Below, in pieces: positions 1-64,000 of a DNA stretch of 64,000 bases; positions within the stretch are counted from its first letter, which is position 1; each line of letters opens with the position of its first letter. The position numbers and the translations under genes were made by a program. Origin of the DNA: Pseudomonas sp. JM0905a. Its GTDB lineage: Bacteria; Pseudomonadota; Gammaproteobacteria; Pseudomonadales; Pseudomonadaceae. The notes under the pieces were generated by a model. The model saw only the letters and a list, made by a program, of their open reading frames with translations, was not told the origin of the DNA and did no database searches. The stretch lies in contig NZ_JACXBU010000004.1 of the NCBI RefSeq assembly GCF_014700075.1, positions 310,001-374,000 on the forward strand. Reading direction: 5' to 3'.

Positions 1-256
1 GGGTCGTGGTGATGACCTCATCGCCCGGGCCGATTCCCAACGCCTCCAGTGCTAGGTGCAGGCCAGCAGTTGCGGAGTTAACGGAAATGGCTTCCACGCC
101 ACCTCCGAGCCACTCTTCAAAATCGCGCTCGAACTGTTTGACCTTAGGGCCGCTGGTGACCCAACCAGAGCGAAGCGAAGAGACAACTTCTGCAATCTCT
201 TCCTCACCAATTTCGGGAAGAGCAAACGGCAGAAACGGAACACTCGATCCATTCAT
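1..256 (-). CDS. DegT/DnrJ/EryC1/StrS sugar aminotransferase (N-terminal part)
   Basis: The first 85 codons of a PLP-dependent nucleotide-sugar aminotransferase; the rest lies beyond the left edge. The start ATG is at 256. The N-terminus has the usual features of the family: a short lead-in [12 protein letters not shown], the [14 protein letters not shown] stretch, then [25 protein letters not shown], which forms the PLP-pocket side of the fold. Family members transfer an amino group to a keto sugar nucleotide to make amino sugars for O-antigens. It follows the acetyltransferase gene by 40 bases on the same strand, so it probably closes or continues the O-antigen operon. An amino-transferase plus N-acetyltransferase pair would fit synthesis of an N-acetylated amino sugar. 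The exact substrate cannot be told from this fragment. Confidence 0.85.
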
Positions 257-296
257 TATTCTTTACACACCTTGCTGTTAATCAATTTGGTGGAGT

Positions 297-938
297 TCAA
301 TCTTTCAGATGACGGAAACTATAGGCGTAGTGGTTCATAAGCCGGCCGCCGGCTCGCTCTTCTGACATTGAAAGAGTAAATCCAAGACCCCGATAAAATC
401 CGTTAACCGCATCATTGCCGTTCGCATCGGTGCTGAGTTCAACTATATCGGCCGCCCTTTCCCTAGCTCTACCAAGGAAGGCGTTGACCAAAGCTTTTCC
501 GTAGCCTCGACGCCCCTGAGCAGGAGAAATTCCGATAGATGCCAGTTCAACCCGGAGCAAGCCATCTTGACTACCTTCAGTGGATCGCCGCGAGACCAGT
601 TTCATGTTTTCCAGTACACGCTTCCACAGCTTGGGGCGAATCGACAGATACAGCGCCGCTGAAATCATCATGCGTTTCTTACGCGAGCCCAAAAGCGCAT
701 AGAACTTCTCCGGCTGAGCGAAGCCTGCGACAAACCCGAAAGGTTTACCTTCATCGTCCTCAGCCACTAAAAACAAGCTTTCCGAGTAATCAAATACCGT
801 CTGGTAATACGCTTGAAGAAATGACGGCCCCAGAAGGGTCATAAGGAAGCCAGGAAAAGCCATTTGATGAATCTTCGCCACTAAAGGCAAATCCGAAAGC
901 AATGCAGGGCGAACAGCAACGCTGTTAGAATCAGGCAT
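297..938 (-). CDS. GNAT-family N-acetyltransferase
   Basis: 213 residues from the ATG at 938; the longer frame would begin with TTG at 944, which is less likely. The acetyl-CoA binding region is visible as ELASIGISPAQGRRGYGKALV (about residues 130-150), the Q/R-x-x-G-x-G/A loop of GNAT enzymes, followed by the late strand NGFYRGLGF. It lies 7 bases after the WbuB-like glycosyltransferase and 40 bases before the DegT-type aminotransferase. By context it probably acetylates an amino sugar precursor of the O-antigen, but a protein acetylation role cannot be excluded. Family assignment is firm; substrate is inference. Confidence 0.85.
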   Translation of the reverse strand: MPDSNSVAVRPALLSDLPLVAKIHQMAFPGFLMTLLGPSFLQAYYQTVFDYSESLFLVAEDDEGKPFGFVAGFAQPEKFYALLGSRKKRMMISAALYLSIRPKLWKRVLENMKLVSRRSTEGSQDGLLRVELASIGISPAQGRRGYGKALVNAFLGRARERAADIVELSTDANGNDAVNGFYRGLGFTLSMSEERAGGRLMNHYAYSFRHLKD

Positions 939-945
939 GTCCAAA

Positions 946-2151
946 TTATTCCGTTACCAGGGCCAGGATACGAGAAACATGCTCGACGCCATTCTTCTGG
1001 GACATGTTTTCTCGATAGTAGCGTTCAGCGGCTGCGCCAAATACAGCGAGTTGTTCGGGCGTACACCGAGCCATCTGCAACGCAGTTTCGGCAATGCTTG
1101 TCGGCGTGCAGGGTCTGGCGACCATTCCGGCACCAGCCTTCTGAATGATTTCCGCCGACTCCCCTGCCACCGCCATCAGGATTGGCTTGCCCATCGCCAT
1201 GTAGGCCTGGGTCTTGGACGGCACAGTAATTGCGAATACCGGATCATCCGCCAGGTGCACCAACAATGCATCGGCTTTCGAAAGCTCGGCGCCGATGGCC
1301 TCCGGCGGAACGCTACCGCGAAACTCCACATTCTCCAAGCCCAGAGAGGCTACCTGCTCCTTGAGACGCTGGCTTTCAATTCCATCCCCTATGAAAATGA
1401 ACCGGATACCTCGCTCGCCGTCCTGCTGAAGCAACTGAGCGGCCTGGATCACGCTGCCCAATGCCTGGGCAGCCCCCAGATTGCCCGCGTAGATAATATC
1501 GAAGCTGCTTGTGCCGGAGTGAGACTGATCGGAACGCTTTAACCTCGACTCATCGCACCAGTTGTAAATTCGATGAATCTTGCTCTCAGGAACTCCCTTC
1601 GCGACAAGCGTGCGCTTGTAGCCTTCTGACAGCACCACAATGGCCGACGCACGCTTGTAGACCCAGCCGACGCAGCGCTCGATCAAGCTAACTCCGCGCG
1701 GATTGCGGAGCATGCCCGTGGCAACCAGAGCCTCGGGCCAGAGATCTTGAACGTCATAGATGAATGGCCGCCGATGGATACTGCCAAGAATGGCGCAGGC
1801 AATCCCCCCCACCACCGGCGGGAAGTATGAGTAGATAACGTCCGGCTTGCGGCCGACAAACAGTGAATAGAAAAACGCCGATGCCGAAAAAGACGCATAA
1901 CTCAGTAGCCGCTTGAGTGCCGAACTGCCGTGAGCCACATAGGAAGGCAAGCGAACCACACGCACCCCTTCGATGTTTTCTAACTGCATCAGGCGCATGC
2001 GATAGCCCGGGTAGATCCGGCCACCGGGGTAACTGGGGTAGGTGGTAACAACTTCGACTTCGTACCCAAGTCTGACGAGTTCCTGAACGAACGAAAGCCC
2101 CTTGATTGCATTCTCCGGGTCGAATAACTGGGTAATAAGCTGAACTCGCAC
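946..2151 (-). CDS. GT4-family glycosyltransferase, WbuB-like
   Basis: About 401 residues. I place the start at the GTG at 2151, giving MRVQLITQLFDPE, which matches the usual N-terminus of this family (MRxLLxTQxFxPE). An in-frame GTG at 2160 lies almost on top of the GAGGAGG ribosome site and is less likely. The protein has a GT-B layout: an N-terminal acceptor half with the IYDVQDLWPEALVATG segment typical of WbuB/FucNAc transferases, and a C-terminal donor half with IYAGNLGAAQALG, FIGDGIESQRL and the acidic loop near AVAGESAEIIQKAGAG. WbuB-like enzymes add N-acetylfucosamine to undecaprenyl-linked O-unit intermediates. The adjacent wbjBCD genes make UDP-L-FucNAc, so that donor is the natural guess. 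Confidence 0.85.
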   Translation of the reverse strand: MRVQLITQLFDPENAIKGLSFVQELVRLGYEVEVVTTYPSYPGGRIYPGYRMRLMQLENIEGVRVVRLPSYVAHGSSALKRLLSYASFSASAFFYSLFVGRKPDVIYSYFPPVVGGIACAILGSIHRRPFIYDVQDLWPEALVATGMLRNPRGVSLIERCVGWVYKRASAIVVLSEGYKRTLVAKGVPESKIHRIYNWCDESRLKRSDQSHSGTSSFDIIYAGNLGAAQALGSVIQAAQLLQQDGERGIRFIFIGDGIESQRLKEQVASLGLENVEFRGSVPPEAIGAELSKADALLVHLADDPVFAITVPSKTQAYMAMGKPILMAVAGESAEIIQKAGAGMVARPCTPTSIAETALQMARCTPEQLAVFGAAAERYYRENMSQKNGVEHVSRILALVTE

Positions 2152-2160
2152 GAAAACCAC

Positions 2161-2650
2161 TCCCTCCTCACGGCAATTTGTGTCGCGTGACTAAAGCCAC
2201 GCCTGATAGGTAGGTGCCACACCATCCAAACTTTTGAAACTGACACTTATTGCCAGATACCCTTCGCGAGAAAGAGCTCACAATCTCTCGCCTTCCCATA
2301 CTCTCTGGTTCCAGCTCAAACTTCCCGAAATACTAATTGCCAAACTCGATCTGCCGCTCAACTTTTAGGATATCCCGCCTCCTTATCGTTTAGCGCATCG
2401 ACCTCCCAGTTTGCAGACCTCTCCGAACCCATCTTTGCAGGCTGGACCAATACCTCCTTGAGGGAAGGTCAAGTGGATCTTCCGGCCAATCCAGATCGAT
2501 TGAATGCGCCCGTCACCCAGCGCACGTTTCCCCTACGACCGAAAACGCTACACAAAGACGCTGGGGCGACAGGACGGCCTAGTATTTAGCGCACGGAGAG
2601 CAACAAGAAGCCCAGGCCCGCTGGCAACGAACATTGGACCGTCAAGCTGA
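2161..2650. other. Intergenic stretch with no recognised gene
   Basis: About 490 bases between the WbuB-like gene and wbjD, in an otherwise tightly packed cluster. Short frames on both strands look like shadows and have no family resemblance. It could be a remnant of a lost gene or hold an internal promoter; I see no clear motif beyond the GAGGAGG ribosome site close to 2160. Confidence 0.5.
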
Positions 2651-3781
2651 CTACTGTACCTTCCAGACATTGCGCATCACATAGTCGCGATAGCTGTGGA
2701 TGATACGGACGACCTTCTCTGCCACATTCGGCATGCTGTAATCAGAGACCAGACGCAGGCTGCGCTGTTCATCGCGCCCTTGCTTTTCCAGCACAAACAG
2801 TCCTTGCATGACTCGTTCTAGATCAAGACCGACCATCATGGCGGCAGCCTCCTCCATCCCCTCAGGACGTTCATGCGCCTCGCGGATATTGAGTGCAGGG
2901 AAATTCAGGATGGACGATTCCTCGTTAATGGTACCGCTATCCGAAAGCACGGCTTTGGCAGTCAGCTGCAGCTTGTTGTAGTCTTTGAAACCAAGCGGCT
3001 TCAACAAACGCACGTTGGCATGGAACTCTACACCCAGAGCATCGACGCGTTTCTGTGTTCTGGGATGGGTCGAAATGATGACCGGATAGCCGTAATGCGC
3101 CGCCACGCCATTGAGCACATCGACTAGCTTGAGGAAGTTCTTGTCCGAGTCGACGTTCTCCTCACGGTGAGCACTGACCACGAAAAACTTTCCTGCTTCC
3201 AGCCCCAAACGCTCCAGTACGTCCGAAGCCTCGATACCATCACGGTAGTGATTGAGTACCTCGAACATTGGACTGCCTGTTTTAACGATCATGTCCGGTG
3301 GCAAGCCCTCGCGCAGCAGATAATCACGCGCAATGGTGCTGTAAGTCAGATTGATATCGGCGGTGTGATCGACAATGCGACGGTTGATTTCTTCTGGTAC
3401 ACGCATGTCGAAGCAGCGATTACCGGCCTCCATATGGAAGGTCGGAACCTTGCGGCGCTTGGCTGGAATCACCGCCATACAGCTATTGGTATCGCCCAGC
3501 ACGAGCAGGGCTTCCGGTTTTACCTCGGCCAGTACACGGTCTACGGCAATGATCACATTACCAATAGTTTCCGCACCACTGGCGCCGGCTGCATTAAGAA
3601 AATGATCAGGTTTGCGAATGCCTAGATCCTGAAAGAAGATCTCGTTCAGCTCGTAATCGTAATTTTGACCAGTATGCACAAGCACATGCTCACAGTACTC
3701 ATCCAGCTTGGCCATGACACGTGACAGGCGAATGATCTCCGGGCGGGTACCCACTACAGTTACAACTTTCAGCTTTTTCAT
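2651..3781 (-). CDS. wbjD: UDP-N-acetylglucosamine 2-epimerase family, UDP-FucNAc pathway
   Basis: 376 residues from ATG 3781. A longer frame reaches 3856 but would overlap wbjC; the internal start MKKLKVVTVVGTRPEIIRL has a ribosome site (AGAGA) and the normal family N-terminus. It belongs to the WecB/FnlC/WbjD non-hydrolysing 2-epimerases, with GTRPEIIRLS, the HTGQNYDYELN loop, VLGDTNSCMA, HMEAGNRCFD, VSAHREENVD and SDSGTINEESS. In the known pathway it makes UDP-L-FucNAc from the talosamine derivative released by WbjC. It forms a set with wbjC (22 bases upstream) and wbjB, a compact wbjB-C-D unit as in P. aeruginosa serogroup O11. Confidence 0.93.
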   Translation of the reverse strand: MKKLKVVTVVGTRPEIIRLSRVMAKLDEYCEHVLVHTGQNYDYELNEIFFQDLGIRKPDHFLNAAGASGAETIGNVIIAVDRVLAEVKPEALLVLGDTNSCMAVIPAKRRKVPTFHMEAGNRCFDMRVPEEINRRIVDHTADINLTYSTIARDYLLREGLPPDMIVKTGSPMFEVLNHYRDGIEASDVLERLGLEAGKFFVVSAHREENVDSDKNFLKLVDVLNGVAAHYGYPVIISTHPRTQKRVDALGVEFHANVRLLKPLGFKDYNKLQLTAKAVLSDSGTINEESSILNFPALNIREAHERPEGMEEAAAMMVGLDLERVMQGLFVLEKQGRDEQRSLRLVSDYSMPNVAEKVVRIIHSYRDYVMRNVWKVQ

Positions 3782-3803
3782 TGCAAATCTCTGTTGAAGT
3801 GGC

Positions 3804-4922
3804 TTACGCCTCGGTGCCGACCGTTCGCGCATAGGTGTCCGGATGTTCACGGTCAAAAATCTCGTTGGCCCAAAGCATCACAATCATTTCTTCATCACCG
3901 ACATTAGTGATGTCATGGGTCCAACCGGGTACGGTCTCGACAATTTCCGGCTGCTCTCCCGTGGTGAACAGTTCATGGAATTCACCGGTGACGATATGAC
4001 GGAAACGGAAGCATGCCTCGCCCTTGATAACGAGGAACTTCTCGGTCTTGGAGTGGTGGTAATGACCACCTCGGGTAATACCAGGATGTGCAGTGAAAAA
4101 GGAAAACTGACCCGAGTCGCGAGTTTTCAGCATCTCAACGAACACACCGCGAGGATCACCATATTTCGGCACCTCATAAGTGAAGCGCTCGGGCGGCAGA
4201 TAGCTGAGGTAGGTCGAGTAAAGAGCACGCACCACCCCAGTACCGACCGCCTCGGTAATCAACGTTCGACGGCTGTCTCGGAAAGTGCGCAGTTGCTCTG
4301 CCAGTTCGCCAACGGTGATGCTGTACTGCGGATCAACCGTGACGAAGGGGGTACCGACCAGCCGGCCTTCCATTACCGCAATGAAATGGGCAATCACATC
4401 ATCGATATAAACCAGGGTGATGCGCGCCAGTGGGTCATTGATCTGGATAGGTAGATCGCGAGCAATGTTGTGGCAGAAGGTAGCCACCGCCGAGTTGTAG
4501 TTCGGGCGCGCCCACTTTCCGAATACATTAGGTAAACGGAAAAGGTGAACAACAGAGCCGTATCTCTTGGTCAGGTCAAGCAGTGCCTGCTCTGCGCCGC
4601 GCTTACTGCTGCCATAAGGGTTATCCAACTCTGCCTGGCTGGATGACGTGTACAACAGCGGAATTTTACGGCCACTGTTTTCGATCGCCTCACACAGCTT
4701 GCGCGTCAGATCGGCATTGCCACTTTGAAACTCCTGGGGATCTTGTGGGCGATTGACGCCAGCCAGGTGAAATACGAAGTCGACCTGTTCTACAAGGCCA
4801 ACCAGCGCGTCTAGTGGATCATTTCGCGTAAAGCACAACACTTCGATATCTGGTCGCTCCGCCAGATGCGCAACAAGATTCCGACCGACAAAACCGTTGG
4901 CACCGGTGATAAGCACTTTCAT
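3804..4922 (-). CDS. wbjC: UDP-2-acetamido-2,6-dideoxy-hexulose reductase with cupin domain (CapF/FnlB type)
   Basis: 372 residues. The N-terminal half is an extended SDR with the NAD(P) loop GANGFVG at residues 7-13 and the YGSSKRGAEQ segment carrying the Tyr-x-x-x-Lys catalytic pair. The C-terminal third is a cupin, with HPGITRGGHYHHSKTEKF giving the metal-binding histidines. This two-domain layout is diagnostic of CapF/FnlB/WbjC, which epimerises (cupin) and reduces (SDR) the product of WbjB on the way to UDP-L-FucNAc. It starts 3 bases after wbjB ends, so translation is likely coupled. Confidence 0.95.
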   Translation of the reverse strand: MKVLITGANGFVGRNLVAHLAERPDIEVLCFTRNDPLDALVGLVEQVDFVFHLAGVNRPQDPQEFQSGNADLTRKLCEAIENSGRKIPLLYTSSSQAELDNPYGSSKRGAEQALLDLTKRYGSVVHLFRLPNVFGKWARPNYNSAVATFCHNIARDLPIQINDPLARITLVYIDDVIAHFIAVMEGRLVGTPFVTVDPQYSITVGELAEQLRTFRDSRRTLITEAVGTGVVRALYSTYLSYLPPERFTYEVPKYGDPRGVFVEMLKTRDSGQFSFFTAHPGITRGGHYHHSKTEKFLVIKGEACFRFRHIVTGEFHELFTTGEQPEIVETVPGWTHDITNVGDEEMIVMLWANEIFDREHPDTYARTVGTEA

Positions 4923-4925
4923 CGA

Positions 4926-5960
4926 TCATTCCTCTGGCGTAGCGTGCTCACCACGCTGGATAGCACGCATAAAATCCAACTTGAGAAGCAGATGCTGCAT
5001 TCCATCGACATCAAGACGTTCGGTGTTGTGCGAGTTATAGTCTTCCATATGCGAGATCTTCTCTTCGCCTTGCTCGACAAACTTGGCGTAGTTGAGATCA
5101 CGCAGATCCGGCGGTACACGATAGTAATCGCCCATGTCTTCTGCACAGGCCATCTCCTCGCGGCTAAGCAACGCTTCATACAACTTCTCGCCGTGCCGAG
5201 TGCCAATCACCTGAATGGGATGCTCAGGTTTGTCAAGCATCTGCGTGAGTGCCTTGGCCAAAGTTTCCACCGTGGCGGCCGGTGCCTTCTGCACAAACAG
5301 ATCTCCGTTGTTGCCATGCTCGAAGGCGTACAACACCAGATCTACGGCATCGGCTAACGTCATCATAAAGCGCGTCATGTTCGGGTCAGTCAACGTCAAA
5401 GGCTTACCAGCACGAATCTGCTCGATAAACAGCGGGATGACCGAACCCCGCGAAGCCATGACATTACCGTAACGGGTGCCGCAGATGACTGTCTTGTCGT
5501 CATCGGCATTGCGTGACTTGGCCACCATGACTTTCTCCATCATTGCCTTTGAGATACCCATGGCGTTGATCGGATATACCGCCTTATCGGTACTCAGGCA
5601 AACCACACGCTTGACGACGTTCTGAATGGCCGCCTCCAGCACGTTCTCGGTGCCGATCACATTGGTTTTGACTGCTTCCATCGGGTGGAACTCGCAGGAA
5701 GGCACTTGCTTCAATGCCGCGGCATGAAAAATGTAATCCACGCCGCAGGTCGCATTCAGAACACTCTGGAAGTCACGAACATCCCCAATGTAGAACTTGA
5801 GCTTGGCATTGTTATAGCGCTTGCGCATATCATCTTGTTTTTTCTCATCGCGGCTGAAAATGCGGATCTCTTCGATGTCGGTATCCAAAAACCGTTTAAG
5901 CACCGCATTACCAAATGAGCCCGTACCCCCGGTTATTAGCAGTTTTTTTCCACGAAACAT
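4926..5960 (-). CDS. wbjB: UDP-GlcNAc 4,6-dehydratase/5-epimerase (CapE/FnlA type)
   Basis: 344 residues, full length for the family. The Rossmann loop is GGTGSFG at residues 11-17. In the catalytic segment the usual SDR tyrosine is replaced by methionine (M134-x-x-x-K138, in NAMGISKAMMEK), as expected for the FlaA1/CapE/FnlA group. It acts in the cytoplasm on UDP-GlcNAc to give the 4-keto-6-deoxy intermediate used by WbjC and WbjD. First gene of the wbjBCD set. Its base composition is close to the host average, unlike the AT-rich genes just upstream. Confidence 0.95.
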   Translation of the reverse strand: MFRGKKLLITGGTGSFGNAVLKRFLDTDIEEIRIFSRDEKKQDDMRKRYNNAKLKFYIGDVRDFQSVLNATCGVDYIFHAAALKQVPSCEFHPMEAVKTNVIGTENVLEAAIQNVVKRVVCLSTDKAVYPINAMGISKAMMEKVMVAKSRNADDDKTVICGTRYGNVMASRGSVIPLFIEQIRAGKPLTLTDPNMTRFMMTLADAVDLVLYAFEHGNNGDLFVQKAPAATVETLAKALTQMLDKPEHPIQVIGTRHGEKLYEALLSREEMACAEDMGDYYRVPPDLRDLNYAKFVEQGEEKISHMEDYNSHNTERLDVDGMQHLLLKLDFMRAIQRGEHATPEE

Positions 5961-5995
5961 ATAAACAACCTCGAAAAACTTAACTATTAATATTT

Positions 5996-7411
5996 TTAAG
6001 CAGCAGCCTGAAATTTAGCAAGCACACAAGCTAGTTCTTCAAACGAATAGACCCGCATTATCTGATCATCGGTCAAGGACGGCAGCATATACTCAACATA
6101 GCCTCTGTCCCTTGGGTCCGTCAAAACAGATATCGGTATGGAGTTATTATAAATCGCCTCAACCAAAACTGTTGACTTCCTTGCCAAACAGATCTTGTTG
6201 GATATCGAGGAATCAAAATCGCTAACGAAGGTCAGCTTATCGGCATAGTCCTTGTAATTCTCCAGGCTATCCTTGGGATGAAGCTTAACGGCGATTTCAT
6301 AGCCCAGACCGAGCAAATGCCCTAGTATGGTTAGATTCACTTCGGCATCCCTGGACTCCGGAAAAAAAACTATCCCCATCACTGGGGTAATGTCCTGACG
6401 ACGCGAAAACATTTGCCGAGCAACATTTTCATCATAAATAAACTTCTGCTCACCATATAAATTCGACAAGTGCTGCCGCGCATGTTCGGTTGTGCAATAG
6501 AAGATATCCCCAACCAGCCCAGCCGGGGTCTTGAAAGCATACTCGATACCATGCGGCACACATACAGAGTGCACCGCATATTTCTTGCACAGCCTTTTCT
6601 CAAGAATCGCAAATCGATCCTCTTTGTTTCCTGTGTAATACGCACAAATGCCATTCTGTTTTATCAAAAAATTCAGATAATACTCAAAGACACATTTGTG
6701 CGCGATTCTTTTTGAGAAATAATAAAGAACAAACCCCGTGAAACCCCATCCCAGCAACTTGCTGGCGTCACTCATGACGCTAAAGAAATCGCGAAATGAC
6801 AGAAAAGGAACAATCAAAACAGAAAAAAATCGCTCGCGCGGACTGCCAAATGAATACATCGACGGAGCAGTGAGTTTCTTCTGAAAGATATCATCGTAGT
6901 AAAAAGCCACTTTCCGCGTTTCATTCAAGAAGCGCATCTTGTCATATGACGCAGGACTACGAATAACCGAGAACTCTTGCGTCACCTTATCCCTTCTCCC
7001 TCGCCGTGTCAGCAATACCAGTCCCGGAAGGGTCAAGGCACTCGCCACGAGCAAGAAAAAGGAAGCCACATACAAGGTAGCGCTCATAAAATAAAAAAAA
7101 ATCGTGCTGATAGCGGGAACATTTAGCCTCTCAGACTTTGCCGCTGCCATATGAACCGGCCATTCGCCTTTATAGCTCTTAAACACGATCTCATCTGCAC
7201 CACTTGCATTTAATATAGAAGCAACCTCCACCACTCTCAAATAAAAATGCATAAATATTTCATTTATGTAATCCGACACATAACTCACAGCGGATGCCTT
7301 GCGATTTAAAAACCCTACAAAATCTGCAGAATACAAAGCCCCCACTCCCTCAGCGCCCCCATGCAAAGCGAAAGATTCATTACAAGCGGCATACTCAATT
7401 ACCTTCTTCAA
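5996..7411 (-). CDS. Membrane-anchored GT-B-like protein, possible O-antigen glycosyltransferase
   Basis: About 471 residues. I place the start at TTG 7411 because AGAGGG sits 6 bases upstream; the frame could begin with another TTG at 7426. I do not recognise a precise family. A hydrophobic segment near residues 100-137 could be a membrane hairpin. The C-terminal third looks like the donor half of a GT-B fold of the polysialyltransferase / CDP-glycerol transferase kind: VCVPHGIEYAF, then AVKLHPKD (HPKD near residue 378), then ARKSTVLVEAIYNNSIPI (near 410), matching the HP...S-T-x-x-x-E pattern of those enzymes. The gene is AT-rich, suggesting transfer. In this cluster it could use the CMP-activated sugar predicted from the genes upstream; that is inference. 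Confidence 0.6.
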   Translation of the reverse strand: MKKVIEYAACNESFALHGGAEGVGALYSADFVGFLNRKASAVSYVSDYINEIFMHFYLRVVEVASILNASGADEIVFKSYKGEWPVHMAAAKSERLNVPAISTIFFYFMSATLYVASFFLLVASALTLPGLVLLTRRGRRDKVTQEFSVIRSPASYDKMRFLNETRKVAFYYDDIFQKKLTAPSMYSFGSPRERFFSVLIVPFLSFRDFFSVMSDASKLLGWGFTGFVLYYFSKRIAHKCVFEYYLNFLIKQNGICAYYTGNKEDRFAILEKRLCKKYAVHSVCVPHGIEYAFKTPAGLVGDIFYCTTEHARQHLSNLYGEQKFIYDENVARQMFSRRQDITPVMGIVFFPESRDAEVNLTILGHLLGLGYEIAVKLHPKDSLENYKDYADKLTFVSDFDSSISNKICLARKSTVLVEAIYNNSIPISVLTDPRDRGYVEYMLPSLTDDQIMRVYSFEELACVLAKFQAAA

Positions 7412-7454
7412 ACCATACCCTCTCAAAATACACTAGACCCATGCCATTCATAAT

Positions 7455-8438
7455 TTACGGCTTATTATTCCCATACTCAAAAATATTAGACACATACTCA
7501 AAAGAACCAACTGCAAAATATAGCCCCGTCAACAAAACACCAAAATTAAACCCACCCCTCACAGAAAGGGCGTAGTACAAAAAAACAAAATACGCTAATA
7601 TATTTACACGATCCCCGCCCACCAACATGACGGTCGCCACCAACGGAATAAAAAAGAGTAATACCTCAGTCTTTTTCTCTGCATAATAGAGAGCCAAGAG
7701 AAGAAAAGCCAAAACTCTCGCCAACTCCTCCACACCACGAAAACCTTCATAATAAGAATTAAATTTCGATACTAACTGAGCCGAAATAAGTGAAACTGGT
7801 ATCAACAATAAAAACATTACAACTAAAAATATCTTCGAAATTTTTCCAGCAGATGCCACCCTAAAAACCTGATAGCAAAACGACCTAAAAAACAGCGAAA
7901 AATAAACAATAAAAGTTTGCGCATGCGAAATCAATGCAAAAAACGAGAACACATAAAAAAGCTTAAGCCTTTCAACATACAAAAATGACAACCCAACAAA
8001 AATAAATCCAAACTTAAGCCTCTCAGCCGAAAAGTACATGGCAATCAAATAGTAATTCGTCAACACAAGAAATGCAGAGATCACAAGAGAAGCTCTCCAC
8101 TTCTGAAACACCTCAAGCGAGACCCATGCAAGAACCGCATTAGCGATCGCTATAAACAAGTCCTTTTCGAGAAAAGAGCTGGCCAACCAAGTCAAAAAGA
8201 AATGCACAAACTCTAGGGAATCTATAGTACTAGTATAATAGAGATAGCCTTCAAAAAGAGACAACCCCGCTAGACCATCATAGATCTTCCTATAATGGAC
8301 CTGATCCCCCAGAACATAAAACGGCCCTATATATAAACTCCCCAAAAAAACAACACAAACCACAAGAGCTCGAACAATAAAAAACAAGGCTCTATTTGCT
8401 GCAACTAAATCGCTACGCACATCAATTCTTGCAACCAT
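7455..8438 (-). CDS. wzy: EpsG-family O-antigen polymerase (Wzy)
   Basis: 327 residues from ATG 8438, which overlaps the stop of the HAD gene as TAATG; an in-frame TTG at 8447 is ignored. Very hydrophobic with many predicted membrane helices and an early periplasmic loop GDQVHYRKIYDGL, typical of EpsG-type polymerases, whose first loop carries a D-x-x-x-Y pattern. It would join O-units in the periplasm after flipping by Wzx. Strongly AT-rich. It is the only polymerase-like gene in the cluster, which supports the call; sequence in this family is poorly conserved. Confidence 0.8.
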   Translation of the reverse strand: MVARIDVRSDLVAANRALFFIVRALVVCVVFLGSLYIGPFYVLGDQVHYRKIYDGLAGLSLFEGYLYYTSTIDSLEFVHFFLTWLASSFLEKDLFIAIANAVLAWVSLEVFQKWRASLVISAFLVLTNYYLIAMYFSAERLKFGFIFVGLSFLYVERLKLFYVFSFFALISHAQTFIVYFSLFFRSFCYQVFRVASAGKISKIFLVVMFLLLIPVSLISAQLVSKFNSYYEGFRGVEELARVLAFLLLALYYAEKKTEVLLFFIPLVATVMLVGGDRVNILAYFVFLYYALSVRGGFNFGVLLTGLYFAVGSFEYVSNIFEYGNNKP

Positions 8439-9085
8439 TAAATGCAAACACCAAGCTTCTCAAGCACATAATCCGCTTCACTGAAATTGAACGCTGACTC
8501 TGACCAGCCGCTAACAAAGGCGAAATCTAGCCCCGCGCGCTTAGCCGACTCATAATCGTATTGACTATCCCCAAAAAAGATTCCTGGCCTTACTATATTT
8601 CCTTTCTCAAGCTCTCGCGCCAATATTATATCTTTATTGTCTGGACTGCCAAAAATTCCACCATCAAACAGATGATCAAGATTACGCCTCAAAAAAACCC
8701 TTCGTAGCTCCTCTTGATCACCACCAGATACAATCAACCAACGACCATTAGTATACTTTTCACGCAACCGATATAGCCCTTGCGCCACCTCACAGTTCAA
8801 TAAGCCTTGCCAAACACTTTCCGCATAGACGACCAGCAAACCGTCCAATTCAGCTTTATCAATATCAGTCCGCCCCACTACCTCTTGCAAAAATAACTCA
8901 AACTTCTTATAGCGCGATATTCCACCATGACTGACATGATAGTCCACTAACGCTTGAGCCGCAGATTCGCCATAGGGCAATGCCGCTTTGTAAAATGCTT
9001 GTGTTTTGACCTTGTTAGAGTCCAAAATCACACCATCACAATCAAAAACCAGAGTTTGGTATTGATTGATATCTAAATCCTTCAT
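8438..9085 (-). CDS. HAD-superfamily phosphatase, sugar-acid phosphate type
   Basis: 215 residues. HAD motif I is FDCDGVILDS (nucleophile D15, acid D17), motif II the serine in LIVSGGDQEEL, and motif IV GIFFGDSQYDYESAKRAG. The helical cap between motifs I and II is phosphoglycolate-phosphatase-like. The start ATG overlaps the kdsB-like stop as ATGA. Placed between a CMP-sugar synthetase and the polymerase, it probably removes phosphate from a sugar-acid phosphate before CMP activation, the job KdsC does in Kdo synthesis. Substrate is inference. Confidence 0.85.
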   Translation of the reverse strand: MKDLDINQYQTLVFDCDGVILDSNKVKTQAFYKAALPYGESAAQALVDYHVSHGGISRYKKFELFLQEVVGRTDIDKAELDGLLVVYAESVWQGLLNCEVAQGLYRLREKYTNGRWLIVSGGDQEELRRVFLRRNLDHLFDGGIFGSPDNKDIILARELEKGNIVRPGIFFGDSQYDYESAKRAGLDFAFVSGWSESAFNFSEADYVLEKLGVCI

Positions 9086-9819
9086 TGCATTACTCTTCGC
9101 AATTCATCTTCAACGACAAGGACATCCTCAGGTATATCCACAGCCAAGCTACCCGGTTGAGTCTCGACCATGCGGATTGGAGTGCCCCACTCTAGAAAAC
9201 GAAGGATCTCAATATCCTCACTTTGCTCCAGAGTGCTTTTTCGTCCAAACTGGCCATACCTCAACAAATCCTCTCGGCTAAAGGCATAGATACACACCTG
9301 TTTGAAGTAAGTGTCAGGCCGGTTCTCCTTACTCTTGAAGCCGGGTATCGCCAAGCGTGACATATACACCAAGCGGTGGTCTTCAGTAAAAATGACTTTG
9401 GGTATATTTACGCTCTGCGGATCTTCTGCAGGACCTAATGGACAGTAACCATTGATCACGTCTTTCGGATGCTGTTTTTTAAACTCCAACACTTTCAAAA
9501 TATCTTGAGGATCAAGCAATGGCTCGTCCCCTTGCACGTTCAGATATATATCCGCATCAATTTTAGCGGCAGCTTCAGCCAAGCGATCGGTGCCTGTAAG
9601 GGCTTTATCGCTGGTCATAATCGCGTTAAAACCAGCTGCCTCTACAACATCGGCGATACGCTGATCTTCAGTCGCAATGTAAACATCCTGTATAGGTAGT
9701 GCTTTTGCGCAAAGCTCTGCCACCCAGAGAATCATAGGTTTGCCCAGAAGCGGTACTAACGGCTTACCAGGAAAGCGTGAAGACTTGAAACGTGCCGGAA
9801 TGATGATGACAGTTCTCAT
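9082..9819 (-). CDS. KdsB-like CMP-(2-keto-3-deoxy sugar acid) synthetase
   Basis: 245 residues, normal length for KdsB. Hallmarks are IPARFKSSRFPGKPL at the N-terminus, TGTDRLAEAA, the NVQGDEPL metal-binding stretch, and the QSEDIEILRFLE and VDIPEDV segments. KdsB transfers CMP from CTP to Kdo. The housekeeping kdsB sits elsewhere in Pseudomonas genomes, so a second copy inside an O-antigen cluster, next to an aldolase and a HAD phosphatase, suggests activation of a related ulosonic acid for the O-unit. The gene ends in a 4-base overlap with the phosphatase and starts 17 bases after the aldolase gene. Confidence 0.88.
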   Translation of the reverse strand: MRTVIIIPARFKSSRFPGKPLVPLLGKPMILWVAELCAKALPIQDVYIATEDQRIADVVEAAGFNAIMTSDKALTGTDRLAEAAAKIDADIYLNVQGDEPLLDPQDILKVLEFKKQHPKDVINGYCPLGPAEDPQSVNIPKVIFTEDHRLVYMSRLAIPGFKSKENRPDTYFKQVCIYAFSREDLLRYGQFGRKSTLEQSEDIEILRFLEWGTPIRMVETQPGSLAVDIPEDVLVVEDELRRVMQ

Positions 9820-9835
9820 GCGTACGAACTCTAGA

Positions 9836-11449
9836 CTAGGCGTTAAGTGAATAGACGGAGGTGCTGGCCAACTCGTATAACGTCGGTGTAATGGCTAACA
9901 GCGGCAGAGCTCCCTTCGCGTTTTGGTAGACATGAAAGATCTTGTCTGCTTCCTGCCGGCGAGGATCATCCGCACCGTACCCATCAAAACCAGCCAGATA
10001 AATTGATTTACCCTGGCCACTTGTAGCAATCGCCAAGGCGTAGGCAATCACAAGCGACGTTGGCAGTTCGGCATGGCTTTGATGAAAGGCGAACGCTTCG
10101 GGCTGGACGCTCAGGCCAAAGTCCAGCAATTGCTTACCCGCCAAGGCCGCCCGCACATCTCCTGGTAGCATCGAAGCAGGGGTCGCCAGTGGCTGCGGCA
10201 GACGCCCATGCTCATCACAATCCGCAAGCAGGCGGACCGGGTGGCAAGCTGCACGAATGTCTATAAGCTCATCGTCCAGACTTTTTTGCGTGTTCAGTGC
10301 AATGACAAATGGCTTTTGCTGCCGAATAAAGCTTTCCAGTGCAGGGCGGTGTGCCTGTACTCCGGGCCCCGTCCCCAATATCAGCACATCACGACCCTTG
10401 ATCATGTCCGTCGGGTTCCAGCTGCCTCTCGGTTCGCCCCGGTAGAAGTGGCGTGCAGCCTCTAACGTAGACAGGTTGAACTTCTTGCCACCTTCAGTTT
10501 TCAGGTAGTCGATTACCGCAAGTATATCTTCCTCGCTGTAGCGACTGTCGCCAAGCATTTCCTGAATATAGGAGGGATGGATACCGTGCTTGCCGGCCAA
10601 GTAGTAGTACGGGTTACTGCCCCAACCGTAATAGGTCTGCATCGATTGGAAGTGCTTACGTATTACGCCTAACAAGGGGGTGATATTGGTTGTTGTACTA
10701 CGCTGGGCCTCAAGGGCGAGCACCAAGTATTCGGTTTTAACATTACCGGGGCCGCGCCCCATGCCTGTTACGGTGCCATCGACCCAGGTCACACCGGCCT
10801 CAACCGCGGCGACAGAGTTTGCAAGTGCCTGTCCCATATTGTCGTGGGTATGAATGCCCAGAGGACCAGACCAGCCCGCTTTAAAGGCCTCCACCACCTG
10901 ACGCGTATGCGCCGGATTCATGCTACCCATGGAGTCAGCGAAGTAGAGTACGTCGAGCGGATAATCACTCGCCGTTTTTGCCAATTGCGTGATTTCTTCA
11001 AGCGCCCGGTCTGCCACTTGCATAAGATTGAAACCGACTCTATAACCTTGCTCTTTTAACCACGTGGCGGCAGGCAAGGATCTTTCAAACTCATGCACAT
11101 GGCAGGCGATACGTACGAGCGTGACAGGTGATTCACTTGCCGGGGCGAACAAACGTTGCAGTCTTGTTTCCAGCGCCTCTTGGTGGCCTACTATTTCGCT
11201 GGCATTGATCATGACCCCCAGTTTCAGGCCTTGCGGAATCGACAAGCTGCGAATGAAGCTATCGGTAGTGTAGGCACAACCACCTTTGAAGCCGTCTCGA
11301 TTAAGCGAACGTAGCCCCAGCTCGACATAGTCCGTGCCGATGCTAAGCATGGCCTGAAGATAGTCCTCAATCAATTTTTGAGAAAAATCCCAGGAATTGT
11401 AGTAGCCACCATCACGCAGGGTACAGTCGAGAAGCACGATAGGTTTCAT
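9836..11449 (-). CDS. DRE-TIM aldolase-like protein with C-terminal Rossmann-like domain
   Basis: 537 residues in two parts. Residues 1-about 280 are an HMGL/DRE-TIM metallolyase barrel: LLDCTLRDGG at residues 6-15, the metal site GIHTHDNMGQALANS, and GMGRGPGNVKTE. Residues about 350-537 begin with DVLILGTGPGVQAH, a nucleotide-binding-like loop, and end with IYLAGFDGYGADDPRRQEADKIF; this resembles the DUF115-type domains found in sugar-acid loci. Barrel members condense or cleave keto acids. With the following CMP synthetase and HAD phosphatase it probably makes a 2-keto-3-deoxy sugar acid. I know this domain pair only from surface polysaccharide loci, and its reaction is not established to my knowledge. 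Confidence 0.8.
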   Translation of the reverse strand: MKPIVLLDCTLRDGGYYNSWDFSQKLIEDYLQAMLSIGTDYVELGLRSLNRDGFKGGCAYTTDSFIRSLSIPQGLKLGVMINASEIVGHQEALETRLQRLFAPASESPVTLVRIACHVHEFERSLPAATWLKEQGYRVGFNLMQVADRALEEITQLAKTASDYPLDVLYFADSMGSMNPAHTRQVVEAFKAGWSGPLGIHTHDNMGQALANSVAAVEAGVTWVDGTVTGMGRGPGNVKTEYLVLALEAQRSTTTNITPLLGVIRKHFQSMQTYYGWGSNPYYYLAGKHGIHPSYIQEMLGDSRYSEEDILAVIDYLKTEGGKKFNLSTLEAARHFYRGEPRGSWNPTDMIKGRDVLILGTGPGVQAHRPALESFIRQQKPFVIALNTQKSLDDELIDIRAACHPVRLLADCDEHGRLPQPLATPASMLPGDVRAALAGKQLLDFGLSVQPEAFAFHQSHAELPTSLVIAYALAIATSGQGKSIYLAGFDGYGADDPRRQEADKIFHVYQNAKGALPLLAITPTLYELASTSVYSLNA

Positions 11450-11462
11450 CAGAATAATTACC

Positions 11463-12752
11463 TCAGCTGAATGGGTGACCGAACATTGCCCTATGCTTAA
11501 TCTTGAGCAGTGATTTCAGATCTTGATCAAACCAGTCCATCATATAGTTTGCGAAAAACGTGCAGACCAAGGTTGCAATTGCAGCCCCCTTGACCCCATA
11601 AACAGGAATAAGCAAAAGATTTAGACCGACATTAAGCACAGCTGCAAGAGCAGTTCGCAGAGCGAACTTTTTCTCCATTTTTTCAACGTTTAAATAACGC
11701 GCCGAAACAGAACCCATCGCGGCAAAAACAGCCGTCCACATGACGATATCCACAACCGGTGCAGACTCTCTATACTCTTCACCAAATGCCAGAACCATCA
11801 GGTGCTCACTTATCAGAGAAACGACAACGGCAGCCAGAACGCTCATCCAAATGACCAATCTGAACAGCTGCGTCAGTCTTTTATGATAATTACCCTCGTC
11901 ACCCTGCTTCAGCTTCACTATTGCAGGTAAAAGTGAAACAGTAATAACAGCCGTCACGATCGCCCAAGCTTCATATATTCTTACCGCCGCAGAATATATG
12001 CCGACCTCATGCAAACCAAGCATATTTCTAATCATCACCTGATCAATTCGCATATACACTTGAATTGCAACAGCTCCGAGCACCAGCGGCCAGGCGCTCT
12101 TCAACATCTGCTTCGCTTGTTGCCCGCAAAAAAACTTAAAAAAACTGATATTCCTGTTACCAATTGCCGCAACAATGAATATTACCGCCAACACCACATG
12201 ATCCATTAGAAATGCGCAAACAAACCAGATCAAATCCGCCTGAACAAAAACCAAGTACAATTTAGCTATTGACATCAAAAACAATGCTATCGACTTGCAG
12301 ATCGCAGAATACTTGGCCTTCACTTGCGACTGAAAATAAAAATCCACAACCAGAAAAGAACAAAAAATTGTACCAACCGCAATAATACTAGCGTAAATTT
12401 TTACGCTCACAATTTCTCCCGTGCTCCATACCACGATGCCAACCAGCAGATAGCAAAATAAAGCAGCAACAAACATCATCCAAAAGGCAGTACCCATTAA
12501 CATCTGTTTTCTTTCTGGAGTACTGACTAGCTCGCGCACAAGAATAGCATCCATCCCTAAGCGAGAGATGGCGATCATGAACGTCGAAATAGCTAAAATA
12601 TAACTCAGCACCCCAAACTGCTCAGGTCCAAGGTAGCGTGCAATATAAATACCAACAAATACACCTGAGAGAATACGCAGAAACTGCTCAGCCATCATCC
12701 AGGACGAATTTATAAAGTAACGTTTAAACGTACTATTTTTTTTGACCTGCAT
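11463..12752 (-). CDS. wzx: O-antigen flippase (Wzx, polysaccharide transporter family)
   Basis: 429 residues with about twelve predicted membrane helices. It has the N-terminal pattern of Wzx/RfbX proteins: FINSSWMMAEQFLRILSGVFVGIYIARYLGPEQFG, then SRLGMDAILVREL; later RIDQVMIRNMLGLHEVGIYSAAVRI is the other family signature. It carries undecaprenyl-linked O-units across the inner membrane. It is the first intact gene of the cluster in the direction of transcription. Confidence 0.93.
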   Translation of the reverse strand: MQVKKNSTFKRYFINSSWMMAEQFLRILSGVFVGIYIARYLGPEQFGVLSYILAISTFMIAISRLGMDAILVRELVSTPERKQMLMGTAFWMMFVAALFCYLLVGIVVWSTGEIVSVKIYASIIAVGTIFCSFLVVDFYFQSQVKAKYSAICKSIALFLMSIAKLYLVFVQADLIWFVCAFLMDHVVLAVIFIVAAIGNRNISFFKFFCGQQAKQMLKSAWPLVLGAVAIQVYMRIDQVMIRNMLGLHEVGIYSAAVRIYEAWAIVTAVITVSLLPAIVKLKQGDEGNYHKRLTQLFRLVIWMSVLAAVVVSLISEHLMVLAFGEEYRESAPVVDIVMWTAVFAAMGSVSARYLNVEKMEKKFALRTALAAVLNVGLNLLLIPVYGVKGAAIATLVCTFFANYMMDWFDQDLKSLLKIKHRAMFGHPFS

Positions 12753-13040
12753 ATTTTAAATCACTTCCCATCCACACCCATTATTGCAGCAGTCAACAAC
12801 CTAAGACGCCAGTAATATTCAAGCCACTCCAAAAACAGACATCACACTGACCAAACCTGAGGCGCACTTACAGTAAAAAACCCTGTGAAACATATTGGCA
12901 ACTCAGAGAAAAAACCAATTTCACTTTATATTCCCACCCAGCTTCCACCCTTAACTCCTCACCGTGACAGTTAGCTTTACCGATCGTTATGTTAGCGCCT
13001 AATTTACCGAGAATAATGATCGCCAGACGGTGCTCTTCAT
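12753..13040. other. Gap between wzx and the MBL pseudogene
   Basis: About 290 bases upstream of wzx. Frames here are short and continue from the broken upstream gene. No clear promoter or terminator seen, though the promoter for the downstream O-antigen genes may lie here. Confidence 0.4.
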
Positions 13041-13787
13041 TTATGTAGCACTTACGTTGCGCAGAAGATGATTGTTCCTTAGCCCTCGACTCGCCATGCA
13101 CGATCCGCACCTCAGACGGCCCTCCCGCCTCCGCATAACAAAATTCACCAGCTCCTTCTGGTCCGCATGGGCCGAATGGCCATCTATGGTATGGATTCGA
13201 GCTCGAATGTCATAGCGTTGCCCGTCCAGATCTGCATAGCCGTCACGCGGGCAATAAGGCCGGGGGTGTCGCCTTGAGCCTAGCCAACGAGCAGAGCGTT
13301 GTGCCGCGGGTCGCGCGAGCATGGATTTCAAGTAATTGACGATTCGACCGCTGCGGCATATTCCGTTCCCTGCAATGACGATGGCCGGACGAGTGGTTTC
13401 CGTGCTCCACGCGCTGCAGCGCTTCGTTATCCCACAAGGACTCCTTCTGCTCGCGACTGAGGCCACGCTTGAAGGCATACTCCAGCACGATGGACAGCAG
13501 CTTGGCGGAGGGTTCACTGCAGAGTATCGGCCCCTTGAAACCAGCAGATGGGGCATGAATCCGACGTGGTCGATTTGCACGTAACTGGCGACCAGGGCCT
13601 TGATCGTATCCAGGGAAAACGCAATGGCCAGGTGTTCAGCAACGGATTTGCCTTCGGCCGAGGTTTCCGCCACCTGAAATAGCCCGCCTTCGATCAGCAG
13701 ACAGTGCTCGGCGTCCATCAGCAGTTGGTGGCAGGAGCCGATGACGCCGTCCTTAGCGCCGTGGTGCTGGATGTCGGGGTAATTCAT
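13041..13787 (-). pseudogene. Decayed metallo-beta-lactamase-fold / RNA-metabolising hydrolase gene
   Basis: The start at ATG 13787 has a ribosome site (GGGGGCGA). The first part reads normally (MNYPDIQHHGAKDGVIGSCH, then IKALVASYVQIDHVG), matching the N-terminus of the MBL/CPSF-type hydrolases common near Pseudomonas O-antigen loci. The zinc motif, normally T-H-x-H-x-D-H, is degraded to SYVQIDH. The continuation AKRGLSREQKESLWDNEALQ-like sequence is in another frame (about 13488-13250), and YADLDGQRYDIRARIHTIDGHSAHADQKELVNFV is back in the first frame near 13150-13260. The end, MRIVHGESRAKEQ, is in a third frame near 13110. At least two frameshifts plus loss of metal ligands make this non-functional. 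Confidence 0.8.
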
Positions 13788-14137
13788 GTGGTCGCCCCCT
13801 GTTAGTCCGTTAACGATGCCGGCGGGTGGATCGGTGCCGGGATTCATCCCTGGTTTATGGCGGCGTGTTCGCTTCGATAGCGGCCACCCTGCTTGTTTCT
13901 GGATCTGCCATTACACTGCCTGTGTTTGGACTTTGCTGCGCCTGTCGTGCTCGCGTAGCAGCATGCTACTCGAACGGCTACAGGCGGACCGTTCGCTACG
14001 CTCCTAAGTCCACCGGGCTATCACTTTCTGGTGCGTCTTGGCGCCTGTTGACGGATCGCCAGCACGCTGGCTTCTACACAGCTTGCTGCTCGACAGCGCA
14101 GCGCCGAAGACGGGGACGCCTGGTTATATGCCGACTC
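13788..14137. other. Gap between wzz (first copy) and the MBL pseudogene
   Basis: 350 bases without a supported gene. It contains small palindromes such as GTAGCAGCATGCTAC near 13953 and no coding frame that looks real on either strand. Confidence 0.4.
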
Positions 14138-15433
14138 TCATACAGCGTTAGCCAGGGCAAAAGCGTCGGGTTTACGGCGCAGGATATTGCGCAACAGGGC
14201 GATAAATAGGCCGAGCACTCCCCCGAGCACCAGACCCAATACCAGGATCAGCGCTTTCTTGGGCTTGATCGGTTTCAGGGGTTCGACGGCGACCTGATCG
14301 ATCGTTACCAACTTGAGATCGGCAACATCGAACTGCAGGTTACGCAGGCGGGTAGACTCTTCACGCCAGGTGGCCAGGTCTTTGAGGAACAGGTCTTCGT
14401 TTTCGCGCTGTTTGAGCACTTCGACCTGACGGTTATGCGTCAACAGTTGCAGTTCCTTGGCGATCTGCGCAATGCGCGGCTCGGTGAAGTCGTCGGAGCG
14501 GCGCTGTAGCAAGGCGTTGCGCTCAGCCTCTAGGGCTTCGCTGCCCATGAAATAGAGCGGTACCTGTTGGTTGTTGACTTCGGTACGAATCACGCTGCCT
14601 TGCGCTACGCGCTCGCCCTCGCCCAGCGCGGAGGGTGTGGTGGGTTTGCCGATACCCAGCGCCTTGGCTATACGGATCGCCTCATCGAGTTGCGCGATGC
14701 GGTTATCGCGGCGAGCCTTGAGCTGCTGACGCAGGGCCTTGAGTTCGTCTTGCAACTGCGCACGCTTGAGGCTGTCGGCTTCGAGCAGCTTGGCGACCCT
14801 GGCTTCCTTGCTAGCTTCATAGTTGGCGCGGGCCGCAGCCATCTTCAAATCGAGTTGGTTCAGACGGTTCTGGATCACCGTTTGCAAATCGGCAGCGATC
14901 CGCCCGCGCTCCGCTTGGATGGCGTGCTCGACCAAGCCATTGATCAGAGCGACGCCATTGACATCCGCCGGATACGTCAGCTGGATGCCAACATAAGCGC
15001 TGAGGTTGTCGGTTTTTTTCGGGTCGGGCTGGAGCATCTTGAAAGCCTCCCGATTGAAACTTTCGAAGGTCTGCTCGAGGCTGCGATTGGGCTGGCGCAG
15101 GGCCTCGAACAAACCCTGGTTGGCGCGGAAGAATTCCAGGCGGCTGTCATAGGACTCCAAAGCCACCCCAACACGCTGCATGGCCTGCTCAGGCTTCAAC
15201 TCGTAAACACCAGTGCGGTTCAGGGCGTCGAGGTCCTTGAGCCCCGCAGGGCGCAGAACGCTTTGCACCTGGTATTCCGGGGTGGCCAGGAAGGCGTAGG
15301 CCGCCGCGACCAAACCGACCAGCAGAGCGACCAAGACAACCAGCCGCTTCTGCTCCCAAAGCGAATGAAATAACGCGGCTAGGTCGATTTCGTCGCTGGC
15401 GGCTTGCTGTATGGCGGGGGAGATTGCATTCAC
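14138..15433 (-). CDS. wzz: Chain length determinant protein Wzz, downstream copy
   Basis: About 431 residues from the GTG at 15433 (VNAISPAIQQAASDEIDLAAL). The open frame runs to 15595 but the extra 54 residues lack family likeness, and the next paralogue starts the same distance before DEIDL. Layout is typical of Wzz/PCP proteins: a short cytoplasmic end, a first helix about residues 30-50 (LVVLVALLVGLVAAAYAFLATPEY), a long periplasmic coiled-coil region (QAERGRIAADLQTVIQNRLNQLD to about 370), and a second helix near the end with the proline-rich EPLKPIKPKKALILVLG motif. It sets the modal length of O-antigen made by Wzy. Start choice is uncertain because the ribosome site is weak. Confidence 0.85.
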   Translation of the reverse strand: MNAISPAIQQAASDEIDLAALFHSLWEQKRLVVLVALLVGLVAAAYAFLATPEYQVQSVLRPAGLKDLDALNRTGVYELKPEQAMQRVGVALESYDSRLEFFRANQGLFEALRQPNRSLEQTFESFNREAFKMLQPDPKKTDNLSAYVGIQLTYPADVNGVALINGLVEHAIQAERGRIAADLQTVIQNRLNQLDLKMAAARANYEASKEARVAKLLEADSLKRAQLQDELKALRQQLKARRDNRIAQLDEAIRIAKALGIGKPTTPSALGEGERVAQGSVIRTEVNNQQVPLYFMGSEALEAERNALLQRRSDDFTEPRIAQIAKELQLLTHNRQVEVLKQRENEDLFLKDLATWREESTRLRNLQFDVADLKLVTIDQVAVEPLKPIKPKKALILVLGLVLGGVLGLFIALLRNILRRKPDAFALANAV

Positions 15434-16143
15434 GGCTTGAGGTCCATCTTCCAAAAAGTGTGCCACTGATACACCAGCGAGGGACAACGATCCTTGGCAA
15501 CACGTTGTTATCCTCTTCTGCCATGGACCGCTCACCCTGGAGCGCACGGCATAGCGGGCATATGCCCACCCCCGCCAGTAAAGACTGGGCAGCATTTTGC
15601 CTACGTCGTATTACATTACAAGCCTTGACAACCAGCTGGCAGCTACAGGCAGACGGACGGGAACTTTTTGGTATGCATCATGTCCCCGCACTGCGCACAT
15701 TGACGCCTTGGTCCACTGGCAAGTGGCAAGGTTCGTGATGCGTGCTGCAGGTGGTGCCCCATCACCGCCTACCGAGCATCAACTCTCGTTCTGCCACTAA
15801 GATGGATGAGTTTTTCAGCGCTGCAGCCTTTAGGCTGGCAGGAGACCATCCAACGCTCGTTAAGCAGGGAAAGTCTCCCGGCACCCGCGAGTAAAATGCC
15901 CTATGAGAGCTACCGCTTAGCGTGTGCAATGGCTACGCCTGCATTAAGTGTGGCAGCACCTGCATTGCCTGTAGAAGCTGGCTTGCCAGCGAATGGCCCC
16001 GTTTCGCTAGCTAGCTCCTTCAACGCTCCTGGACCGATGGTCGATTCTGACAACTGCTAACGCAGACACAGCTTATGAGTTCGACGGTAAAAACGGCAGG
16101 GATACTGGCGTTGGTCCATACGAGTCGACAGCGGCCTCTTGTC
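15434..16143. other. Gap between the two wzz genes
   Basis: About 700 bases with no supported gene. It holds a degenerate REP-like sequence around 15969-16000 (see the repeat entry) and presumably the promoter for the downstream wzz. No open frame on either strand resembles a known protein. Confidence 0.45.
15968..15996. repeat. REP-like palindrome
   Basis: GTAGAAGCTGGCTTGCCAGCGAATGG resembles the common Pseudomonas REP core (GTAGGAGCCGGCTTGCCGGCGAA). The GCTGGCTTGCCAGC centre is palindromic. It lies between the two wzz genes. A second copy in the opposite orientation is at 17646-17672. Confidence 0.6.
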
Positions 16144-17415
16144 CTAGGGTTTGTCGGTTTGTCTGGGGCGCAGCAGGTTGCGTAGCAACGCTGCGAAGAC
16201 GCCGAGCATCAGGCCACCGACACCACCCAAGCCGATGACCAGAGCCTTCTTCGGTTTGACCGCCCTGAGCGGTTCAAGCGCTAGTTGGTCCAGCCGGACC
16301 AACTGCAGTGTGCTGGTATCGAACTTGATACCTTTGAGTTGCGCCGCCTCCTCCCGCCATTGCGCCAAATCCTTGAGGTACAGATCTTCATTCTTGCGTT
16401 GCTCAAGGACTTCCACCTGCCGATTGCGGCTCAGCAGGGCCAGCTCCTTCTCGATCTCGGCTATTCGCGGCTCGCTGAAATCGTCGGAGCGGCGTTCGCT
16501 GAGGGCCTGCCGTTCGGCCTTCAGTGCATCTACGCCCATGAAGTACAGCGGAATTTCACGACTGTTGACTTCGGTGCGCACGACCTGCCCCTGGCGCTGT
16601 GCGTCGGCCATGGCCGAGGGAGTGGTGGGTTTGCGAATGCCCAGCGACTCGGCTATCTGCATGGCTTCGTCAAGGCTTTTGATGCGGTTCTCACGGCGCG
16701 TTTTCAATTCGCTGCGCAGGGCCTGCAACTCGTCCTGCAATTGCGCCCGGCGCAAGGCATCCAGCTCGAGCAGTCCGGCAATTTGCGCCTGCTTGCTCGC
16801 CTCGTAGCTGGCCCGTGCCGCCTCAATCTTCTGCTCGAGGGCAAACAAGCGGTTGGCTATCAGCACCTTCAGGTCGGTGGCTATTCGCGCCCGCTCGTCC
16901 TCCAGCACGGAGGCGACCAGGCCATTGACTACCGCCACGCCATCTACCCCCCTGGGGTAAGTCAGCGATACACCGACGAACTCGCTCAGGCTATTGGGTT
17001 TCTTCGGGTCGACCTGCAACATGGTGAACGCCGAGCGGTTGAACTCCTCGAAGACCTGCTCCAGCGAGCGCCCAGGCTCGGCCAGACCAGTGAATAGCTG
17101 TTGGTTCTCACGGAAGAACTTGAGGCGGTTCTCGTAGGAAGAGAGCCCTGCTCCGACACGACCCAATGCTTCGGCTGGCGTCAGTTCATAGACGCCCGTG
17201 CCATTCAATTCATCAAGGCTACCGCGATCCACCGGGCGCAGCACGCTCTGCACCTGGTAGTGCGGTGTCGCCAGGAAGGCATAAGCACATGCACCCAGGG
17301 TGACCAGGCAGGCAATGGCTAGAATCAGGTACTTTTGCTGGAAAAGTGATCGAAACAGTTCGACCAGATCGATTTCATCATTTTTATAGGTGGATTGCTG
17401 CAGTTGGTCAGGCAT
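16144..17415 (-). CDS. wzz: Chain length determinant protein Wzz, upstream copy
   Basis: 423 residues from ATG 17415. Same layout as the neighbouring copy: cytoplasmic NDEIDLVELFRSLFQQ, first helix about 32-52, long periplasmic helical part, then ALEPLRAVKPKKALVIGLGGVGGLMLGVFAALL as the second helix. The two proteins align end to end (for example LFLATPxYQVQSVLRP, TGVYEL, RKPTTPSA, PLYFMG, RRSDDFxEPRIA, NRQVEVLxQRxNEDL), so they are tandem paralogues that have diverged considerably. Two Wzz proteins could give two modal O-antigen lengths. Confidence 0.93.
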   Translation of the reverse strand: MPDQLQQSTYKNDEIDLVELFRSLFQQKYLILAIACLVTLGACAYAFLATPHYQVQSVLRPVDRGSLDELNGTGVYELTPAEALGRVGAGLSSYENRLKFFRENQQLFTGLAEPGRSLEQVFEEFNRSAFTMLQVDPKKPNSLSEFVGVSLTYPRGVDGVAVVNGLVASVLEDERARIATDLKVLIANRLFALEQKIEAARASYEASKQAQIAGLLELDALRRAQLQDELQALRSELKTRRENRIKSLDEAMQIAESLGIRKPTTPSAMADAQRQGQVVRTEVNSREIPLYFMGVDALKAERQALSERRSDDFSEPRIAEIEKELALLSRNRQVEVLEQRKNEDLYLKDLAQWREEAAQLKGIKFDTSTLQLVRLDQLALEPLRAVKPKKALVIGLGGVGGLMLGVFAALLRNLLRPRQTDKP

Positions 17416-17720
17416 AGGTTGGTTGGGGTCCGTCTAAACACAGGTCTATCGCATGGCATGCGATCACTTTTAAGTTCCCTCCCGGAGCGCCCTGCCCCTC
17501 TGTGCAGGCAGCAGGCCCATTCCTTGTACCCAGCGGGGTGTGACAGTCGTCTGGACGATTTGTTCAGCGCAGCGGGAGTTAAGGGAAGCAGCAAGCCTAA
17601 CGAACGAACGCCGCCTGGCGATGCGGTCGGCCAGACTACCGCGACGATTCGCCGGCAAGCCGGCTCCTACGCGAGCGGTGCTCAGCATCAGCAGTTGATG
17701 GATGCAGAACCAATATAATG
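17416..17720. other. Region upstream of wzz
   Basis: About 300 bases between the terminator of the first giant peroxidase gene and wzz. It should hold the promoter for the wzz genes. The only clear element is the REP-like sequence at 17646-17672. Confidence 0.4.
17646..17672. repeat. REP-like palindrome
   Basis: ATTCGCCGGCAAGCCGGCTC followed by CTACG matches the widespread Pseudomonas REP core with a perfect GCCGGC-AA-GCCGGC centre. It lies just downstream of the giant peroxidase gene, a usual place for such elements. Confidence 0.75.
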
Positions 17721-17721
17721 C

Positions 17722-17748
17722 GAAATGGGGCGACAAGCGCCCCATTTC
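17722..17748 (-). terminator. Hairpin downstream of the first giant peroxidase gene
   Basis: A perfect 11-bp stem (GAAATGGGGCG / CGCCCCATTTC) with a 5-base loop, 40 bases after the stop codon. There is no long T-run on the exit side, so termination strength is uncertain. Confidence 0.6.
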
Positions 17749-17787
17749 TCGGTTACTTACATCTGGTTTCTACTGCCGGCGGCCTCT

Positions 17788-20700
17788 CTATACCGCGAGG
17801 GTGAAATCTGTTTGGGTGATGGTAGTGGCATCCGCCACGCCCACCAGGGTGATGCTGTTGGCGCCGATGGTGACCCGGGTGTCCGCCCCGACATCGGTGA
17901 TCGCCACGTTCGCCGCGAAGGTGGCTGCGGTGATGCCCAACGAGGCGATGTTCAGCAGGTCCTGGCCGCCGCCCGGGTTGGCATCGAAGCCCTGGATGCG
18001 GTCCTGGCCAAAGCCCACCCCAAAGACAAAGGTATCGTTGCCCAATCCGCCAATCAGGGTGTCATTGCCAGCACCACCGGTGAGACGGTCATTACCAGCA
18101 CCACCCTGGACAGTGTTATCGAGGCCGTTACCCGTACCAGTGAAGTTGCCGTTGCCACCAAAGAACAGGTTCTCGACATTGACACCCAAGGTGTAACTGG
18201 CCAACGAGGTCCACACGGTATCAACGCCTTGTCCAGTAAGCTCAGCCACTACATCGCCGGCGTTAGTAACTGCATACGTATCGTCAGCTGCGCCGCCAGA
18301 CATGCTGTCGTTTCCAGTACCACCAATCAGAATGTCATTACCAACACCACCAATAAGTGCATCGTTACCCGCAGCACCATTGAGACGGTCATTCCCCGCA
18401 CCTCCCTGGACGGTGTTATTGAGACCGTTCCCCGTGCCAGTGAAGTCGCCACTGCCGCCGTACAACAGGTTTTCCACATTGGCGCCCAGGGTGTAGCTGG
18501 CCAGCGAGGTCCAGACGCTGTCCGTGCCCTGCCCGGCCTGTTCCACCACTCGGTCACCGGTATCGGTTACCGCGTAGATATCATTACCCAGCCGGCCTCG
18601 CATCGTGTCGTTACCGGCGCCGCCGATCAGGGTGTCATTCCCCGCACCACCCTGGAGGGTGTTATTGAGACCGTTACCCGTGCCAGTGAAGTTGCCACTA
18701 CCGCCATACAACAGGTTTTCCACATTGGCGCCCAGGGTGTAACTGGCCAGTGAAGTCCACACACTGTCCGTGCCCTCCCCAGCCAGCTCAACCACGCTGT
18801 CGCCAGCATCGGTCACTGCATAAGTATCGTTGCCGAGCCCACCCGCCATCGCGTCATTTCCGACACCACCATTGAGCACGTCATCCCCCGCCCCGCCATC
18901 GAGCGTGTCGTTGCCGTCCCCACCGTTGAGCTGGTCATTGCCCAGGTCGCCGAACAGTGTGTCGTTGCCAGCCAGGCCGTTGAGGATGTCGTCGCCGCCA
19001 CCACCATTGGCCACATCGTCGCCCGCCGTGCCGGTGAAGGTCTCACCCGCCAGGCCGCCGATGAACGCCACACCTACCGCTGCGGTCACCGCCGAGTTCA
19101 CCGTGTTGCTGAAACCGCCGTCATCGACATAGGTGGTCACCACCCGCAGGAAGCGGCCCGCCAGGGTCGCATCCGGGGTGAAGATGGCCGTGGTGGCGCC
19201 AGCGATATTGGCGAAGTCCACCCCGTTGAGCGACGACTGCCACTGGAAGCTGAACACCGAAGTCGTCGTGCCATCGGCATCGGCGATGGTGCCGCGCGTG
19301 GCAGTCAGGGCCTGCCCCACCAGCGGCGTGGTATCGCTGATCAGCGGCGCACCGGTCGGCGCATCGTTTGACGGAGTCCCCGAAACCAGCGCCGTGCCAG
19401 CCGAGTAGACGGTCTCCAGCACACCATTGCGGTCCCTGTAGATGGCCTTCAGACGCAGCGACTGGCCTGCCAGGTCGGCGGTGACCCGGAAGGTCGGACC
19501 TGCCGCCACATCAGCGTCGCCACCAGCATTCAGCGTCTCGATATCGACGAACACGCCGTCGCCATCATCTACCTGCCAGTAGTAGGCCACCGGCCCGGTG
19601 ATGGTGCCGCCGGCATTGTCGGCATCGGTCACGCCGGCAATGGAGGCCCGCAGCAGGGTACCGACTTCTGGAGTCGCATCATTGATTGTCGCCAGCCCGC
19701 TTGGTCCGTTGTTCAGGCCGGGAACCGCCGGCAGGGCCTGGTCAGCGAACTGCAGGCGCTCGATGCCGGTCAGGCGGTCGATGCCATCGCGGCCATCCAC
19801 CGTGTCGGTCACGGTAATGATGTCATCCGAGAAGTCCAGCGTGGTGCCTCGGTTGTCGATGCTGACCTGGTATTCGTCGAAGTTGCCGGTGAACACTGCG
19901 GTGTCGTAGTTGAAGCCGGTGCCATTGACGAGTTCGCGGACAATGACCATCTGCCCCGGATTCACCAGGCCGGACAGAGCCGCCGACGCCAGGGTCAGGT
20001 TGGCCGCAGTACCTGCCAATGCCCCGGATTTGTTGGTGATCACGCCGGTGAGGCTGCTGGCGGTACCGATCTCGACACCTGCTCCGTCACGGATGCTGAT
20101 GCGCGCATTCAGCGACTTGTCGCCATCGATCAGGTCGTCGCCACCACCGCCGATGAGCAGGTCACTGCCATTGCCACCGAGGATGATGTTGCCAGCCGCG
20201 AACGAGGTCACCCCGGCGCCGAGGAACTCCTGCATCCCGGAGATCAGCGCGATGTTGGTCAGCGCGCTGCCGGTGGCTCCACCGTGAGTGGCCATGATTA
20301 CGGCATCGGCGTCGTCGCCGCGCAGCATATCGCTGAACCTGGAACCGGACAGGCCTTCGGTGGACTCGAAGCGCGACAGCACCGACGCCACGGACGGCGC
20401 GATGGGCGCTTCGTTGAAGGCGCGCAGGCGCATGTCGACGTTGACGCCCGCCGGGTCGTCGCGGAACACCGCCCAGTCGAAGCCCGACATCCCGACATAG
20501 CGGTCACCTTCCCCGCCATTGCCCATCATGATGTCGTCACCGCCTTCACCATCCATCCGGTCGATGATCCCGAACTCGCCGTAGAAGACGTCGTGGCCGA
20601 TGATCGGGTCGCTGGCGAAGGGGTCGAAGTTGTCGCCCGCGGCGCCGTCGGCCATGCCGTGCTGGATCCAGTCGTCACCTTCATTGCCGAAGCTGAACTC

Positions 20701-23700
20701 ATTGGCACGGCCGGCCAGGATGAAGTCGTTACCGACACCACCGAAGAATTCCGACTCGTCCTCGAGTTTGATCATGAAGTCGTTGCCGAACCCGCCGATA
20801 ATCAGGTCCACGCCGTTGCCACTGTGGAGGACGTCGTTGCCCTCGCCGCCCTGGATGTTATCGTCGCCGCCCCGGTCGGTAATGATGTCGTCGCCGGCAC
20901 CACCGAACAGGAAGTCATTGCCGTCGCCACCTTCCAGTCGGTCGTTGCCGGCGTCGCCGTGCAGGGTGTCGTCACCGATGCTGGAAATCAGCCTGTCGTT
21001 GCCGGCAGTGCCGCCCAGCACAACGTGGTCCTCGCCGCGATAGACCAGCAGGCCGTCCCCGCGGCCGACCAGCGGCAGCAAGGGGTTGGTCCCGGTCGGA
21101 TCATCGCGACCGGTGAGACCGAGGCCGGTGTGCTGCGCAGCCTGGTTCACCTCGAGGGTGAAGGCCGGGGTCGAGAAGATATCCCCCGGCAGGTGCAACG
21201 CGTCGGTATTGGCCATCACCAGCTTGGCGAACGAGTTGTTCTCCAGCTCAGTGAGGAAGTTCAGGCCGGCGGTTCGTTCCAGGTAGTAGAAGCGGTCGCC
21301 GTCCTGGAGTTTCTCCATCTGGTTCTCGAACACGAAGTTGAAGGTCGAACCCAGCAGGCCGCCGAAGGGCATCTGCCGCTCGGCCAGGCCGCCGATCCAC
21401 AGGTCGATGTCATTCACCCCAGTAGTGGCTGCCGGCCCGTTGAGGAAGGCCAGACGGTCCGCCGGAGCGCCATCTCCACCGAATACCAGAAGCACGGCGG
21501 CGGCGCGCTTGTCCGCCATGGTCGTGGCGCCGGTGATGCTGGCGTGGGTGCCATAGGCGGCAATGAAGTTCACCACCGACTCCTGGTGCTTCAGGTTCGT
21601 CGCGAAGTCGAGCCAGCTCGTATAGGGCTTGAGCTGGGTATCGCCGGTTGCGTTGAAGAACTCCTGGCGCGCCATGTTCAGGGTGGGAACGCCGGTGTCA
21701 CGACCGCGGGCCAGATTGATGCTCGGCAAGTCCAACGGCAAACCCAGCAGGTTGTTGCGCAGGGCCTCGGTGACGAACTCGTCAATCTCGTTGCCCTGTT
21801 GCCGGGTCATGCCGCGGACTATGGCGCCTGCCGCCTGGTCGGCGGACACCTGGACCGTGCCTCCCGCGCCATCGCTCAACGAATTGAACGCAAGCGGGTT
21901 GAGGAAGGCGGTGATCAGACCCATGGAGCTGTCATTGGCGAAGGTCGGATCGAAGCGGTCCACGGTTTCGGTCAGCATCGAGTGGCCGAAGCGGTAAACG
22001 ACGTGGGCGAACTCGGCGACTATGGCCGGGTTGATGTTCGTGTCGTAGACCTGGGTCGGCGCGAAGAACACGTCCACCTGCGGCTGCACCTTGCGCGCGA
22101 ACTCCTCGAACACCAGGTGCTGGTACTGCATTTCAGTGGTGAAGCGCGCGGCCTGGAACAGCCGCTCACCATCCCAGACACCGGGTGACAGCTGCCACTC
22201 GGCGATGAAGTTCGCGTCATTGCTGGCCAGCACGACTGCCTTGATGTGCTCGACCATGCGGTTGTGCTCCGCGTGGAACACGTGGTGCACCGCGGTCAGG
22301 CCGATGTTCTCGTTGCCACGGCCATCGCCGGTAATGAAGTGCTCGTTGAGCAGCTCATCATCGTAGAACCCCACTGGAGGCGGCGAGTTCGGCGCGTTGA
22401 CGGCGCCGTCCGTGTCCGCCTGCAGCGCCTGGTTCGGCGTGTTCGGGTTGCCATCATGGTCGCCGAACGGATTGGCCGAATGCGCGATGTCATCGAGGAA
22501 GGCGTGCCCGGTACGACCGGCCAGCGATGCGTCGATGGGCGCGGCGGGCGTGCCGGATTGCAGGCCGCCGGCCGTGACGATCTGTGCGAACCCGGTGTCC
22601 GGATCGGGGATGAACTTGCCATAGGCATCCGTCGCCAGCAGCGGGAGGTTGAGCAGATCCTGGTCGTCCAGTTGGATGCCCAGCATGGCCTGGGCCTGCG
22701 CCTTGACGTCAGCCCAGGTGGGCAGGCCGCCGGACGAGCCGTCGGGGTTGGTGCCGTCCAGCATGCGCCCAGTGGCGACCGGCCGACCGTTGGCATCCAG
22801 CACGTATTCGCGCAGGAACACCTGGTGCGACGGGTGCGAGGTGTAGGTCTGGTTCTGGTCGACGAAGGGCGTGGTCTGGTTCACATGGACATGGATGTCG
22901 TCCGAAGTACCAAGCTGCCCGTCAGTACCGGCCTGCACCGCCGTGGTGGAAGCACGGGTCATGACCATGAAGGCGTTCTGCGGCAACACCTCGTCACCGT
23001 TGCCGGCAATGCCGTCGCGTCCGTGGGTGATCAGCGGGTCGTCAGGCTGCAGCGGAATGAACACCAGGCCGTTACCGCCCTTGCTCACCAGGTCCAGGCC
23101 ATGGTCGAAGAACTGGCCGAACAGGGTGAACCAGGAGTTGAAGCCCGCCGACAACCCCTCGTCCGGCGCGGTATTGGGGATGAACAGCGGCTGGCCGCGC
23201 GGAATCTCGATGCCATTGCCATCGAGGATCCTCGGCGTGCCATCGGCGTTGAACAACGGGACACCCGCGGCATCGACTACCCGTGTGCCAAGCCCGCCAT
23301 CGAGGAAGGCCTGCACGGCTGCCGGGTTGGTGATGGTCTGGTCGGCCACCAGGTTGCTGATGGTGCGCGGGTCGCTGTCCACCACGCTGCCGCCTGGACC
23401 GGACGTGGCGTAGTTGGTGTTGTTGACGCCAGCGAAGGGAGCCTCGTCGTTTTCATTACGGAAGAACTGATCCAGCAAGTTCGGGAACGGCTGGTCGGCC
23501 GCGCCGAAGTCCTCCTGCCCCGGAACCAGGTTGTTGAAGCTGCCATCCACCGTCCGCAGGCCAAATGCGCCACGGGTGTTCGGCAGGATGTCCAGCAGGC
23601 TTTCGCCGGCAGCATGGCGTTCGGAAATCTTGATCTGGTCGAGGATGAACTGCAGGTCCCCACGGATCAGATGTACACCGCCATTGATGGGCTCGGTCGG

Positions 23701-26700
23701 GCTTTCGACCGGAATTGCCGCTGGCGTGGTCGGCACCACCACGCCCGCCACATTAGCGGTCGGTGCGGAGAACGCGGTTTCCAGGACGCCGTCATCGTCC
23801 TGATAGATCGCCTTCACGCGGATCGCCAGGCCGTCCTGTTCGGCAGTGACGCGGAAGGTGCCGCGGGCGGCTGTCGACGGTACGTCGCCACCTTCGGTGA
23901 CGATGTCCTGGAAGATGCCTGAGCCAGCGAGTGTCTCGACCTGCCAGATGAAGGTGATCGGCCGACCGTTGAGGGTGCCGCCATCGATGTCGGCGTCGGT
24001 GACTCCGGCCACCGAGGCTCTCAGCAATTGACCGATTGACGGCGTGTTGTCCACCTGGCCGCTGGTGGCATCAAGGATGCTCAGTTGGCCGGTGGGCAGG
24101 CTGTTGGCACCACTGAGGACCACCGTCTGATCGGCGAACTGCAACCGCTCGATGTTCAGCAGGGTGTCCGAGCCCTCGGTGCCGACGTTGTCGGTGACCG
24201 TGGTCACGCCACCCACCGTGGTGACGGTGTAGTTGGCCAGGTTGCCGCCGAATACCGCGGTATCGATGCTGTCATCGGTATCGAGGATCTCGCGGACGAT
24301 GCTCAGCTGGCTCGGGTTGATTTCGCCCGAGAGCATGCGCGGGATCAGTTCCTGGATGGAGAGCACGCTTGTCACGTTGGCGTTGCCGGTGACCTGTACC
24401 CGCACATTGAGCCAGCGGTCGCCGTCGATCAGGTCGTTGCCGCCGCGACCTTCGATGATGTCGCTGCCCGCACCGCCCAGCAGGATATTGCCGGCACTGA
24501 AGGACACAACGCCAGGCCCGAAGGCTTCGTCGAGCAGGGCCTGCAGTCCGTTGACCAGGGCGATGTTGGTCAGGGTGCTGCCGAGTTCACCATCGGTGGG
24601 AATGGTGGTGGCATCGGAGTGATCGCCCTTGAGGATGTCGCTGAAAGAGGAACCCGACAGCCCTTCGACTTCCGCGAAGCGGTCGAGCAGGCCAGCGTTG
24701 GAGGCAGGGACCGGTGGTTCCACCAGGTCGTTGACCATCAGGTCGACATTGACGCCGCGCGGATCGCCACGGTAGGTGGCCCAGTCCCAGCCGGACATGC
24801 CGTCGAAGTGGTCGGAACCTTCGGAGCCGACCATGATGTCGTCGCCGCCCTCGCCTATCACCTCGTCGAAGCCGCCGCCACCAACGAAGACGTCGTTACC
24901 CGGAACCTCATCGCGGGCGAACGGCGAGAAGTTGTCGCCGGGCGCACCGTCCTGGGTGCCGATCTCGATCCAGTCGTCGCCTTCGTTACCCGCAGTCTGC
25001 AGGTTGCCTTTGGCGCCATAGATGAAGTCGTTACCGGTACCGCCGAAGGTTTCCGAAACGTCTTCGCCAGTGATGATGAAGTCGCTGCCGCCTCCGCCGA
25101 GGATCAGGTTGAAGCCGTTGCCGGCCTGGATGACGTCGTTGCCCTCGCCACCCTTGATGTTATCGTCGCCGCCCAGGTCAGTGATGATGTCGTCGCCGGC
25201 ACCGCCATCGAGGTTATCGACGCCGTCGCCGCCTTCCAGGCGGTCATTGCCTAAATCACCCCAGAGGGTGTCGTCGCCGATGCTGGCAATCAGGATGTCG
25301 TCGCCGGCTGTGCCGCCGAGCACCACATGGTCTTCGCCGGTGTAGCGCAGGTAGTTGGTGTCCGGTCCGGCGGTGTCCGGGTTGTCGCGGACCACCAGGG
25401 CCAGCAGCGGATTGTCGCCCAGCGGGTCATCGCGGCCGGTGGCACCCAATCCGGTGTGCTGCGCCAGCTGATTGACTTCGAGAATCCATGCCGGCGTGGA
25501 GAAGATATCCGCCGGCAGCCGGGTGATATCGGTGTTCTCCATCACCATCTTGGCAAAGGAGTTGTTCTCCATCTCGGTGAGGAAATTCAGCCCCGCCAGG
25601 CGGCTCAGGTAGTAGAAGCGGTCGCCGTTCTGCAGCGCCTCCAGCTGGGTCTCGAAGACGAAGTTGAAAGTGGAGCCGAGCAGGCCGCCAAAGGGCATCT
25701 GCTTCTCGGCCAGGCCGCCGATCCAGAAGTCCACCAGGTTCAGGCCGGTTTCCACACCGAGCCAGGTGCCAGTACCGTTCAGGAATTCGAGACGATCCAC
25801 TGGAACGTTGGTCCCCGTGCCCAGGACGATTGCCATCGCCGCGGCGCGCTTGGCTTCCAGGGTCGTCGCCCCGGTGATCGTGGCGTGAGTGCCATAAGCG
25901 GCGATGAAGTTGATCAGGGACGTTTCATGCTTGAGGTTGCCCATGAAGTCGACCCAGCTGGTATAGGCCGCCAGCTGGCTGTCACCGGTCATCGCGTGGA
26001 ATTCACGACGGGCGTCATTCAACGAAGGGATACCGGTGTCGCGGCCACGGGCGATGTTGATGGTGGCCAGGTCGAGCGGCAGGCCGAGCAGGTTGTTGCG
26101 CAGGGCTTCGGTCACGAACTCGTCGATCTCGTTGCCTTCCTGGCGGGTGGTGCCGCGAATGATGGCCCCGGCCGCCGCTTCCGGCGTCGCACCGCTGCTG
26201 GCGAACGCCAGCGGATTGAGGAAAGCAGTGATCAGGCCGATCTCGCTGCTGGCGAAATTCGGGTCGAGACGATCAATGGTCTCGGTCAGCATGGAGTGAC
26301 CGAAGCGATACACGGTGTGGGCGAACTCGGCAACGATGGCCGGGTTGATGGTGGCGTCGAAGCCATTGGGCGCCAGGAACGCGTCAACGGCGGGCTGCAC
26401 CTTGCGGGCGAACTCTTCGAACACCAGGTGCTGATACTGCATCTCGGTTCCAAACTTCGCAGCCTGGAACAGACGCTCGCCGTTCCAGTTCAACCCGTCC
26501 GGGGTCGCCGGCACGGCACCCACCGGAGTCAGCAACCACTGGTTGAGGAAGGCCAGGTCGCCGGAGGCCAGGATCACTTCCTTGGTGTGCTCGACCAGGC
26601 GATTGTGCTCGGCGTGGAACACATGGTGAACGGCGGTCAGGCCGATGTTTTCGTTGGCGCGGCCATCGCCGGCGATGTAGTGGGCGTCCAGCAGTTCGTC

Positions 26701-27972
26701 GTCATAGGAGCCCAGCGCGGGAGGCGGGCCTCCGGCGACATCATCTGCGTCGGCGACGAGCAACTGGTTCAGAGTAGCCGGATTACCGTCATGGTCGCCA
26801 AAGGGGTTGGCGGCGTGGGCGATGTCATCCAGGAAGGCATGGCCGGTACGGATCGCACCCACCAGGCTGATGGGGGCCGCCGGGTTGCCCTCGACCAGCA
26901 CATTGCCGGGGAAGACCACTTGCGGGAATCCGTTCGGGCCCTTGATGAAATTGCCGTAGGCATCGGTGGCCAGCAGCGGAACGCTGCCCACGTCGGCGTC
27001 GGTCAGGTCGATGCCGAGGATGTCGCGAGCCTGGGCCTTGACCACCGCCCAGGTGGCCATGCCGCCTATTTCGACGTCATCTGCGGTACCGAAGGTGCCG
27101 TCGGCGCCCAGGTCACGGTTGGTAATCAGCCGGCCGGTAGAGACCGGGTCACCATTGGCGTTCAGCTCGTAGGCACGCAGGAACACCTGATGGGACGGGT
27201 GCGAGCTGTAGGTCTGGTTCTGGTCGACGAAGGGCGAGGTGGTGTTCTGGGTTTCCTGGGTGTCGTCGGCCGTACCGACAACACCGTCGGCGCCAGGGCC
27301 GGCGAACTGGGTGGCGCGGGTCAGGACCAGGAAGTTGGTCGGGCTGCCCTGGACGAACAGCGGGTCGTCCTCCTGCAGCGGGATGAAGACAACCTCGTTG
27401 CCTCCCTTGGTCACGAGGTCCAGACCATGGTCGAAGAACTGGCCGAAGAAGGTGAACCAAGTGTTGAAGGGCGCGGAGAGGCCTTCGTCCGGGGTGGTAT
27501 TGGGCAGGAACAGCGACTGGCCAGCAGGAATGGGAACCCCGGCGAGGTCGAGCAGCGTGCCAATCGGAAATGGAACACCGGCGGGATCCAGCTGGGTGCC
27601 ATCGGCCAGCACGCCGAAGCCAGCATCGACGAAGGTCTGCACCGCCGCCGGGTTGCTGATGGTCTGGTCGACGATCAGGTTGCTGATGGTCCGCGGCTGG
27701 GAGTCGATTACCGTACCGCTGCCCAAATAGGAGGTGCCTTCTTCTGCCGGACGGAATACCGGTTCCAGCATACGCGGGAAGAGTTCGTCAGCAGCGCCGA
27801 CGGTTTCCTGTCCGCTCAATAGGTGATTGAAGGATCCGTCCAATGTACGCAGGCCCCAAGGCACCTGCGAGTTGGGTACAAGCGCCGACAGATCCTCGCC
27901 GGCCGCGTGGGCCTCGGCGATGAGGATCTGCTGGAGAATGAACTCGAGGTCAGACAGGATGAAATTGGCCAT
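17788..27972 (-). CDS. Giant secreted protein: two animal-type heme peroxidase modules plus RTX repeats (copy 1)
   Basis: 3394 residues. There is no N-terminal signal peptide; it begins MANFILSDLEFILQQILIAE. The first peroxidase module carries the distal histidine in FFGQFFDHGLDL (His182), the EHNR motif near 455, and the proximal histidine in VYRFGHSML (His559). It is followed by aspartate/glycine-rich RTX nonapeptides near 885-1000. A second complete module starts again at about residue 1415 (HLIRGDLQFILDQIKI) with the same motifs, then a second RTX block, an Ig-like segment, and a C-terminal RTX domain with three YAVT-VWTSLASYTLG-NVENL repeats. The end has the form of a type I secretion signal. 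Known relatives are the bacterial peroxicins of the peroxidase-cyclooxygenase superfamily. Ribosome site GAGGT lies before ATG 27972. No type I exporter is in this window. Confidence 0.9.
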   Translation of the reverse strand: MANFILSDLEFILQQILIAEAHAAGEDLSALVPNSQVPWGLRTLDGSFNHLLSGQETVGAADELFPRMLEPVFRPAEEGTSYLGSGTVIDSQPRTISNLIVDQTISNPAAVQTFVDAGFGVLADGTQLDPAGVPFPIGTLLDLAGVPIPAGQSLFLPNTTPDEGLSAPFNTWFTFFGQFFDHGLDLVTKGGNEVVFIPLQEDDPLFVQGSPTNFLVLTRATQFAGPGADGVVGTADDTQETQNTTSPFVDQNQTYSSHPSHQVFLRAYELNANGDPVSTGRLITNRDLGADGTFGTADDVEIGGMATWAVVKAQARDILGIDLTDADVGSVPLLATDAYGNFIKGPNGFPQVVFPGNVLVEGNPAAPISLVGAIRTGHAFLDDIAHAANPFGDHDGNPATLNQLLVADADDVAGGPPPALGSYDDELLDAHYIAGDGRANENIGLTAVHHVFHAEHNRLVEHTKEVILASGDLAFLNQWLLTPVGAVPATPDGLNWNGERLFQAAKFGTEMQYQHLVFEEFARKVQPAVDAFLAPNGFDATINPAIVAEFAHTVYRFGHSMLTETIDRLDPNFASSEIGLITAFLNPLAFASSGATPEAAAGAIIRGTTRQEGNEIDEFVTEALRNNLLGLPLDLATINIARGRDTGIPSLNDARREFHAMTGDSQLAAYTSWVDFMGNLKHETSLINFIAAYGTHATITGATTLEAKRAAAMAIVLGTGTNVPVDRLEFLNGTGTWLGVETGLNLVDFWIGGLAEKQMPFGGLLGSTFNFVFETQLEALQNGDRFYYLSRLAGLNFLTEMENNSFAKMVMENTDITRLPADIFSTPAWILEVNQLAQHTGLGATGRDDPLGDNPLLALVVRDNPDTAGPDTNYLRYTGEDHVVLGGTAGDDILIASIGDDTLWGDLGNDRLEGGDGVDNLDGGAGDDIITDLGGDDNIKGGEGNDVIQAGNGFNLILGGGGSDFIITGEDVSETFGGTGNDFIYGAKGNLQTAGNEGDDWIEIGTQDGAPGDNFSPFARDEVPGNDVFVGGGGFDEVIGEGGDDIMVGSEGSDHFDGMSGWDWATYRGDPRGVNVDLMVNDLVEPPVPASNAGLLDRFAEVEGLSGSSFSDILKGDHSDATTIPTDGELGSTLTNIALVNGLQALLDEAFGPGVVSFSAGNILLGGAGSDIIEGRGGNDLIDGDRWLNVRVQVTGNANVTSVLSIQELIPRMLSGEINPSQLSIVREILDTDDSIDTAVFGGNLANYTVTTVGGVTTVTDNVGTEGSDTLLNIERLQFADQTVVLSGANSLPTGQLSILDATSGQVDNTPSIGQLLRASVAGVTDADIDGGTLNGRPITFIWQVETLAGSGIFQDIVTEGGDVPSTAARGTFRVTAEQDGLAIRVKAIYQDDDGVLETAFSAPTANVAGVVVPTTPAAIPVESPTEPINGGVHLIRGDLQFILDQIKISERHAAGESLLDILPNTRGAFGLRTVDGSFNNLVPGQEDFGAADQPFPNLLDQFFRNENDEAPFAGVNNTNYATSGPGGSVVDSDPRTISNLVADQTITNPAAVQAFLDGGLGTRVVDAAGVPLFNADGTPRILDGNGIEIPRGQPLFIPNTAPDEGLSAGFNSWFTLFGQFFDHGLDLVSKGGNGLVFIPLQPDDPLITHGRDGIAGNGDEVLPQNAFMVMTRASTTAVQAGTDGQLGTSDDIHVHVNQTTPFVDQNQTYTSHPSHQVFLREYVLDANGRPVATGRMLDGTNPDGSSGGLPTWADVKAQAQAMLGIQLDDQDLLNLPLLATDAYGKFIPDPDTGFAQIVTAGGLQSGTPAAPIDASLAGRTGHAFLDDIAHSANPFGDHDGNPNTPNQALQADTDGAVNAPNSPPPVGFYDDELLNEHFITGDGRGNENIGLTAVHHVFHAEHNRMVEHIKAVVLASNDANFIAEWQLSPGVWDGERLFQAARFTTEMQYQHLVFEEFARKVQPQVDVFFAPTQVYDTNINPAIVAEFAHVVYRFGHSMLTETVDRFDPTFANDSSMGLITAFLNPLAFNSLSDGAGGTVQVSADQAAGAIVRGMTRQQGNEIDEFVTEALRNNLLGLPLDLPSINLARGRDTGVPTLNMARQEFFNATGDTQLKPYTSWLDFATNLKHQESVVNFIAAYGTHASITGATTMADKRAAAVLLVFGGDGAPADRLAFLNGPAATTGVNDIDLWIGGLAERQMPFGGLLGSTFNFVFENQMEKLQDGDRFYYLERTAGLNFLTELENNSFAKLVMANTDALHLPGDIFSTPAFTLEVNQAAQHTGLGLTGRDDPTGTNPLLPLVGRGDGLLVYRGEDHVVLGGTAGNDRLISSIGDDTLHGDAGNDRLEGGDGNDFLFGGAGDDIITDRGGDDNIQGGEGNDVLHSGNGVDLIIGGFGNDFMIKLEDESEFFGGVGNDFILAGRANEFSFGNEGDDWIQHGMADGAAGDNFDPFASDPIIGHDVFYGEFGIIDRMDGEGGDDIMMGNGGEGDRYVGMSGFDWAVFRDDPAGVNVDMRLRAFNEAPIAPSVASVLSRFESTEGLSGSRFSDMLRGDDADAVIMATHGGATGSALTNIALISGMQEFLGAGVTSFAAGNIILGGNGSDLLIGGGGDDLIDGDKSLNARISIRDGAGVEIGTASSLTGVITNKSGALAGTAANLTLASAALSGLVNPGQMVIVRELVNGTGFNYDTAVFTGNFDEYQVSIDNRGTTLDFSDDIITVTDTVDGRDGIDRLTGIERLQFADQALPAVPGLNNGPSGLATINDATPEVGTLLRASIAGVTDADNAGGTITGPVAYYWQVDDGDGVFVDIETLNAGGDADVAAGPTFRVTADLAGQSLRLKAIYRDRNGVLETVYSAGTALVSGTPSNDAPTGAPLISDTTPLVGQALTATRGTIADADGTTTSVFSFQWQSSLNGVDFANIAGATTAIFTPDATLAGRFLRVVTTYVDDGGFSNTVNSAVTAAVGVAFIGGLAGETFTGTAGDDVANGGGGDDILNGLAGNDTLFGDLGNDQLNGGDGNDTLDGGAGDDVLNGGVGNDAMAGGLGNDTYAVTDAGDSVVELAGEGTDSVWTSLASYTLGANVENLLYGGSGNFTGTGNGLNNTLQGGAGNDTLIGGAGNDTMRGRLGNDIYAVTDTGDRVVEQAGQGTDSVWTSLASYTLGANVENLLYGGSGDFTGTGNGLNNTVQGGAGNDRLNGAAGNDALIGGVGNDILIGGTGNDSMSGGAADDTYAVTNAGDVVAELTGQGVDTVWTSLASYTLGVNVENLFFGGNGNFTGTGNGLDNTVQGGAGNDRLTGGAGNDTLIGGLGNDTFVFGVGFGQDRIQGFDANPGGGQDLLNIASLGITAATFAANVAITDVGADTRVTIGANSITLVGVADATTITQTDFTLAV
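17814..19365. repeat. Near-identical 1.55-kb C-terminal segment, copy A
   Basis: This stretch matches 28813-30364 at a constant offset of 10,999 bases. By eye I find one base difference (near 18691, giving GGSGNF here and GGRGNF in the other copy). It covers the Ig-like NDAPTGAPLISD segment and the whole C-terminal RTX domain. Identity stops abruptly on both sides: the last few codons differ, and upstream of 19366 the proteins are much more diverged. Confidence 0.93.
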
Positions 27973-28142
27973 GTTGTTTACCTCAATCCGACAGCAATAA
28001 GTCAGGCCGAATCGCGCCCGCGCGGGTGCGATTCCACGTTTCGTCGAAGGAAAGCGATCAAGCCGGGCAAATCGCAGTCGCGGCCGAACCCGCCAAGCCT
28101 TGGAAGTGGCTCAGTTCCGACTGAATGGATTTGTCCCTGTCA

Positions 28143-28164
28143 GCGCCGCCGCAGAAGGCGGCGC
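28143..28164 (-). promoter_or_regulatory. Hairpin just after the leader ORF of giant peroxidase copy 1
   Basis: A perfect 8-bp stem (GCGCCGCC / GGCGGCGC) with a 6-base loop, starting 7 bases after the small ORF stop and followed by about 170 bases before the giant ORF. There is no T-run, so it is not an obvious terminator; it may affect RNA stability or translation. Confidence 0.5.
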
Positions 28165-28170
28165 GCCAGT

Positions 28171-28239
28171 TCAGGCGTGAGGTGGTCCATGGAAGCGGAC
28201 GCGGGGGGCGGCAGAGGGCGAGACTGAATCGATGCTCAT
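28171..28239 (-). CDS. Putative 22-residue leader peptide ending FHGPP-H-A
   Basis: A small ORF starting MSIDSVSPS and ending RVRFHGPPHA. It has a good ribosome site (AGGGAG, 9 bases before ATG 28239). It stands 97 bases downstream of the promoter -10 box and 198 bases upstream of the giant peroxidase ATG. A matching ORF ending FHGPP-G-R stands at the same place before the second giant gene, with the same AGGGAGAAC ribosome site. Conserved position, ribosome site and C-terminus in two otherwise diverged leaders suggest it is translated. Function unknown: it could control the downstream gene or be a small protein in its own right. Confidence 0.55.
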   Translation of the reverse strand: MSIDSVSPSAAPRVRFHGPPHA

Positions 28240-28335
28240 TGCGGTGTTCTCCCTAGCACTCTTGTGGCCGACTCCGCAGGTGCGTCCCTCAACGCCACTG
28301 CGTGCCAAAAAACAGTCATGCTCGTACACACCCTG

Positions 28336-28364
28336 ACTAAAGCCCCCGTCCCAGACACTGTCAA
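28336..28364 (-). promoter_or_regulatory. Sigma70-type promoter of giant peroxidase copy 1
   Basis: TTGACA (28364-28359) and TTTAGT (28341-28336) with a 17-base spacer. The same TTGACAGTGT and CTTTAGTCAGG blocks occur at the same distance before the second giant gene, while the spacer between them differs, as expected for a functional promoter. Confidence 0.75.
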
Positions 28365-28722
28365 TAAAACGTCGCAATGTATTTCCAAATGTAAAAACAT
28401 CTCAACTATCTGATTTAAAACAAATAACTGACAAATACTCGTTGATGCCCGATCTTCAACATGTGGTAGCACTCTTCTCACGGTCCAGAGACGTACTTAC
28501 AAGGATCGCTGAAAGTGGCGTTCCAGAGAGGCCGGAAGCGAATTTCCCACTTATCAGCGGAATACAACCGTTGACTCAAATGGGAAATCCGGGCAATTCG
28601 GAGGCATCTTTTTTGCTTGGAAATTGCGGAGCATTGGATGCTGGTGCCAGAAAGCCGACGATAGCTGCCTGACAGGCCAGAGTGTGCGGAATAGAGCGGC
28701 TACAGCCTGTTTAAAGACACAA
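28365..28722. other. Intergenic stretch between the two giant peroxidase genes
   Basis: About 360 bases upstream of the copy 1 promoter and downstream of the copy 2 terminator. AT-rich just upstream of the promoter (28365-28440). No gene or clear operator seen. Confidence 0.45.
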
Positions 28723-28759
28723 AAAGAAAGGGGAAGCACTGGGTGCTTCCCCTTTCTTT
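28723..28759 (-). terminator. Strong hairpin terminator after giant peroxidase copy 2
   Basis: A perfect 17-bp stem (AAAGAAAGGGGAAGCAC and its complement) with a 3-base loop, 30 bases after the stop codon. The stem ends in A/T runs on both sides, so it should work as a rho-independent terminator, potentially in both directions. Confidence 0.85.
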
Positions 28760-28789
28760 ATTACTGCCACTCAGTTTTCGGCTGCCTCC

Positions 28790-31700
28790 TCAGCTGACGA
28801 TGAAGTCTGCCTGGGTGATGGTAGTGGCATCCGCCACGCCCACCAGGGTGATGCTGTTGGCGCCGATGGTGACCCGGGTGTCCGCCCCGACATCGGTGAT
28901 CGCCACGTTCGCCGCGAAGGTGGCTGCGGTGATGCCCAACGAGGCGATGTTCAGCAGGTCCTGGCCGCCGCCCGGGTTGGCATCGAAGCCCTGGATGCGG
29001 TCCTGGCCAAAGCCCACCCCAAAGACAAAGGTATCGTTGCCCAATCCGCCAATCAGGGTGTCATTGCCAGCACCACCGGTGAGACGGTCATTACCAGCAC
29101 CACCCTGGACAGTGTTATCGAGGCCGTTACCCGTACCAGTGAAGTTGCCGTTGCCACCAAAGAACAGGTTCTCGACATTGACACCCAAGGTGTAACTGGC
29201 CAACGAGGTCCACACGGTATCAACGCCTTGTCCAGTAAGCTCAGCCACTACATCGCCGGCGTTAGTAACTGCATACGTATCGTCAGCTGCGCCGCCAGAC
29301 ATGCTGTCGTTTCCAGTACCACCAATCAGAATGTCATTACCAACACCACCAATAAGTGCATCGTTACCCGCAGCACCATTGAGACGGTCATTCCCCGCAC
29401 CTCCCTGGACGGTGTTATTGAGACCGTTCCCCGTGCCAGTGAAGTCGCCACTGCCGCCGTACAACAGGTTTTCCACATTGGCGCCCAGGGTGTAGCTGGC
29501 CAGCGAGGTCCAGACGCTGTCCGTGCCCTGCCCGGCCTGTTCCACCACTCGGTCACCGGTATCGGTTACCGCGTAGATATCATTACCCAGCCGGCCTCGC
29601 ATCGTGTCGTTACCGGCGCCGCCGATCAGGGTGTCATTCCCCGCACCACCCTGGAGGGTGTTATTGAGACCGTTACCCGTGCCAGTGAAGTTGCCCCTAC
29701 CGCCATACAACAGGTTTTCCACATTGGCGCCCAGGGTGTAACTGGCCAGTGAAGTCCACACACTGTCCGTGCCCTCCCCAGCCAGCTCAACCACGCTGTC
29801 GCCAGCATCGGTCACTGCATAAGTATCGTTGCCGAGCCCACCCGCCATCGCGTCATTTCCGACACCACCATTGAGCACGTCATCCCCCGCCCCGCCATCG
29901 AGCGTGTCGTTGCCGTCCCCACCGTTGAGCTGGTCATTGCCCAGGTCGCCGAACAGTGTGTCGTTGCCAGCCAGGCCGTTGAGGATGTCGTCGCCGCCAC
30001 CACCATTGGCCACATCGTCGCCCGCCGTGCCGGTGAAGGTCTCACCCGCCAGGCCGCCGATGAACGCCACACCTACCGCTGCGGTCACCGCCGAGTTCAC
30101 CGTGTTGCTGAAACCGCCGTCATCGACATAGGTGGTCACCACCCGCAGGAAGCGGCCCGCCAGGGTCGCATCCGGGGTGAAGATGGCCGTGGTGGCGCCA
30201 GCGATATTGGCGAAGTCCACCCCGTTGAGCGACGACTGCCACTGGAAGCTGAACACCGAAGTCGTCGTGCCATCGGCATCGGCGATGGTGCCGCGCGTGG
30301 CAGTCAGGGCCTGCCCCACCAGCGGCGTGGTATCGCTGATCAGCGGCGCACCGGTCGGCGCATCATTGACCGCAGTAGCCGCGACCACATCCGTCACATT
30401 CGACAGCACGGTCTCCAGTACACCATTGGCGTCCTTGTAGATGGCCATCACCCGCAAGGCCAGGCCGGCCAGGTCCGCGGTGACGCGGAAGCTGCGGCCC
30501 GTGGCGCGGGAGACCTCTCCGGCGGCGACGAAGGTGATGTCGTCGAAGATGCCGCTGCCCGGGTTGGTTTCCACCTGCCAGTAGTAGGACACCGCTCCGG
30601 TGATGGTGCCGCCGGCATTGTCGGCATCGGTCACGCCAGCCAGGGAAGCGGTGAGCAGCGTACCGACTTCAGGTGTGGCATCGCTGATACTCACTGCGCC
30701 TACCGGGCGTGCATCGGTGCCGGACAGGTCGATGACGCCGTCGGCGAACTGCAGACGTTCGATGCTGTTCAGGTGGTCGGTGCCGTCACGACCTGCCACC
30801 TGGTCGGTCACGGTGACCGTGCCATCGGCATTGACCACGAAGTCGTACTCCGACGACAGGCCACGGTAAGCCGCCGTATCCAGCGCAGCGGTGCCTTGCA
30901 GGATCTCCCGTACGATCACCAGTTGCCCGGCGTGATAGGTACCGTTGACCATCAGCGGCACCATCTCGGTCATGTTGTTGAAGCTGGCGATCTCCGCACC
31001 GCTGCCATCGAGGTTGGCCCGCACGCTGATGCGTACGTTCAGCCATCTGTCGCCATCGATCAGGTCATCGCCACCCCGTCCCATGATGATGTCGCTGCCG
31101 CTGCCGCCGAGCATGATGTTGCCGCCGTCGAAGAAGGCCACGGACGGCACGGCCACGGTACCGAGCATCTGGTTGAGGAAGCCCTGGAGCCCGGAGATCA
31201 GCGCAATGTTGGTCAGCACGCTGCCCTTGGCGCCGGCCACCGGCAACGAAGCGGCATCGGAATCGTCACCGCTGAGCACGTCGCCGAAAGCCGAACCCGA
31301 CAGGCCTTCGACGAAGTCGAAGCGGGTCAGCACCGAGGCGCTCGAACCCGGCATCTGCGGCTGATCGAAGAAGCGGTCGCTGATGTCGATGGTGACGCCG
31401 CGGGTATCGTTCTTGAAGGTCGCCCAGTCGTAACCGGAGGAACCGATGTAACGGTCACCCTGGCCAGCGCTGCCGACCATGATGTCGTCACCACCCTCGG
31501 CGTTGAACTTATCGTTCTCGCCGCTGCCGATGTAGACGTCGTTGCCGGCGATCGGGTCGTTGCCAGCCGGATCGAAGTTGTCGCCGGGGGCGCCGTCCGA
31601 GGTACCGGCTTCCAGCCAGTCATCACCCTCGTTGCCCATGTCCTGCTCGTTGGCTTTCGAGCCCAGGATGAAGTCGTTGCCCTGGCCGCCGAAGGCTTCA

Positions 31701-34700
31701 CTGGCGTCTTCACCGGTAATGATGAAGTCGTTGCCGAAGCCGCCGAGGATCAGGTTGACGCCGTTGCCACCCTGGATCACGTCGTTGCCGTTGTCACCCT
31801 TGATGTTGTCGTCGCCACCCACGTCCGTGATGATGTCGTCGCCGTCGCCACCATTGATGAAGTCATTGCCGTAGCCGCCGTCCAGACGGTCATCTCCGCC
31901 GTCGCCGTAGAGGGTGTCGTCGCCCTCGCTGGAACGCAGGATGTCGTTGCCGGCACTGCCGCCCAGCACCACGTGCTCGGCACCGCGATACAGCAGGTAG
32001 TTGGTGTCCGTCCCCGGGGTCGCCGGGTTGTCGCGGCTCACCTCTGGCAACAGCGGGTTGTCGCCCAGCGGGTCGGAGTTGCCAGCGATGCCGTCGGCAC
32101 CAACCACGTCATCTGCCGTGCCCTGGATGCCATCCGCGCCGGCATCGTTGAGGCCGGTGTGCTGCACCAGCGGATTGACTTCCAGGGTGAAGGCGGGGGT
32201 CAGGAAGACCACGCCCGGCAAGTGGGTGGCATGGGTGTTGGCCATGATCAGCTTGGCGAACGAGTTGCCTTCCAGCTCAGCGTTGAAGTTCAGGCCGGCG
32301 GTCCGTTCCAGGTAGTAGAAGCGGTCGCCGTCCTGGAGTTTCTCCAGCTGGTTCTCGAACACGAAGTTGAAGGTCGAGCCCAGCATGCCACCGAACGGCG
32401 TGACCTTCTCGGCCAGGCCACCGATCCAGAAGTCCACCAGGTTGAGACCGGTTTCCACGCCGGTCCATGCACCAGTGCCATTGAGGAAGTCCAGCCGGTC
32501 GGCAGGCGCGGTTGCCCCGCCCAGGACGATGGCGGTCGCGGCGGCACGTTTGTCGGCCAGCAGGGTGGCAGCGGTGATGGTGTCGTGGGTGCCGTAGGCC
32601 GCGATGAAGTTGATCAGCGACTCCGGATGCTTCAGGTGCATCACCATGTCGGCCCAGCTCACGTAGGGCTTCAGGTTGGAATCGCCGGTGGCTTCATAGA
32701 ACGAGGCCCGGGCGTGGTTGAGGCTCGGCACGCCGGTGTCGCGGCCACGGGCGATGTTCAGCGCCGCCAGGTCCAGCGGCAGGCCCACCAGGTTGTTGCG
32801 CAGCGCCTCGGTGACGAACTCGTCGATCTGGTTGCCCACGGTACGGGTCACGCCACGCACGATGGCACTGGTAGCGTCCTCCGGGGTCACACCGCTCGCG
32901 GCATAGGCCAGCGGGTTGAGGAAGGCGGCGATCAGGCCCAGTTGCTGGTCGTTGGTCGGGTGCAGCGGGTCAGCGACTATCGGGTTGAAGTTGGCGTCGA
33001 AGCGATCGACCGTCTCGGTCAGCATCGAGTGGCCAAAACGGTAAACCGTGTGGGCGAACTCGGCGACGATCGACGGATCGAGGTTGACGTCATAGACCTG
33101 GGTCGGCGCGAAGAACGGGTCGACGTTGGGCTGGATGGTCCGCGCGAACTCTTCGAACACCAGGTGCTGGTACTGCATTTCAGTACCGAACTTGGCGGTC
33201 TGGAACAGACGCTCGCCATTCCACTGCAAGGCATTGATCTCGGCCGCGGTGGTCGGGAAGGCCGCCGGAGCCGTACCCGGCAGCAGCCACTCGGCGAGAA
33301 ACGCCAGGTCGTTGCTGGCCAGCACGGTGGACTTCGTCTGTGCCACCAGGCGGTTGTGCTCGGAGTGGAAGATCGCGTGGACGGAGGTCAGGCCGATGTT
33401 CTCGTTGACCCGGCCGTCACCGGCCATGTAGTGCGCGTCCAGCAGCTCGTTGTCGTAGGTTCCCGCTGCCGGCGGAGTACCCACGTTGACGATGTTGTCG
33501 GCGTCGGCGGTCAGGCCGCCGGTGGGATCGGCGCTGTGGGCGATGTCGATGAGGAACTGGTGACCGGTGCTCACCGCGCCGGTCAGGCTGATCCCCACAC
33601 CGCCGTTGGCGGTCGGGTCACCTTCGATGAGCACATCGTCAGCGGTACCCGGCAGGCCGTCAGGACCGACGAAGACCACCATCGGGAAGCCGTTCGGCCC
33701 CTTGATGAAGTTGCCGTAGTCGTCGGTGGCCAGCAGCGGCACATCGAACACATTGGCATCGGTCAGGTTGATCCCGAGGATGTCACGGGCCTGGGCCTTG
33801 ACCACTGCCCAGGTCGCCATGCCACCAATTTCCACGTCGTCGGCTGTACCGAACTCGCCATCGGCACCCAGGTTGCGGTTGGTGATCAGCTCACCGGTCG
33901 CCTTGGGCCCAGTCGGGGTGGAAATGTACTCACGCAGGAATACCTGGTGCGACGGGTGCGAGCTGTAGGTCTGGTTCTGGTCGACGAAGGGCGAGGTGGT
34001 GTTCTCGTTCTGCCCCGGTACGCCACCCACCTGGGTAGCGCGGGTGAGGACCATGAAGTTGGTCGGGCTGCCCGCGACGAAACGCGGATCATCCGGCTGC
34101 AGCGGAATGAACACGGTGCCGCTGCCACCCTTGGTCACCAGGTCCAGGCCGTGGTCGAAGAACTGCCCGAAGAAGGTCATCCAGGCGTTGAACGGCGCGG
34201 TCAGGCCGGCATCCGGCATGGTGTTGGCGATGAAGTTCACCTGCTGGTCATCGGCGGTGCCGAACAGACCGTCCAGGCCGGGACTGGTCACGACCAGGTT
34301 GCCGTCCTTCAACACATCGTCGGCCGTACCGAGAATGCCGTCCACGCCAGGATCGAAGGTCGACGCCACCGCAGCCGGGTTGTTGGCGGTCTGGTCGACG
34401 ATCAGGTTGCTGATGGTGCGCGGGTCACTGTCCACCACGCTGGTGGAGCTGTTGTAGTTGGTGTTGGTGATGCCGTTGAAGGCGACCTCATCGTTCTCGT
34501 TGGTGAATTCAGGCGGCAACAGGCGCGGGAAGGTGTTGTCGGCTGCACCGAACTGGCTCTGGTCGATACCGGAGAAGTTCAGCAGGTTGTTGAACTCACC
34601 GGTGACGGTGCGCAGGCCCATGGAGGCGCGCACGTTCGGCAGCAGGGACAGCAGGTCCACACCGGACGCATGTGCTTCAGCGATGCGGATCTGATCGAGG

Positions 34701-37700
34701 ATGAAGTTCAGGTCCCCGCGCACCAGCTGGATGCCGGGGCCGCTCTGGGCAACGCCCGGCCCCACATCGACCACCGGAGTGGGCGGCGGCGGGGTGAAGG
34801 CGGCCACAGCAGCGGAAGGCGCGGAGAACACCTGTTCGGTGACGCCGCCGGCATCCTGGTAGACGCCCTTGACCCGGAGCGACAGGCCCGCGAGGTCCGG
34901 AGTGATCCTGAAGCGGATGCCGTTGGCGCTCTGGAAGGCCAGGTCGCCCGCCGGTGCGGCAATGATGTCCTCGAAGACGCCGCTGCCCGGAACACGCTCG
35001 ACCTGCCAAACGTAGTTGACGTCGGTGATGCCGCCGCCAGGGTTGTCACCGTCGTTGACGCCGGCCGCGGAGACGGTGAGGAAATCACCGACCTGCAGGG
35101 CACCGCCGTTTGTATCGGTGATGGTCAGCAGTCCCGTCGGCTCCGCATTGAGGCCGGCGACCAGCACCTGCCTGCCGTCGGAGAACTGGATGCGCTCGAC
35201 GTTGGTCAGGCGATCGATACCGTCACGCCCAGCCACCGAGTCGGTCACGGTGACGGAGCCGTCGGCATTGGTTACCACCGTGTAATCGGCAGCGCGCCCC
35301 CGGTAGTTGGCGGTGTCGAAGCCGGCACCGCTATCGAGCAGTTCACGCACCGCCACCAGCTGACCGGGGTTGAAGGTGTGGTTCAGCATCAGGGGGATCA
35401 GGTCCACCATGCTGTCGAAGGTGGCGATTTCCGCACCGGTGCCGTCGGCATTGGCACGTACGCTGATGCGCACGTTCAGCATGAGATCGCCATCGATCAG
35501 GTCGTTACCGCCGCGACCTTCCATGATGTCGCTGCCGCCACCGCCGAGGATAATGTTGCCGCCGACGAAGGTGTCCACCAGGTCGTCCGCGGTGCCGAGG
35601 ATGGCGTCCGCACCCACCGCGGCCTGGTCACCGACGAAGGCCCGCAGGCCGGTGATCAGGTCGAGGTTGGTCAGGGCGCCGCCGGTGGCACCGCCATGGT
35701 TGATGATGGTGGTCGGGTCCACGTCGTCGCCGCGCAGGATGTCGGCGAAGGCGGAACCGGACAGGCCTTCCACCTCGGCGAAGCGGTCGAAGATCGACGC
35801 CGGCGACTGTGCCACCGGGAAGGCGATGTGGTCGCCCACTTCACCGATGCCGAGGAAGGCCGCCAGGGCCAGGTCGACGGTGACGCCGATGTTGTCGTTC
35901 TTGTAGGTGACCCAGTCATAGCCGGACATGCCGTCCATCTTGTCCTGGGCATCGCTGCCCACGAAGATGTCGTCGCCGCCCTCCCCGATCATTTCGTCGA
36001 AGCCGCCGCCGCCGATGAAGATGTCGTGACCGATCACGTTGTCAGCCAGCAGGGGCGCGAAGTTGTCGCCAGGCGCACCGTCCTGGGTACCCCACTCGAT
36101 CCAGTCGTTACCCTCGTTGCCGGTGGGCGGCAGGCTGGTCTTGGCGCTGTAGATGAAGTCGTCGCCCTGGCCGCCGAAGGTGGTGGACATGTCTTCGATG
36201 GTGACGATGAAGTCCTTGCCGTTGCCGCCGAGGATCAGGTTGCCGGCGCCGCCGGCCATCATGTTGCCGACTTCGATCACGTCGTTGCCGTCGCCACCTT
36301 CCATGCGGTTGTCGCCGCCAGCGTCGGTGATGATGTCGTCACCAGCGCCACCCATGACGGTGTCGTTGCCATAGCCGCCTTCCAGCACGTCGTTGCCACC
36401 ATCGCCATAAAGGGTGTCGTCGCCATCGCCGGAAATGAGGGTGTCGTCGAGCGCGGTACCACCCAGCACCACGTGATCTTCACCGGTGTAGCGCAGGTAG
36501 TTGGTTTCCACCGCAGCCGTGTTGGGGTCGTCACGCATCACCAGCGGCGTGATGACCACGCCATTGATCATGATGCCGCCGGTGGGGTCGGAGTTTCCGG
36601 CGATGCCATCCGCGCCGACCACGTCGTCAGCGGTGCCCTGGATACCGTCCGCGCCGGCGTCGTTCAGGCCGGTGTGCTGCGCGGCCTGGTTGACCTCAAG
36701 GGTCCAGGTCGGGGTGGAGAAGATCGCGTTGGCCAGGTGAGTCGCATCGGTATTGAGCATCACCAGCTTGGCGAAGGAGTTGTTCTCCAGCTCGGTGCCG
36801 AAGTTCATCCCCGCGGTGCGCGACAGGTAATAGAAGCGGTCACCGTTCTGCAGGGACTCCAGCTGGGTCTCGAACACGAAGTTGAAGGTCGAGCCGAGCA
36901 TGCCGCCGAAGGGCATCTTCTCTTCGGCCAGGCCGCCGATCCAGAAGTCGACCAGGTCCAGGCCGGTGGTGGTCACGCCATCGGCACCGCTGGCCCAGGC
37001 ACCGGTGCTGTGCAGGAAGTCCATGCGGTCAGCCGGTTCGCCAGCGCCGCCCAGCACCAGCAGGGTCGCGGCGGTGCGCTTGGCCGCCAGGGTAGTGGCG
37101 CCAGTGATGCTGGCGTGGGTGCCGTAAGCGGCGATGAAGTTGATCAGCGATTCCGGGTGCTTCAGGTGATCGAGGAAGTCCACCCAGCTCGTGTAGGGGT
37201 TGAGCTGCTCGTCGCCGGTCATGTGGTAGAACTCGCGGCGAGCGGCGTTCAGCGAGGGAATGCCGGCGTCACGACCACGGGCGATGTTGATGGCTGCGAG
37301 GTCCAGCGGCAGGCCCACCAGGTTGTTGCGCAAGGCCTCGGTGACGAACTCGTCGATCTCATTGCCCACGGTGCGGGTCACGCCGCGCACGATGGCACCG
37401 GCGGCGGCTTCCGCCGTCGGGCCACTGGCGGCATAGGCCAGTGGGTTGAGGAAGGCGGCGATCAGGCCCAGCTGCTGGTCGTTGGTTGGGTGCAACGGGT
37501 CCGCCGTGATCGGGTTGAAGTTCGGGTCGAAGCGATCGATGGTCTCGGTCAGCATCGAGTGGCCGAAGCGGTAAACCGTGTGGGCGAACTCGGCGACGAT
37601 GGACGGATCGATGGTGGTGTCATAGCCGGACGGCGCCAGGAATTCGTCCACCTGCGGCTGGATGGTGCGGGCGAACTCCTCGAACACCAGGTGCTGATAC

Positions 37701-39217
37701 TGCATCTCAGTGCCGAACTTGGCGGCCTGGAACAAGCGTTCGCCGTTCCAGTCCAGGGCGGCGATCTCGGCCGCAGTGGTCGGGAATACGGTCGGCGCCG
37801 TGCCCGGCATCAGCCAGGGGGTCAGCTCGGCCAGGTTGCCGGAGGCCAGCAGTGTGCTCTTGGTCTGTTCCACCAGGCGGTTGTGCTCGGAGTGGAACAC
37901 GTGGTGCACGGTGGTCAGGCCGATGTTCTCGTTGACCCGGCCGTCACCGGCCATGTAGTGGGCGTCCAGCAGCTCGTTGTCATAGGTTCCGGCTGCGGGC
38001 GCGGTTCCCACGTTGATGATGTTGTCGGCATCCGCGGTCAGACCGCCCGTGGGGTCTGCGCTGTGGGCGATGTCGATGAGGAACTGGTGGCCGGTGCCGA
38101 CCGCATTGGTCAGGTCGATCGGTGCCAGCGGGTTGCCTTCCACCAGGATGTCATCGGCGGTGCCGGCCAGGCCGTCGGCTCCTTTCATCACCACCTGCGG
38201 GAAGCCATTCGGCCCTTTGATGAAGTTGCCGTAGGCATCGGTGGCCAGCAGCGGCACGTCAAACACGTTGGCATCGGTCAAGTTGATCCCGAGGATGTCG
38301 CGGGCCTGCGCCTTGACCACCGCCCAGGTGGCCATGCCGCCAAGTTCCGTATCGTCGGCGGTACCGAATTGGCCATCGGCGCCCAGGGCACGGTTGGTGA
38401 TCAGCTTGCCAGTGGCATGGGGATGACCATCGGCACCGATCTCGTAGGCACGCAGGAACACCTGGTGCGACGGGTGCGAGCTGTAGGTCTGGTTCTGGTC
38501 GACGAATGGCGAGGTGGTGTTCTGGTTGAGGCCAGGGCCACCGAACTGGGTGGCGCGGGTCAGGACCATGAAGTTGGTCGGGCTGCCCGCCACGAAACGC
38601 GGGTCGTCCGGTTGCAGGGGAATGAAAACGATGTCGTTGCCACCCTTGGTGACCAGGTCCAGGCCGTGGTCGAAGAATTGCCCGAAGAAGGTCATCCAGG
38701 CGTTGAAGGGCGCGGATAGCCCGGCGTCAGGGGCAACGTTCGGAATGAAGAAGGTCGGCTTGTCATCGGCCGTGCCGAACAACCCATCAAGGCCGGGGCT
38801 GGTCACGACCTGGGCGCCGTCCTTCAACACGTCGTCGGGCGTTCCGAGGATCCCGTCGACGCCAGGATCGAAGGCCGCCGCCACGGCCGCCGGGTTGCTG
38901 GCGGTATCATCGACGATCAGGTTGCTGATGATGCGCGGCTGGGCGTCGATTACCGTCCCGGTGGTCTGCGCGTAGGACGTGCCGGCATCGGCTGTCCGGA
39001 ACACCGGGTCCAGCAGACGCGGAAAGAGATTATCCGCGGAGCCGAACTCGGTCTGGCCGGCGAACAGGTTGTTGAACGAGCCGTCTATGGTGCGCAGGCC
39101 GAAAGGCACCTGCACGTTGGGCAACAGGTCAAGGAGGTCCTCGCCATTGGCGTGGGCTTCAGCGATGAGAATCTGCTGGAGAATGAAATCCAGGTCCGCG
39201 AGGTTGAAATTGGCCAT
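28790..39217 (-). CDS. Giant secreted protein: two animal-type heme peroxidase modules plus RTX repeats (copy 2)
   Basis: 3475 residues from ATG 39217, which has GAGGAAT upstream and gives the same MANFxLxDLxFILQQILIAEAHA start as copy 1; the open frame extends 14 codons further. Order of parts is as in copy 1: peroxidase module (distal His184 in FFGQFFDHGLDL, EHNR, YRFGHSML), RTX block, second peroxidase module with the same motifs, RTX block, Ig-like segment, C-terminal RTX domain and secretion signal (ending ITQADFIVS). It carries more PG-x-DG-x-x-GT-x-DD inserts inside the peroxidase modules than copy 1. Likely heme- and calcium-binding, secreted by a type I system encoded elsewhere. All four modules in the two proteins keep their heme ligands. 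Confidence 0.9.
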   Translation of the reverse strand: MANFNLADLDFILQQILIAEAHANGEDLLDLLPNVQVPFGLRTIDGSFNNLFAGQTEFGSADNLFPRLLDPVFRTADAGTSYAQTTGTVIDAQPRIISNLIVDDTASNPAAVAAAFDPGVDGILGTPDDVLKDGAQVVTSPGLDGLFGTADDKPTFFIPNVAPDAGLSAPFNAWMTFFGQFFDHGLDLVTKGGNDIVFIPLQPDDPRFVAGSPTNFMVLTRATQFGGPGLNQNTTSPFVDQNQTYSSHPSHQVFLRAYEIGADGHPHATGKLITNRALGADGQFGTADDTELGGMATWAVVKAQARDILGINLTDANVFDVPLLATDAYGNFIKGPNGFPQVVMKGADGLAGTADDILVEGNPLAPIDLTNAVGTGHQFLIDIAHSADPTGGLTADADNIINVGTAPAAGTYDNELLDAHYMAGDGRVNENIGLTTVHHVFHSEHNRLVEQTKSTLLASGNLAELTPWLMPGTAPTVFPTTAAEIAALDWNGERLFQAAKFGTEMQYQHLVFEEFARTIQPQVDEFLAPSGYDTTIDPSIVAEFAHTVYRFGHSMLTETIDRFDPNFNPITADPLHPTNDQQLGLIAAFLNPLAYAASGPTAEAAAGAIVRGVTRTVGNEIDEFVTEALRNNLVGLPLDLAAINIARGRDAGIPSLNAARREFYHMTGDEQLNPYTSWVDFLDHLKHPESLINFIAAYGTHASITGATTLAAKRTAATLLVLGGAGEPADRMDFLHSTGAWASGADGVTTTGLDLVDFWIGGLAEEKMPFGGMLGSTFNFVFETQLESLQNGDRFYYLSRTAGMNFGTELENNSFAKLVMLNTDATHLANAIFSTPTWTLEVNQAAQHTGLNDAGADGIQGTADDVVGADGIAGNSDPTGGIMINGVVITPLVMRDDPNTAAVETNYLRYTGEDHVVLGGTALDDTLISGDGDDTLYGDGGNDVLEGGYGNDTVMGGAGDDIITDAGGDNRMEGGDGNDVIEVGNMMAGGAGNLILGGNGKDFIVTIEDMSTTFGGQGDDFIYSAKTSLPPTGNEGNDWIEWGTQDGAPGDNFAPLLADNVIGHDIFIGGGGFDEMIGEGGDDIFVGSDAQDKMDGMSGYDWVTYKNDNIGVTVDLALAAFLGIGEVGDHIAFPVAQSPASIFDRFAEVEGLSGSAFADILRGDDVDPTTIINHGGATGGALTNLDLITGLRAFVGDQAAVGADAILGTADDLVDTFVGGNIILGGGGSDIMEGRGGNDLIDGDLMLNVRISVRANADGTGAEIATFDSMVDLIPLMLNHTFNPGQLVAVRELLDSGAGFDTANYRGRAADYTVVTNADGSVTVTDSVAGRDGIDRLTNVERIQFSDGRQVLVAGLNAEPTGLLTITDTNGGALQVGDFLTVSAAGVNDGDNPGGGITDVNYVWQVERVPGSGVFEDIIAAPAGDLAFQSANGIRFRITPDLAGLSLRVKGVYQDAGGVTEQVFSAPSAAVAAFTPPPPTPVVDVGPGVAQSGPGIQLVRGDLNFILDQIRIAEAHASGVDLLSLLPNVRASMGLRTVTGEFNNLLNFSGIDQSQFGAADNTFPRLLPPEFTNENDEVAFNGITNTNYNSSTSVVDSDPRTISNLIVDQTANNPAAVASTFDPGVDGILGTADDVLKDGNLVVTSPGLDGLFGTADDQQVNFIANTMPDAGLTAPFNAWMTFFGQFFDHGLDLVTKGGSGTVFIPLQPDDPRFVAGSPTNFMVLTRATQVGGVPGQNENTTSPFVDQNQTYSSHPSHQVFLREYISTPTGPKATGELITNRNLGADGEFGTADDVEIGGMATWAVVKAQARDILGINLTDANVFDVPLLATDDYGNFIKGPNGFPMVVFVGPDGLPGTADDVLIEGDPTANGGVGISLTGAVSTGHQFLIDIAHSADPTGGLTADADNIVNVGTPPAAGTYDNELLDAHYMAGDGRVNENIGLTSVHAIFHSEHNRLVAQTKSTVLASNDLAFLAEWLLPGTAPAAFPTTAAEINALQWNGERLFQTAKFGTEMQYQHLVFEEFARTIQPNVDPFFAPTQVYDVNLDPSIVAEFAHTVYRFGHSMLTETVDRFDANFNPIVADPLHPTNDQQLGLIAAFLNPLAYAASGVTPEDATSAIVRGVTRTVGNQIDEFVTEALRNNLVGLPLDLAALNIARGRDTGVPSLNHARASFYEATGDSNLKPYVSWADMVMHLKHPESLINFIAAYGTHDTITAATLLADKRAAATAIVLGGATAPADRLDFLNGTGAWTGVETGLNLVDFWIGGLAEKVTPFGGMLGSTFNFVFENQLEKLQDGDRFYYLERTAGLNFNAELEGNSFAKLIMANTHATHLPGVVFLTPAFTLEVNPLVQHTGLNDAGADGIQGTADDVVGADGIAGNSDPLGDNPLLPEVSRDNPATPGTDTNYLLYRGAEHVVLGGSAGNDILRSSEGDDTLYGDGGDDRLDGGYGNDFINGGDGDDIITDVGGDDNIKGDNGNDVIQGGNGVNLILGGFGNDFIITGEDASEAFGGQGNDFILGSKANEQDMGNEGDDWLEAGTSDGAPGDNFDPAGNDPIAGNDVYIGSGENDKFNAEGGDDIMVGSAGQGDRYIGSSGYDWATFKNDTRGVTIDISDRFFDQPQMPGSSASVLTRFDFVEGLSGSAFGDVLSGDDSDAASLPVAGAKGSVLTNIALISGLQGFLNQMLGTVAVPSVAFFDGGNIMLGGSGSDIIMGRGGDDLIDGDRWLNVRISVRANLDGSGAEIASFNNMTEMVPLMVNGTYHAGQLVIVREILQGTAALDTAAYRGLSSEYDFVVNADGTVTVTDQVAGRDGTDHLNSIERLQFADGVIDLSGTDARPVGAVSISDATPEVGTLLTASLAGVTDADNAGGTITGAVSYYWQVETNPGSGIFDDITFVAAGEVSRATGRSFRVTADLAGLALRVMAIYKDANGVLETVLSNVTDVVAATAVNDAPTGAPLISDTTPLVGQALTATRGTIADADGTTTSVFSFQWQSSLNGVDFANIAGATTAIFTPDATLAGRFLRVVTTYVDDGGFSNTVNSAVTAAVGVAFIGGLAGETFTGTAGDDVANGGGGDDILNGLAGNDTLFGDLGNDQLNGGDGNDTLDGGAGDDVLNGGVGNDAMAGGLGNDTYAVTDAGDSVVELAGEGTDSVWTSLASYTLGANVENLLYGGRGNFTGTGNGLNNTLQGGAGNDTLIGGAGNDTMRGRLGNDIYAVTDTGDRVVEQAGQGTDSVWTSLASYTLGANVENLLYGGSGDFTGTGNGLNNTVQGGAGNDRLNGAAGNDALIGGVGNDILIGGTGNDSMSGGAADDTYAVTNAGDVVAELTGQGVDTVWTSLASYTLGVNVENLFFGGNGNFTGTGNGLDNTVQGGAGNDRLTGGAGNDTLIGGLGNDTFVFGVGFGQDRIQGFDANPGGGQDLLNIASLGITAATFAANVAITDVGADTRVTIGANSITLVGVADATTITQADFIVS
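28813..30364. repeat. Near-identical 1.55-kb C-terminal segment, copy B
   Basis: Partner of 17814-19365, in the same orientation. One base difference was seen by eye near 29697. Identity ends sharply at 30364/30365 where the proteins read GAPTGAS in copy 1 context and diverge into unrelated codons after the shared Ala-Asp region. Confidence 0.93.
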
Positions 39218-39418
39218 TTGCTGATTCCTCAATTCCGACTGCGTAAGGGCGTGCGCCATGGCAGCAAGGGCAGGGCTCCACGCTTTCGACTTGACTTCGG
39301 GATTTGGGGGACTAGATGACGCCTACCTTGAAGCGACGCTGGTGCTAGCGCGATTCACGCTCTTCAGCAGGAGGTTCTATCCCTGAAGGTGCCGGCAATG
39401 TCGTACCGACACCGGAGG

Positions 39419-39508
39419 TCATCTGCCTGGCGGACCGTGAAATTCGGAAAGATGTTGCGAGAGGGGCGAAAGCGCCCCCGGGAATGCGGTGTGCGAAACA
39501 GTGCTCAT
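39419..39508 (-). CDS. Putative 29-residue leader peptide ending FHGPP-G-R
   Basis: A small ORF starting MSTVSHTAFP and ending LSEFHGPPGR. Ribosome site AGGGAG lies 6 bases before ATG 39508. It stands 95 bases after the promoter -10 box and 201 bases before the giant ORF. The stop is followed at once by a compound hairpin (TGTCG-GTA-CGACA flanked by CCGG arms, about 39390-39415). Same arrangement as the small ORF at 28171-28239; the N-terminal halves are unlike, but M-S-x start, Ser/Pro/Ala-rich middle and FHGPP end are shared. Confidence 0.55.
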   Translation of the reverse strand: MSTVSHTAFPGALSPLSQHLSEFHGPPGR

Positions 39509-39602
39509 GACGTTCTCCCTAGCGTTAATTGTTTCTCGGCTAAGGCTGCAACGCCCTCACGATGCAGCTGTCCGCAATGCGAAACAATTTCTTACATACC
39601 TG

Positions 39603-39631
39603 ACTAAAGATTCGCCAAAAAACACTGTCAA
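39603..39631 (-). promoter_or_regulatory. Sigma70-type promoter of giant peroxidase copy 2
   Basis: TTGACA (39631-39626), 17-base spacer, TTTAGT (39608-39603). Shares the TTGACAGTGT and CTTTAGTCAGG blocks with the copy 1 promoter but not the middle of the spacer. Confidence 0.75.
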
Positions 39632-39958
39632 GCGTACGTCACTCCTACCGAATTCGACCATTTCTATCATTTAAGTCATTGTTTTTTATTAAATTATCTA
39701 TGAAATATGTTCTTACAAAGGCAATTCCGAGAGGTACGCCGGGGCCATCCCCACCCATTTCGGGGGCCAGCCCATTTTCTGAAACACCCGTTCTAGAGCG
39801 CCTGGCGACTGACGCTTCCGTTAATCCGCTGTTTGCCACCGCCCGGAGGAGCCGGGCCTAGCCTTGCAAAATCCGCGACTTCGTGAGTCAAAAAACCGTG
39901 CTTTTTGCCTGATCCAGCGCTTGCCCACAGGGGTGCGCTGTGCGCACCGATCTCGGGA
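39632..39958. other. Intergenic stretch between sfnR-like gene and giant peroxidase promoter
   Basis: About 330 bases. AT-rich near 39660-39720 just upstream of the promoter. Frames here are short and unconvincing; nothing recognised. Confidence 0.4.
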
Positions 39959-41074
39959 TCAACACCGCGTCTCGTCAATCATCGACGCGCGTGACCTGGG
40001 GCCAGTGGATTCAGGCCAGACGAACGCCGGGGTGCGATGGGCGACTTCCAGTTCGCCTATCTTCTCCAGCCGCGCCCTTACGATGTTGCGGCTGATGCCC
40101 AGCAGGCGGGCGGTCTGTAGCTGGTTGCCGTGGCAGAAGCGGTAGGCGGTGCGGAACAGGCGTTCCTCAATGCGTTCGTAGAGGTCCGGCCGGTTCTCCT
40201 CGAACAGCGCCTCCAGCGCGGCTTCCAGGCCAACGGGCTGGAGCGGCTGGTCCTGGCGAAGGGAGGCCAGGCGAATGTCCACCAGGTGCAGGTCGGCTGG
40301 TTGTACCTGGCGATTGCGGCACACCAGCAGGGCGTGGTGGATAGCGTTTTCCAGTTCACGGATGTTGCCCGGCCAGCCATGGGCGAGCAGCTTGCGCTCG
40401 GCTTCCGGACTCAGGCTCGCCGGGGTGTAGCCCAGGCGGCGGCAATGTTCTCCGAGGAAGAATGCCGCCAGGGGCAGGATGTCCCCCTTGCGCTCGCGCA
40501 GCGGCGGTAACTGGATCTTGGCCACATGCAGCCGGTAGAAGAGGTCCTCGCGGAAATGTCCGGCGATGACGGCATCCGCCAGGTTGACGTTGGTCGCCGC
40601 CACCAGCCGCACATCAATGGGAATCGGTGTGCGCGAGCCGAGCCGCACCACTTCCCGCTCCTGCAGTACTCGCAGGAGCTTCACCTGCATGTTCAGCGGC
40701 AGGTCACCGATTTCGTCGAGAAACAGGGTGCCGCCGTTGGCCGCCTCGAACCAACCGGCCTTGCTCTGCGTGGCGCCGGTGAAGGCACCCTTCTCGTGAC
40801 CGAAAAGCTCACTCTCCACCAGGGTTTCCGCGAAGGCGCCACAGTTCACCGCCACGAACGGACCACCGGAGCGGCGACTGAGGTTGTGGATATGCCGGGC
40901 CACCAGTTCCTTGCCAGTACCGGTTTCCCCAACGATCAAGGCGTTGGCCTCGCTGGGCGCCAGGCGCTCGATGCGGCCGAGCAGGTCGCGGGAGGCCGGG
41001 TCCTCGAAAACCAGCACGGTGGCCCTTACGGACTTGGTCAATTCACGGGCATTAGGGAGGGTAAGCAGAGACAT
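39959..41074 (-). CDS. sfnR: Sigma54-dependent activator, SfnR type (upstream, divergent copy)
   Basis: 371 residues with no N-terminal sensor domain, the layout of SfnR. AAA+ motifs: Walker A GETGTGKE, the sigma54 contact loop KGAFTGA, Walker [14 protein letters not shown], and the arginine finger region FREDLFYRL. The C-terminal Fis-type helix-turn-helix is HGNQLQTARLLGISRNIVRARL. SfnR proteins turn on sulfone/sulfonate use genes under sulfate limitation together with RpoN. It is divergent from msuEDC, matching PA2359 relative to msuEDC in P. aeruginosa. Confidence 0.93.
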   Translation of the reverse strand: MSLLTLPNARELTKSVRATVLVFEDPASRDLLGRIERLAPSEANALIVGETGTGKELVARHIHNLSRRSGGPFVAVNCGAFAETLVESELFGHEKGAFTGATQSKAGWFEAANGGTLFLDEIGDLPLNMQVKLLRVLQEREVVRLGSRTPIPIDVRLVAATNVNLADAVIAGHFREDLFYRLHVAKIQLPPLRERKGDILPLAAFFLGEHCRRLGYTPASLSPEAERKLLAHGWPGNIRELENAIHHALLVCRNRQVQPADLHLVDIRLASLRQDQPLQPVGLEAALEALFEENRPDLYERIEERLFRTAYRFCHGNQLQTARLLGISRNIVRARLEKIGELEVAHRTPAFVWPESTGPRSRASMIDETRC

Positions 41075-41119
41075 GGTGCATTCCTGGCATCCGAAAGCGC
41101 AGGGGCATGATGCCCGATA

Positions 41120-41170
41120 CCCGCATAGATAAAAAAATTATCTATTTGTATTTATATATTCCATATATGC
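41120..41170. promoter_or_regulatory. AT-rich segment in the sfnR-msuE divergent region
   Basis: A run of A/T-rich sequence (ATAAAAAAATTATC to CATATATGCATATAC) in otherwise GC-rich DNA, upstream of the msuE enhancer dyad. Likely holds the sfnR promoter; a bending-protein site is possible but no clean consensus is seen. Confidence 0.4.
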
Positions 41171-41192
41171 ATATACAAGGATGACCGGCCGC

Positions 41193-41237
41193 CAGCAGTT
41201 GTGTTGCCTGGGAAACACCCGAGCAACACAACTGCTG
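41193..41237 (+). promoter_or_regulatory. Perfect 15-bp inverted repeat, probable SfnR/activator enhancer site
   Basis: CAGCAGTTGTGTTGC at 41193-41207 and its exact complement at 41223-41237, separated by 15 bases. The centre (41215) is about 113 bases before the predicted msuE start point, a usual distance for a sigma54 enhancer. Long arms with a long gap could be two half sites for Fis-type HTH dimers. Confidence 0.7.
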
Positions 41238-41302
41238 CCCATCGGCCAGAGAACACCCGCAAAACATCACCGAACTGCCCTGATTCCGCACACTTTGCGC
41301 CT

Positions 41303-41318
41303 TGGTACGCCCCTTGCT
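41303..41318 (+). promoter_or_regulatory. Sigma54 (-24/-12) promoter of msuEDC
   Basis: TGGTACG-CCCC-TTGCT, matching the consensus TGGCACG-N4-TTGCW. The GG and GC are exactly 10 bases apart. Predicted transcript start about 41329, 31 bases before the msuE ATG. Confidence 0.88.
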
Positions 41319-41359
41319 CTGTCCTGCTGCACACCCAGCAACATCACAAGGGATACCTC

Positions 41360-41923
41360 ATGAGCAAGCCGATCAAGGTGGTCGCTGTCACCGGCAGCAC
41401 CTTCCGTCCTTCCCGCACCCTGGTGCTGACCCAGGCCATCGTCACCGAGCTGGCCCAGCACCTGCCCATCCAGAGCCACCTGATCGAACTGGGCGACATC
41501 GCCCGCTCGGTCGGCGGCGCCCTGTCCCGCAAGGAATTGCCGGAGACCGTCGAGCACGAACTGCGTGCCATCGAAAATGCCGACCTGCTGGTGGTGGCCA
41601 CGCCGGTCTATCGCGGCACCTATCCGGGTCAGTTCAAGCACCTGTTCGACCTGATCGACCAGAACGCGCTGATCGACACCCCGGTGCTGCTCGCCGCCAC
41701 CGGCGGCAGCGAGCGCCATGCGCTGGTCCTCGACCACCAACTGCGCCCGCTGTTCAGCTTCTTCCAGTCGCTGACCCTGCCCATCGGCGTCTACGCCTCC
41801 GAGGCCGACTTCGACAACTACAAGATCAGCAGTGAGGCGCTGAAAGCCCGCATCCGACTCGCCGCCGAGCGTGCCGCCCCGCTGTTCACCGGCACTGCCG
41901 CCGACCTGCTGAAGATCGCCTGA
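41360..41923 (+). CDS. msuE: NADH/NADPH-dependent FMN reductase MsuE
   Basis: 187 residues from ATG 41360, preceded by AAGGG; the open frame extends upstream through the promoter and is not coding there. It is a flavodoxin-like FMN reductase: the phosphate loop is [10 protein letters not shown] near the N-terminus, and [21 protein letters not shown] is the flavin-binding loop. MsuE supplies reduced FMN to the monooxygenases MsuD and MsuC. The next gene starts 10 bases later. Confidence 0.93.
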
Positions 41924-41933
41924 AGGACCTGAC

Positions 41934-43079
41934 ATGAACGTTTTCTGGTTTCTCCCCACCCACGGCGATGGTCATTTCCTCGGCACCAACCAGGGCGCGC
42001 GACCGGTCTCCCTGCCCTACCTCAAGCAGGTAGCGCAGGCCGCCGACAGCCTCGGCTACTACGGCGTGCTGATCCCCACCGGCCGCTCCTGCGAGGATTC
42101 CTGGGTGGTGGCCTCGGCCCTGGCACCGCTGACCGAGCGCCTGCGCTACCTGGTGGCGATCCGTCCGGGAATCATCTCCCCCACCGTCTCCGCGCGCATG
42201 GCCGCCACCCTCGACCGTCTCTCCGGCGGACGCTTGCTGATCAACGTGGTCACCGGCGGCGACCCGGATGAAAACCGTGGCGATGGCATCCACTTGAGCC
42301 ATGCCGAACGCTACGAGGTCACCGACGAGTTCCTGCGTATCTGGCGCCGCGTATTGCAGGGCGAGTCGGTTGATTTCGAGGGCAAGCACATCCAGGTGGA
42401 GAACGCCAAGGCGCTCTATCCTCCGCTCCAGCAGCCCTACCCGCCGCTCTACTTCGGCGGCTCTTCCGACGCAGCCCATGACCTGGCCGCCGAGCAGGTG
42501 GACGTTTACCTGACCTGGGGCGAACCGCCCGCAGCAGTGGCAAAGAAGATTGCCGACGTACGCGAACGTGCCGCCCGCCATGGCCGCACCGTGAAGTTCG
42601 GCATCCGCCTGCACGTGATCGTGCGCGAAACGGCGGAAGAAGCCTGGCGCGCCGCCAGCAAGCTGATCGAGCACATCTCCGACGACACCATCGCCGCTGC
42701 CCAGCAATCCTTCGCCCGTTTCGATTCCGAAGGCCAACGGCGCATGGCCGCGCTGCATGGCGGACGCCGCGACAACCTGGAAATCGCCCCGAACCTCTGG
42801 GCCGGCGTCGGACTGGTGCGTGGTGGCGCCGGCACCGCCCTGGTGGGCGACCCGCAGCAAGTGGCGACGCGCATCAAGGAATACGCCGACCTCGGTATCG
42901 AGAGCTTCATCTTTTCCGGCTACCCGCACCTGGAAGAGGCCTACCGATTCGCCGAACTGGTGTTCCCGCTGCTGCCCGAGCCCTACGCCAGTCTGGCCGG
43001 TCGCGGCGTCACCAACCTCACCGGCCCGTTCGGCGAAATGATCGCCAACGACGTATTGCCCAAGGCTGCTGCGAGCTGA
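41934..43079 (+). CDS. msuD: FMNH2-dependent alkanesulfonate/methanesulfonate monooxygenase
   Basis: 381 residues, the same length as SsuD. Bacterial luciferase-like barrel with [17 protein letters not shown] at the start, [37 protein letters not shown], and [27 protein letters not shown]. It uses FMNH2 and oxygen to release sulfite from methanesulfonate or other alkanesulfonates. SsuD and MsuD are close relatives; the msuE-msuC neighbours favour MsuD. Confidence 0.92.
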
Positions 43080-43143
43080 GCCTGCCCGCCCCTTTTCGCC
43101 AAGGGGCGTCCCAACAAGAATCTCACCTGAAGAGGTATCCCGC

Positions 43144-44324
43144 GTGAATGCCCCGCAGCATCTCCCCCATCCCTCGCCACTGGAAATTGCCCGCGAGCTG
43201 GCGGCCGGCTTTGCCGAAACCGCCGCCGAGCGCGACGCCCGTGGCGGTACACCCAAGGCCGAACGCGATGCCATCCGCCAGAGCGGCCTGCTGTCACTGA
43301 TCATTCCCGAGCAATACGGCGGACTCGGCCAGGACTGGCAAACCACCCTGGGCGTGGTACGCGAATTCGCCCGCGTGGACAGCTCCATCGCCCACGTCTT
43401 CGCCTTCCAGCAACTGATGCTCGCGACCGTGCGCCTATTCTCCCGTCCCGAGCAGTGGCAGCCGTGGTTCCAGCTCACCGCACGCAGCAGCTGGTTCTGG
43501 GGCAATGCGCTGAACCCGCTGGATACCCGCACGACGGTGAAGCGGTTCGACGGCTGGCGCGAATTCTCCGGCAAGAAGAGCTTCTGCTCCGGCGCCCTCG
43601 ACTCGCAGATGCTGATCGCCTCCGGCCTGGACGAAGAAACCGGCAAGCTGCTGATCGCTGCCATCCCCACGGCCCGCAGCGGCATCAGCCTGGCGGACGA
43701 TTGGGACAACATCGGCCAGCGCCAGACCGACAGCGGCAGCGCCATCTTCGAGCGGGTACGGGTCGAGGAAAACGAACTGCTGCTGGACCCGGGCCCGCTG
43801 AGCACGCCCTTCGCCTGTCTGCGCCCGCTGATCGCGCAACTGATCTTCACCCATATCTACCTGGGCATTGCCGAAGGCTCCTTCGAGGAGGCCCGCGCCT
43901 ACACGCTCAAGGAAGCCCGCCCCTGGTTCAAATCACCGGCCAGCCACATCGGTGAAGATCCCTACGTGCTGGCCCATTACGGCGAGTTCTGGGTTGGCCT
44001 GGAAGGCGTCCGTGCCCTGGTGAATCGGGCCACCGCCCTGCTGGACGCAGCCTGGAACCAGGGCCCCGACCTTGGTGAGGCCCAGCGGGGCGAACTGGCC
44101 CTGGCCATCGCCACCGCCAAGGTAGCGGCCACCCGCACCGGCCTCGACCTGTGCAGCCGCCTGTTCGAGGTGACCGGCGCGCGCTCCACCCATGCCGCCC
44201 TGCGCCTGGACCGCCACTGGCGCAACCTGCGCACCCAGACCCTGCACGACCCGGTGGACTACAAGGTCCGCGAACTGGGCGAGTGGGCCCTCAACCAGAC
44301 CCTGCCGAAGCCGACCTTCTACTC

Positions 44325-44328
<4 letters not shown>
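43144..44328 (+). CDS. msuC: Acyl-CoA dehydrogenase-like flavin monooxygenase MsuC
   Basis: 394 residues from GTG 43144, with GAAGAGG upstream. Acyl-CoA dehydrogenase fold: helical N-terminus, the [15 protein letters not shown] loop, substrate/flavin region ending [23 protein letters not shown], and a helical C-terminus with [31 protein letters not shown], which is typical of DszC/SfnC-type monooxygenases rather than true dehydrogenases. Known MsuC oxidises methanesulfinate to methanesulfonate using reduced FMN. Its stop overlaps the start of the following regulator (ATGA). Confidence 0.9.
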
Positions 44329-45446
<1,118 letters not shown>

Positions 45447-45450
45447 TCGC

Positions 45451-45870
45451 TCAGCTCGGCCGCAAGCCCTGGGTGGGCAGCGCCTCGGGACCGCAGCATT
45501 CGCCCTTCTCCGGTGGAGAATCATCGGTGGCGCTGACCTGTCGCCCCTCGGCATCCAGGCCGACGACGCCCATCACGCGGTAGCAGTCGATGTCATCTTC
45601 CAGCGGAATGGCGAACAGCCGCACCGTTTCATCCAGGGCGAAGTGGTGCACCTCCTCGCCGACCGCAACGCCATCGCGATAGGCCTGCAGGTACAGCTCG
45701 GCGGCCACCGCGTCGCCTTCTTCGGCGCGGCTGAGCACACCGACCAGGCTGTCCTCGTCGTCAACCACTTGCAGCCAGTGCCCGCGCAGATGCACCTCCG
45801 CCGCCCGGACCGGGGCGGCGGCCAGCCCCAGCAGGCAGCAGATCACCAATGCCCGCAGCGGAAATCCCAT
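45451..45870 (-). CDS. Small secreted hypothetical protein
   Basis: 139 residues from ATG 45870, which overlaps the stop of the upstream gene (TGATG). A clear signal peptide, MGFPLRALVICCLLGLAAAPVRA, should be cut near residue 23 (A-x-A). The mature part is acidic, with VHLRGHWLQVVDDEDSLVGVLSRAEEGDAVAAELYL and a C-terminal ECCGPE cysteine pair. I do not recognise a family. The open frame extends upstream over the neighbouring gene, but those codons are not convincing. It converges on sfnR with a gap of only 4 bases. Confidence 0.75.
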   Translation of the reverse strand: MGFPLRALVICCLLGLAAAPVRAAEVHLRGHWLQVVDDEDSLVGVLSRAEEGDAVAAELYLQAYRDGVAVGEEVHHFALDETVRLFAIPLEDDIDCYRVMGVVGLDAEGRQVSATDDSPPEKGECCGPEALPTQGLRPS

Positions 45871-46946
45871 CAGCGGCTGCTCAACTGGCTGTAGTCGTCG
45901 GGTGTCGGCAGACCCAACCATTCCTGCCAGCGCTGCAGGTCGCCACGGGCACTTTCGAACAGGGCGCTGGCCTTCATCTTGTCCAGGGAGCTCACGCACT
46001 CTTCCAGCGGCGCCTCCTCGCGCAGGCAGGGGTTGCCCGGCGGCAGCTGCGTGCCCGCCAGGTACGACACCAGGAAGTAGGTGGCCGCGTTGTCGGTGGG
46101 GAAGATGTGCCGGCCGCCGGTACGCAGCCAGCCGCGCAGGGCTTCGGTCAGGTTGTCGGCATAGGCCTTGGCGTCGGGGGTGAAATCGACTTCGGTGCAG
46201 TCCTTCAGGTAGAGATTGCTTGCGGATTCATCGCTGACCTTGCCGTACACGGTGCAATAGAGGTCGACGTATTTCCCCTCGACCACCGGTTCGGAGAATT
46301 TTTTCGGATCGCTGTGGAGTTCCGCCTGCACGTTGAACATGTCGTTGGCGCCGGGCAGTTCCAGGATCACGTCATCGGCATAGTCGATGCGAACCGCCAG
46401 GACCTCGCCAGTGACAATGAGCTTGCGGCCCCTGAAGAAGGGATCGACCGCCTCGTCGTCGCCTTCATACAACCGCGCCAGCTTCGAGCTGGGCATGCGC
46501 TCCACCGGGTTGACCATCGACAGCGCGTTCAGCGCCGACTTCCCCCCGCTCAGGGCCACCAGGTAGTCCTGCTCCATGATGTGGCGAAAGAAGTTCAGGG
46601 CGCCCGGGTCCACCTGCGGGTGATCCCCACTCTCCTGCTTGGACAGGGCATCGCCATCCTTGACCTGTAGCGCGGGAGCGGGCGCACTAACCAGGTCCTT
46701 GGCGGTGGTGCTGATGTGCACGCCGAGAAGGAACAGCGGCACCGAGAGAATGGCCACGGGGATGCTGCTGCCGGATTTCCCGGTGAGGCTTTCGATTGCG
46801 CGCCAGGACGCGGGGCACAGCCAGATCGCACCGGACAGCATCAGCAATCCGCCGATGATGGAACTGCCCATGACCCCGAAAGACGCGGCAACCAGGACCG
46901 AACAGACGATCCAGCAGATCGGCCGGATGACAGGTACGAACTTCAT
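45870..46946 (-). CDS. Membrane protein with OB-fold tRNA_anti-like domain
   Basis: 358 residues. Two N-terminal helices (about 8-45 and 60-80) are followed by a soluble part. Residues about 165-265 (FRGRKLIVTGEVLAVRIDYADDVILELPGANDMFNVQAEL to YCTVYGKVSDESASNLYLKDC) match the OB-fold tRNA_anti-like domain found in many bacterial membrane proteins of unknown role. The C-terminal part has a cysteine pair (PCLREEAPLEEC). It is the first gene of a two-gene unit with the small secreted protein. Function unknown. Confidence 0.7.
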   Translation of the reverse strand: MKFVPVIRPICWIVCSVLVAASFGVMGSSIIGGLLMLSGAIWLCPASWRAIESLTGKSGSSIPVAILSVPLFLLGVHISTTAKDLVSAPAPALQVKDGDALSKQESGDHPQVDPGALNFFRHIMEQDYLVALSGGKSALNALSMVNPVERMPSSKLARLYEGDDEAVDPFFRGRKLIVTGEVLAVRIDYADDVILELPGANDMFNVQAELHSDPKKFSEPVVEGKYVDLYCTVYGKVSDESASNLYLKDCTEVDFTPDAKAYADNLTEALRGWLRTGGRHIFPTDNAATYFLVSYLAGTQLPPGNPCLREEAPLEECVSSLDKMKASALFESARGDLQRWQEWLGLPTPDDYSQLSSR

Positions 46947-47680
46947 TCAATGCCCCTTCTCGTAGCAAGACTGGTCCCGGATGTTCCCGGAAGGCCGTGA
47001 CCCTCCTCGGGTCATCGACCTCGGGACAGCTGGATTCTTGGAGAGGGAAGACGGAAATCAAAATCAGCAATCTTCATTTCCCGTCAGCAATGCTCCGCCC
47101 GCGGATTCCGGGGGCGAGAGATATGCCTGCGTTAGTGGTTGCGACCTTGGAGGGGGCTTCTTTCAGACCTCGGCACCAGCTGACACCTCCCTCACCCCCG
47201 CCCCTCTCCCAGAGGGCGAGGGGTGACTCGCGATGGCGAGGCACAAACCATCCTGAAGCAGCCAGTGGCCTGAAACTGGGCAACGGGGGTGGGGCGGCGA
47301 CTGCGCCCCGTCAGGAGGCCGAGCGGAATCGTTAAGCAGGGGGACGAGCGGCATGGATGCCGCGAGAGGCGTGTGGGGCCATGGATGGCCCCTCTCGCCG
47401 TACCCCCGGAACAACGATGGAGGGAGAGCACCCCGGCGAAGCCGGGGCCGGATGCAGGGGCAAGCCTTTTGGTTCCTTTTTGGCGTTTGAAAAAGGGACT
47501 CGCCTGGGAAGGCGAAACCAAAACCATCCGCAGAACTCGGCAAACGGCTTGGCTCATAACCTTCCGGCAACACCAAGCCCCAGCGCCTTCCCCCGAACAG
47601 CAATGACCATTTTTGATTCGCATCAGGCGCAGAGCGGCTTCGACAATCGGCGGCGTGACAACTTCAGTGGAGCGTTTGAA
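46947..47680. other. Long non-coding stretch with repeated elements
   Basis: About 730 bases. It contains a palindromic CCCCTCTCCC-AGAGGGCGAGGGG element (47200-47224), whose close relative is at 57137-57170, and a GC-rich segment with GGAGGGAGAG and CCCCGGCGAAGCCGGGGCCGG (a hairpin near 47426-47450). Sequences like these recur between genes in Pseudomonas. Several open frames exist on both strands but none looks like a real protein. Confidence 0.5.
47195..47224. repeat. CCTCTCCC / GAGGGGT palindromic repeat
   Basis: CCCCTCTCCC followed by an inverted GAGGG-type arm. The same kind of element (CCCTCTCCC-AGCG-GGGAGAGGG) is at 57142-57166. These are common intergenic palindromes in Pseudomonas and relatives. 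Confidence 0.6.
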
Positions 47681-47860
47681 ATGCTGGTCTTGTGTCGAAA
47701 CGTCGGGGAATCCCTGGTCATCCAGCAGACGCCGGAGACCCTCACTCGCATCAAGGTCATTCGCACGGAGCGGCCCACGGTCATCCTGAGCGTGGAAACC
47801 CGAACCCTGGATGGAAAACTCATGGAGCGGACCGAGCTGCGCCTGCCGGAAACCGCCTGA
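47681..47860 (+). CDS. Divergent CsrA/RsmA-like RNA-binding protein
   Basis: 59 residues from ATG 47681, with GTGGAG upstream. It begins MLVLCRNVGESLVIQ, matching the CsrA start MLILTRRVGETLMIG, with L4 and R6 in place. The later ERTEL lines up with the HREEI of CsrA, keeping the key RNA-contact arginine. The middle (TLTRIKVIRTERPTVILSVETRTLDGK) keeps strand spacing but not sequence, and the C-terminal helix is short. Probably a dimeric RNA-binding post-transcriptional regulator distinct from the main RsmA. The frame is open upstream to 47357, but that part is in repeat DNA. Confidence 0.75.
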   Translation: MLVLCRNVGESLVIQQTPETLTRIKVIRTERPTVILSVETRTLDGKLMERTELRLPETA

Positions 47861-47908
47861 CAGGAGAGCGGCCCAACGTGGCCGCCACTCCGCCCCCCGG
47901 CCTGGAAC

Positions 47909-48382
47909 TCAACGGTTGAGACAACGGACGTTGTCGATCTCTCGGGCGTAGTAGCAGATCACCCTGTCATCGGGCACCGGCAGGAATTCCAGGCGCAGTG
48001 TCGCCCCCGTCGCCAGACCGTACTGTCGCCCGAAGAACACATCGGGAATCTCACTCAGTTGCTGCATTGGCTTGGCACGACTGGTCTGGGCCTTCTGCAG
48101 CTCAAGTTCCAGGCTGCGTGGGCCGACATGAACGACGTCCGCCAGCAGGGACGCGTAGTTCACCTCCGAGCCGACCCGCTCCATGGCGGCGAAGCTCAGC
48201 ACATCACCGATGATGACCCGCTCTTCCGAACGTATCAGGCTGCCGTCGTTGAGCACGATGCGATTCGCGCCATGGTAGGAAACCCCTCGCGAATAGGCCG
48301 CGTGATCGATCGCCAGTCCAGCCACCGCGAGCAGGGCAAGGCCGCCGAGGATGAAGGCATGCTTGTAGCGGCGCAGCATCAT
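47909..48382 (-). CDS. Small membrane-anchored protein, possible partner of ToxR-like regulator
   Basis: 157 residues from ATG 48382, overlapping the stop of the upstream regulator gene (ATGATG; the second ATG at 48379 is an alternative). One N-terminal helix (AFILGGLALLAVAGLAID, about residues 9-26) then a periplasmic domain with two cysteines (VICYYAREIDNVRCLNR) near the end. No family recognised. Size, topology and overlap with a ToxR-type gene are like ToxS, which stabilises ToxR in the periplasm; there is no obvious sequence likeness, so that is inference. Confidence 0.7.
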   Translation of the reverse strand: MMLRRYKHAFILGGLALLAVAGLAIDHAAYSRGVSYHGANRIVLNDGSLIRSEERVIIGDVLSFAAMERVGSEVNYASLLADVVHVGPRSLELELQKAQTSRAKPMQQLSEIPDVFFGRQYGLATGATLRLEFLPVPDDRVICYYAREIDNVRCLNR

Positions 48383-49224
48383 GGCCAGCCCCTCATGCAG
48401 CGCCGGACCATCTCCAGTTGCAAGTTGGCCATCGGGTTGTCCTCCAGAAAGATCAGGTTCTCGGTCGCGCCGTCGGGGCGGACGCAACTGAGGTCGTAGA
48501 GACGGTTGGACCGGTTGATCCAGATATGCCCGGCCAATCCATCCTCACGGGCATCCAGCGCCGGCTTGAACGCTTCGCGCATGCGGGCGATCTCCTCGGC
48601 ACTGTCGCCGACGAAGTGGAAGGTCGTCGGCCCCGCCGCCACGTCCTCGACCATCAGGTCGGACACGGCGCCATCGAATACGCCCAGGCGATACAGCGCC
48701 ACCAGGGCGAGCAGGCAGAACATCGCCCCATAGGCCGGCACCAGCAGCTTCGGCGAGCGCAGCAGGCCCGCCAGCAGATTCTCGCGAACGGTGGCTGGTG
48801 CAGCAGCCGCTGGCACAGCTTCCACCGGCTCAATAGCAGTTGGCGCGTCGGCAATGGCCGCAGCGGACTCGGGCGCCGAATCGTCCACCACGCACTGCGC
48901 ATTGAACCGATAGCCCCGGCGCGGGACCGTCTGCAGCAGTTCGTGGTCGGTGCCGTCTTCGATCAGATTGCGCAAGGTGAATATCGCCTGGTTGAGACTT
49001 CCCGCGGCAACGACGCGGTTATCCCAGGCGTATTCCATTATTTCGTTGCGACTACGGGTTTCCCCGGGACTATCCAACAGAAGTTGCAACAGGCGTGATT
49101 CCGAATAGGACAAGGTCACCGCGCGCGGATCGCCCGAAGTCAAACTTATAAGCAACTGATTGTTTGCGGCATCGAATACTGCAGTGCCGCCACTTTTCAG
49201 CAGGAACTTGAACTGGCTTTTCAT
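48379..49224 (-). CDS. ToxR/CadC-type transmembrane transcriptional regulator
   Basis: 281 residues. Residues about 30-110 form an OmpR-type winged helix (SYSESRLLQLLLDSPGETRSRNEIMEYAWDNRVVAAGSLNQAIFTLRNLIEDG, ending TVPRRGYRFNA). A low-complexity Ala/Pro/Glu linker (about 113-150) leads to one transmembrane helix near 160-178 (AYGAMFCLLALVALYRLGV), and the rest is periplasmic, with two cysteines (LSCVRPDG, VRRCMRGW). Such proteins sense periplasmic conditions and bind DNA directly. It is divergent from a lipoprotein and an outer-membrane barrel gene, which are candidate targets. Confidence 0.85.
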   Translation of the reverse strand: MKSQFKFLLKSGGTAVFDAANNQLLISLTSGDPRAVTLSYSESRLLQLLLDSPGETRSRNEIMEYAWDNRVVAAGSLNQAIFTLRNLIEDGTDHELLQTVPRRGYRFNAQCVVDDSAPESAAAIADAPTAIEPVEAVPAAAAPATVRENLLAGLLRSPKLLVPAYGAMFCLLALVALYRLGVFDGAVSDLMVEDVAAGPTTFHFVGDSAEEIARMREAFKPALDAREDGLAGHIWINRSNRLYDLSCVRPDGATENLIFLEDNPMANLQLEMVRRCMRGWP

Positions 49225-49383
49225 GAAAGTTTTCTGAGCTTATTGATTTCATTACCCGCAGGAGAGGTTTCGAATTCTCTCGCACATCGACTTACAGCTG
49301 CACGCTCCACGGCATAAATAACGATTTTTGATTCTTGTTTTTCGCGCCCCTGCCTCAGAGTGCGGGGGCGCCGGAAAAGGCGC

Positions 49384-49435
49384 GGCAGCGCGGCGTTGCA
49401 GTTCTCCTCCCCTCCTGGCGGCACGCCGCGCTGCC
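49384..49435. promoter_or_regulatory. 13-bp perfect inverted repeat in the divergent region
   Basis: GGCAGCGCGGCGT at 49384-49396 and its exact complement at 49423-49435, 26 bases apart, about 80 bases before the lipoprotein start. It may be an operator for the divergent ToxR-like regulator or an RNA hairpin in the lipoprotein leader. Confidence 0.55.
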
Positions 49436-49512
49436 ACTTTCCATGCCGGTACCAGCGAGCCTTTGCCGGTCCCGGGCGCGGGCAGGCCGACGCGCCTTCA
49501 ACAGGAATCCCC

Positions 49513-50196
49513 ATGCACTTCAAAGAACTTTCCATCCTTGCGCTTTCGACGGCGCTGTTCGGTTGTTCAATGGCGCCGAGCATCGACCCCTCGATGGTTT
49601 CCGGACAACAGACCGATGTACTGCTGAACGTCATCGAACGGGATGACGGCACCATCGCCTGGAAGAAATATCCGGCGGCCTTTTCCAGCAACCATGACAA
49701 GGCAGTTTTCATCGACTTGCCAAAAGCCTCTTCATTTACCAGCAGTGACTCGCAACTCGGCGAGTCCGATGCGGATATCAACAAACTGCTCCTCCACTTC
49801 CGTGGCCAACTGGAACGGCAACTGACTTCCGCCGGTTACCGCCTGGTGCCGCGACCCACGCCAGGGGCGCTGTCGCTGCGCGTGTCGATCAGCGACCTCG
49901 AACGCACCCCACGCGATCCCAGCGTCATGGAGTACATCCCCATCGGCTTCCTGGTGGGCCTCTCCCTGCACGCCACCGGCGTACGCGACGAGACCCTCTA
50001 CGTGTTCTTCGACAGCGAGGTCCGTGACGGCCTGACCGGCGAAACCCTCGGCCGTGCCGTCGACCGGGCCAAGGGCCGCAACCTCGGGCAGTCCGACAAG
50101 CCCGTGGTCGAGGACATCTACCCCGCAATGGACGCGGCGGCGCTCCGAATTCGCGAGCGCCTGGACCGCGAATTCCAGCGCAAGGGATCGGCCTGA
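49513..50196 (+). CDS. DUF3313-like lipoprotein
   Basis: 227 residues from ATG 49513; the frame extends upstream through the dyad but with no start signal. Lipoprotein signal MHFKELSILALSTALFGC, lipobox A-L-F-G-C with Cys18. The mature part has a VFIDLPKASSF segment, a helical INKLLLHFRGQLERQLTSAGYRLV stretch, LSLRVSISDLERTP and a conserved-looking glycine-rich YIPIGFLVGLSLHATG segment, as in DUF3313 lipoproteins such as the one at 54969-55625. Located in the periplasm, probably at the outer membrane; function unknown. The barrel gene follows after 45 bases. Confidence 0.75.
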   Translation: MHFKELSILALSTALFGCSMAPSIDPSMVSGQQTDVLLNVIERDDGTIAWKKYPAAFSSNHDKAVFIDLPKASSFTSSDSQLGESDADINKLLLHFRGQLERQLTSAGYRLVPRPTPGALSLRVSISDLERTPRDPSVMEYIPIGFLVGLSLHATGVRDETLYVFFDSEVRDGLTGETLGRAVDRAKGRNLGQSDKPVVEDIYPAMDAAALRIRERLDREFQRKGSA

Positions 50197-50241
50197 TCCC
50201 CTCCTTCCCCTTTCCAACCAACAGACCATGCAGGACCACAG

Positions 50242-50742
50242 ATGAAATTCGGCAAACAACTGGCAGCCGCCCTCTTCGCCCTCAGCGCCCTCAACGCCGT
50301 CGCGGATGACCGCGGCTTCTACGTGGGTGGCGGCGTGACCAAGGTGGAAACCGACGAGCACAGCCTCGGTGACGACGACAACGCCTACAAGGCCTACATC
50401 GGCTACCGCCTGAACCCCTACCTGGCCTTCGAAGGCGCCTGGGTCGACCTCGGTAGCTTCGAGGGCGAGCGTGGCGACTTCGACGGCCACTCCGTACAGG
50501 CCGCCGCCCACTTTGGCGTGCCGGTGGGTGACCGTGTGCGCCTGTTCGCCAGCGCTGGCGTCCATGCCTGGGATGCCGACGCGGACGTCGCTGGCGACAG
50601 CAATGATCTGGACCTGACCTACGGCCTCGGCGTCGAACTGGACGTGTTCCGCAACGTCGGCGTGCGCCTGGAACAGGAAGTGCTGAAGGTCGGCGACATC
50701 GAGCTCGACCAGACCAGCGCCAGCGCCTACCTGCTTTTCTGA
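50242..50742 (+). CDS. Small outer-membrane beta-barrel protein (OmpX/OmpA-like fold)
   Basis: 166 residues. Signal peptide MKFGKQLAAALFALSALNAVA with cleavage near residue 21. The mature part alternates polar and hydrophobic residues in about eight strands, beginning RGFYVGGGVTKVE and ending with the strand SASAYLLF; the terminal Phe is the outer-membrane insertion signal. It lies 45 bases after the lipoprotein, probably one operon. Predicted porin-like or structural role; no specific function recognised. Confidence 0.82.
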   Translation: MKFGKQLAAALFALSALNAVADDRGFYVGGGVTKVETDEHSLGDDDNAYKAYIGYRLNPYLAFEGAWVDLGSFEGERGDFDGHSVQAAAHFGVPVGDRVRLFASAGVHAWDADADVAGDSNDLDLTYGLGVELDVFRNVGVRLEQEVLKVGDIELDQTSASAYLLF

Positions 50743-50750
50743 CGCCCTTC

Positions 50751-50777
50751 GCGGCCCCTGCCCCGGCAGCGGGCCGC
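50751..50777. terminator. Bidirectional hairpin between convergent genes
   Basis: Nested stems GCGGCCC...GGGCCGC and CTGCC-CC-GGCAG sit 8 bases after the barrel gene and 8 bases before the end of the convergent transglycosylase gene. No long T-run, but position and strength fit a shared terminator. Confidence 0.65.
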
Positions 50778-50784
50778 GCCCTCC

Positions 50785-52308
50785 TCAGATCCCCTCCAGC
50801 CTCCCCAGCAGCCCTTCCGCCTGCGCCTGCTCGCGGTCGCGGGCGAACTTGTAGGCGATGTAGTACTTGTACACGTTGCTCACATAGTCGATGGGCTCAC
50901 GCCCCAGCTCCCTCGCCACCACCGCCTCCACATGGCCGAACCAGCGGTCCGGGTCCAGACCGCTTTCCCGCGCCATGCGCCTGGCCTTCTGCAGGTTGCC
51001 CGGCCCGGCGTTGTACGCCGCCAGCAGCATGAACAGGCGATCGTCCGGATCGAGCGCCGGATCGTCGAGATAGGTGTCGGCGAGAAAGCGCAGGTACTTG
51101 CTGGCCGCCTCTACGTTGCGTTCCGCGCTGTTGCGCACACCCGCCACCCCTACGTTGGGATCGGCCGCCGTGCTCGGCAGCACCTGCATCACGCCCACAG
51201 CGCCCTGGCTGCTGCGCGCACGCTGGTTGAAGCGGGACTCGTGGAAGGCCTGGGCCATCAGCATCAGCGGGTCCAGGTCGTAGCGTCCGGCAGATGCGAT
51301 GAAGGCCTGGTTGAGCTGGCGGAAACGGCGCAGCTCCTCGGCCGACGCCGGTTCGCCGAGAAAGCGTCCCGGATCGCGACTGCCGTTGCGCAGGTCCCGT
51401 CCGAGGCGGCTGCCGCGATCCTGTTCGGCAAGAAACTCCGCCAGCACCGCGTGCAGCTCGGGGTTGTTCTGGCGCACCGCCCAGGCGTAATGGCCGCCCC
51501 AGTCGAGTTCCACTGGCCGCTGGATTGCGATCCGGCCCAGGGTGGGCTGCCAGGCCTGGGCCACACGCCGGTCCACCACGGCGGCGGCATGGACGCCGGC
51601 ATCCACCAGCGCCAGCAGTTCTTCGGGTTCGGTCCCTTCGGCCAGGGGCACCACGCGGATCGGCGCCATGCCGCGCTCGATGAAGGTCCGGCTCAGCGCC
51701 AGCAGTTCCCAGAAATCGTTGCCAAGTGCCGGTACCGCCACTTCCTTGCCGGACAGGTCATCGAGACTGCCGATCGACTCGCCGGCCGGGCCGGTCACCA
51801 GCACCGGGTCGGCCCGGAACGCGCCGGGGGCGGTGACCACCTGCCCGCCGAAACGCGCGGCCTCCCCTTCCACCAGCCCGCCCGCGGCGATATCGCCGAC
51901 GCCCCGGACCAGGCTGGGCAGCAGCTGTTCGCGGCTTACCGGAATGAACATCACATGCCAGCGGCGCTTGCCGGCCTGGCGCGGGTAGCGCTGGTTCAGC
52001 CAGCGTTCGAAGGCAAGGCCCACCTCATGGCTCACGCCCTTCTGGCGGCCCTGGTCGATGTGGAAAAAGGTTCGGCTATAGGGCACCAGGATGCGGATGC
52101 TGCGGCGCTCGCGGAGGCAGTCGAAATCATCCGTGCGATCCGGTGGCGGCTCGGGGGCGAGAATCGGTACCGCAATCCGGGAGACTTCCTGCGGCATGGC
52201 ATTGGCCAGGGCCACCGGCAATGGCAGCACGCCCATCAGCAAGCCGGCCGGAAGGGCAAGCGAGCCCATCAGAGAGCGCAGCGGTCCGCGCCGTGTTCGA
52301 GTTCCCAT
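50785..52308 (-). CDS. MltF-like membrane-bound lytic murein transglycosylase
   Basis: 507 residues. N-terminal hydrophobic signal/anchor (SLMGSLALPAGLLMGVLPLPVALANA). Then a solute-binding-protein type domain (about 60-300: SIRILVPYSRTFFHIDQGRQKG, EVAVPALGNDFWELLALS) as in MltF. The SLT domain follows from about residue 335: YDLDPLMLMAQAFHESRFNQRARSSQGAVGVMQVLPSTA, with the catalytic Glu in HESRF, and later AAYNAGPGNLQKARRMAR. It cleaves peptidoglycan strands to anhydromuropeptides. The substrate-binding half probably regulates activity. Not the housekeeping mltF as far as I can tell, since the N-terminus is longer. Confidence 0.85.
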   Translation of the reverse strand: MGTRTRRGPLRSLMGSLALPAGLLMGVLPLPVALANAMPQEVSRIAVPILAPEPPPDRTDDFDCLRERRSIRILVPYSRTFFHIDQGRQKGVSHEVGLAFERWLNQRYPRQAGKRRWHVMFIPVSREQLLPSLVRGVGDIAAGGLVEGEAARFGGQVVTAPGAFRADPVLVTGPAGESIGSLDDLSGKEVAVPALGNDFWELLALSRTFIERGMAPIRVVPLAEGTEPEELLALVDAGVHAAAVVDRRVAQAWQPTLGRIAIQRPVELDWGGHYAWAVRQNNPELHAVLAEFLAEQDRGSRLGRDLRNGSRDPGRFLGEPASAEELRRFRQLNQAFIASAGRYDLDPLMLMAQAFHESRFNQRARSSQGAVGVMQVLPSTAADPNVGVAGVRNSAERNVEAASKYLRFLADTYLDDPALDPDDRLFMLLAAYNAGPGNLQKARRMARESGLDPDRWFGHVEAVVARELGREPIDYVSNVYKYYIAYKFARDREQAQAEGLLGRLEGI

Positions 52309-52418
52309 CGGGGCTCCTGTCGTCTGGTTCGTGGAGCGTATCGCTCCGCCCCAGGCCGGACAGGTCGGTCTGAGAGCGGCGATGCACGCAAGGCAAGGTT
52401 CAGCGCCCGTGTGTAGGG

Positions 52419-53237
52419 TCAGTATTTTTCTTCGATGTAGCGGAAGGGATAGTCGGGCGACTGGTAGGCCCCCAGCTTGCCGCGCTTCGGCAGCCTGACT
52501 TCCTTCTCATCGCGGACTTCCCGGTAGGGCACCTGGGCCAGGATGTGCCGGATGACGTTGAGACGCACCCGGCGCTTGTCCTCGGAGCGGGCGATGTGCC
52601 AGGGCGCCCAGGAGGTATCGGTGGCGATGAACATTTCATCGCGGGCGCGGGTGTATTCATCCCAGCGGCCGAAGGAGCGGATGTCCATCGGCGACAGCTT
52701 CCAGGTCTTGCGGCCGTCGTTGATCCGGTCTTCGAGCCGGCGCTGCTGTTCCTCCGGGCTGACTTCCAGCCAGTACTTAAGGAGGATGATCCCCGACTCG
52801 ACCACCGCGCGCTCGAACAGGGGCGTGAAGGCGAAGAACTTCTCCACGTCCTTGTCACTGCAGAACCCCATGACCCGTTCGACACCGGCGCGGTTGTACC
52901 AGCTGCGGTCGAAGATCACGACCTCCCCGCCCGCCGGAAAGTGGCTGATGTAGCGCTGCACGTACATCTGCGACTTCTCCCGCTCGGTGGGCGTCGGCAG
53001 CGCGACGCTTCGGAAGATGCGCGAGCTGGTGCGTTCGGTCAGCGCCTTGATCACGCCGCCCTTGCCCGCTCCGTCACGCCCTTCGAAGACGATGCAGATG
53101 CGCATGCCTTCCTGGACGACCCAGCGTTGCAGCTTCACCAGTTCGACATGCAGTCGCTTCAGCTCCGCCTCGTATTCCTTGCGCGGCATCCTGGGCGCTT
53201 TGCTCGATTCCCTGGATTTGTCGGATTTCCCGGTCAT
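52419..53237 (-). CDS. ppk2: Polyphosphate kinase 2
   Basis: 272 residues from ATG 53237, with GAGAGAGGG upstream; the frame is open to 53486 but the family starts near MPRKEYEAELKRLHVELVKLQ. Walker A is FEGRDGAGKGGVIKAL, Walker B FDRSWYNRAGVERVMGF, and the lid region FTPLFERAVVESGIILLKYWLEVSPEEQQRRLEDR. Single-domain PPK2 enzymes use polyphosphate to phosphorylate nucleoside diphosphates or monophosphates. Monocistronic by spacing. Confidence 0.93.
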   Translation of the reverse strand: MTGKSDKSRESSKAPRMPRKEYEAELKRLHVELVKLQRWVVQEGMRICIVFEGRDGAGKGGVIKALTERTSSRIFRSVALPTPTEREKSQMYVQRYISHFPAGGEVVIFDRSWYNRAGVERVMGFCSDKDVEKFFAFTPLFERAVVESGIILLKYWLEVSPEEQQRRLEDRINDGRKTWKLSPMDIRSFGRWDEYTRARDEMFIATDTSWAPWHIARSEDKRRVRLNVIRHILAQVPYREVRDEKEVRLPKRGKLGAYQSPDYPFRYIEEKY

Positions 53238-53482
53238 ACATCCCTCTCTCTTCCAGACATCCGGACTCCGCAGGGCGGAGTCCAGCCGATTGTCCGGACA
53301 CGCTCGGGTACTCCCTGTGACCGTCCCGCATCCGGCCGGCGGGAACGTCCCGCCAGTCCTTGAAACCGGAGGGCGGCACACCGTTGCGCCGCCCAAACCG
53401 GATTTCCCGCAGCCCAAAAAAATCACCTGCCCGTCGCCCCGGCATCCACAGGGGGTTCCGAGGCGAAAGGCAGGTGCAACGC

Positions 53483-54442
53483 TCAATGGAAGGGGAAGAT
53501 GTAGTTCATCCAGGCCGCCATGCGCAGGAGGATCTTGCGCATCACCGCCACATGATGGAAATGCTCGCTGTAGAGCGCCGCCTGGCCGTAGGCGCCGCCG
53601 GGCATCAGGGCCGCGTACTGGGCATAGTCCGGGTCGGTGATCTCGACGATCACCGGCACCCGGCCAGGAGGCGGCGTGCCGGTGAAGCTGAGCAGGTTGC
53701 CGGAGGGTTGCACCTGGCCTTCACCGATCACCGAAATCACCTGCTTCACCTTGCCCTTGAACACCTGGCCCGGGATGCCGTCGAACGCCACTTCAGCCTC
53801 ATCACCGGGGGTCAGGCGCAACTGGCTGTTCTGGCGCATCCAGGCGGCGATGTAGTGCCCTTCATCCGGGATGAACACCATCGACGGACGCAGCGGCATG
53901 CGCGTGGCCATCATGCCGGGACGCAGCGACACATGGGTCACAAAGCCCTTGCTCGGCGCGCGCACAACGGTGTGGTCCAGGTCGAACTGGGCAATGTTCA
54001 GCTGCGCCTGCAGGTCATCCACCCGCGCCGTGGTGAGGTCCACGTCGCGGCGGTTGCCGACATTGCGCGCCGCCAGCTCACGGGCGCGGGACTGGTCGGC
54101 GCGGGCCGACACCAGCTGCGCCTGGATGGATTTGACCTTGTTCTCGAACGGCGTCGGGTCGATGCGGAACAGCACATCGCCCTTCTCCAGGGGCTGGTTG
54201 GTCTTTACCGGCACCTCCACCACCTGGCCGCTGACCGTCGGAATCACCGGCGTCGACACGAAGTAGCTGCGCGCCACTTCGGAGTAGGGGTGGTTGTAGT
54301 TCATCAGGAAAATCAGCGTACCGATCAGCACCACGCCGCCCAGCGCGGCAGTGGGCACCGACCACTTGTTCAGCGGAATCTTGAAGATCTTGAAGATGGC
54401 GACGCAGATGGCCGTGTAGGTGAGGATCAGCAACAGGTCCAT
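53483..54442 (-). CDS. HlyD-family membrane fusion protein (YiaV-like)
   Basis: 319 residues. Two N-terminal helices (LLLILTYTAICVAIFKI and ALGGVVLIGTLIFLMNY), then the biotinyl-lipoyl-like half motif STPVIPTVSGQVVEVPVKTNQPLEKGDVLFRIDP, an alpha-hairpin (KSIQAQLVSARADQSRARELAARNVG), and VVRAPSKGFVTHVSLRPG on the return. Forms a two-gene unit with the DUF3302 protein 1 base upstream, like E. coli YiaV-YiaW and AaeA-type efflux adaptors. Substrate unknown. Confidence 0.87.
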   Translation of the reverse strand: MDLLLILTYTAICVAIFKIFKIPLNKWSVPTAALGGVVLIGTLIFLMNYNHPYSEVARSYFVSTPVIPTVSGQVVEVPVKTNQPLEKGDVLFRIDPTPFENKVKSIQAQLVSARADQSRARELAARNVGNRRDVDLTTARVDDLQAQLNIAQFDLDHTVVRAPSKGFVTHVSLRPGMMATRMPLRPSMVFIPDEGHYIAAWMRQNSQLRLTPGDEAEVAFDGIPGQVFKGKVKQVISVIGEGQVQPSGNLLSFTGTPPPGRVPVIVEITDPDYAQYAALMPGGAYGQAALYSEHFHHVAVMRKILLRMAAWMNYIFPFH

Positions 54443-54443
54443 G

Positions 54444-54797
54444 TCAGGCCTCCTCTACCGCGTGGGCCGAACGGGAAGCGCCCTGCCCTTCGAGGCGTTC
54501 GAGGCGCTGGCGCATCTCGGCCAGTTGCTGCTCCAGCTCCGCCTTCGGCGTGCTGAAGCCCCAGCCGCGATCGTCGCGGTACAACATCGCCCAGATCCAC
54601 AGGAACGGCCAGATCGCATGAAGGGTGAACAGGCTCACCCAGCCAGCGGCATGGATGGCGTCCTGGTGCGGGTGGTTGCGCCGCTTGGAGATTTCATAAG
54701 GGATGTCGTGGATCACGATGATGCCGTAGAACAGCACGATCACGACGAAGAACAGCACGCCAAGGGCGAAGTAATCGAGAATCCCGTCACTTACCAT
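54444..54797 (-). CDS. DUF3302 inner-membrane protein (YiaW-like)
   Basis: 117 residues from ATG 54797; a longer frame to 54929 lacks family likeness. Two transmembrane helices (DYFALGVLFFVVIVLFYGIIVI and AAGWVSLFTLHAIWPFLWIWAML) around a loop HDIPYEISKRRNHPHQDAIHA typical of DUF3302, then a short coiled coil (KAELEQQLAEMRQRLERLEGQ). Its constant partner is the HlyD-type protein downstream, so it probably forms part of that transport complex. Confidence 0.87.
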   Translation of the reverse strand: MVSDGILDYFALGVLFFVVIVLFYGIIVIHDIPYEISKRRNHPHQDAIHAAGWVSLFTLHAIWPFLWIWAMLYRDDRGWGFSTPKAELEQQLAEMRQRLERLEGQGASRSAHAVEEA

Positions 54798-54917
54798 TTC
54801 ATCACCTGGTTTTCGGGGGGAGGACATCCGCATCCGGTTGGATTGTGCAAGGCGTCGGACTTGTTGCGGATTTGTGGCCAGGCCGTCGCGCGCCAGGGTT
54901 TCCGGCGCACACGAAAA

Positions 54918-54940
54918 GGAACCGGCCATTGACCGGTTCC
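54918..54940 (-). terminator. Hairpin after the DUF3313 lipoprotein gene
   Basis: An 8-bp stem GGAACCGG / CCGGTTCC with a 7-base loop, about 30 bases after the stop, followed on the minus strand by TTTTCG. A plausible rho-independent terminator. Confidence 0.65.
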
Positions 54941-54968
54941 CACCTGGAGGTTTATCGGGGGAGGCCCG

Positions 54969-55625
54969 TCAGGGCCTGAAGTCGCGCGCGTCCCGCGCCC
55001 AGTCGTCGAGCACCGGCTTGAGGTCATCCAGCACCAGCGGCGTCTTGCGGTTTTCCAGGCTCAAGCCCTGTCCCTTGCGCACCGCCCTGACGACGGGCTT
55101 GCCGCTGGCCGCGTCCACCGCTTCCACTTCGGCGTAGATGGCCACTTCCTGGTCGCGCGTTCCCACCGCCGTGGTGGTGGCAGCCGCCAGCAGGGCGATC
55201 GGAATGACCTCGTAGGCCTTCAGGTGCTCGTTGGAGATCGCCACGGCAGAGATGGACGGACGCACGATCAGGGTGTCCGCCTCCGGTGTGCCGACCAGGC
55301 GGGCCTTGCCGATCAGCTCGCGCTGCAGCGCCAGGCGCATGTAGGTGGCGATCTGGTCCATGGTCTGCTGGCTCATCTGGTCGCTGGGGGTCGGGGCCGG
55401 ATGGAACACCGGCTTTTCCACCAGGAGCGTGCCGTAGCGCTTCGGGTCAAAGTCCGGTGCCGTCCAGCGCAGCACGGGCTGGCCGCTGGCGGACATCTTC
55501 TCTTCGAGCTGCGAGTAATCCCTCAGAAAGCCCGAATACTCCTCGGGCTGGGTGACCTTGCTGGAACAGCCGCTGCCCAGCATAACGATCGCTGCCAGCG
55601 CAAATCCGAATAGCGGTTTCACCAT
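54969..55625 (-). CDS. DUF3313 lipoprotein
   Basis: 218 residues from ATG 55625. Lipoprotein signal MVKPLFGFALAAIVMLGSGC with Cys20. Then EEYSGFLRDYSQLEEK, the defining start of DUF3313, followed by DFDPKRYGTLLVEKPVFHP and a long IATYMRLALQRELIGKARLVGTPEADTL helix-strand part. Monocistronic by spacing. The family is common in proteobacteria and of unknown function. Confidence 0.88.
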   Translation of the reverse strand: MVKPLFGFALAAIVMLGSGCSSKVTQPEEYSGFLRDYSQLEEKMSASGQPVLRWTAPDFDPKRYGTLLVEKPVFHPAPTPSDQMSQQTMDQIATYMRLALQRELIGKARLVGTPEADTLIVRPSISAVAISNEHLKAYEVIPIALLAAATTTAVGTRDQEVAIYAEVEAVDAASGKPVVRAVRKGQGLSLENRKTPLVLDDLKPVLDDWARDARDFRP

Positions 55626-55972
55626 AGAAGACTCCAGGTTTGACGGGGTTGACCCTGCGGGTTGCACCCCTCTTCTGACTGGCGGCAAAGCCTATGGATG
55701 AGCGCTTTTCAGCACTTCGCATTTCACGACAGATTTTTAGCATTTCATGACAGTGTGACGGGGTTCCTTGCAACAAAACGTGTCGGACTTTCCTGAAAAT
55801 CCCCCGGCCAGCGAAACCGGTTTGAGGTTCCATTCACCAGTCGCCTGGTCCATCTGACCGTCATTCCGTACGACAGCCGCGACCGTCTGGGCAATTTCGA
55901 CGAATGCCTGTTCGCGTCCGGCGACACAACTGGTAAAACTGGCGGCGTCGCCGAAGAGTCCTTTCGCCAGCC
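55626..55972. other. Divergent intergenic region between DUF3313 lipoprotein and chaC
   Basis: About 350 bases with the promoters for both genes presumably inside. An imperfect repeat CATTTCACGACAG / CATTTCATGACAG near 55720-55752 stands out, about 100 bases upstream of the lipoprotein; it could be a pair of regulator sites. Confidence 0.45.
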
Positions 55973-56632
55973 ATGCACGGCCCCGACCCCAGCGTACAGA
56001 GCATTCCCTACCCACCGCTGCTCGACCAGCCGGCGCAACTCACCCGCGCCGAACTGCTCGCCTCCCTGGAAAACACCATGGCCCGCCACAGGGGCGGTCC
56101 GGTCTGGCTGTTCGCCTACGGCTCGCTGATCTGGCGGCCGGAATGTCCCACGGAAGAAAGGCGCCGCGCGCGCATCCACGGCTACCATCGCGGGCTCTAC
56201 CTCTGGTCCCTGATCCATCGCGGCACTCCGGAATCTCCGGGGCTGGTGCTGGGCCTGGACCGTGGCGGCTCCTGTGCAGGTTTCGCCTACCGACTGCCGG
56301 AGGAACAGCTGCAGGAGCACCTGATCGCCCTTTGGCAGCGGGAAATGCCCGATGCGGCCTACGAGCCCAAATGGCTCAACTGCCAACTGGAGAGAGGCCC
56401 CAAGGTGAAGGCCCTGGGCTTCGTGCTGCGGCGTGACTTCGCCTGCTATGCCGGCGCACTGCCGGACCACGTGCTGCGCCAGGTCTTCGACGGCGCCAGC
56501 GGTCATTACGGCAGCACACGGGACTATGTGGAAAAGACCGCGAACATCCTGCGAGCCCACGCCATGCCCGACCGCAAGCTGGAGGAAGCCCTGGTGCGCT
56601 GCTGCAAACAGGGTGCGCTGAGTTTCAGCTGA
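55973..56632 (+). CDS. chaC: Glutathione-specific gamma-glutamylcyclotransferase (ChaC family)
   Basis: 219 residues. The substrate-binding loop is WLFAYGSLIWRPE near residue 45, followed by the ARIHGYHRGLYLWSLIHRGTPESPGLVLGLDRGGSCAGFAYRLP core typical of ChaC, and the C-terminal GHYGSTRDYVEKTA segment. ChaC degrades glutathione to 5-oxoproline and Cys-Gly. Confidence 0.9.
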   Translation: MHGPDPSVQSIPYPPLLDQPAQLTRAELLASLENTMARHRGGPVWLFAYGSLIWRPECPTEERRRARIHGYHRGLYLWSLIHRGTPESPGLVLGLDRGGSCAGFAYRLPEEQLQEHLIALWQREMPDAAYEPKWLNCQLERGPKVKALGFVLRRDFACYAGALPDHVLRQVFDGASGHYGSTRDYVEKTANILRAHAMPDRKLEEALVRCCKQGALSFS

Positions 56633-56786
56633 TCGCTGTGGGTCCAACCTCTCGCCTGCGATCGCTGCCTGGCGCCTCGGATTCCTTATCCACAACACGA
56701 AAGATCACACAATGTGTTTGCCTTGAATTCCTACAGGGCCCGTGCGTAGCGTTTCGAGCCCGCCAGCCGCTACGAGCACCCCGCGC

Positions 56787-57056
56787 ATGACTTCGCATCG
56801 TTTTCCCACCCTGGAAGACTTCCCCATCGACGTTCTGGATGTGCGCGCCGACGCCAGCCCCGAGGCTTGCCACCGACTGGGCGACTACCGCCTGGCTCAG
56901 GTTTCCAACCTGATCGAGCGCCTGCGCCACGAGCGGAATGCCGGTGCCTCCGGCCAGCTGCGCCAGGAGGTCCTGCTATCGGCGATGGAAGCGCTGCTGA
57001 TGGATGCCCACCTGATGTATGCGCGGGCTCATGGACGGGCCGGTAGCAAGGCCTAG
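56787..57056 (+). CDS. Small hypothetical protein
   Basis: 89 residues from ATG 56787. Mostly helical and charged (RLGDYRLAQVSNLIERLRHERN, QLRQEVLLSAMEALLMDAHLMYARAHGR). No family recognised. It lies 154 bases after chaC on the same strand. Confidence 0.55.
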   Translation: MTSHRFPTLEDFPIDVLDVRADASPEACHRLGDYRLAQVSNLIERLRHERNAGASGQLRQEVLLSAMEALLMDAHLMYARAHGRAGSKA

Positions 57057-57079
57057 CCCGAGCTGGCACCTCTTTTGTT

Positions 57080-57225
57080 TTGTGGGGGCGAATTCATTCG
57101 CGAAAGGGATTGGCACCACGCTGACCTGACACCGCCCTCACCCCAACCCTCTCCCAGCGGGAGAGGGAGCCGTCCGTGCCAGCTCGGCAGTTGCTGGCCT
57201 TTCCTGTAGGGGCGATTTCAATCGC
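57080..57225. repeat. Cluster of intergenic palindromes after nirD
   Basis: Three palindromes in 150 bases between convergent genes: GCGAAT-TC-ATTCGC near 57087-57101, CCCTCTCCC-AGCG-GGGAGAGGG near 57142-57166, and GGCGATT-TC-AATCGCC near 57209-57224. The first and third share the same structure (GCGA[AT]T-TC-A[AT]TCGC), a frequent Pseudomonas repeat. Confidence 0.7.
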
Positions 57226-57263
57226 CAGGCAGGGCACCGCCCTGCCCTTCTTGAAACATCTCT

Positions 57264-57632
57264 TCAAACCACTCCGATTTCCACCACATCCCCTTGCAAC
57301 CTGACCGGCCATACCCGCAGCTTCTGCTCCGGATACTCCAGGCAAGAACCGTCCTCCAGGCGGTAGTGCTGCTTGTAGAGCGGCGAGGCGATCACCAGGG
57401 AGCCGCCCAGGTGGCCGACGATGCCACGGCCGATCACGTTGGCATGGGCCAGTGGGTCGTGGTTCTGCACCGCGAACAATTGCTCGCCCTCCTCGCCTTT
57501 CAGATAGAAGAGCGCCACCTGGATATTGCTCACCCAGGCCACCACGCCTGAGTTGGGCACCAAGTCTTCCCGGCGGCAGACGGGCTGCCAGCGGCCCCGG
57601 ACCTCATTGCGTTGCAGGCTTGCTTCGATCAT
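57264..57632 (-). CDS. nirD: Nitrite reductase small subunit NirD
   Basis: 122 residues. Rieske-like fold without the Fe-S cysteines and histidines, as normal for NirD: WQPVCRREDLVPNSGVVAWV, VQNHDPLAHANVIGRGIVG, SPLYKQHYRLEDGSCLEYPE. Start overlaps the nirB stop (ATGA). Forms the assimilatory NADH nitrite reductase with NirB. Confidence 0.95.
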   Translation of the reverse strand: MIEASLQRNEVRGRWQPVCRREDLVPNSGVVAWVSNIQVALFYLKGEEGEQLFAVQNHDPLAHANVIGRGIVGHLGGSLVIASPLYKQHYRLEDGSCLEYPEQKLRVWPVRLQGDVVEIGVV

Positions 57633-60190
57633 CAGACCACCTCCTCGGCTACAGGGATCAGCGTGAGCTCGGCCGCCGTTGCCGGACGGATCTGCCCACG
57701 TTCATTGACGAAATGGATATCCGGATCACCGCGCCCGTCGTTGACGAAGGTGCGGAAGCGCTTGAGCTTCTCCGGGTCCTTGATGGCGTTGGCCCACTCG
57801 CATTCGTAGCGGTCCACCACCAGTTGCATCTGTGCCTCCAGTTCCTCGGCCAGCCCCAGGCTGTCGTCGATGATCACCGCCTTGAGGTAGTCCAGGCCGC
57901 CCTCCAGGCTCTCGCGCCAGACCGAGGTGCGCTGCAGCTTGTCGGCGGTGCGGATATAGAACATCAGGAAGCGGTCGATGTAGCGGATCAGGGTTTCGTC
58001 ATCGAGGTCGGTTGCGAACAGCTCGGCGTGGCGCGGGCGCATGCCACCGTTGCCACAGACGTAGAGGTTCCAGCCCTTCTCGGTGGCGATCACACCCACG
58101 TCCTTGCTCTGCGCCTCGGCGCATTCGCGGGTGCAGCCGGACACGGCGAACTTCAGCTTGTGCGGCGAGCGCAGGCCCTTGTAGCGGTTCTCGATGTCCA
58201 GGGCCATCTTCACGCTGTCCTGCACGCCATAGCGGCACCAGGTACTGCCGACGCAGGACTTCACGGTACGGGTGGACTTGCCATAGGCGTGGCCGGTCTC
58301 GAACCCGGCGGCGATCAGCTCGCCCCAGATTTCCGGCAGTTCGTGGAGCTGGGCGCCGAACAGGTCGATGCGCTGGCCGCCGGTGATCTTGGTGTAGAGC
58401 TTGTACTTCTTCGCCACCTCGCCAATGGCGATCAGGCCTTCCGGGGTGATCTCGCCGCCGGGGATGCGCGGCACCACCGAGTAGGTGCCGTTCTTCTGCA
58501 TGTTGGCCATGAAGGTGTCGTTGGTGTCCTGCAGCGGCACCAGCCACGGGTTCTGGATCGGTCGGTTCCAGCAGGAAGCGAGGATGGAGCCGATGGCCGG
58601 CTTGCAGATCTCGCAGCCGACAGGGCCGCGGCCGTGCTTGGCGAGCATCTCCTCGAAGGTCTCGATGCCTTCCACCCGCACCAGTGCGTAGAGCTCCTGG
58701 CGGGTGTAGGCGAAGTGCTCGCAGAGGCTCCTATCCACAGCCACCCCACGGGCCGACAGCTCGTGCTCCACCACCTGCTTGAGCAGTGCCGCGCAGCCAC
58801 CGCAACCGGTGGCCGCCTTGGTGCAGGCCTTGACCCCGGCGACGTCGGTGCAGCCACTGTCGATGGCGGAGCAGATAGCGCCCTTGCTGACGTTGTGGCA
58901 GGAGCAGATGGTGGCGGTGGCCGGCAGTGCATCGGCGCCCAGGGCCGGCGCGCCTTCGCCTATCGGCAGGATCAGGCTGGCCGGATCGGCCGGCAGCTTG
59001 ATGCCGTTCTGCACATACTGCAGCAGGGTGTCGTAGTAACTGTTGTCACCCACCAGCACCGCGCCCAGGGCCTGCTTGCCGTCGGCCGAAACCACCAGGC
59101 GGCGATAGCTGGAGGTGGCTTCGTCGATGAAGCGGTAGCTGCGGGCACCCGGCAGTGCGCCGTGGGCGTCGCCGATGGACCCCACGTCCACGCCCAGCAG
59201 CTTCAGTTTGGTGGACATGTCGGCGCCGATGAAGGGATCGGCGTCCTCGCCGCAGAGCTGCGCGGCGACGCTGCGGGCCATCTGGTAGCCGGGGGCGACC
59301 AGGCCGAAGATGCTGCCGTTCCAGGCGGCGCATTCACCGATGGCGTAGATGTCCGCATCCGAGGTCAGGCACTGGCCGTCGATGGCCACGCCGCCGCGCG
59401 CGCCCAGTTCCAGGCCGCACTGACGGGCCAGGGCGTCCTGCGGGCGGATGCCGGCGGAGAAGACGATCAGGTCGGTTTCGAGGAAATCCTCACCGGCGAA
59501 GTTCATCCGGTAGCGGTATTCCTCGCCGGCACTGATGGACTGGGTCGCCTTCGAGAGATGCACCCCCACGCCGAGCGCTTCGATGCGCGCCTTGAGCGCC
59601 TGGCCGCCCTGGTCATCGAGCTGTACCGGCATCAAGCGCGGGGCGAATTCCACCACATGGGCGTCGAGGCCCAGGGACTTCAGTGCGTTGGCGGCCTCCA
59701 GGCCCAGCAGGCCGCCACCCACCACCACACCACGGCGAGCCTGGGCGGCAGCGGCGCGGATGGTGTCGAGATCGGCCAGGGTGCGGTAGACCAGGCGCGA
59801 GTCGCCTTCGGCCCCCTCGATGGGCGGCACGAAGGGATAGGAACCCGTCGCCAGCACCAGCTTGTCGTAGGCCAGGCTGCCATTGGCGGTGATCACCTCA
59901 CGACGTTCGCGGTCGATCTCCAGTACCGGCACGCCCAGGTGCAGGGTCACGCCCGGCGTCTGATAGAGGCTGGCCTCGCTGAGGGCCAGGGATTCCGCAT
60001 CGCGGCCCGTGAAGTATTCGGAAAGGTGCACGCGGTCATAGGCGCGCAGCGGCTCTTCGCTGAAGACTTCGATGCGATAGCGATCCAGGGCGCCGCGCTC
60101 GATCAATTGCTCGACGCAATGATGGCCGACCATGCCATTGCCGATGACGATCAGCGTTTGCACATCAGTGGAAGCGACGTTGGAGTTCAT
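57632..60190 (-). CDS. nirB: Assimilatory NAD(P)H nitrite reductase large subunit
   Basis: 852 residues from ATG 60190; the frame is open upstream through the leader but that is not coding. N-terminal FAD/NAD domains (IVIGNGMVGHHCVEQL, GVVVGGGLLGLEAANALKSLG), the BFD-like [2Fe-2S] domain with CSCHNVSKGAICSAI and CTKAATGCGGC (about 415-470), then ferredoxin-like and siroheme domains. The siroheme/[4Fe-4S] cysteines are CVGSTWC (C-x5-C) and CTREC (C-x3-C). Reduces nitrite to ammonium in the cytoplasm. Expression is predicted to be controlled by sigma54 and by an antitermination leader (see 60231-60410). Confidence 0.96.
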   Translation of the reverse strand: MNSNVASTDVQTLIVIGNGMVGHHCVEQLIERGALDRYRIEVFSEEPLRAYDRVHLSEYFTGRDAESLALSEASLYQTPGVTLHLGVPVLEIDRERREVITANGSLAYDKLVLATGSYPFVPPIEGAEGDSRLVYRTLADLDTIRAAAAQARRGVVVGGGLLGLEAANALKSLGLDAHVVEFAPRLMPVQLDDQGGQALKARIEALGVGVHLSKATQSISAGEEYRYRMNFAGEDFLETDLIVFSAGIRPQDALARQCGLELGARGGVAIDGQCLTSDADIYAIGECAAWNGSIFGLVAPGYQMARSVAAQLCGEDADPFIGADMSTKLKLLGVDVGSIGDAHGALPGARSYRFIDEATSSYRRLVVSADGKQALGAVLVGDNSYYDTLLQYVQNGIKLPADPASLILPIGEGAPALGADALPATATICSCHNVSKGAICSAIDSGCTDVAGVKACTKAATGCGGCAALLKQVVEHELSARGVAVDRSLCEHFAYTRQELYALVRVEGIETFEEMLAKHGRGPVGCEICKPAIGSILASCWNRPIQNPWLVPLQDTNDTFMANMQKNGTYSVVPRIPGGEITPEGLIAIGEVAKKYKLYTKITGGQRIDLFGAQLHELPEIWGELIAAGFETGHAYGKSTRTVKSCVGSTWCRYGVQDSVKMALDIENRYKGLRSPHKLKFAVSGCTRECAEAQSKDVGVIATEKGWNLYVCGNGGMRPRHAELFATDLDDETLIRYIDRFLMFYIRTADKLQRTSVWRESLEGGLDYLKAVIIDDSLGLAEELEAQMQLVVDRYECEWANAIKDPEKLKRFRTFVNDGRGDPDIHFVNERGQIRPATAAELTLIPVAEEVV

Positions 60191-60230
60191 AGGTAGCACC
60201 CGGCCCAAGCCAATCACGTTTTCTGGGGGC

Positions 60231-60269
60231 AAAAAAAAGCGCCTGGGACTACTCGTCCCAGGCGCCTTT
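60231..60269 (-). terminator. Intrinsic terminator in the nirB leader (attenuator)
   Basis: An 11-bp perfect stem (GCGCCTGGGAC / GTCCCAGGCGC) with a 5-base loop, followed on the minus strand by eight T residues. It stands about 40 bases before the nirB ATG, inside the leader. Its 5' arm is shared with the second ANTAR-type hairpin, so the two are mutually exclusive. Confidence 0.9.
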
Positions 60270-60309
60270 GCCTGTTCGTTCTTCGATGCCGCCGAGCTAC
60301 TTTGCTCAG
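60259..60309 (-). promoter_or_regulatory. ANTAR-type two-hairpin antitermination element, nirB leader
   Basis: P1 is CTGAGC-AAAGTA-GCTCGG (60309-60292) and P2 is CAGGC-AAAGGC-GCCTG (60274-60259). Both have six-base loops with A at position 1 and G at position 4, the signature recognised by ANTAR proteins such as NasR/NasT. P2 overlaps the terminator 5' arm. Binding of the antiterminator under nitrate would let transcription enter nirBD. Confidence 0.85.
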
Positions 60310-60394
60310 GGCACCTGTAAGCCCGGGGGGAGTGATCGCCTTTGATCTGCCGGGCCGCCCTCCGCACTGTTCGCGGCGGGCCTGGTCCTGCCTA

Positions 60395-60410
60395 TGCAGT
60401 GGCTGTGCCA
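60395..60410 (-). promoter_or_regulatory. Sigma54-type promoter of nirBD
   Basis: TGGCACA-GCCA-CTGCA on the minus strand, with GG and GC exactly 10 bases apart. Predicted start about 60384, giving a leader of about 190 nt before nirB. Fits NtrC/RpoN control of nitrate assimilation. Confidence 0.75.
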
Positions 60411-60652
60411 GATTGCCGAATCGCGCTTTGCGCTTCCTTCCCAACGCCAGCAACGGCGCGGCCTCCAGCAGGTCCGGTAGCTGCCTCGACCGGTGCCGAC
60501 AGCGAATCCGGCGAGCATCCGAGCAAGAACCAAAACGGTGCGAATGCACCTTCCGCGCCCCATCCTGAAGCTCATCCAGCACATGGCGAATCAAGCGGGA
60601 ATTTACCCGCAAGCAGCGTCCCGCCAAGCCTTCACGCGCATCGCAGGGGACT
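60411..60652. other. Shared upstream region of nirBD and nasA
   Basis: About 240 bases between the two divergent sigma54 promoters; enhancer sites for an activator should be here. A dyad GGTGC-GAAT-GCACC is at 60537-60550, though its half sites point the opposite way from the NtrC consensus. Short open frames on both strands look spurious. Confidence 0.45.
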
Positions 60653-60668
60653 TGGCATGTGCCTTGCG
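60653..60668 (+). promoter_or_regulatory. Sigma54-type promoter of the nasA gene
   Basis: TGGCATG-TGCC-TTGCG, GG and GC 10 bases apart. Predicted start about 60679, only a few bases before the first ANTAR-type hairpin. Confidence 0.8.
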
Positions 60669-60681
60669 ATAGCTGCAACAA

Positions 60682-60725
60682 GGCAATCAATGCCGATTGC
60701 CCCACCCCACGACAAAGGCGCCGTG
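60682..60725 (+). promoter_or_regulatory. ANTAR-type two-hairpin antitermination element, nasA leader
   Basis: P1 is GGCAATC-AATGCC-GATTGCC (60682-60701). P2 is CACGAC-AAAGGC-GCCGTG (60708-60725, one A/C mismatch). Both six-base loops have A1 and G4, and the P2 loop AAAGGC is identical to that in the nirB leader. P2 overlaps the following terminator stem. Confidence 0.82.
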
Positions 60726-60763
60726 TCTCCCCCGTTCCGACGGTGGGTGACATGGCGCTTTTT
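60714..60763 (+). terminator. Intrinsic terminator in the nasA leader (attenuator)
   Basis: Stem built from GGCGCC-G-TGTC-T-CCC with GGG-T-GACA-T-GGCGC, followed by TTTTT, ending 22 bases before the nasA ATG. Some mismatches but a clear overall hairpin with a T-run. It cannot form at the same time as P2. Confidence 0.78.
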
Positions 60764-60785
60764 CGTTTCTGCGCAAGGTACGGAT

Positions 60786-63700
60786 ATGGCGAACAAGACA
60801 GTGCGAAGCGTGTGTCCCTATTGCGGCGTCGGCTGCGGCATCGTCATGGAGGTGGCGGACAACCGCGTGGTCAAGGTGAGCGGCGACAAGTCCCACCCGA
60901 CCAACTTCGGCCGCCTCTGCACCAAGGGCAACACCTGCGCCCAGCCGCTGACCGACTCGGGCCGCATGGAGCACGCCTACCTGCGCCATGAACGCAACCG
61001 CGACCCGGTGCGCAGCAGCATCGACCAGGCCATCGGCGACACCGCCCGGCGCCTGCGCGAGCTGCTCGACACCCACGGTCCGGACGCCATTTCCTTCTAT
61101 GTGTCCGGGCAGATGTCCCTGGAGGCCCAGTACCTGGCCAACAAGCTGGCCAAGGGATTCATCCGCACCCGCCACATCGAATCCAATTCGCGGCTGTGCA
61201 TGGCCAGCGCGGGCAGCGGCTACAAGCTCTCCCTCGGTTCCGATGGCCCGCCCGGCGCCTACCAGGACTTCGACAAGGCCGACCTCTTCCTGGTGACCGG
61301 CGCCAACATGGCCGACTGCCACCCGATCCTCTTCCTGCGCATGATGGACAGGGTCAAGGCCGGGGCGAAGCTGATCGTGGTCGACCCGCGCCGCACCGCC
61401 ACCGCCGACAAGGCCAGCCTTTACCTGCCGATCAAGCCGGGGACCGACCTCGCCCTGCTCAACGGCCTGCTCTACCTGCTGCACAGGAACGGCCATACCG
61501 ACCCGGCCTTCATCGCCGCCCATACCCACGGGTGGGAGGCCATGCCGGACTTTCTCGCGGACTACACGCCGGATCGCGTCGCCGCCATCACCGGGCTGCC
61601 TGAAGCGGATATCCGCACGGCCGCCCGATGGATCGGCGAAGCGCAGGACTGGATGAGCTGCTGGACCATGGGCCTCAACCAGAGCACCCACGGCACCTGG
61701 AACACCAACGCACTGTGCAACCTGCACCTGGCCACCGGCGCCATCTGCCGTCCGGGCAGCGGCCCCTTCTCCCTCACCGGCCAGCCCAACGCCATGGGCG
61801 GCCGCGAGATGGGCTACATGGGCCCCGGCCTGCCCGGCCAGCGCTCATTGCTGGTGGACGCCGACCGGGCGTTCATCGAAGACCTGTGGCAGCTGCCGCG
61901 CGGCCACCTGCGCCAGGACGGCGGCAGCGGCACCGTCGCCATGTTCGAGGCGATGGCCGCCGGCGACATCAAGGCCTGCTGGATCATCTGCACCAACCCG
62001 GCGGCCACCGTGCCCAACCGTCGCCTGGCCATCGAAGGCCTGCAGGCGGCCGAACTGGTCATCACCCAGGACGCCTTCCTCGATACCGAAACCAACCGCT
62101 ACGCCGACATTCTCCTGCCCGGCGCGCTCTGGGCCGAAGCGGAAGGCGTGATGATCAACTCCGAGCGCACTCTCACCCTCACCCAGAAAGCCGTGGACGC
62201 CCCCGGCGACAGCCTGCCGGACTGGCAGATCATCGCCCGCGTCGCCTGTGCCATGGGTTTCGAAGAGGCCTTCAGCTATATCTCCGCCGCCGAGGTGTTC
62301 GAGGAAATCAAACGGGCCTGGAACCCGAAGACCGGCTACGACATACGCGGCGCCAGCCATGAACGGCTGCGCCAGGGGCCGATGCAGTGGCCCTGCGCGC
62401 CGGAAAGCGCCGCCAACGCACGCAACCCCGTCCGCTACCTCAACGACGGCGTCAGCCAGGCACCCAGGACCGATGCCGACGGCAGTCGCCCGGCCATCGC
62501 CTTCGCCACCGAGGACGGCAAGGGTGTGTTCCTGGCCCGTCCCCACATGGAGCCGGCGGAGCTGCCCGACGACGAGTTTCCCCTGGTACTCAACACCGGG
62601 CGCGTGCAGCACCAGTGGCACACCCTGACCAAGACCGGCAAGGTCGCCACCCTGAACAAGCTAAACCCCGGCCCCTTCGTGGAGATCCACCCGAGCGATG
62701 CCAGCCGCTTCGGCATCGTTAACAACGGCCAGGTGGAAGTGCGCTCCCGCCGTGGCCGCGCGGTGCTGCCGGCGGTGGTCAGCGACCGGGTGCAGCCGGG
62801 CAACTGCTTTGCGCCCTTCCACTGGAACGACCGCTATGGCGACGACCTGGCGATCAACGCCGTGACCAGCGACGCCATCGACCCCATTTCGCTGCAGCCG
62901 GAGTTCAAGTACAGCGCCGTTGCCCTGGCACCCGTCGCTCCGGCAAGCCCCCAGCTCATCCCATTGGTAGAAGTCGAGCCGGTCGCGGCCAGCGCCGCTG
63001 CCGGTTTTCCAGAGGAACTCGCCGACATGCCGATCAACGCCTTCGCCCGTCTGCTGAACCTCGATGCCAGCGCCGAGCTCTGCCTGGCGCCCACCGAGCA
63101 GCGCTACCTGCAGGGTTACCTGCTCGGCCTGCGCAGCGAGGAGAGCCGCAAGCTGGGCGGCGTGCCCACCCTGCCGACCAGCGCACCGCTTGCCCCGGAA
63201 ACCCGACTGCTGCTGGACGGCATCCTCGCCGGGCTGTTCTCCCGTAGCTGGGAGACGCCTACGCCCGCAGCAGCCGAGGCGCCGGCTGCGGAAAAACCGC
63301 TGCTGGTGCTCTGGTGCTCGCAAACCGGCAATGCGGAAAGCTTCGCCACCCATTGCGCCAACAGCCTCAAGGCCGACGGCCGTGCAGTACAGGTCCGTTC
63401 CATGGACCTCGCCCAGCCTGCCGAATTGGCCGGCGCCGGTGCCGCGCTGCTGATCGCCAGTACCTTCGGCGACGGTGATCCGTCCGACAATGGCGCCGCC
63501 TTCTGGAACGCCCTGAATGCGGAAAGCGCACCTTCGCTGTCCGGGCTGGACTTTGCCGTTCTGGCCATGGGGGATTCCAACTACGACCAGTTCTGCGGCT
63601 TCGGCCGTAAGCTCGACGCCCGCCTCGAAGCCCTCGGCGCGCGCCGCCTGGCACCACGGGTGGACTGCGAGCCGGAGTATGAAGAACCGGCGCAGGCCTG

Positions 63701-64000
63701 GCTGGCCAGCGTCCGCGCCGCCCTCGCCGGCGCCGTGGTCAAGCCCCCCGTGCCGGAGACCATCGGAGCGCTGGCAGAAGAAGTCGATGCGCCCACTTAC
63801 AGCCGCCAGCGCCCCCTGGCCTCCCGCCTGCTGCGCAACCCGGTGCTGAATGCACCCGGCTCCAGCAAGGAAACCCGGCAGATCGTGCTCGATCTCAAAG
63901 ACAGCGGCTTGCGCTACCAGGCCGGCGATGCGCTGGGGGTGTGGCCGAGCAACTGCCCGAACCTGGTGAATGAAGTGCTGAACGCGCTGAAGCTGGACGG
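60786..64000 (+). CDS. nasA: Assimilatory nitrate reductase fused to CysJ-like flavoprotein (cut by right edge)
   Basis: 1071 codons visible, no stop before the window end. N-terminal [4Fe-4S] motif [12 protein letters not shown]...GRLCTKG, then the molybdopterin domains with the likely Mo-ligand cysteine in [21 protein letters not shown], and a molydopterin-dinucleotide-binding end near residues 590-700 ([19 protein letters not shown]). A linker and BFD-less insert follow, then from about residue 838 a flavodoxin domain ([55 protein letters not shown]) and the beginning of an FNR-type FAD domain ([28 protein letters not shown]). The fusion lets the enzyme take electrons from NADPH by itself. 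Co-regulated with nirBD. Confidence 0.95.

Follow-up and report, generated by a model that had tools for sequence, protein, structure and literature searches.

A short upstream open reading frame (uORF) whose peptide carries the tetrapeptide HGPP near its C-terminus lies before each of two giant peroxidase genes in a 64,000-nt stretch of the genome of Pseudomonas sp. JM0905a (hereafter the window; contig NZ_JACXBU010000004.1, positions 310,001 to 374,000). On the basis of sequence comparison, we consider it likely that this uORF encodes a short arrest peptide of the HGPP type, through which a ribosome stalled in the leader controls the giant peroxidase gene in cis; expression of the 10-kb gene would then probably depend on that stalled ribosome. 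A cis-acting arrest leader is the best reading of the locus because HGPP belongs to the published RAPP/RGPP/HGPP arrest motifs; arrest itself would be expected from published tests of this motif class.

Two tandem giant peroxidase genes share a leader layout

The whole arrangement of uORFs and giant genes lies on the minus strand, in a host genome of the resinovorans group of Pseudomonas. In the open reading frames of the window, the giant genes stand in tandem, each about 10 kb long and encoding a protein of approximately 3,400–3,500 aa: giant gene 1 (17788..27972, minus strand; 3394 aa) and giant gene 2 (28790..39217, minus strand). Both encode two animal haem peroxidase domains (An_peroxidase matches with E values of 1.7e-122 and 6.5e-120) together with RTX repeats. 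The start of giant gene 2 was set at 39217 (MANF...), giving a gene shorter than that beginning at 39259 in the open-reading-frame list. The giant genes belong to the family that includes the manganese-oxidizing MopA; MopA/PepA giant peroxidases have two animal-peroxidase domains with calcium-binding repeats (PMC9765421, PMC3396595). From the placement of the genome with P. resinovorans relatives, rather than from an alignment, the tandem pair looks equivalent to mop7013/mop7014 of P. resinovorans MOB-513, two-domain peroxidase genes that are implicated in Mn(II) oxidation and whose expression both Mn(II) and c-di-GMP induce (PMC9765421).

An earlier note on this DNA had described a small ORF before each giant gene, with a common promoter, ribosome site, and post-stop hairpin; the two small ORFs are real, and their coordinates hold. 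In the leader of giant gene 1 (all features on the minus strand), a TTGACA −35 box (28359..28364) and a TTTAGT −10-like box (28336..28341; not listed by a generic sigma-70 consensus scan) are followed by the Shine–Dalgarno sequence AGGGAGAAC (28246..28254) and the 22-codon uORF1 (28171..28239; peptide MSIDSVSPSAAPRVRFHGPPHA), in which the candidate arrest motif is encoded by CAT GGA CCA CCT (28180..28191). Beyond the stop codon lie an 8-bp hairpin (28143..28164; from folding and the group A alignment) and a second long hairpin, GGGACAAATC...GATTTGCCC (28065..28137), predicted by alifold from 14 orthologues (whole-leader z −3.6). The leader of giant gene 2, likewise on the minus strand, has its −35 box TTGACA at 39626..39631, its −10-like box TTTAGT at 39603..39608, the Shine–Dalgarno sequence AGGGAGAAC at 39512..39520, and the 29-codon uORF2 at 39419..39508 (peptide MSTVSHTAFPGALSPLSQHLSEFHGPPGR), with candidate motif codons CAC GGT CCG CCA at 39428..39439. 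Its post-stop hairpin has 10 bp (39388..39413; from folding, with compensatory changes among orthologues), and the second long hairpin, GGGATAGA...TCTAGTCCC, spans 39308..39383 (alifold, 14 orthologues; whole-leader z −2.75).

The promoter-like site TTGACA-17-TTTAGT is thus exact at both loci, the Shine–Dalgarno sequence is identical, and 198 and 201 nt separate the uORF stops from the giant start codons, as the earlier note had it, given the MANF start for giant gene 2. For the distance from the end of the −10 box to the uORF ATG, put there at 95–97 nt, we measured 96 nt (uORF1) and 94 nt (uORF2). The flanking DNA, said to have diverged, has done so between the two paralogues, but within orthologue groups the post-stop leader is strongly conserved: groups A and B are 84–85% identical over the part that starts some 60 nt beyond the uORF stop and reaches the giant gene. 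A degenerate FHGPP DNA pattern occurs at just two sites within the window, both of them the uORFs, against 0.03 expected; the Shine–Dalgarno sequence plus ATGAGC, taken as a conserved DNA pattern, gave no matches, the spacers of the two leaders differing by 3 nt. The uORF1 of the window is 8 codons shorter, in frame, than its nearest relatives.

Several neighboring features were also observed. In group B leaders, the 5′ UTR contains a conserved potential stem (TTGTTTC...GAAACAA) just before the uORF Shine–Dalgarno sequence (window 39520–39600, minus strand). Directly upstream of giant gene 2 lies a gene for a sigma-54 activator-type AAA+ protein in which no receiver domain was matched (window 39959–41074, minus strand). 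Downstream of the peroxidase pair are Wzz-like and polysaccharide-synthesis genes (window 11463–17415, minus strand), an arrangement suggesting that an exopolysaccharide cluster adjoins the peroxidase genes.

The leader ORF recurs upstream of homologous giant genes

Homologues of the giant genes were gathered by protein N-terminus alone, ignoring the leader, from 14 of 18 genus genomes, genome contigs of named species, and 398 family genomes, yielding 104 distinct upstream regions. In a scripted test for an in-frame [HR][GDA]PP with a stop within about 12 codons and a start codon with a Shine–Dalgarno sequence, 79 of these 104 regions passed (HGPP 67, RGPP 7, HDPP 5), versus a mean of 0.22 and a maximum of 2 among dinucleotide shuffles of the same regions; the test gave no cases for other XGPP motifs. 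Four further regions (L044, L060, L080, and L121) contain the motif by eye and fail the start-codon or length rule. With these included, the ending FHGPP proposed in the earlier note stands as a conserved C-terminal motif upstream of the homologues (83/104), but its F is variable and the shared part is HGPP: the residue before H is mostly F, with L, Y, S, I, V, and others also present, and the C-terminal consensus is [H/R][G/D]PP. Two or seven residues follow the motif in 72 of the 79 scripted cases, the distance from stop to giant start ranges from 166 to 225 nt in that set, and uORF length is typically 22–41 codons (full span, 22 to 78 residues).

Leaders are also present before distant, shorter peroxidase genes of approximately 1,860–2,040 codons (L147, L148, L149, L151, and L153). 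No such uORF was found at the betaproteobacterial giant-peroxidase loci examined, nor before those giant peroxidase genes of other proteobacteria that have a placeable start, with the exception of one Aeromonas. In that case, Aeromonas eucrenophila (L066), the giant gene is preceded by a fluorescens-type HGPP leader, which suggests that gene and leader were transferred together. A class-level search of 369 genomes with the giant gene’s N-terminus gave a match in the window’s own genome alone. HGPP DNA matches with a downstream TGA in the same genome numbered 41, compared with 42 for a reversed-pattern control, and none of the 12 in-frame HGPP...TGA matches checked outside the window (TGA stops only) had a start codon with a Shine–Dalgarno sequence.

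The motif is under purifying selection as a peptide

Judged by its pattern of substitutions, the motif is conserved as amino acids rather than as DNA. Across the 12 motif bases in 79 sequences, positions 1, 4, 7, 8, 10, and 11 never differ and the third position of each of the four codons is free, while positions 2 and 5 vary solely through the exchanges of H to R and G to D; His is encoded equally by CAC (36) and CAT (36), and all GGN and all CCN codons are used. In four clades, the ratio of nonsynonymous to synonymous changes (N/S) within the motif was 0–0.10 of neutral, versus 0.84–5.4 in the +1 frame control, these ratios being derived from pairs of related sequences whose counts are not independent. 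The check for purifying selection that the earlier note had proposed came out in favor of the leader, as the motif codons change almost only synonymously. Over the ten codons before the motif, N/S was 0.24–0.63 of neutral, indicating mild selection.

Beyond the motif, the peptide bodies of different clades share little, and only four residues are conserved throughout. The 79 homologues contain no conserved sensor motif in the peptide body besides the HGPP-type end; a CXXC/CXXXC metal site was found in none of the peptides of the scripted set, and no export signal is apparent by eye in the usual 22–41-aa peptides. One homologue (L121) provides a natural insertion experiment: a REP-like palindromic element of about 44 codons lies in frame inside the uORF, roughly 150–480 nt upstream of the giant gene, and the resulting 78-aa peptide keeps HGPP.

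Mapped onto a quick tree built from 103 N-terminal segments, the motif is widespread and probably ancestral in Pseudomonas, with at fewest three changes on the tree for RGPP and three for HDPP. The earlier note had regarded related strains without the ORF as counting against a selected leader. Such strains exist in the P. putida clade, but on the tree this absence looks like a secondary loss inside a uORF-bearing clade. Here the uORF is gone, and both the TTGACA-17-TTTAGT promoter-like site and the giant gene are kept; the uORF is therefore not obligatory. Regions of this clade with TTGACA-17-TTTAGTC and no uORF are L082, L083, L089, L098, L110, L111, L124, and L128 (and L069). For PP_2561 of KT2440, a ColR site has been predicted directly upstream of this TTGACA (PMC2689224), and the gene is present in a c-di-GMP/FleQ expression table (PMC8125075). 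Decay of the motif is seen in the P. chengduensis group, whose leaders (L063, L065, L086, L122, and L158) carry HGS-x in place of HGPP, in the form HGSP in L065 and L158, within an otherwise recognizable GHF-DPQ-like peptide.

HGPP points to a known class of arrest peptides

Both RxPP and HGPP have been recovered from random libraries as stallers of the E. coli ribosome (PMC7897499, PMC10987492, PMC12992588), and HGPP occurs in natural uORFs that cluster with RAPP arrest peptides (PMC7897499, PMC10987492, PMC12992588, PMC10951233). Arrest by RAPP and RGPP is refractory to EF-P (PMC12992588), and arrest strength is tuned by residues upstream of the motif (PMC10951233). Context matters: most RAPP-like stretches tested from E. 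coli and B. subtilis proteins arrested inefficiently (PMC10987492). By analogy with these peptides, an arrest motif would tolerate the replacement of H by R that homologues show at its first residue, at the same place in the leader. The proposal of the earlier note that the shared parts are selected and that the leader may control the giant gene finds its first part in the selection on the motif, and the sequence evidence makes control in cis very probable. The statement made there that no leader peptide like this had been described is true of the family but not of the kind, HGPP being RAPP-like (PMC7897499, PMC12992588).

Like ApdA/ApdP/ApcA and the RQH family, the peroxidase uORFs bear a C-terminal R/H-A/G-P-P a few residues before the stop (PMC7897499, PMC10987492, PMC10951233, PMC12992588), and like other RAPP-like arrest peptides they lie directly upstream of the putative regulated gene and have a variable N-terminal part. 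At the sequence level, they thus have the tetrapeptide near the C-terminus, the same-strand upstream ORF kept across relatives, and the amino-acid conservation that characterize the class. The RAPP-like peptides described so far as a rule possess an N-terminal signal or transmembrane segment and stand before secA, secDF, yidC, or other genes, whereas the giant-peroxidase peptides are usually 22–41 aa long with no export signal evident by eye, have HGPP as the main form, and precede an RTX enzyme. The lack of a signal by eye and the peroxidase/RTX gene downstream likewise separate them from the Sec/YidC monitors (SecM, ApdA, ApdP, and RQH). A 2025 survey of RAPP-like peptides counts RAPP and RGPP only, and peroxidases are absent from its main text.

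Possible consequences of a ribosome stalled in the leader

For each of the clades tested, the leader between uORF stop and giant start scores as more structured than alignments with shuffled columns (alifold z: group A, −3.6; group B, −2.75; GHFFDPQ, −5.7; fluorescens-type, −5.4). Pairs changed on both sides number nine each in groups B and GHFFDPQ, several of them in the post-stop hairpin, and one in group A; the second leader hairpin begins with a GGGAYA-like sequence. Calculated from the ribosome footprint, a stall that placed the first Pro of the motif in the P site would, in the clades with two residues after the motif, put the edge of the ribosome near the stop codon, just before the hairpin. 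No known RNA family was recognized, as Rfam covariance models gave no match at gathering score over 13000–42000 and none at E 0.5 for leader 1.

In the mechanism that we propose, a ribosome would park at the HGPP end of the uORF and act in cis on the mRNA of the giant gene. The parked ribosome would cover a stretch rich in C and poor in G where the uORF ends, so that Rho would be kept from terminating in the structured leader of about 200 nt; were the arrest lifted or bypassed, the yield of full-length 10-kb message would fall. Control through Rho is favored because C exceeds G, in rut-like fashion, over the end of the uORF, an arrangement also found in the CruR leader. The value of C% minus G% over the uORF end is +12.2, versus +4.4 in giant genes and −2.0 far upstream, with C exceeding G in all clades, and the C>G maximum of the leader falls inside the uORF in 67 of 79 cases. 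Given an arrest leader in cis, we nevertheless put the chances of the Rho-termination step at slightly short of even, because the excess of C over G is of moderate size (84th percentile among segments of the giant genes, which are themselves C-rich) and arises in part from the motif’s own Pro codons (mean +5.6 where the segments end before the motif).

The closest parallel is with the DUF2946 uORF CruR of Bordetella pertussis, in which a RAPP-stalled ribosome has been proposed to cover a rut site and thereby prevent Rho termination; CruR has in common with the peroxidase leaders a C-terminal motif of the arrest class, a uORF end at which C exceeds G (moderately so in the peroxidase leaders), a distance of about 160–200 nt to the gene, and a metal-related target (PMC9426467). 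CruR differs in its length of 145 aa, its CXXC copper site, and its predicted export; the CXXC/CXXXC of the CruR/CutF (DUF2946) copper leaders is absent from the listed giant-peroxidase peptides. TnaC is a leader of approximately 24 aa whose arrest blocks Rho termination, and SecM is a secreted protein of approximately 170 aa with a RAGP arrest motif. The uORF resembles TnaC in its short length and in the proposed link to Rho, and the RAGP of SecM is of the same chemistry class as HGPP; neither is homologous to the uORF, which has no Trp site.

Alternative explanations

SecM too acts by exposing a downstream ribosome-binding site, and a stalled ribosome could similarly refold the leader RNA and expose that of the giant gene. 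This would be in keeping with the conserved and structured leader (alifold z −2.8 to −5.7), with the compensatory changes of the post-stop hairpin in two clades, and with CutF of Rhodobacter capsulatus, which works in this way (PMC9973294). CutF resembles the peroxidase leaders in its Pro-rich C-terminus, its position before a secreted metal-oxidizing multicopper oxidase, and its intergenic stem-loop, but it is an exported copper-sensing protein whose stem-loop covers the cutO Shine–Dalgarno sequence, and comparable unmasking is not predicted for the giant peroxidases. In secondary-structure predictions of pseudoknot-free folds with the ribosome footprint treated as unpaired, masking the stall footprint raises the predicted accessibility of the giant Shine–Dalgarno sequence by over 0.1 in a single homologue out of 79 and lowers it by over 0.1 in five (mean, 0.41 to 0.40). 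Because the modeled footprint leaves accessibility unchanged, we do not favor unmasking and regard it as unlikely; the giant start, moreover, lies about 200 nt away behind separate hairpins.

Somewhat less likely again is a constitutive arrest near the 5′ end that senses nothing and shields the 10-kb message from degradation. The very long downstream ORF, the stable hairpins beside the putative stall site, and the lack of conserved sensor residues besides the motif all fit such a role, but the leader is found as well before homologues of only about 1,900–2,000 codons, and it is missing from P. putida-clade genes that are similarly large.

Under the preferred reading of an arrest leader controlling expression in cis, the nature of any signal can be addressed speculatively. 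The HGPP leader might conceivably be a nascent-peptide sensor that reads manganese or a related redox or metal cue in the exit tunnel and switches Rho termination before MopA-type Mn(II)-oxidizing peroxidases, thus explaining part of the Mn(II) induction of the mop genes in P. resinovorans (PMC9765421). We give this rather long odds; manganese is a lead, not a result, and the peptides are without CXXC.

That the small ORF makes a functional peptide acting in trans, such as the secretion or maturation partner suggested in the earlier note, is very improbable. Selection does act at the protein level, mildly also over the ten codons before the motif, but the clades share little in the peptide body except the four conserved residues, lengths run from 22 to 78, and the exchanges seen (H/R, G/D) lie within or near those of the arrest-motif class; furthermore, the ORF is always directly upstream in cis, with no other credible TGA-ending copy in the genome. 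Classical attenuation sensing His or Pro charging through codon content is more improbable still: the motif does hold one His and two Pro codons, but there is no run of control codons, conservation of Gly equals that of His and Pro, R can stand in for H, and no terminator/antiterminator pair is present. An attenuator with an intrinsic terminator was likewise set aside: neither leader contains a terminator with a convincing U-tract, and a single weak match near the giant start of leader 1 is within shuffle expectation.

Implications for giant peroxidases and arrest peptides

If the arrest-leader reading is true, giant MopA/PepA-type peroxidases, some of which have been linked to root colonization and to the oxidation of Mn(II) by bacteria, would be under nascent-peptide control, a layer of regulation for which we found no report in the literature on leader ORFs or post-transcriptional control of MopA/PepA or RTX/peroxidase genes. 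Gene callers, and hence proteome-based surveys, easily overlook ORFs of 22–30 codons. The natural series of HGPP, RGPP, HDPP, decayed HGS-x, and full loss offers material on how arrest motifs evolve. RAPP-type arrest control, described for export machinery and copper genes, would moreover extend to a giant RTX enzyme, through a peptide whose length probably does not suffice to reach beyond the ribosome tunnel.
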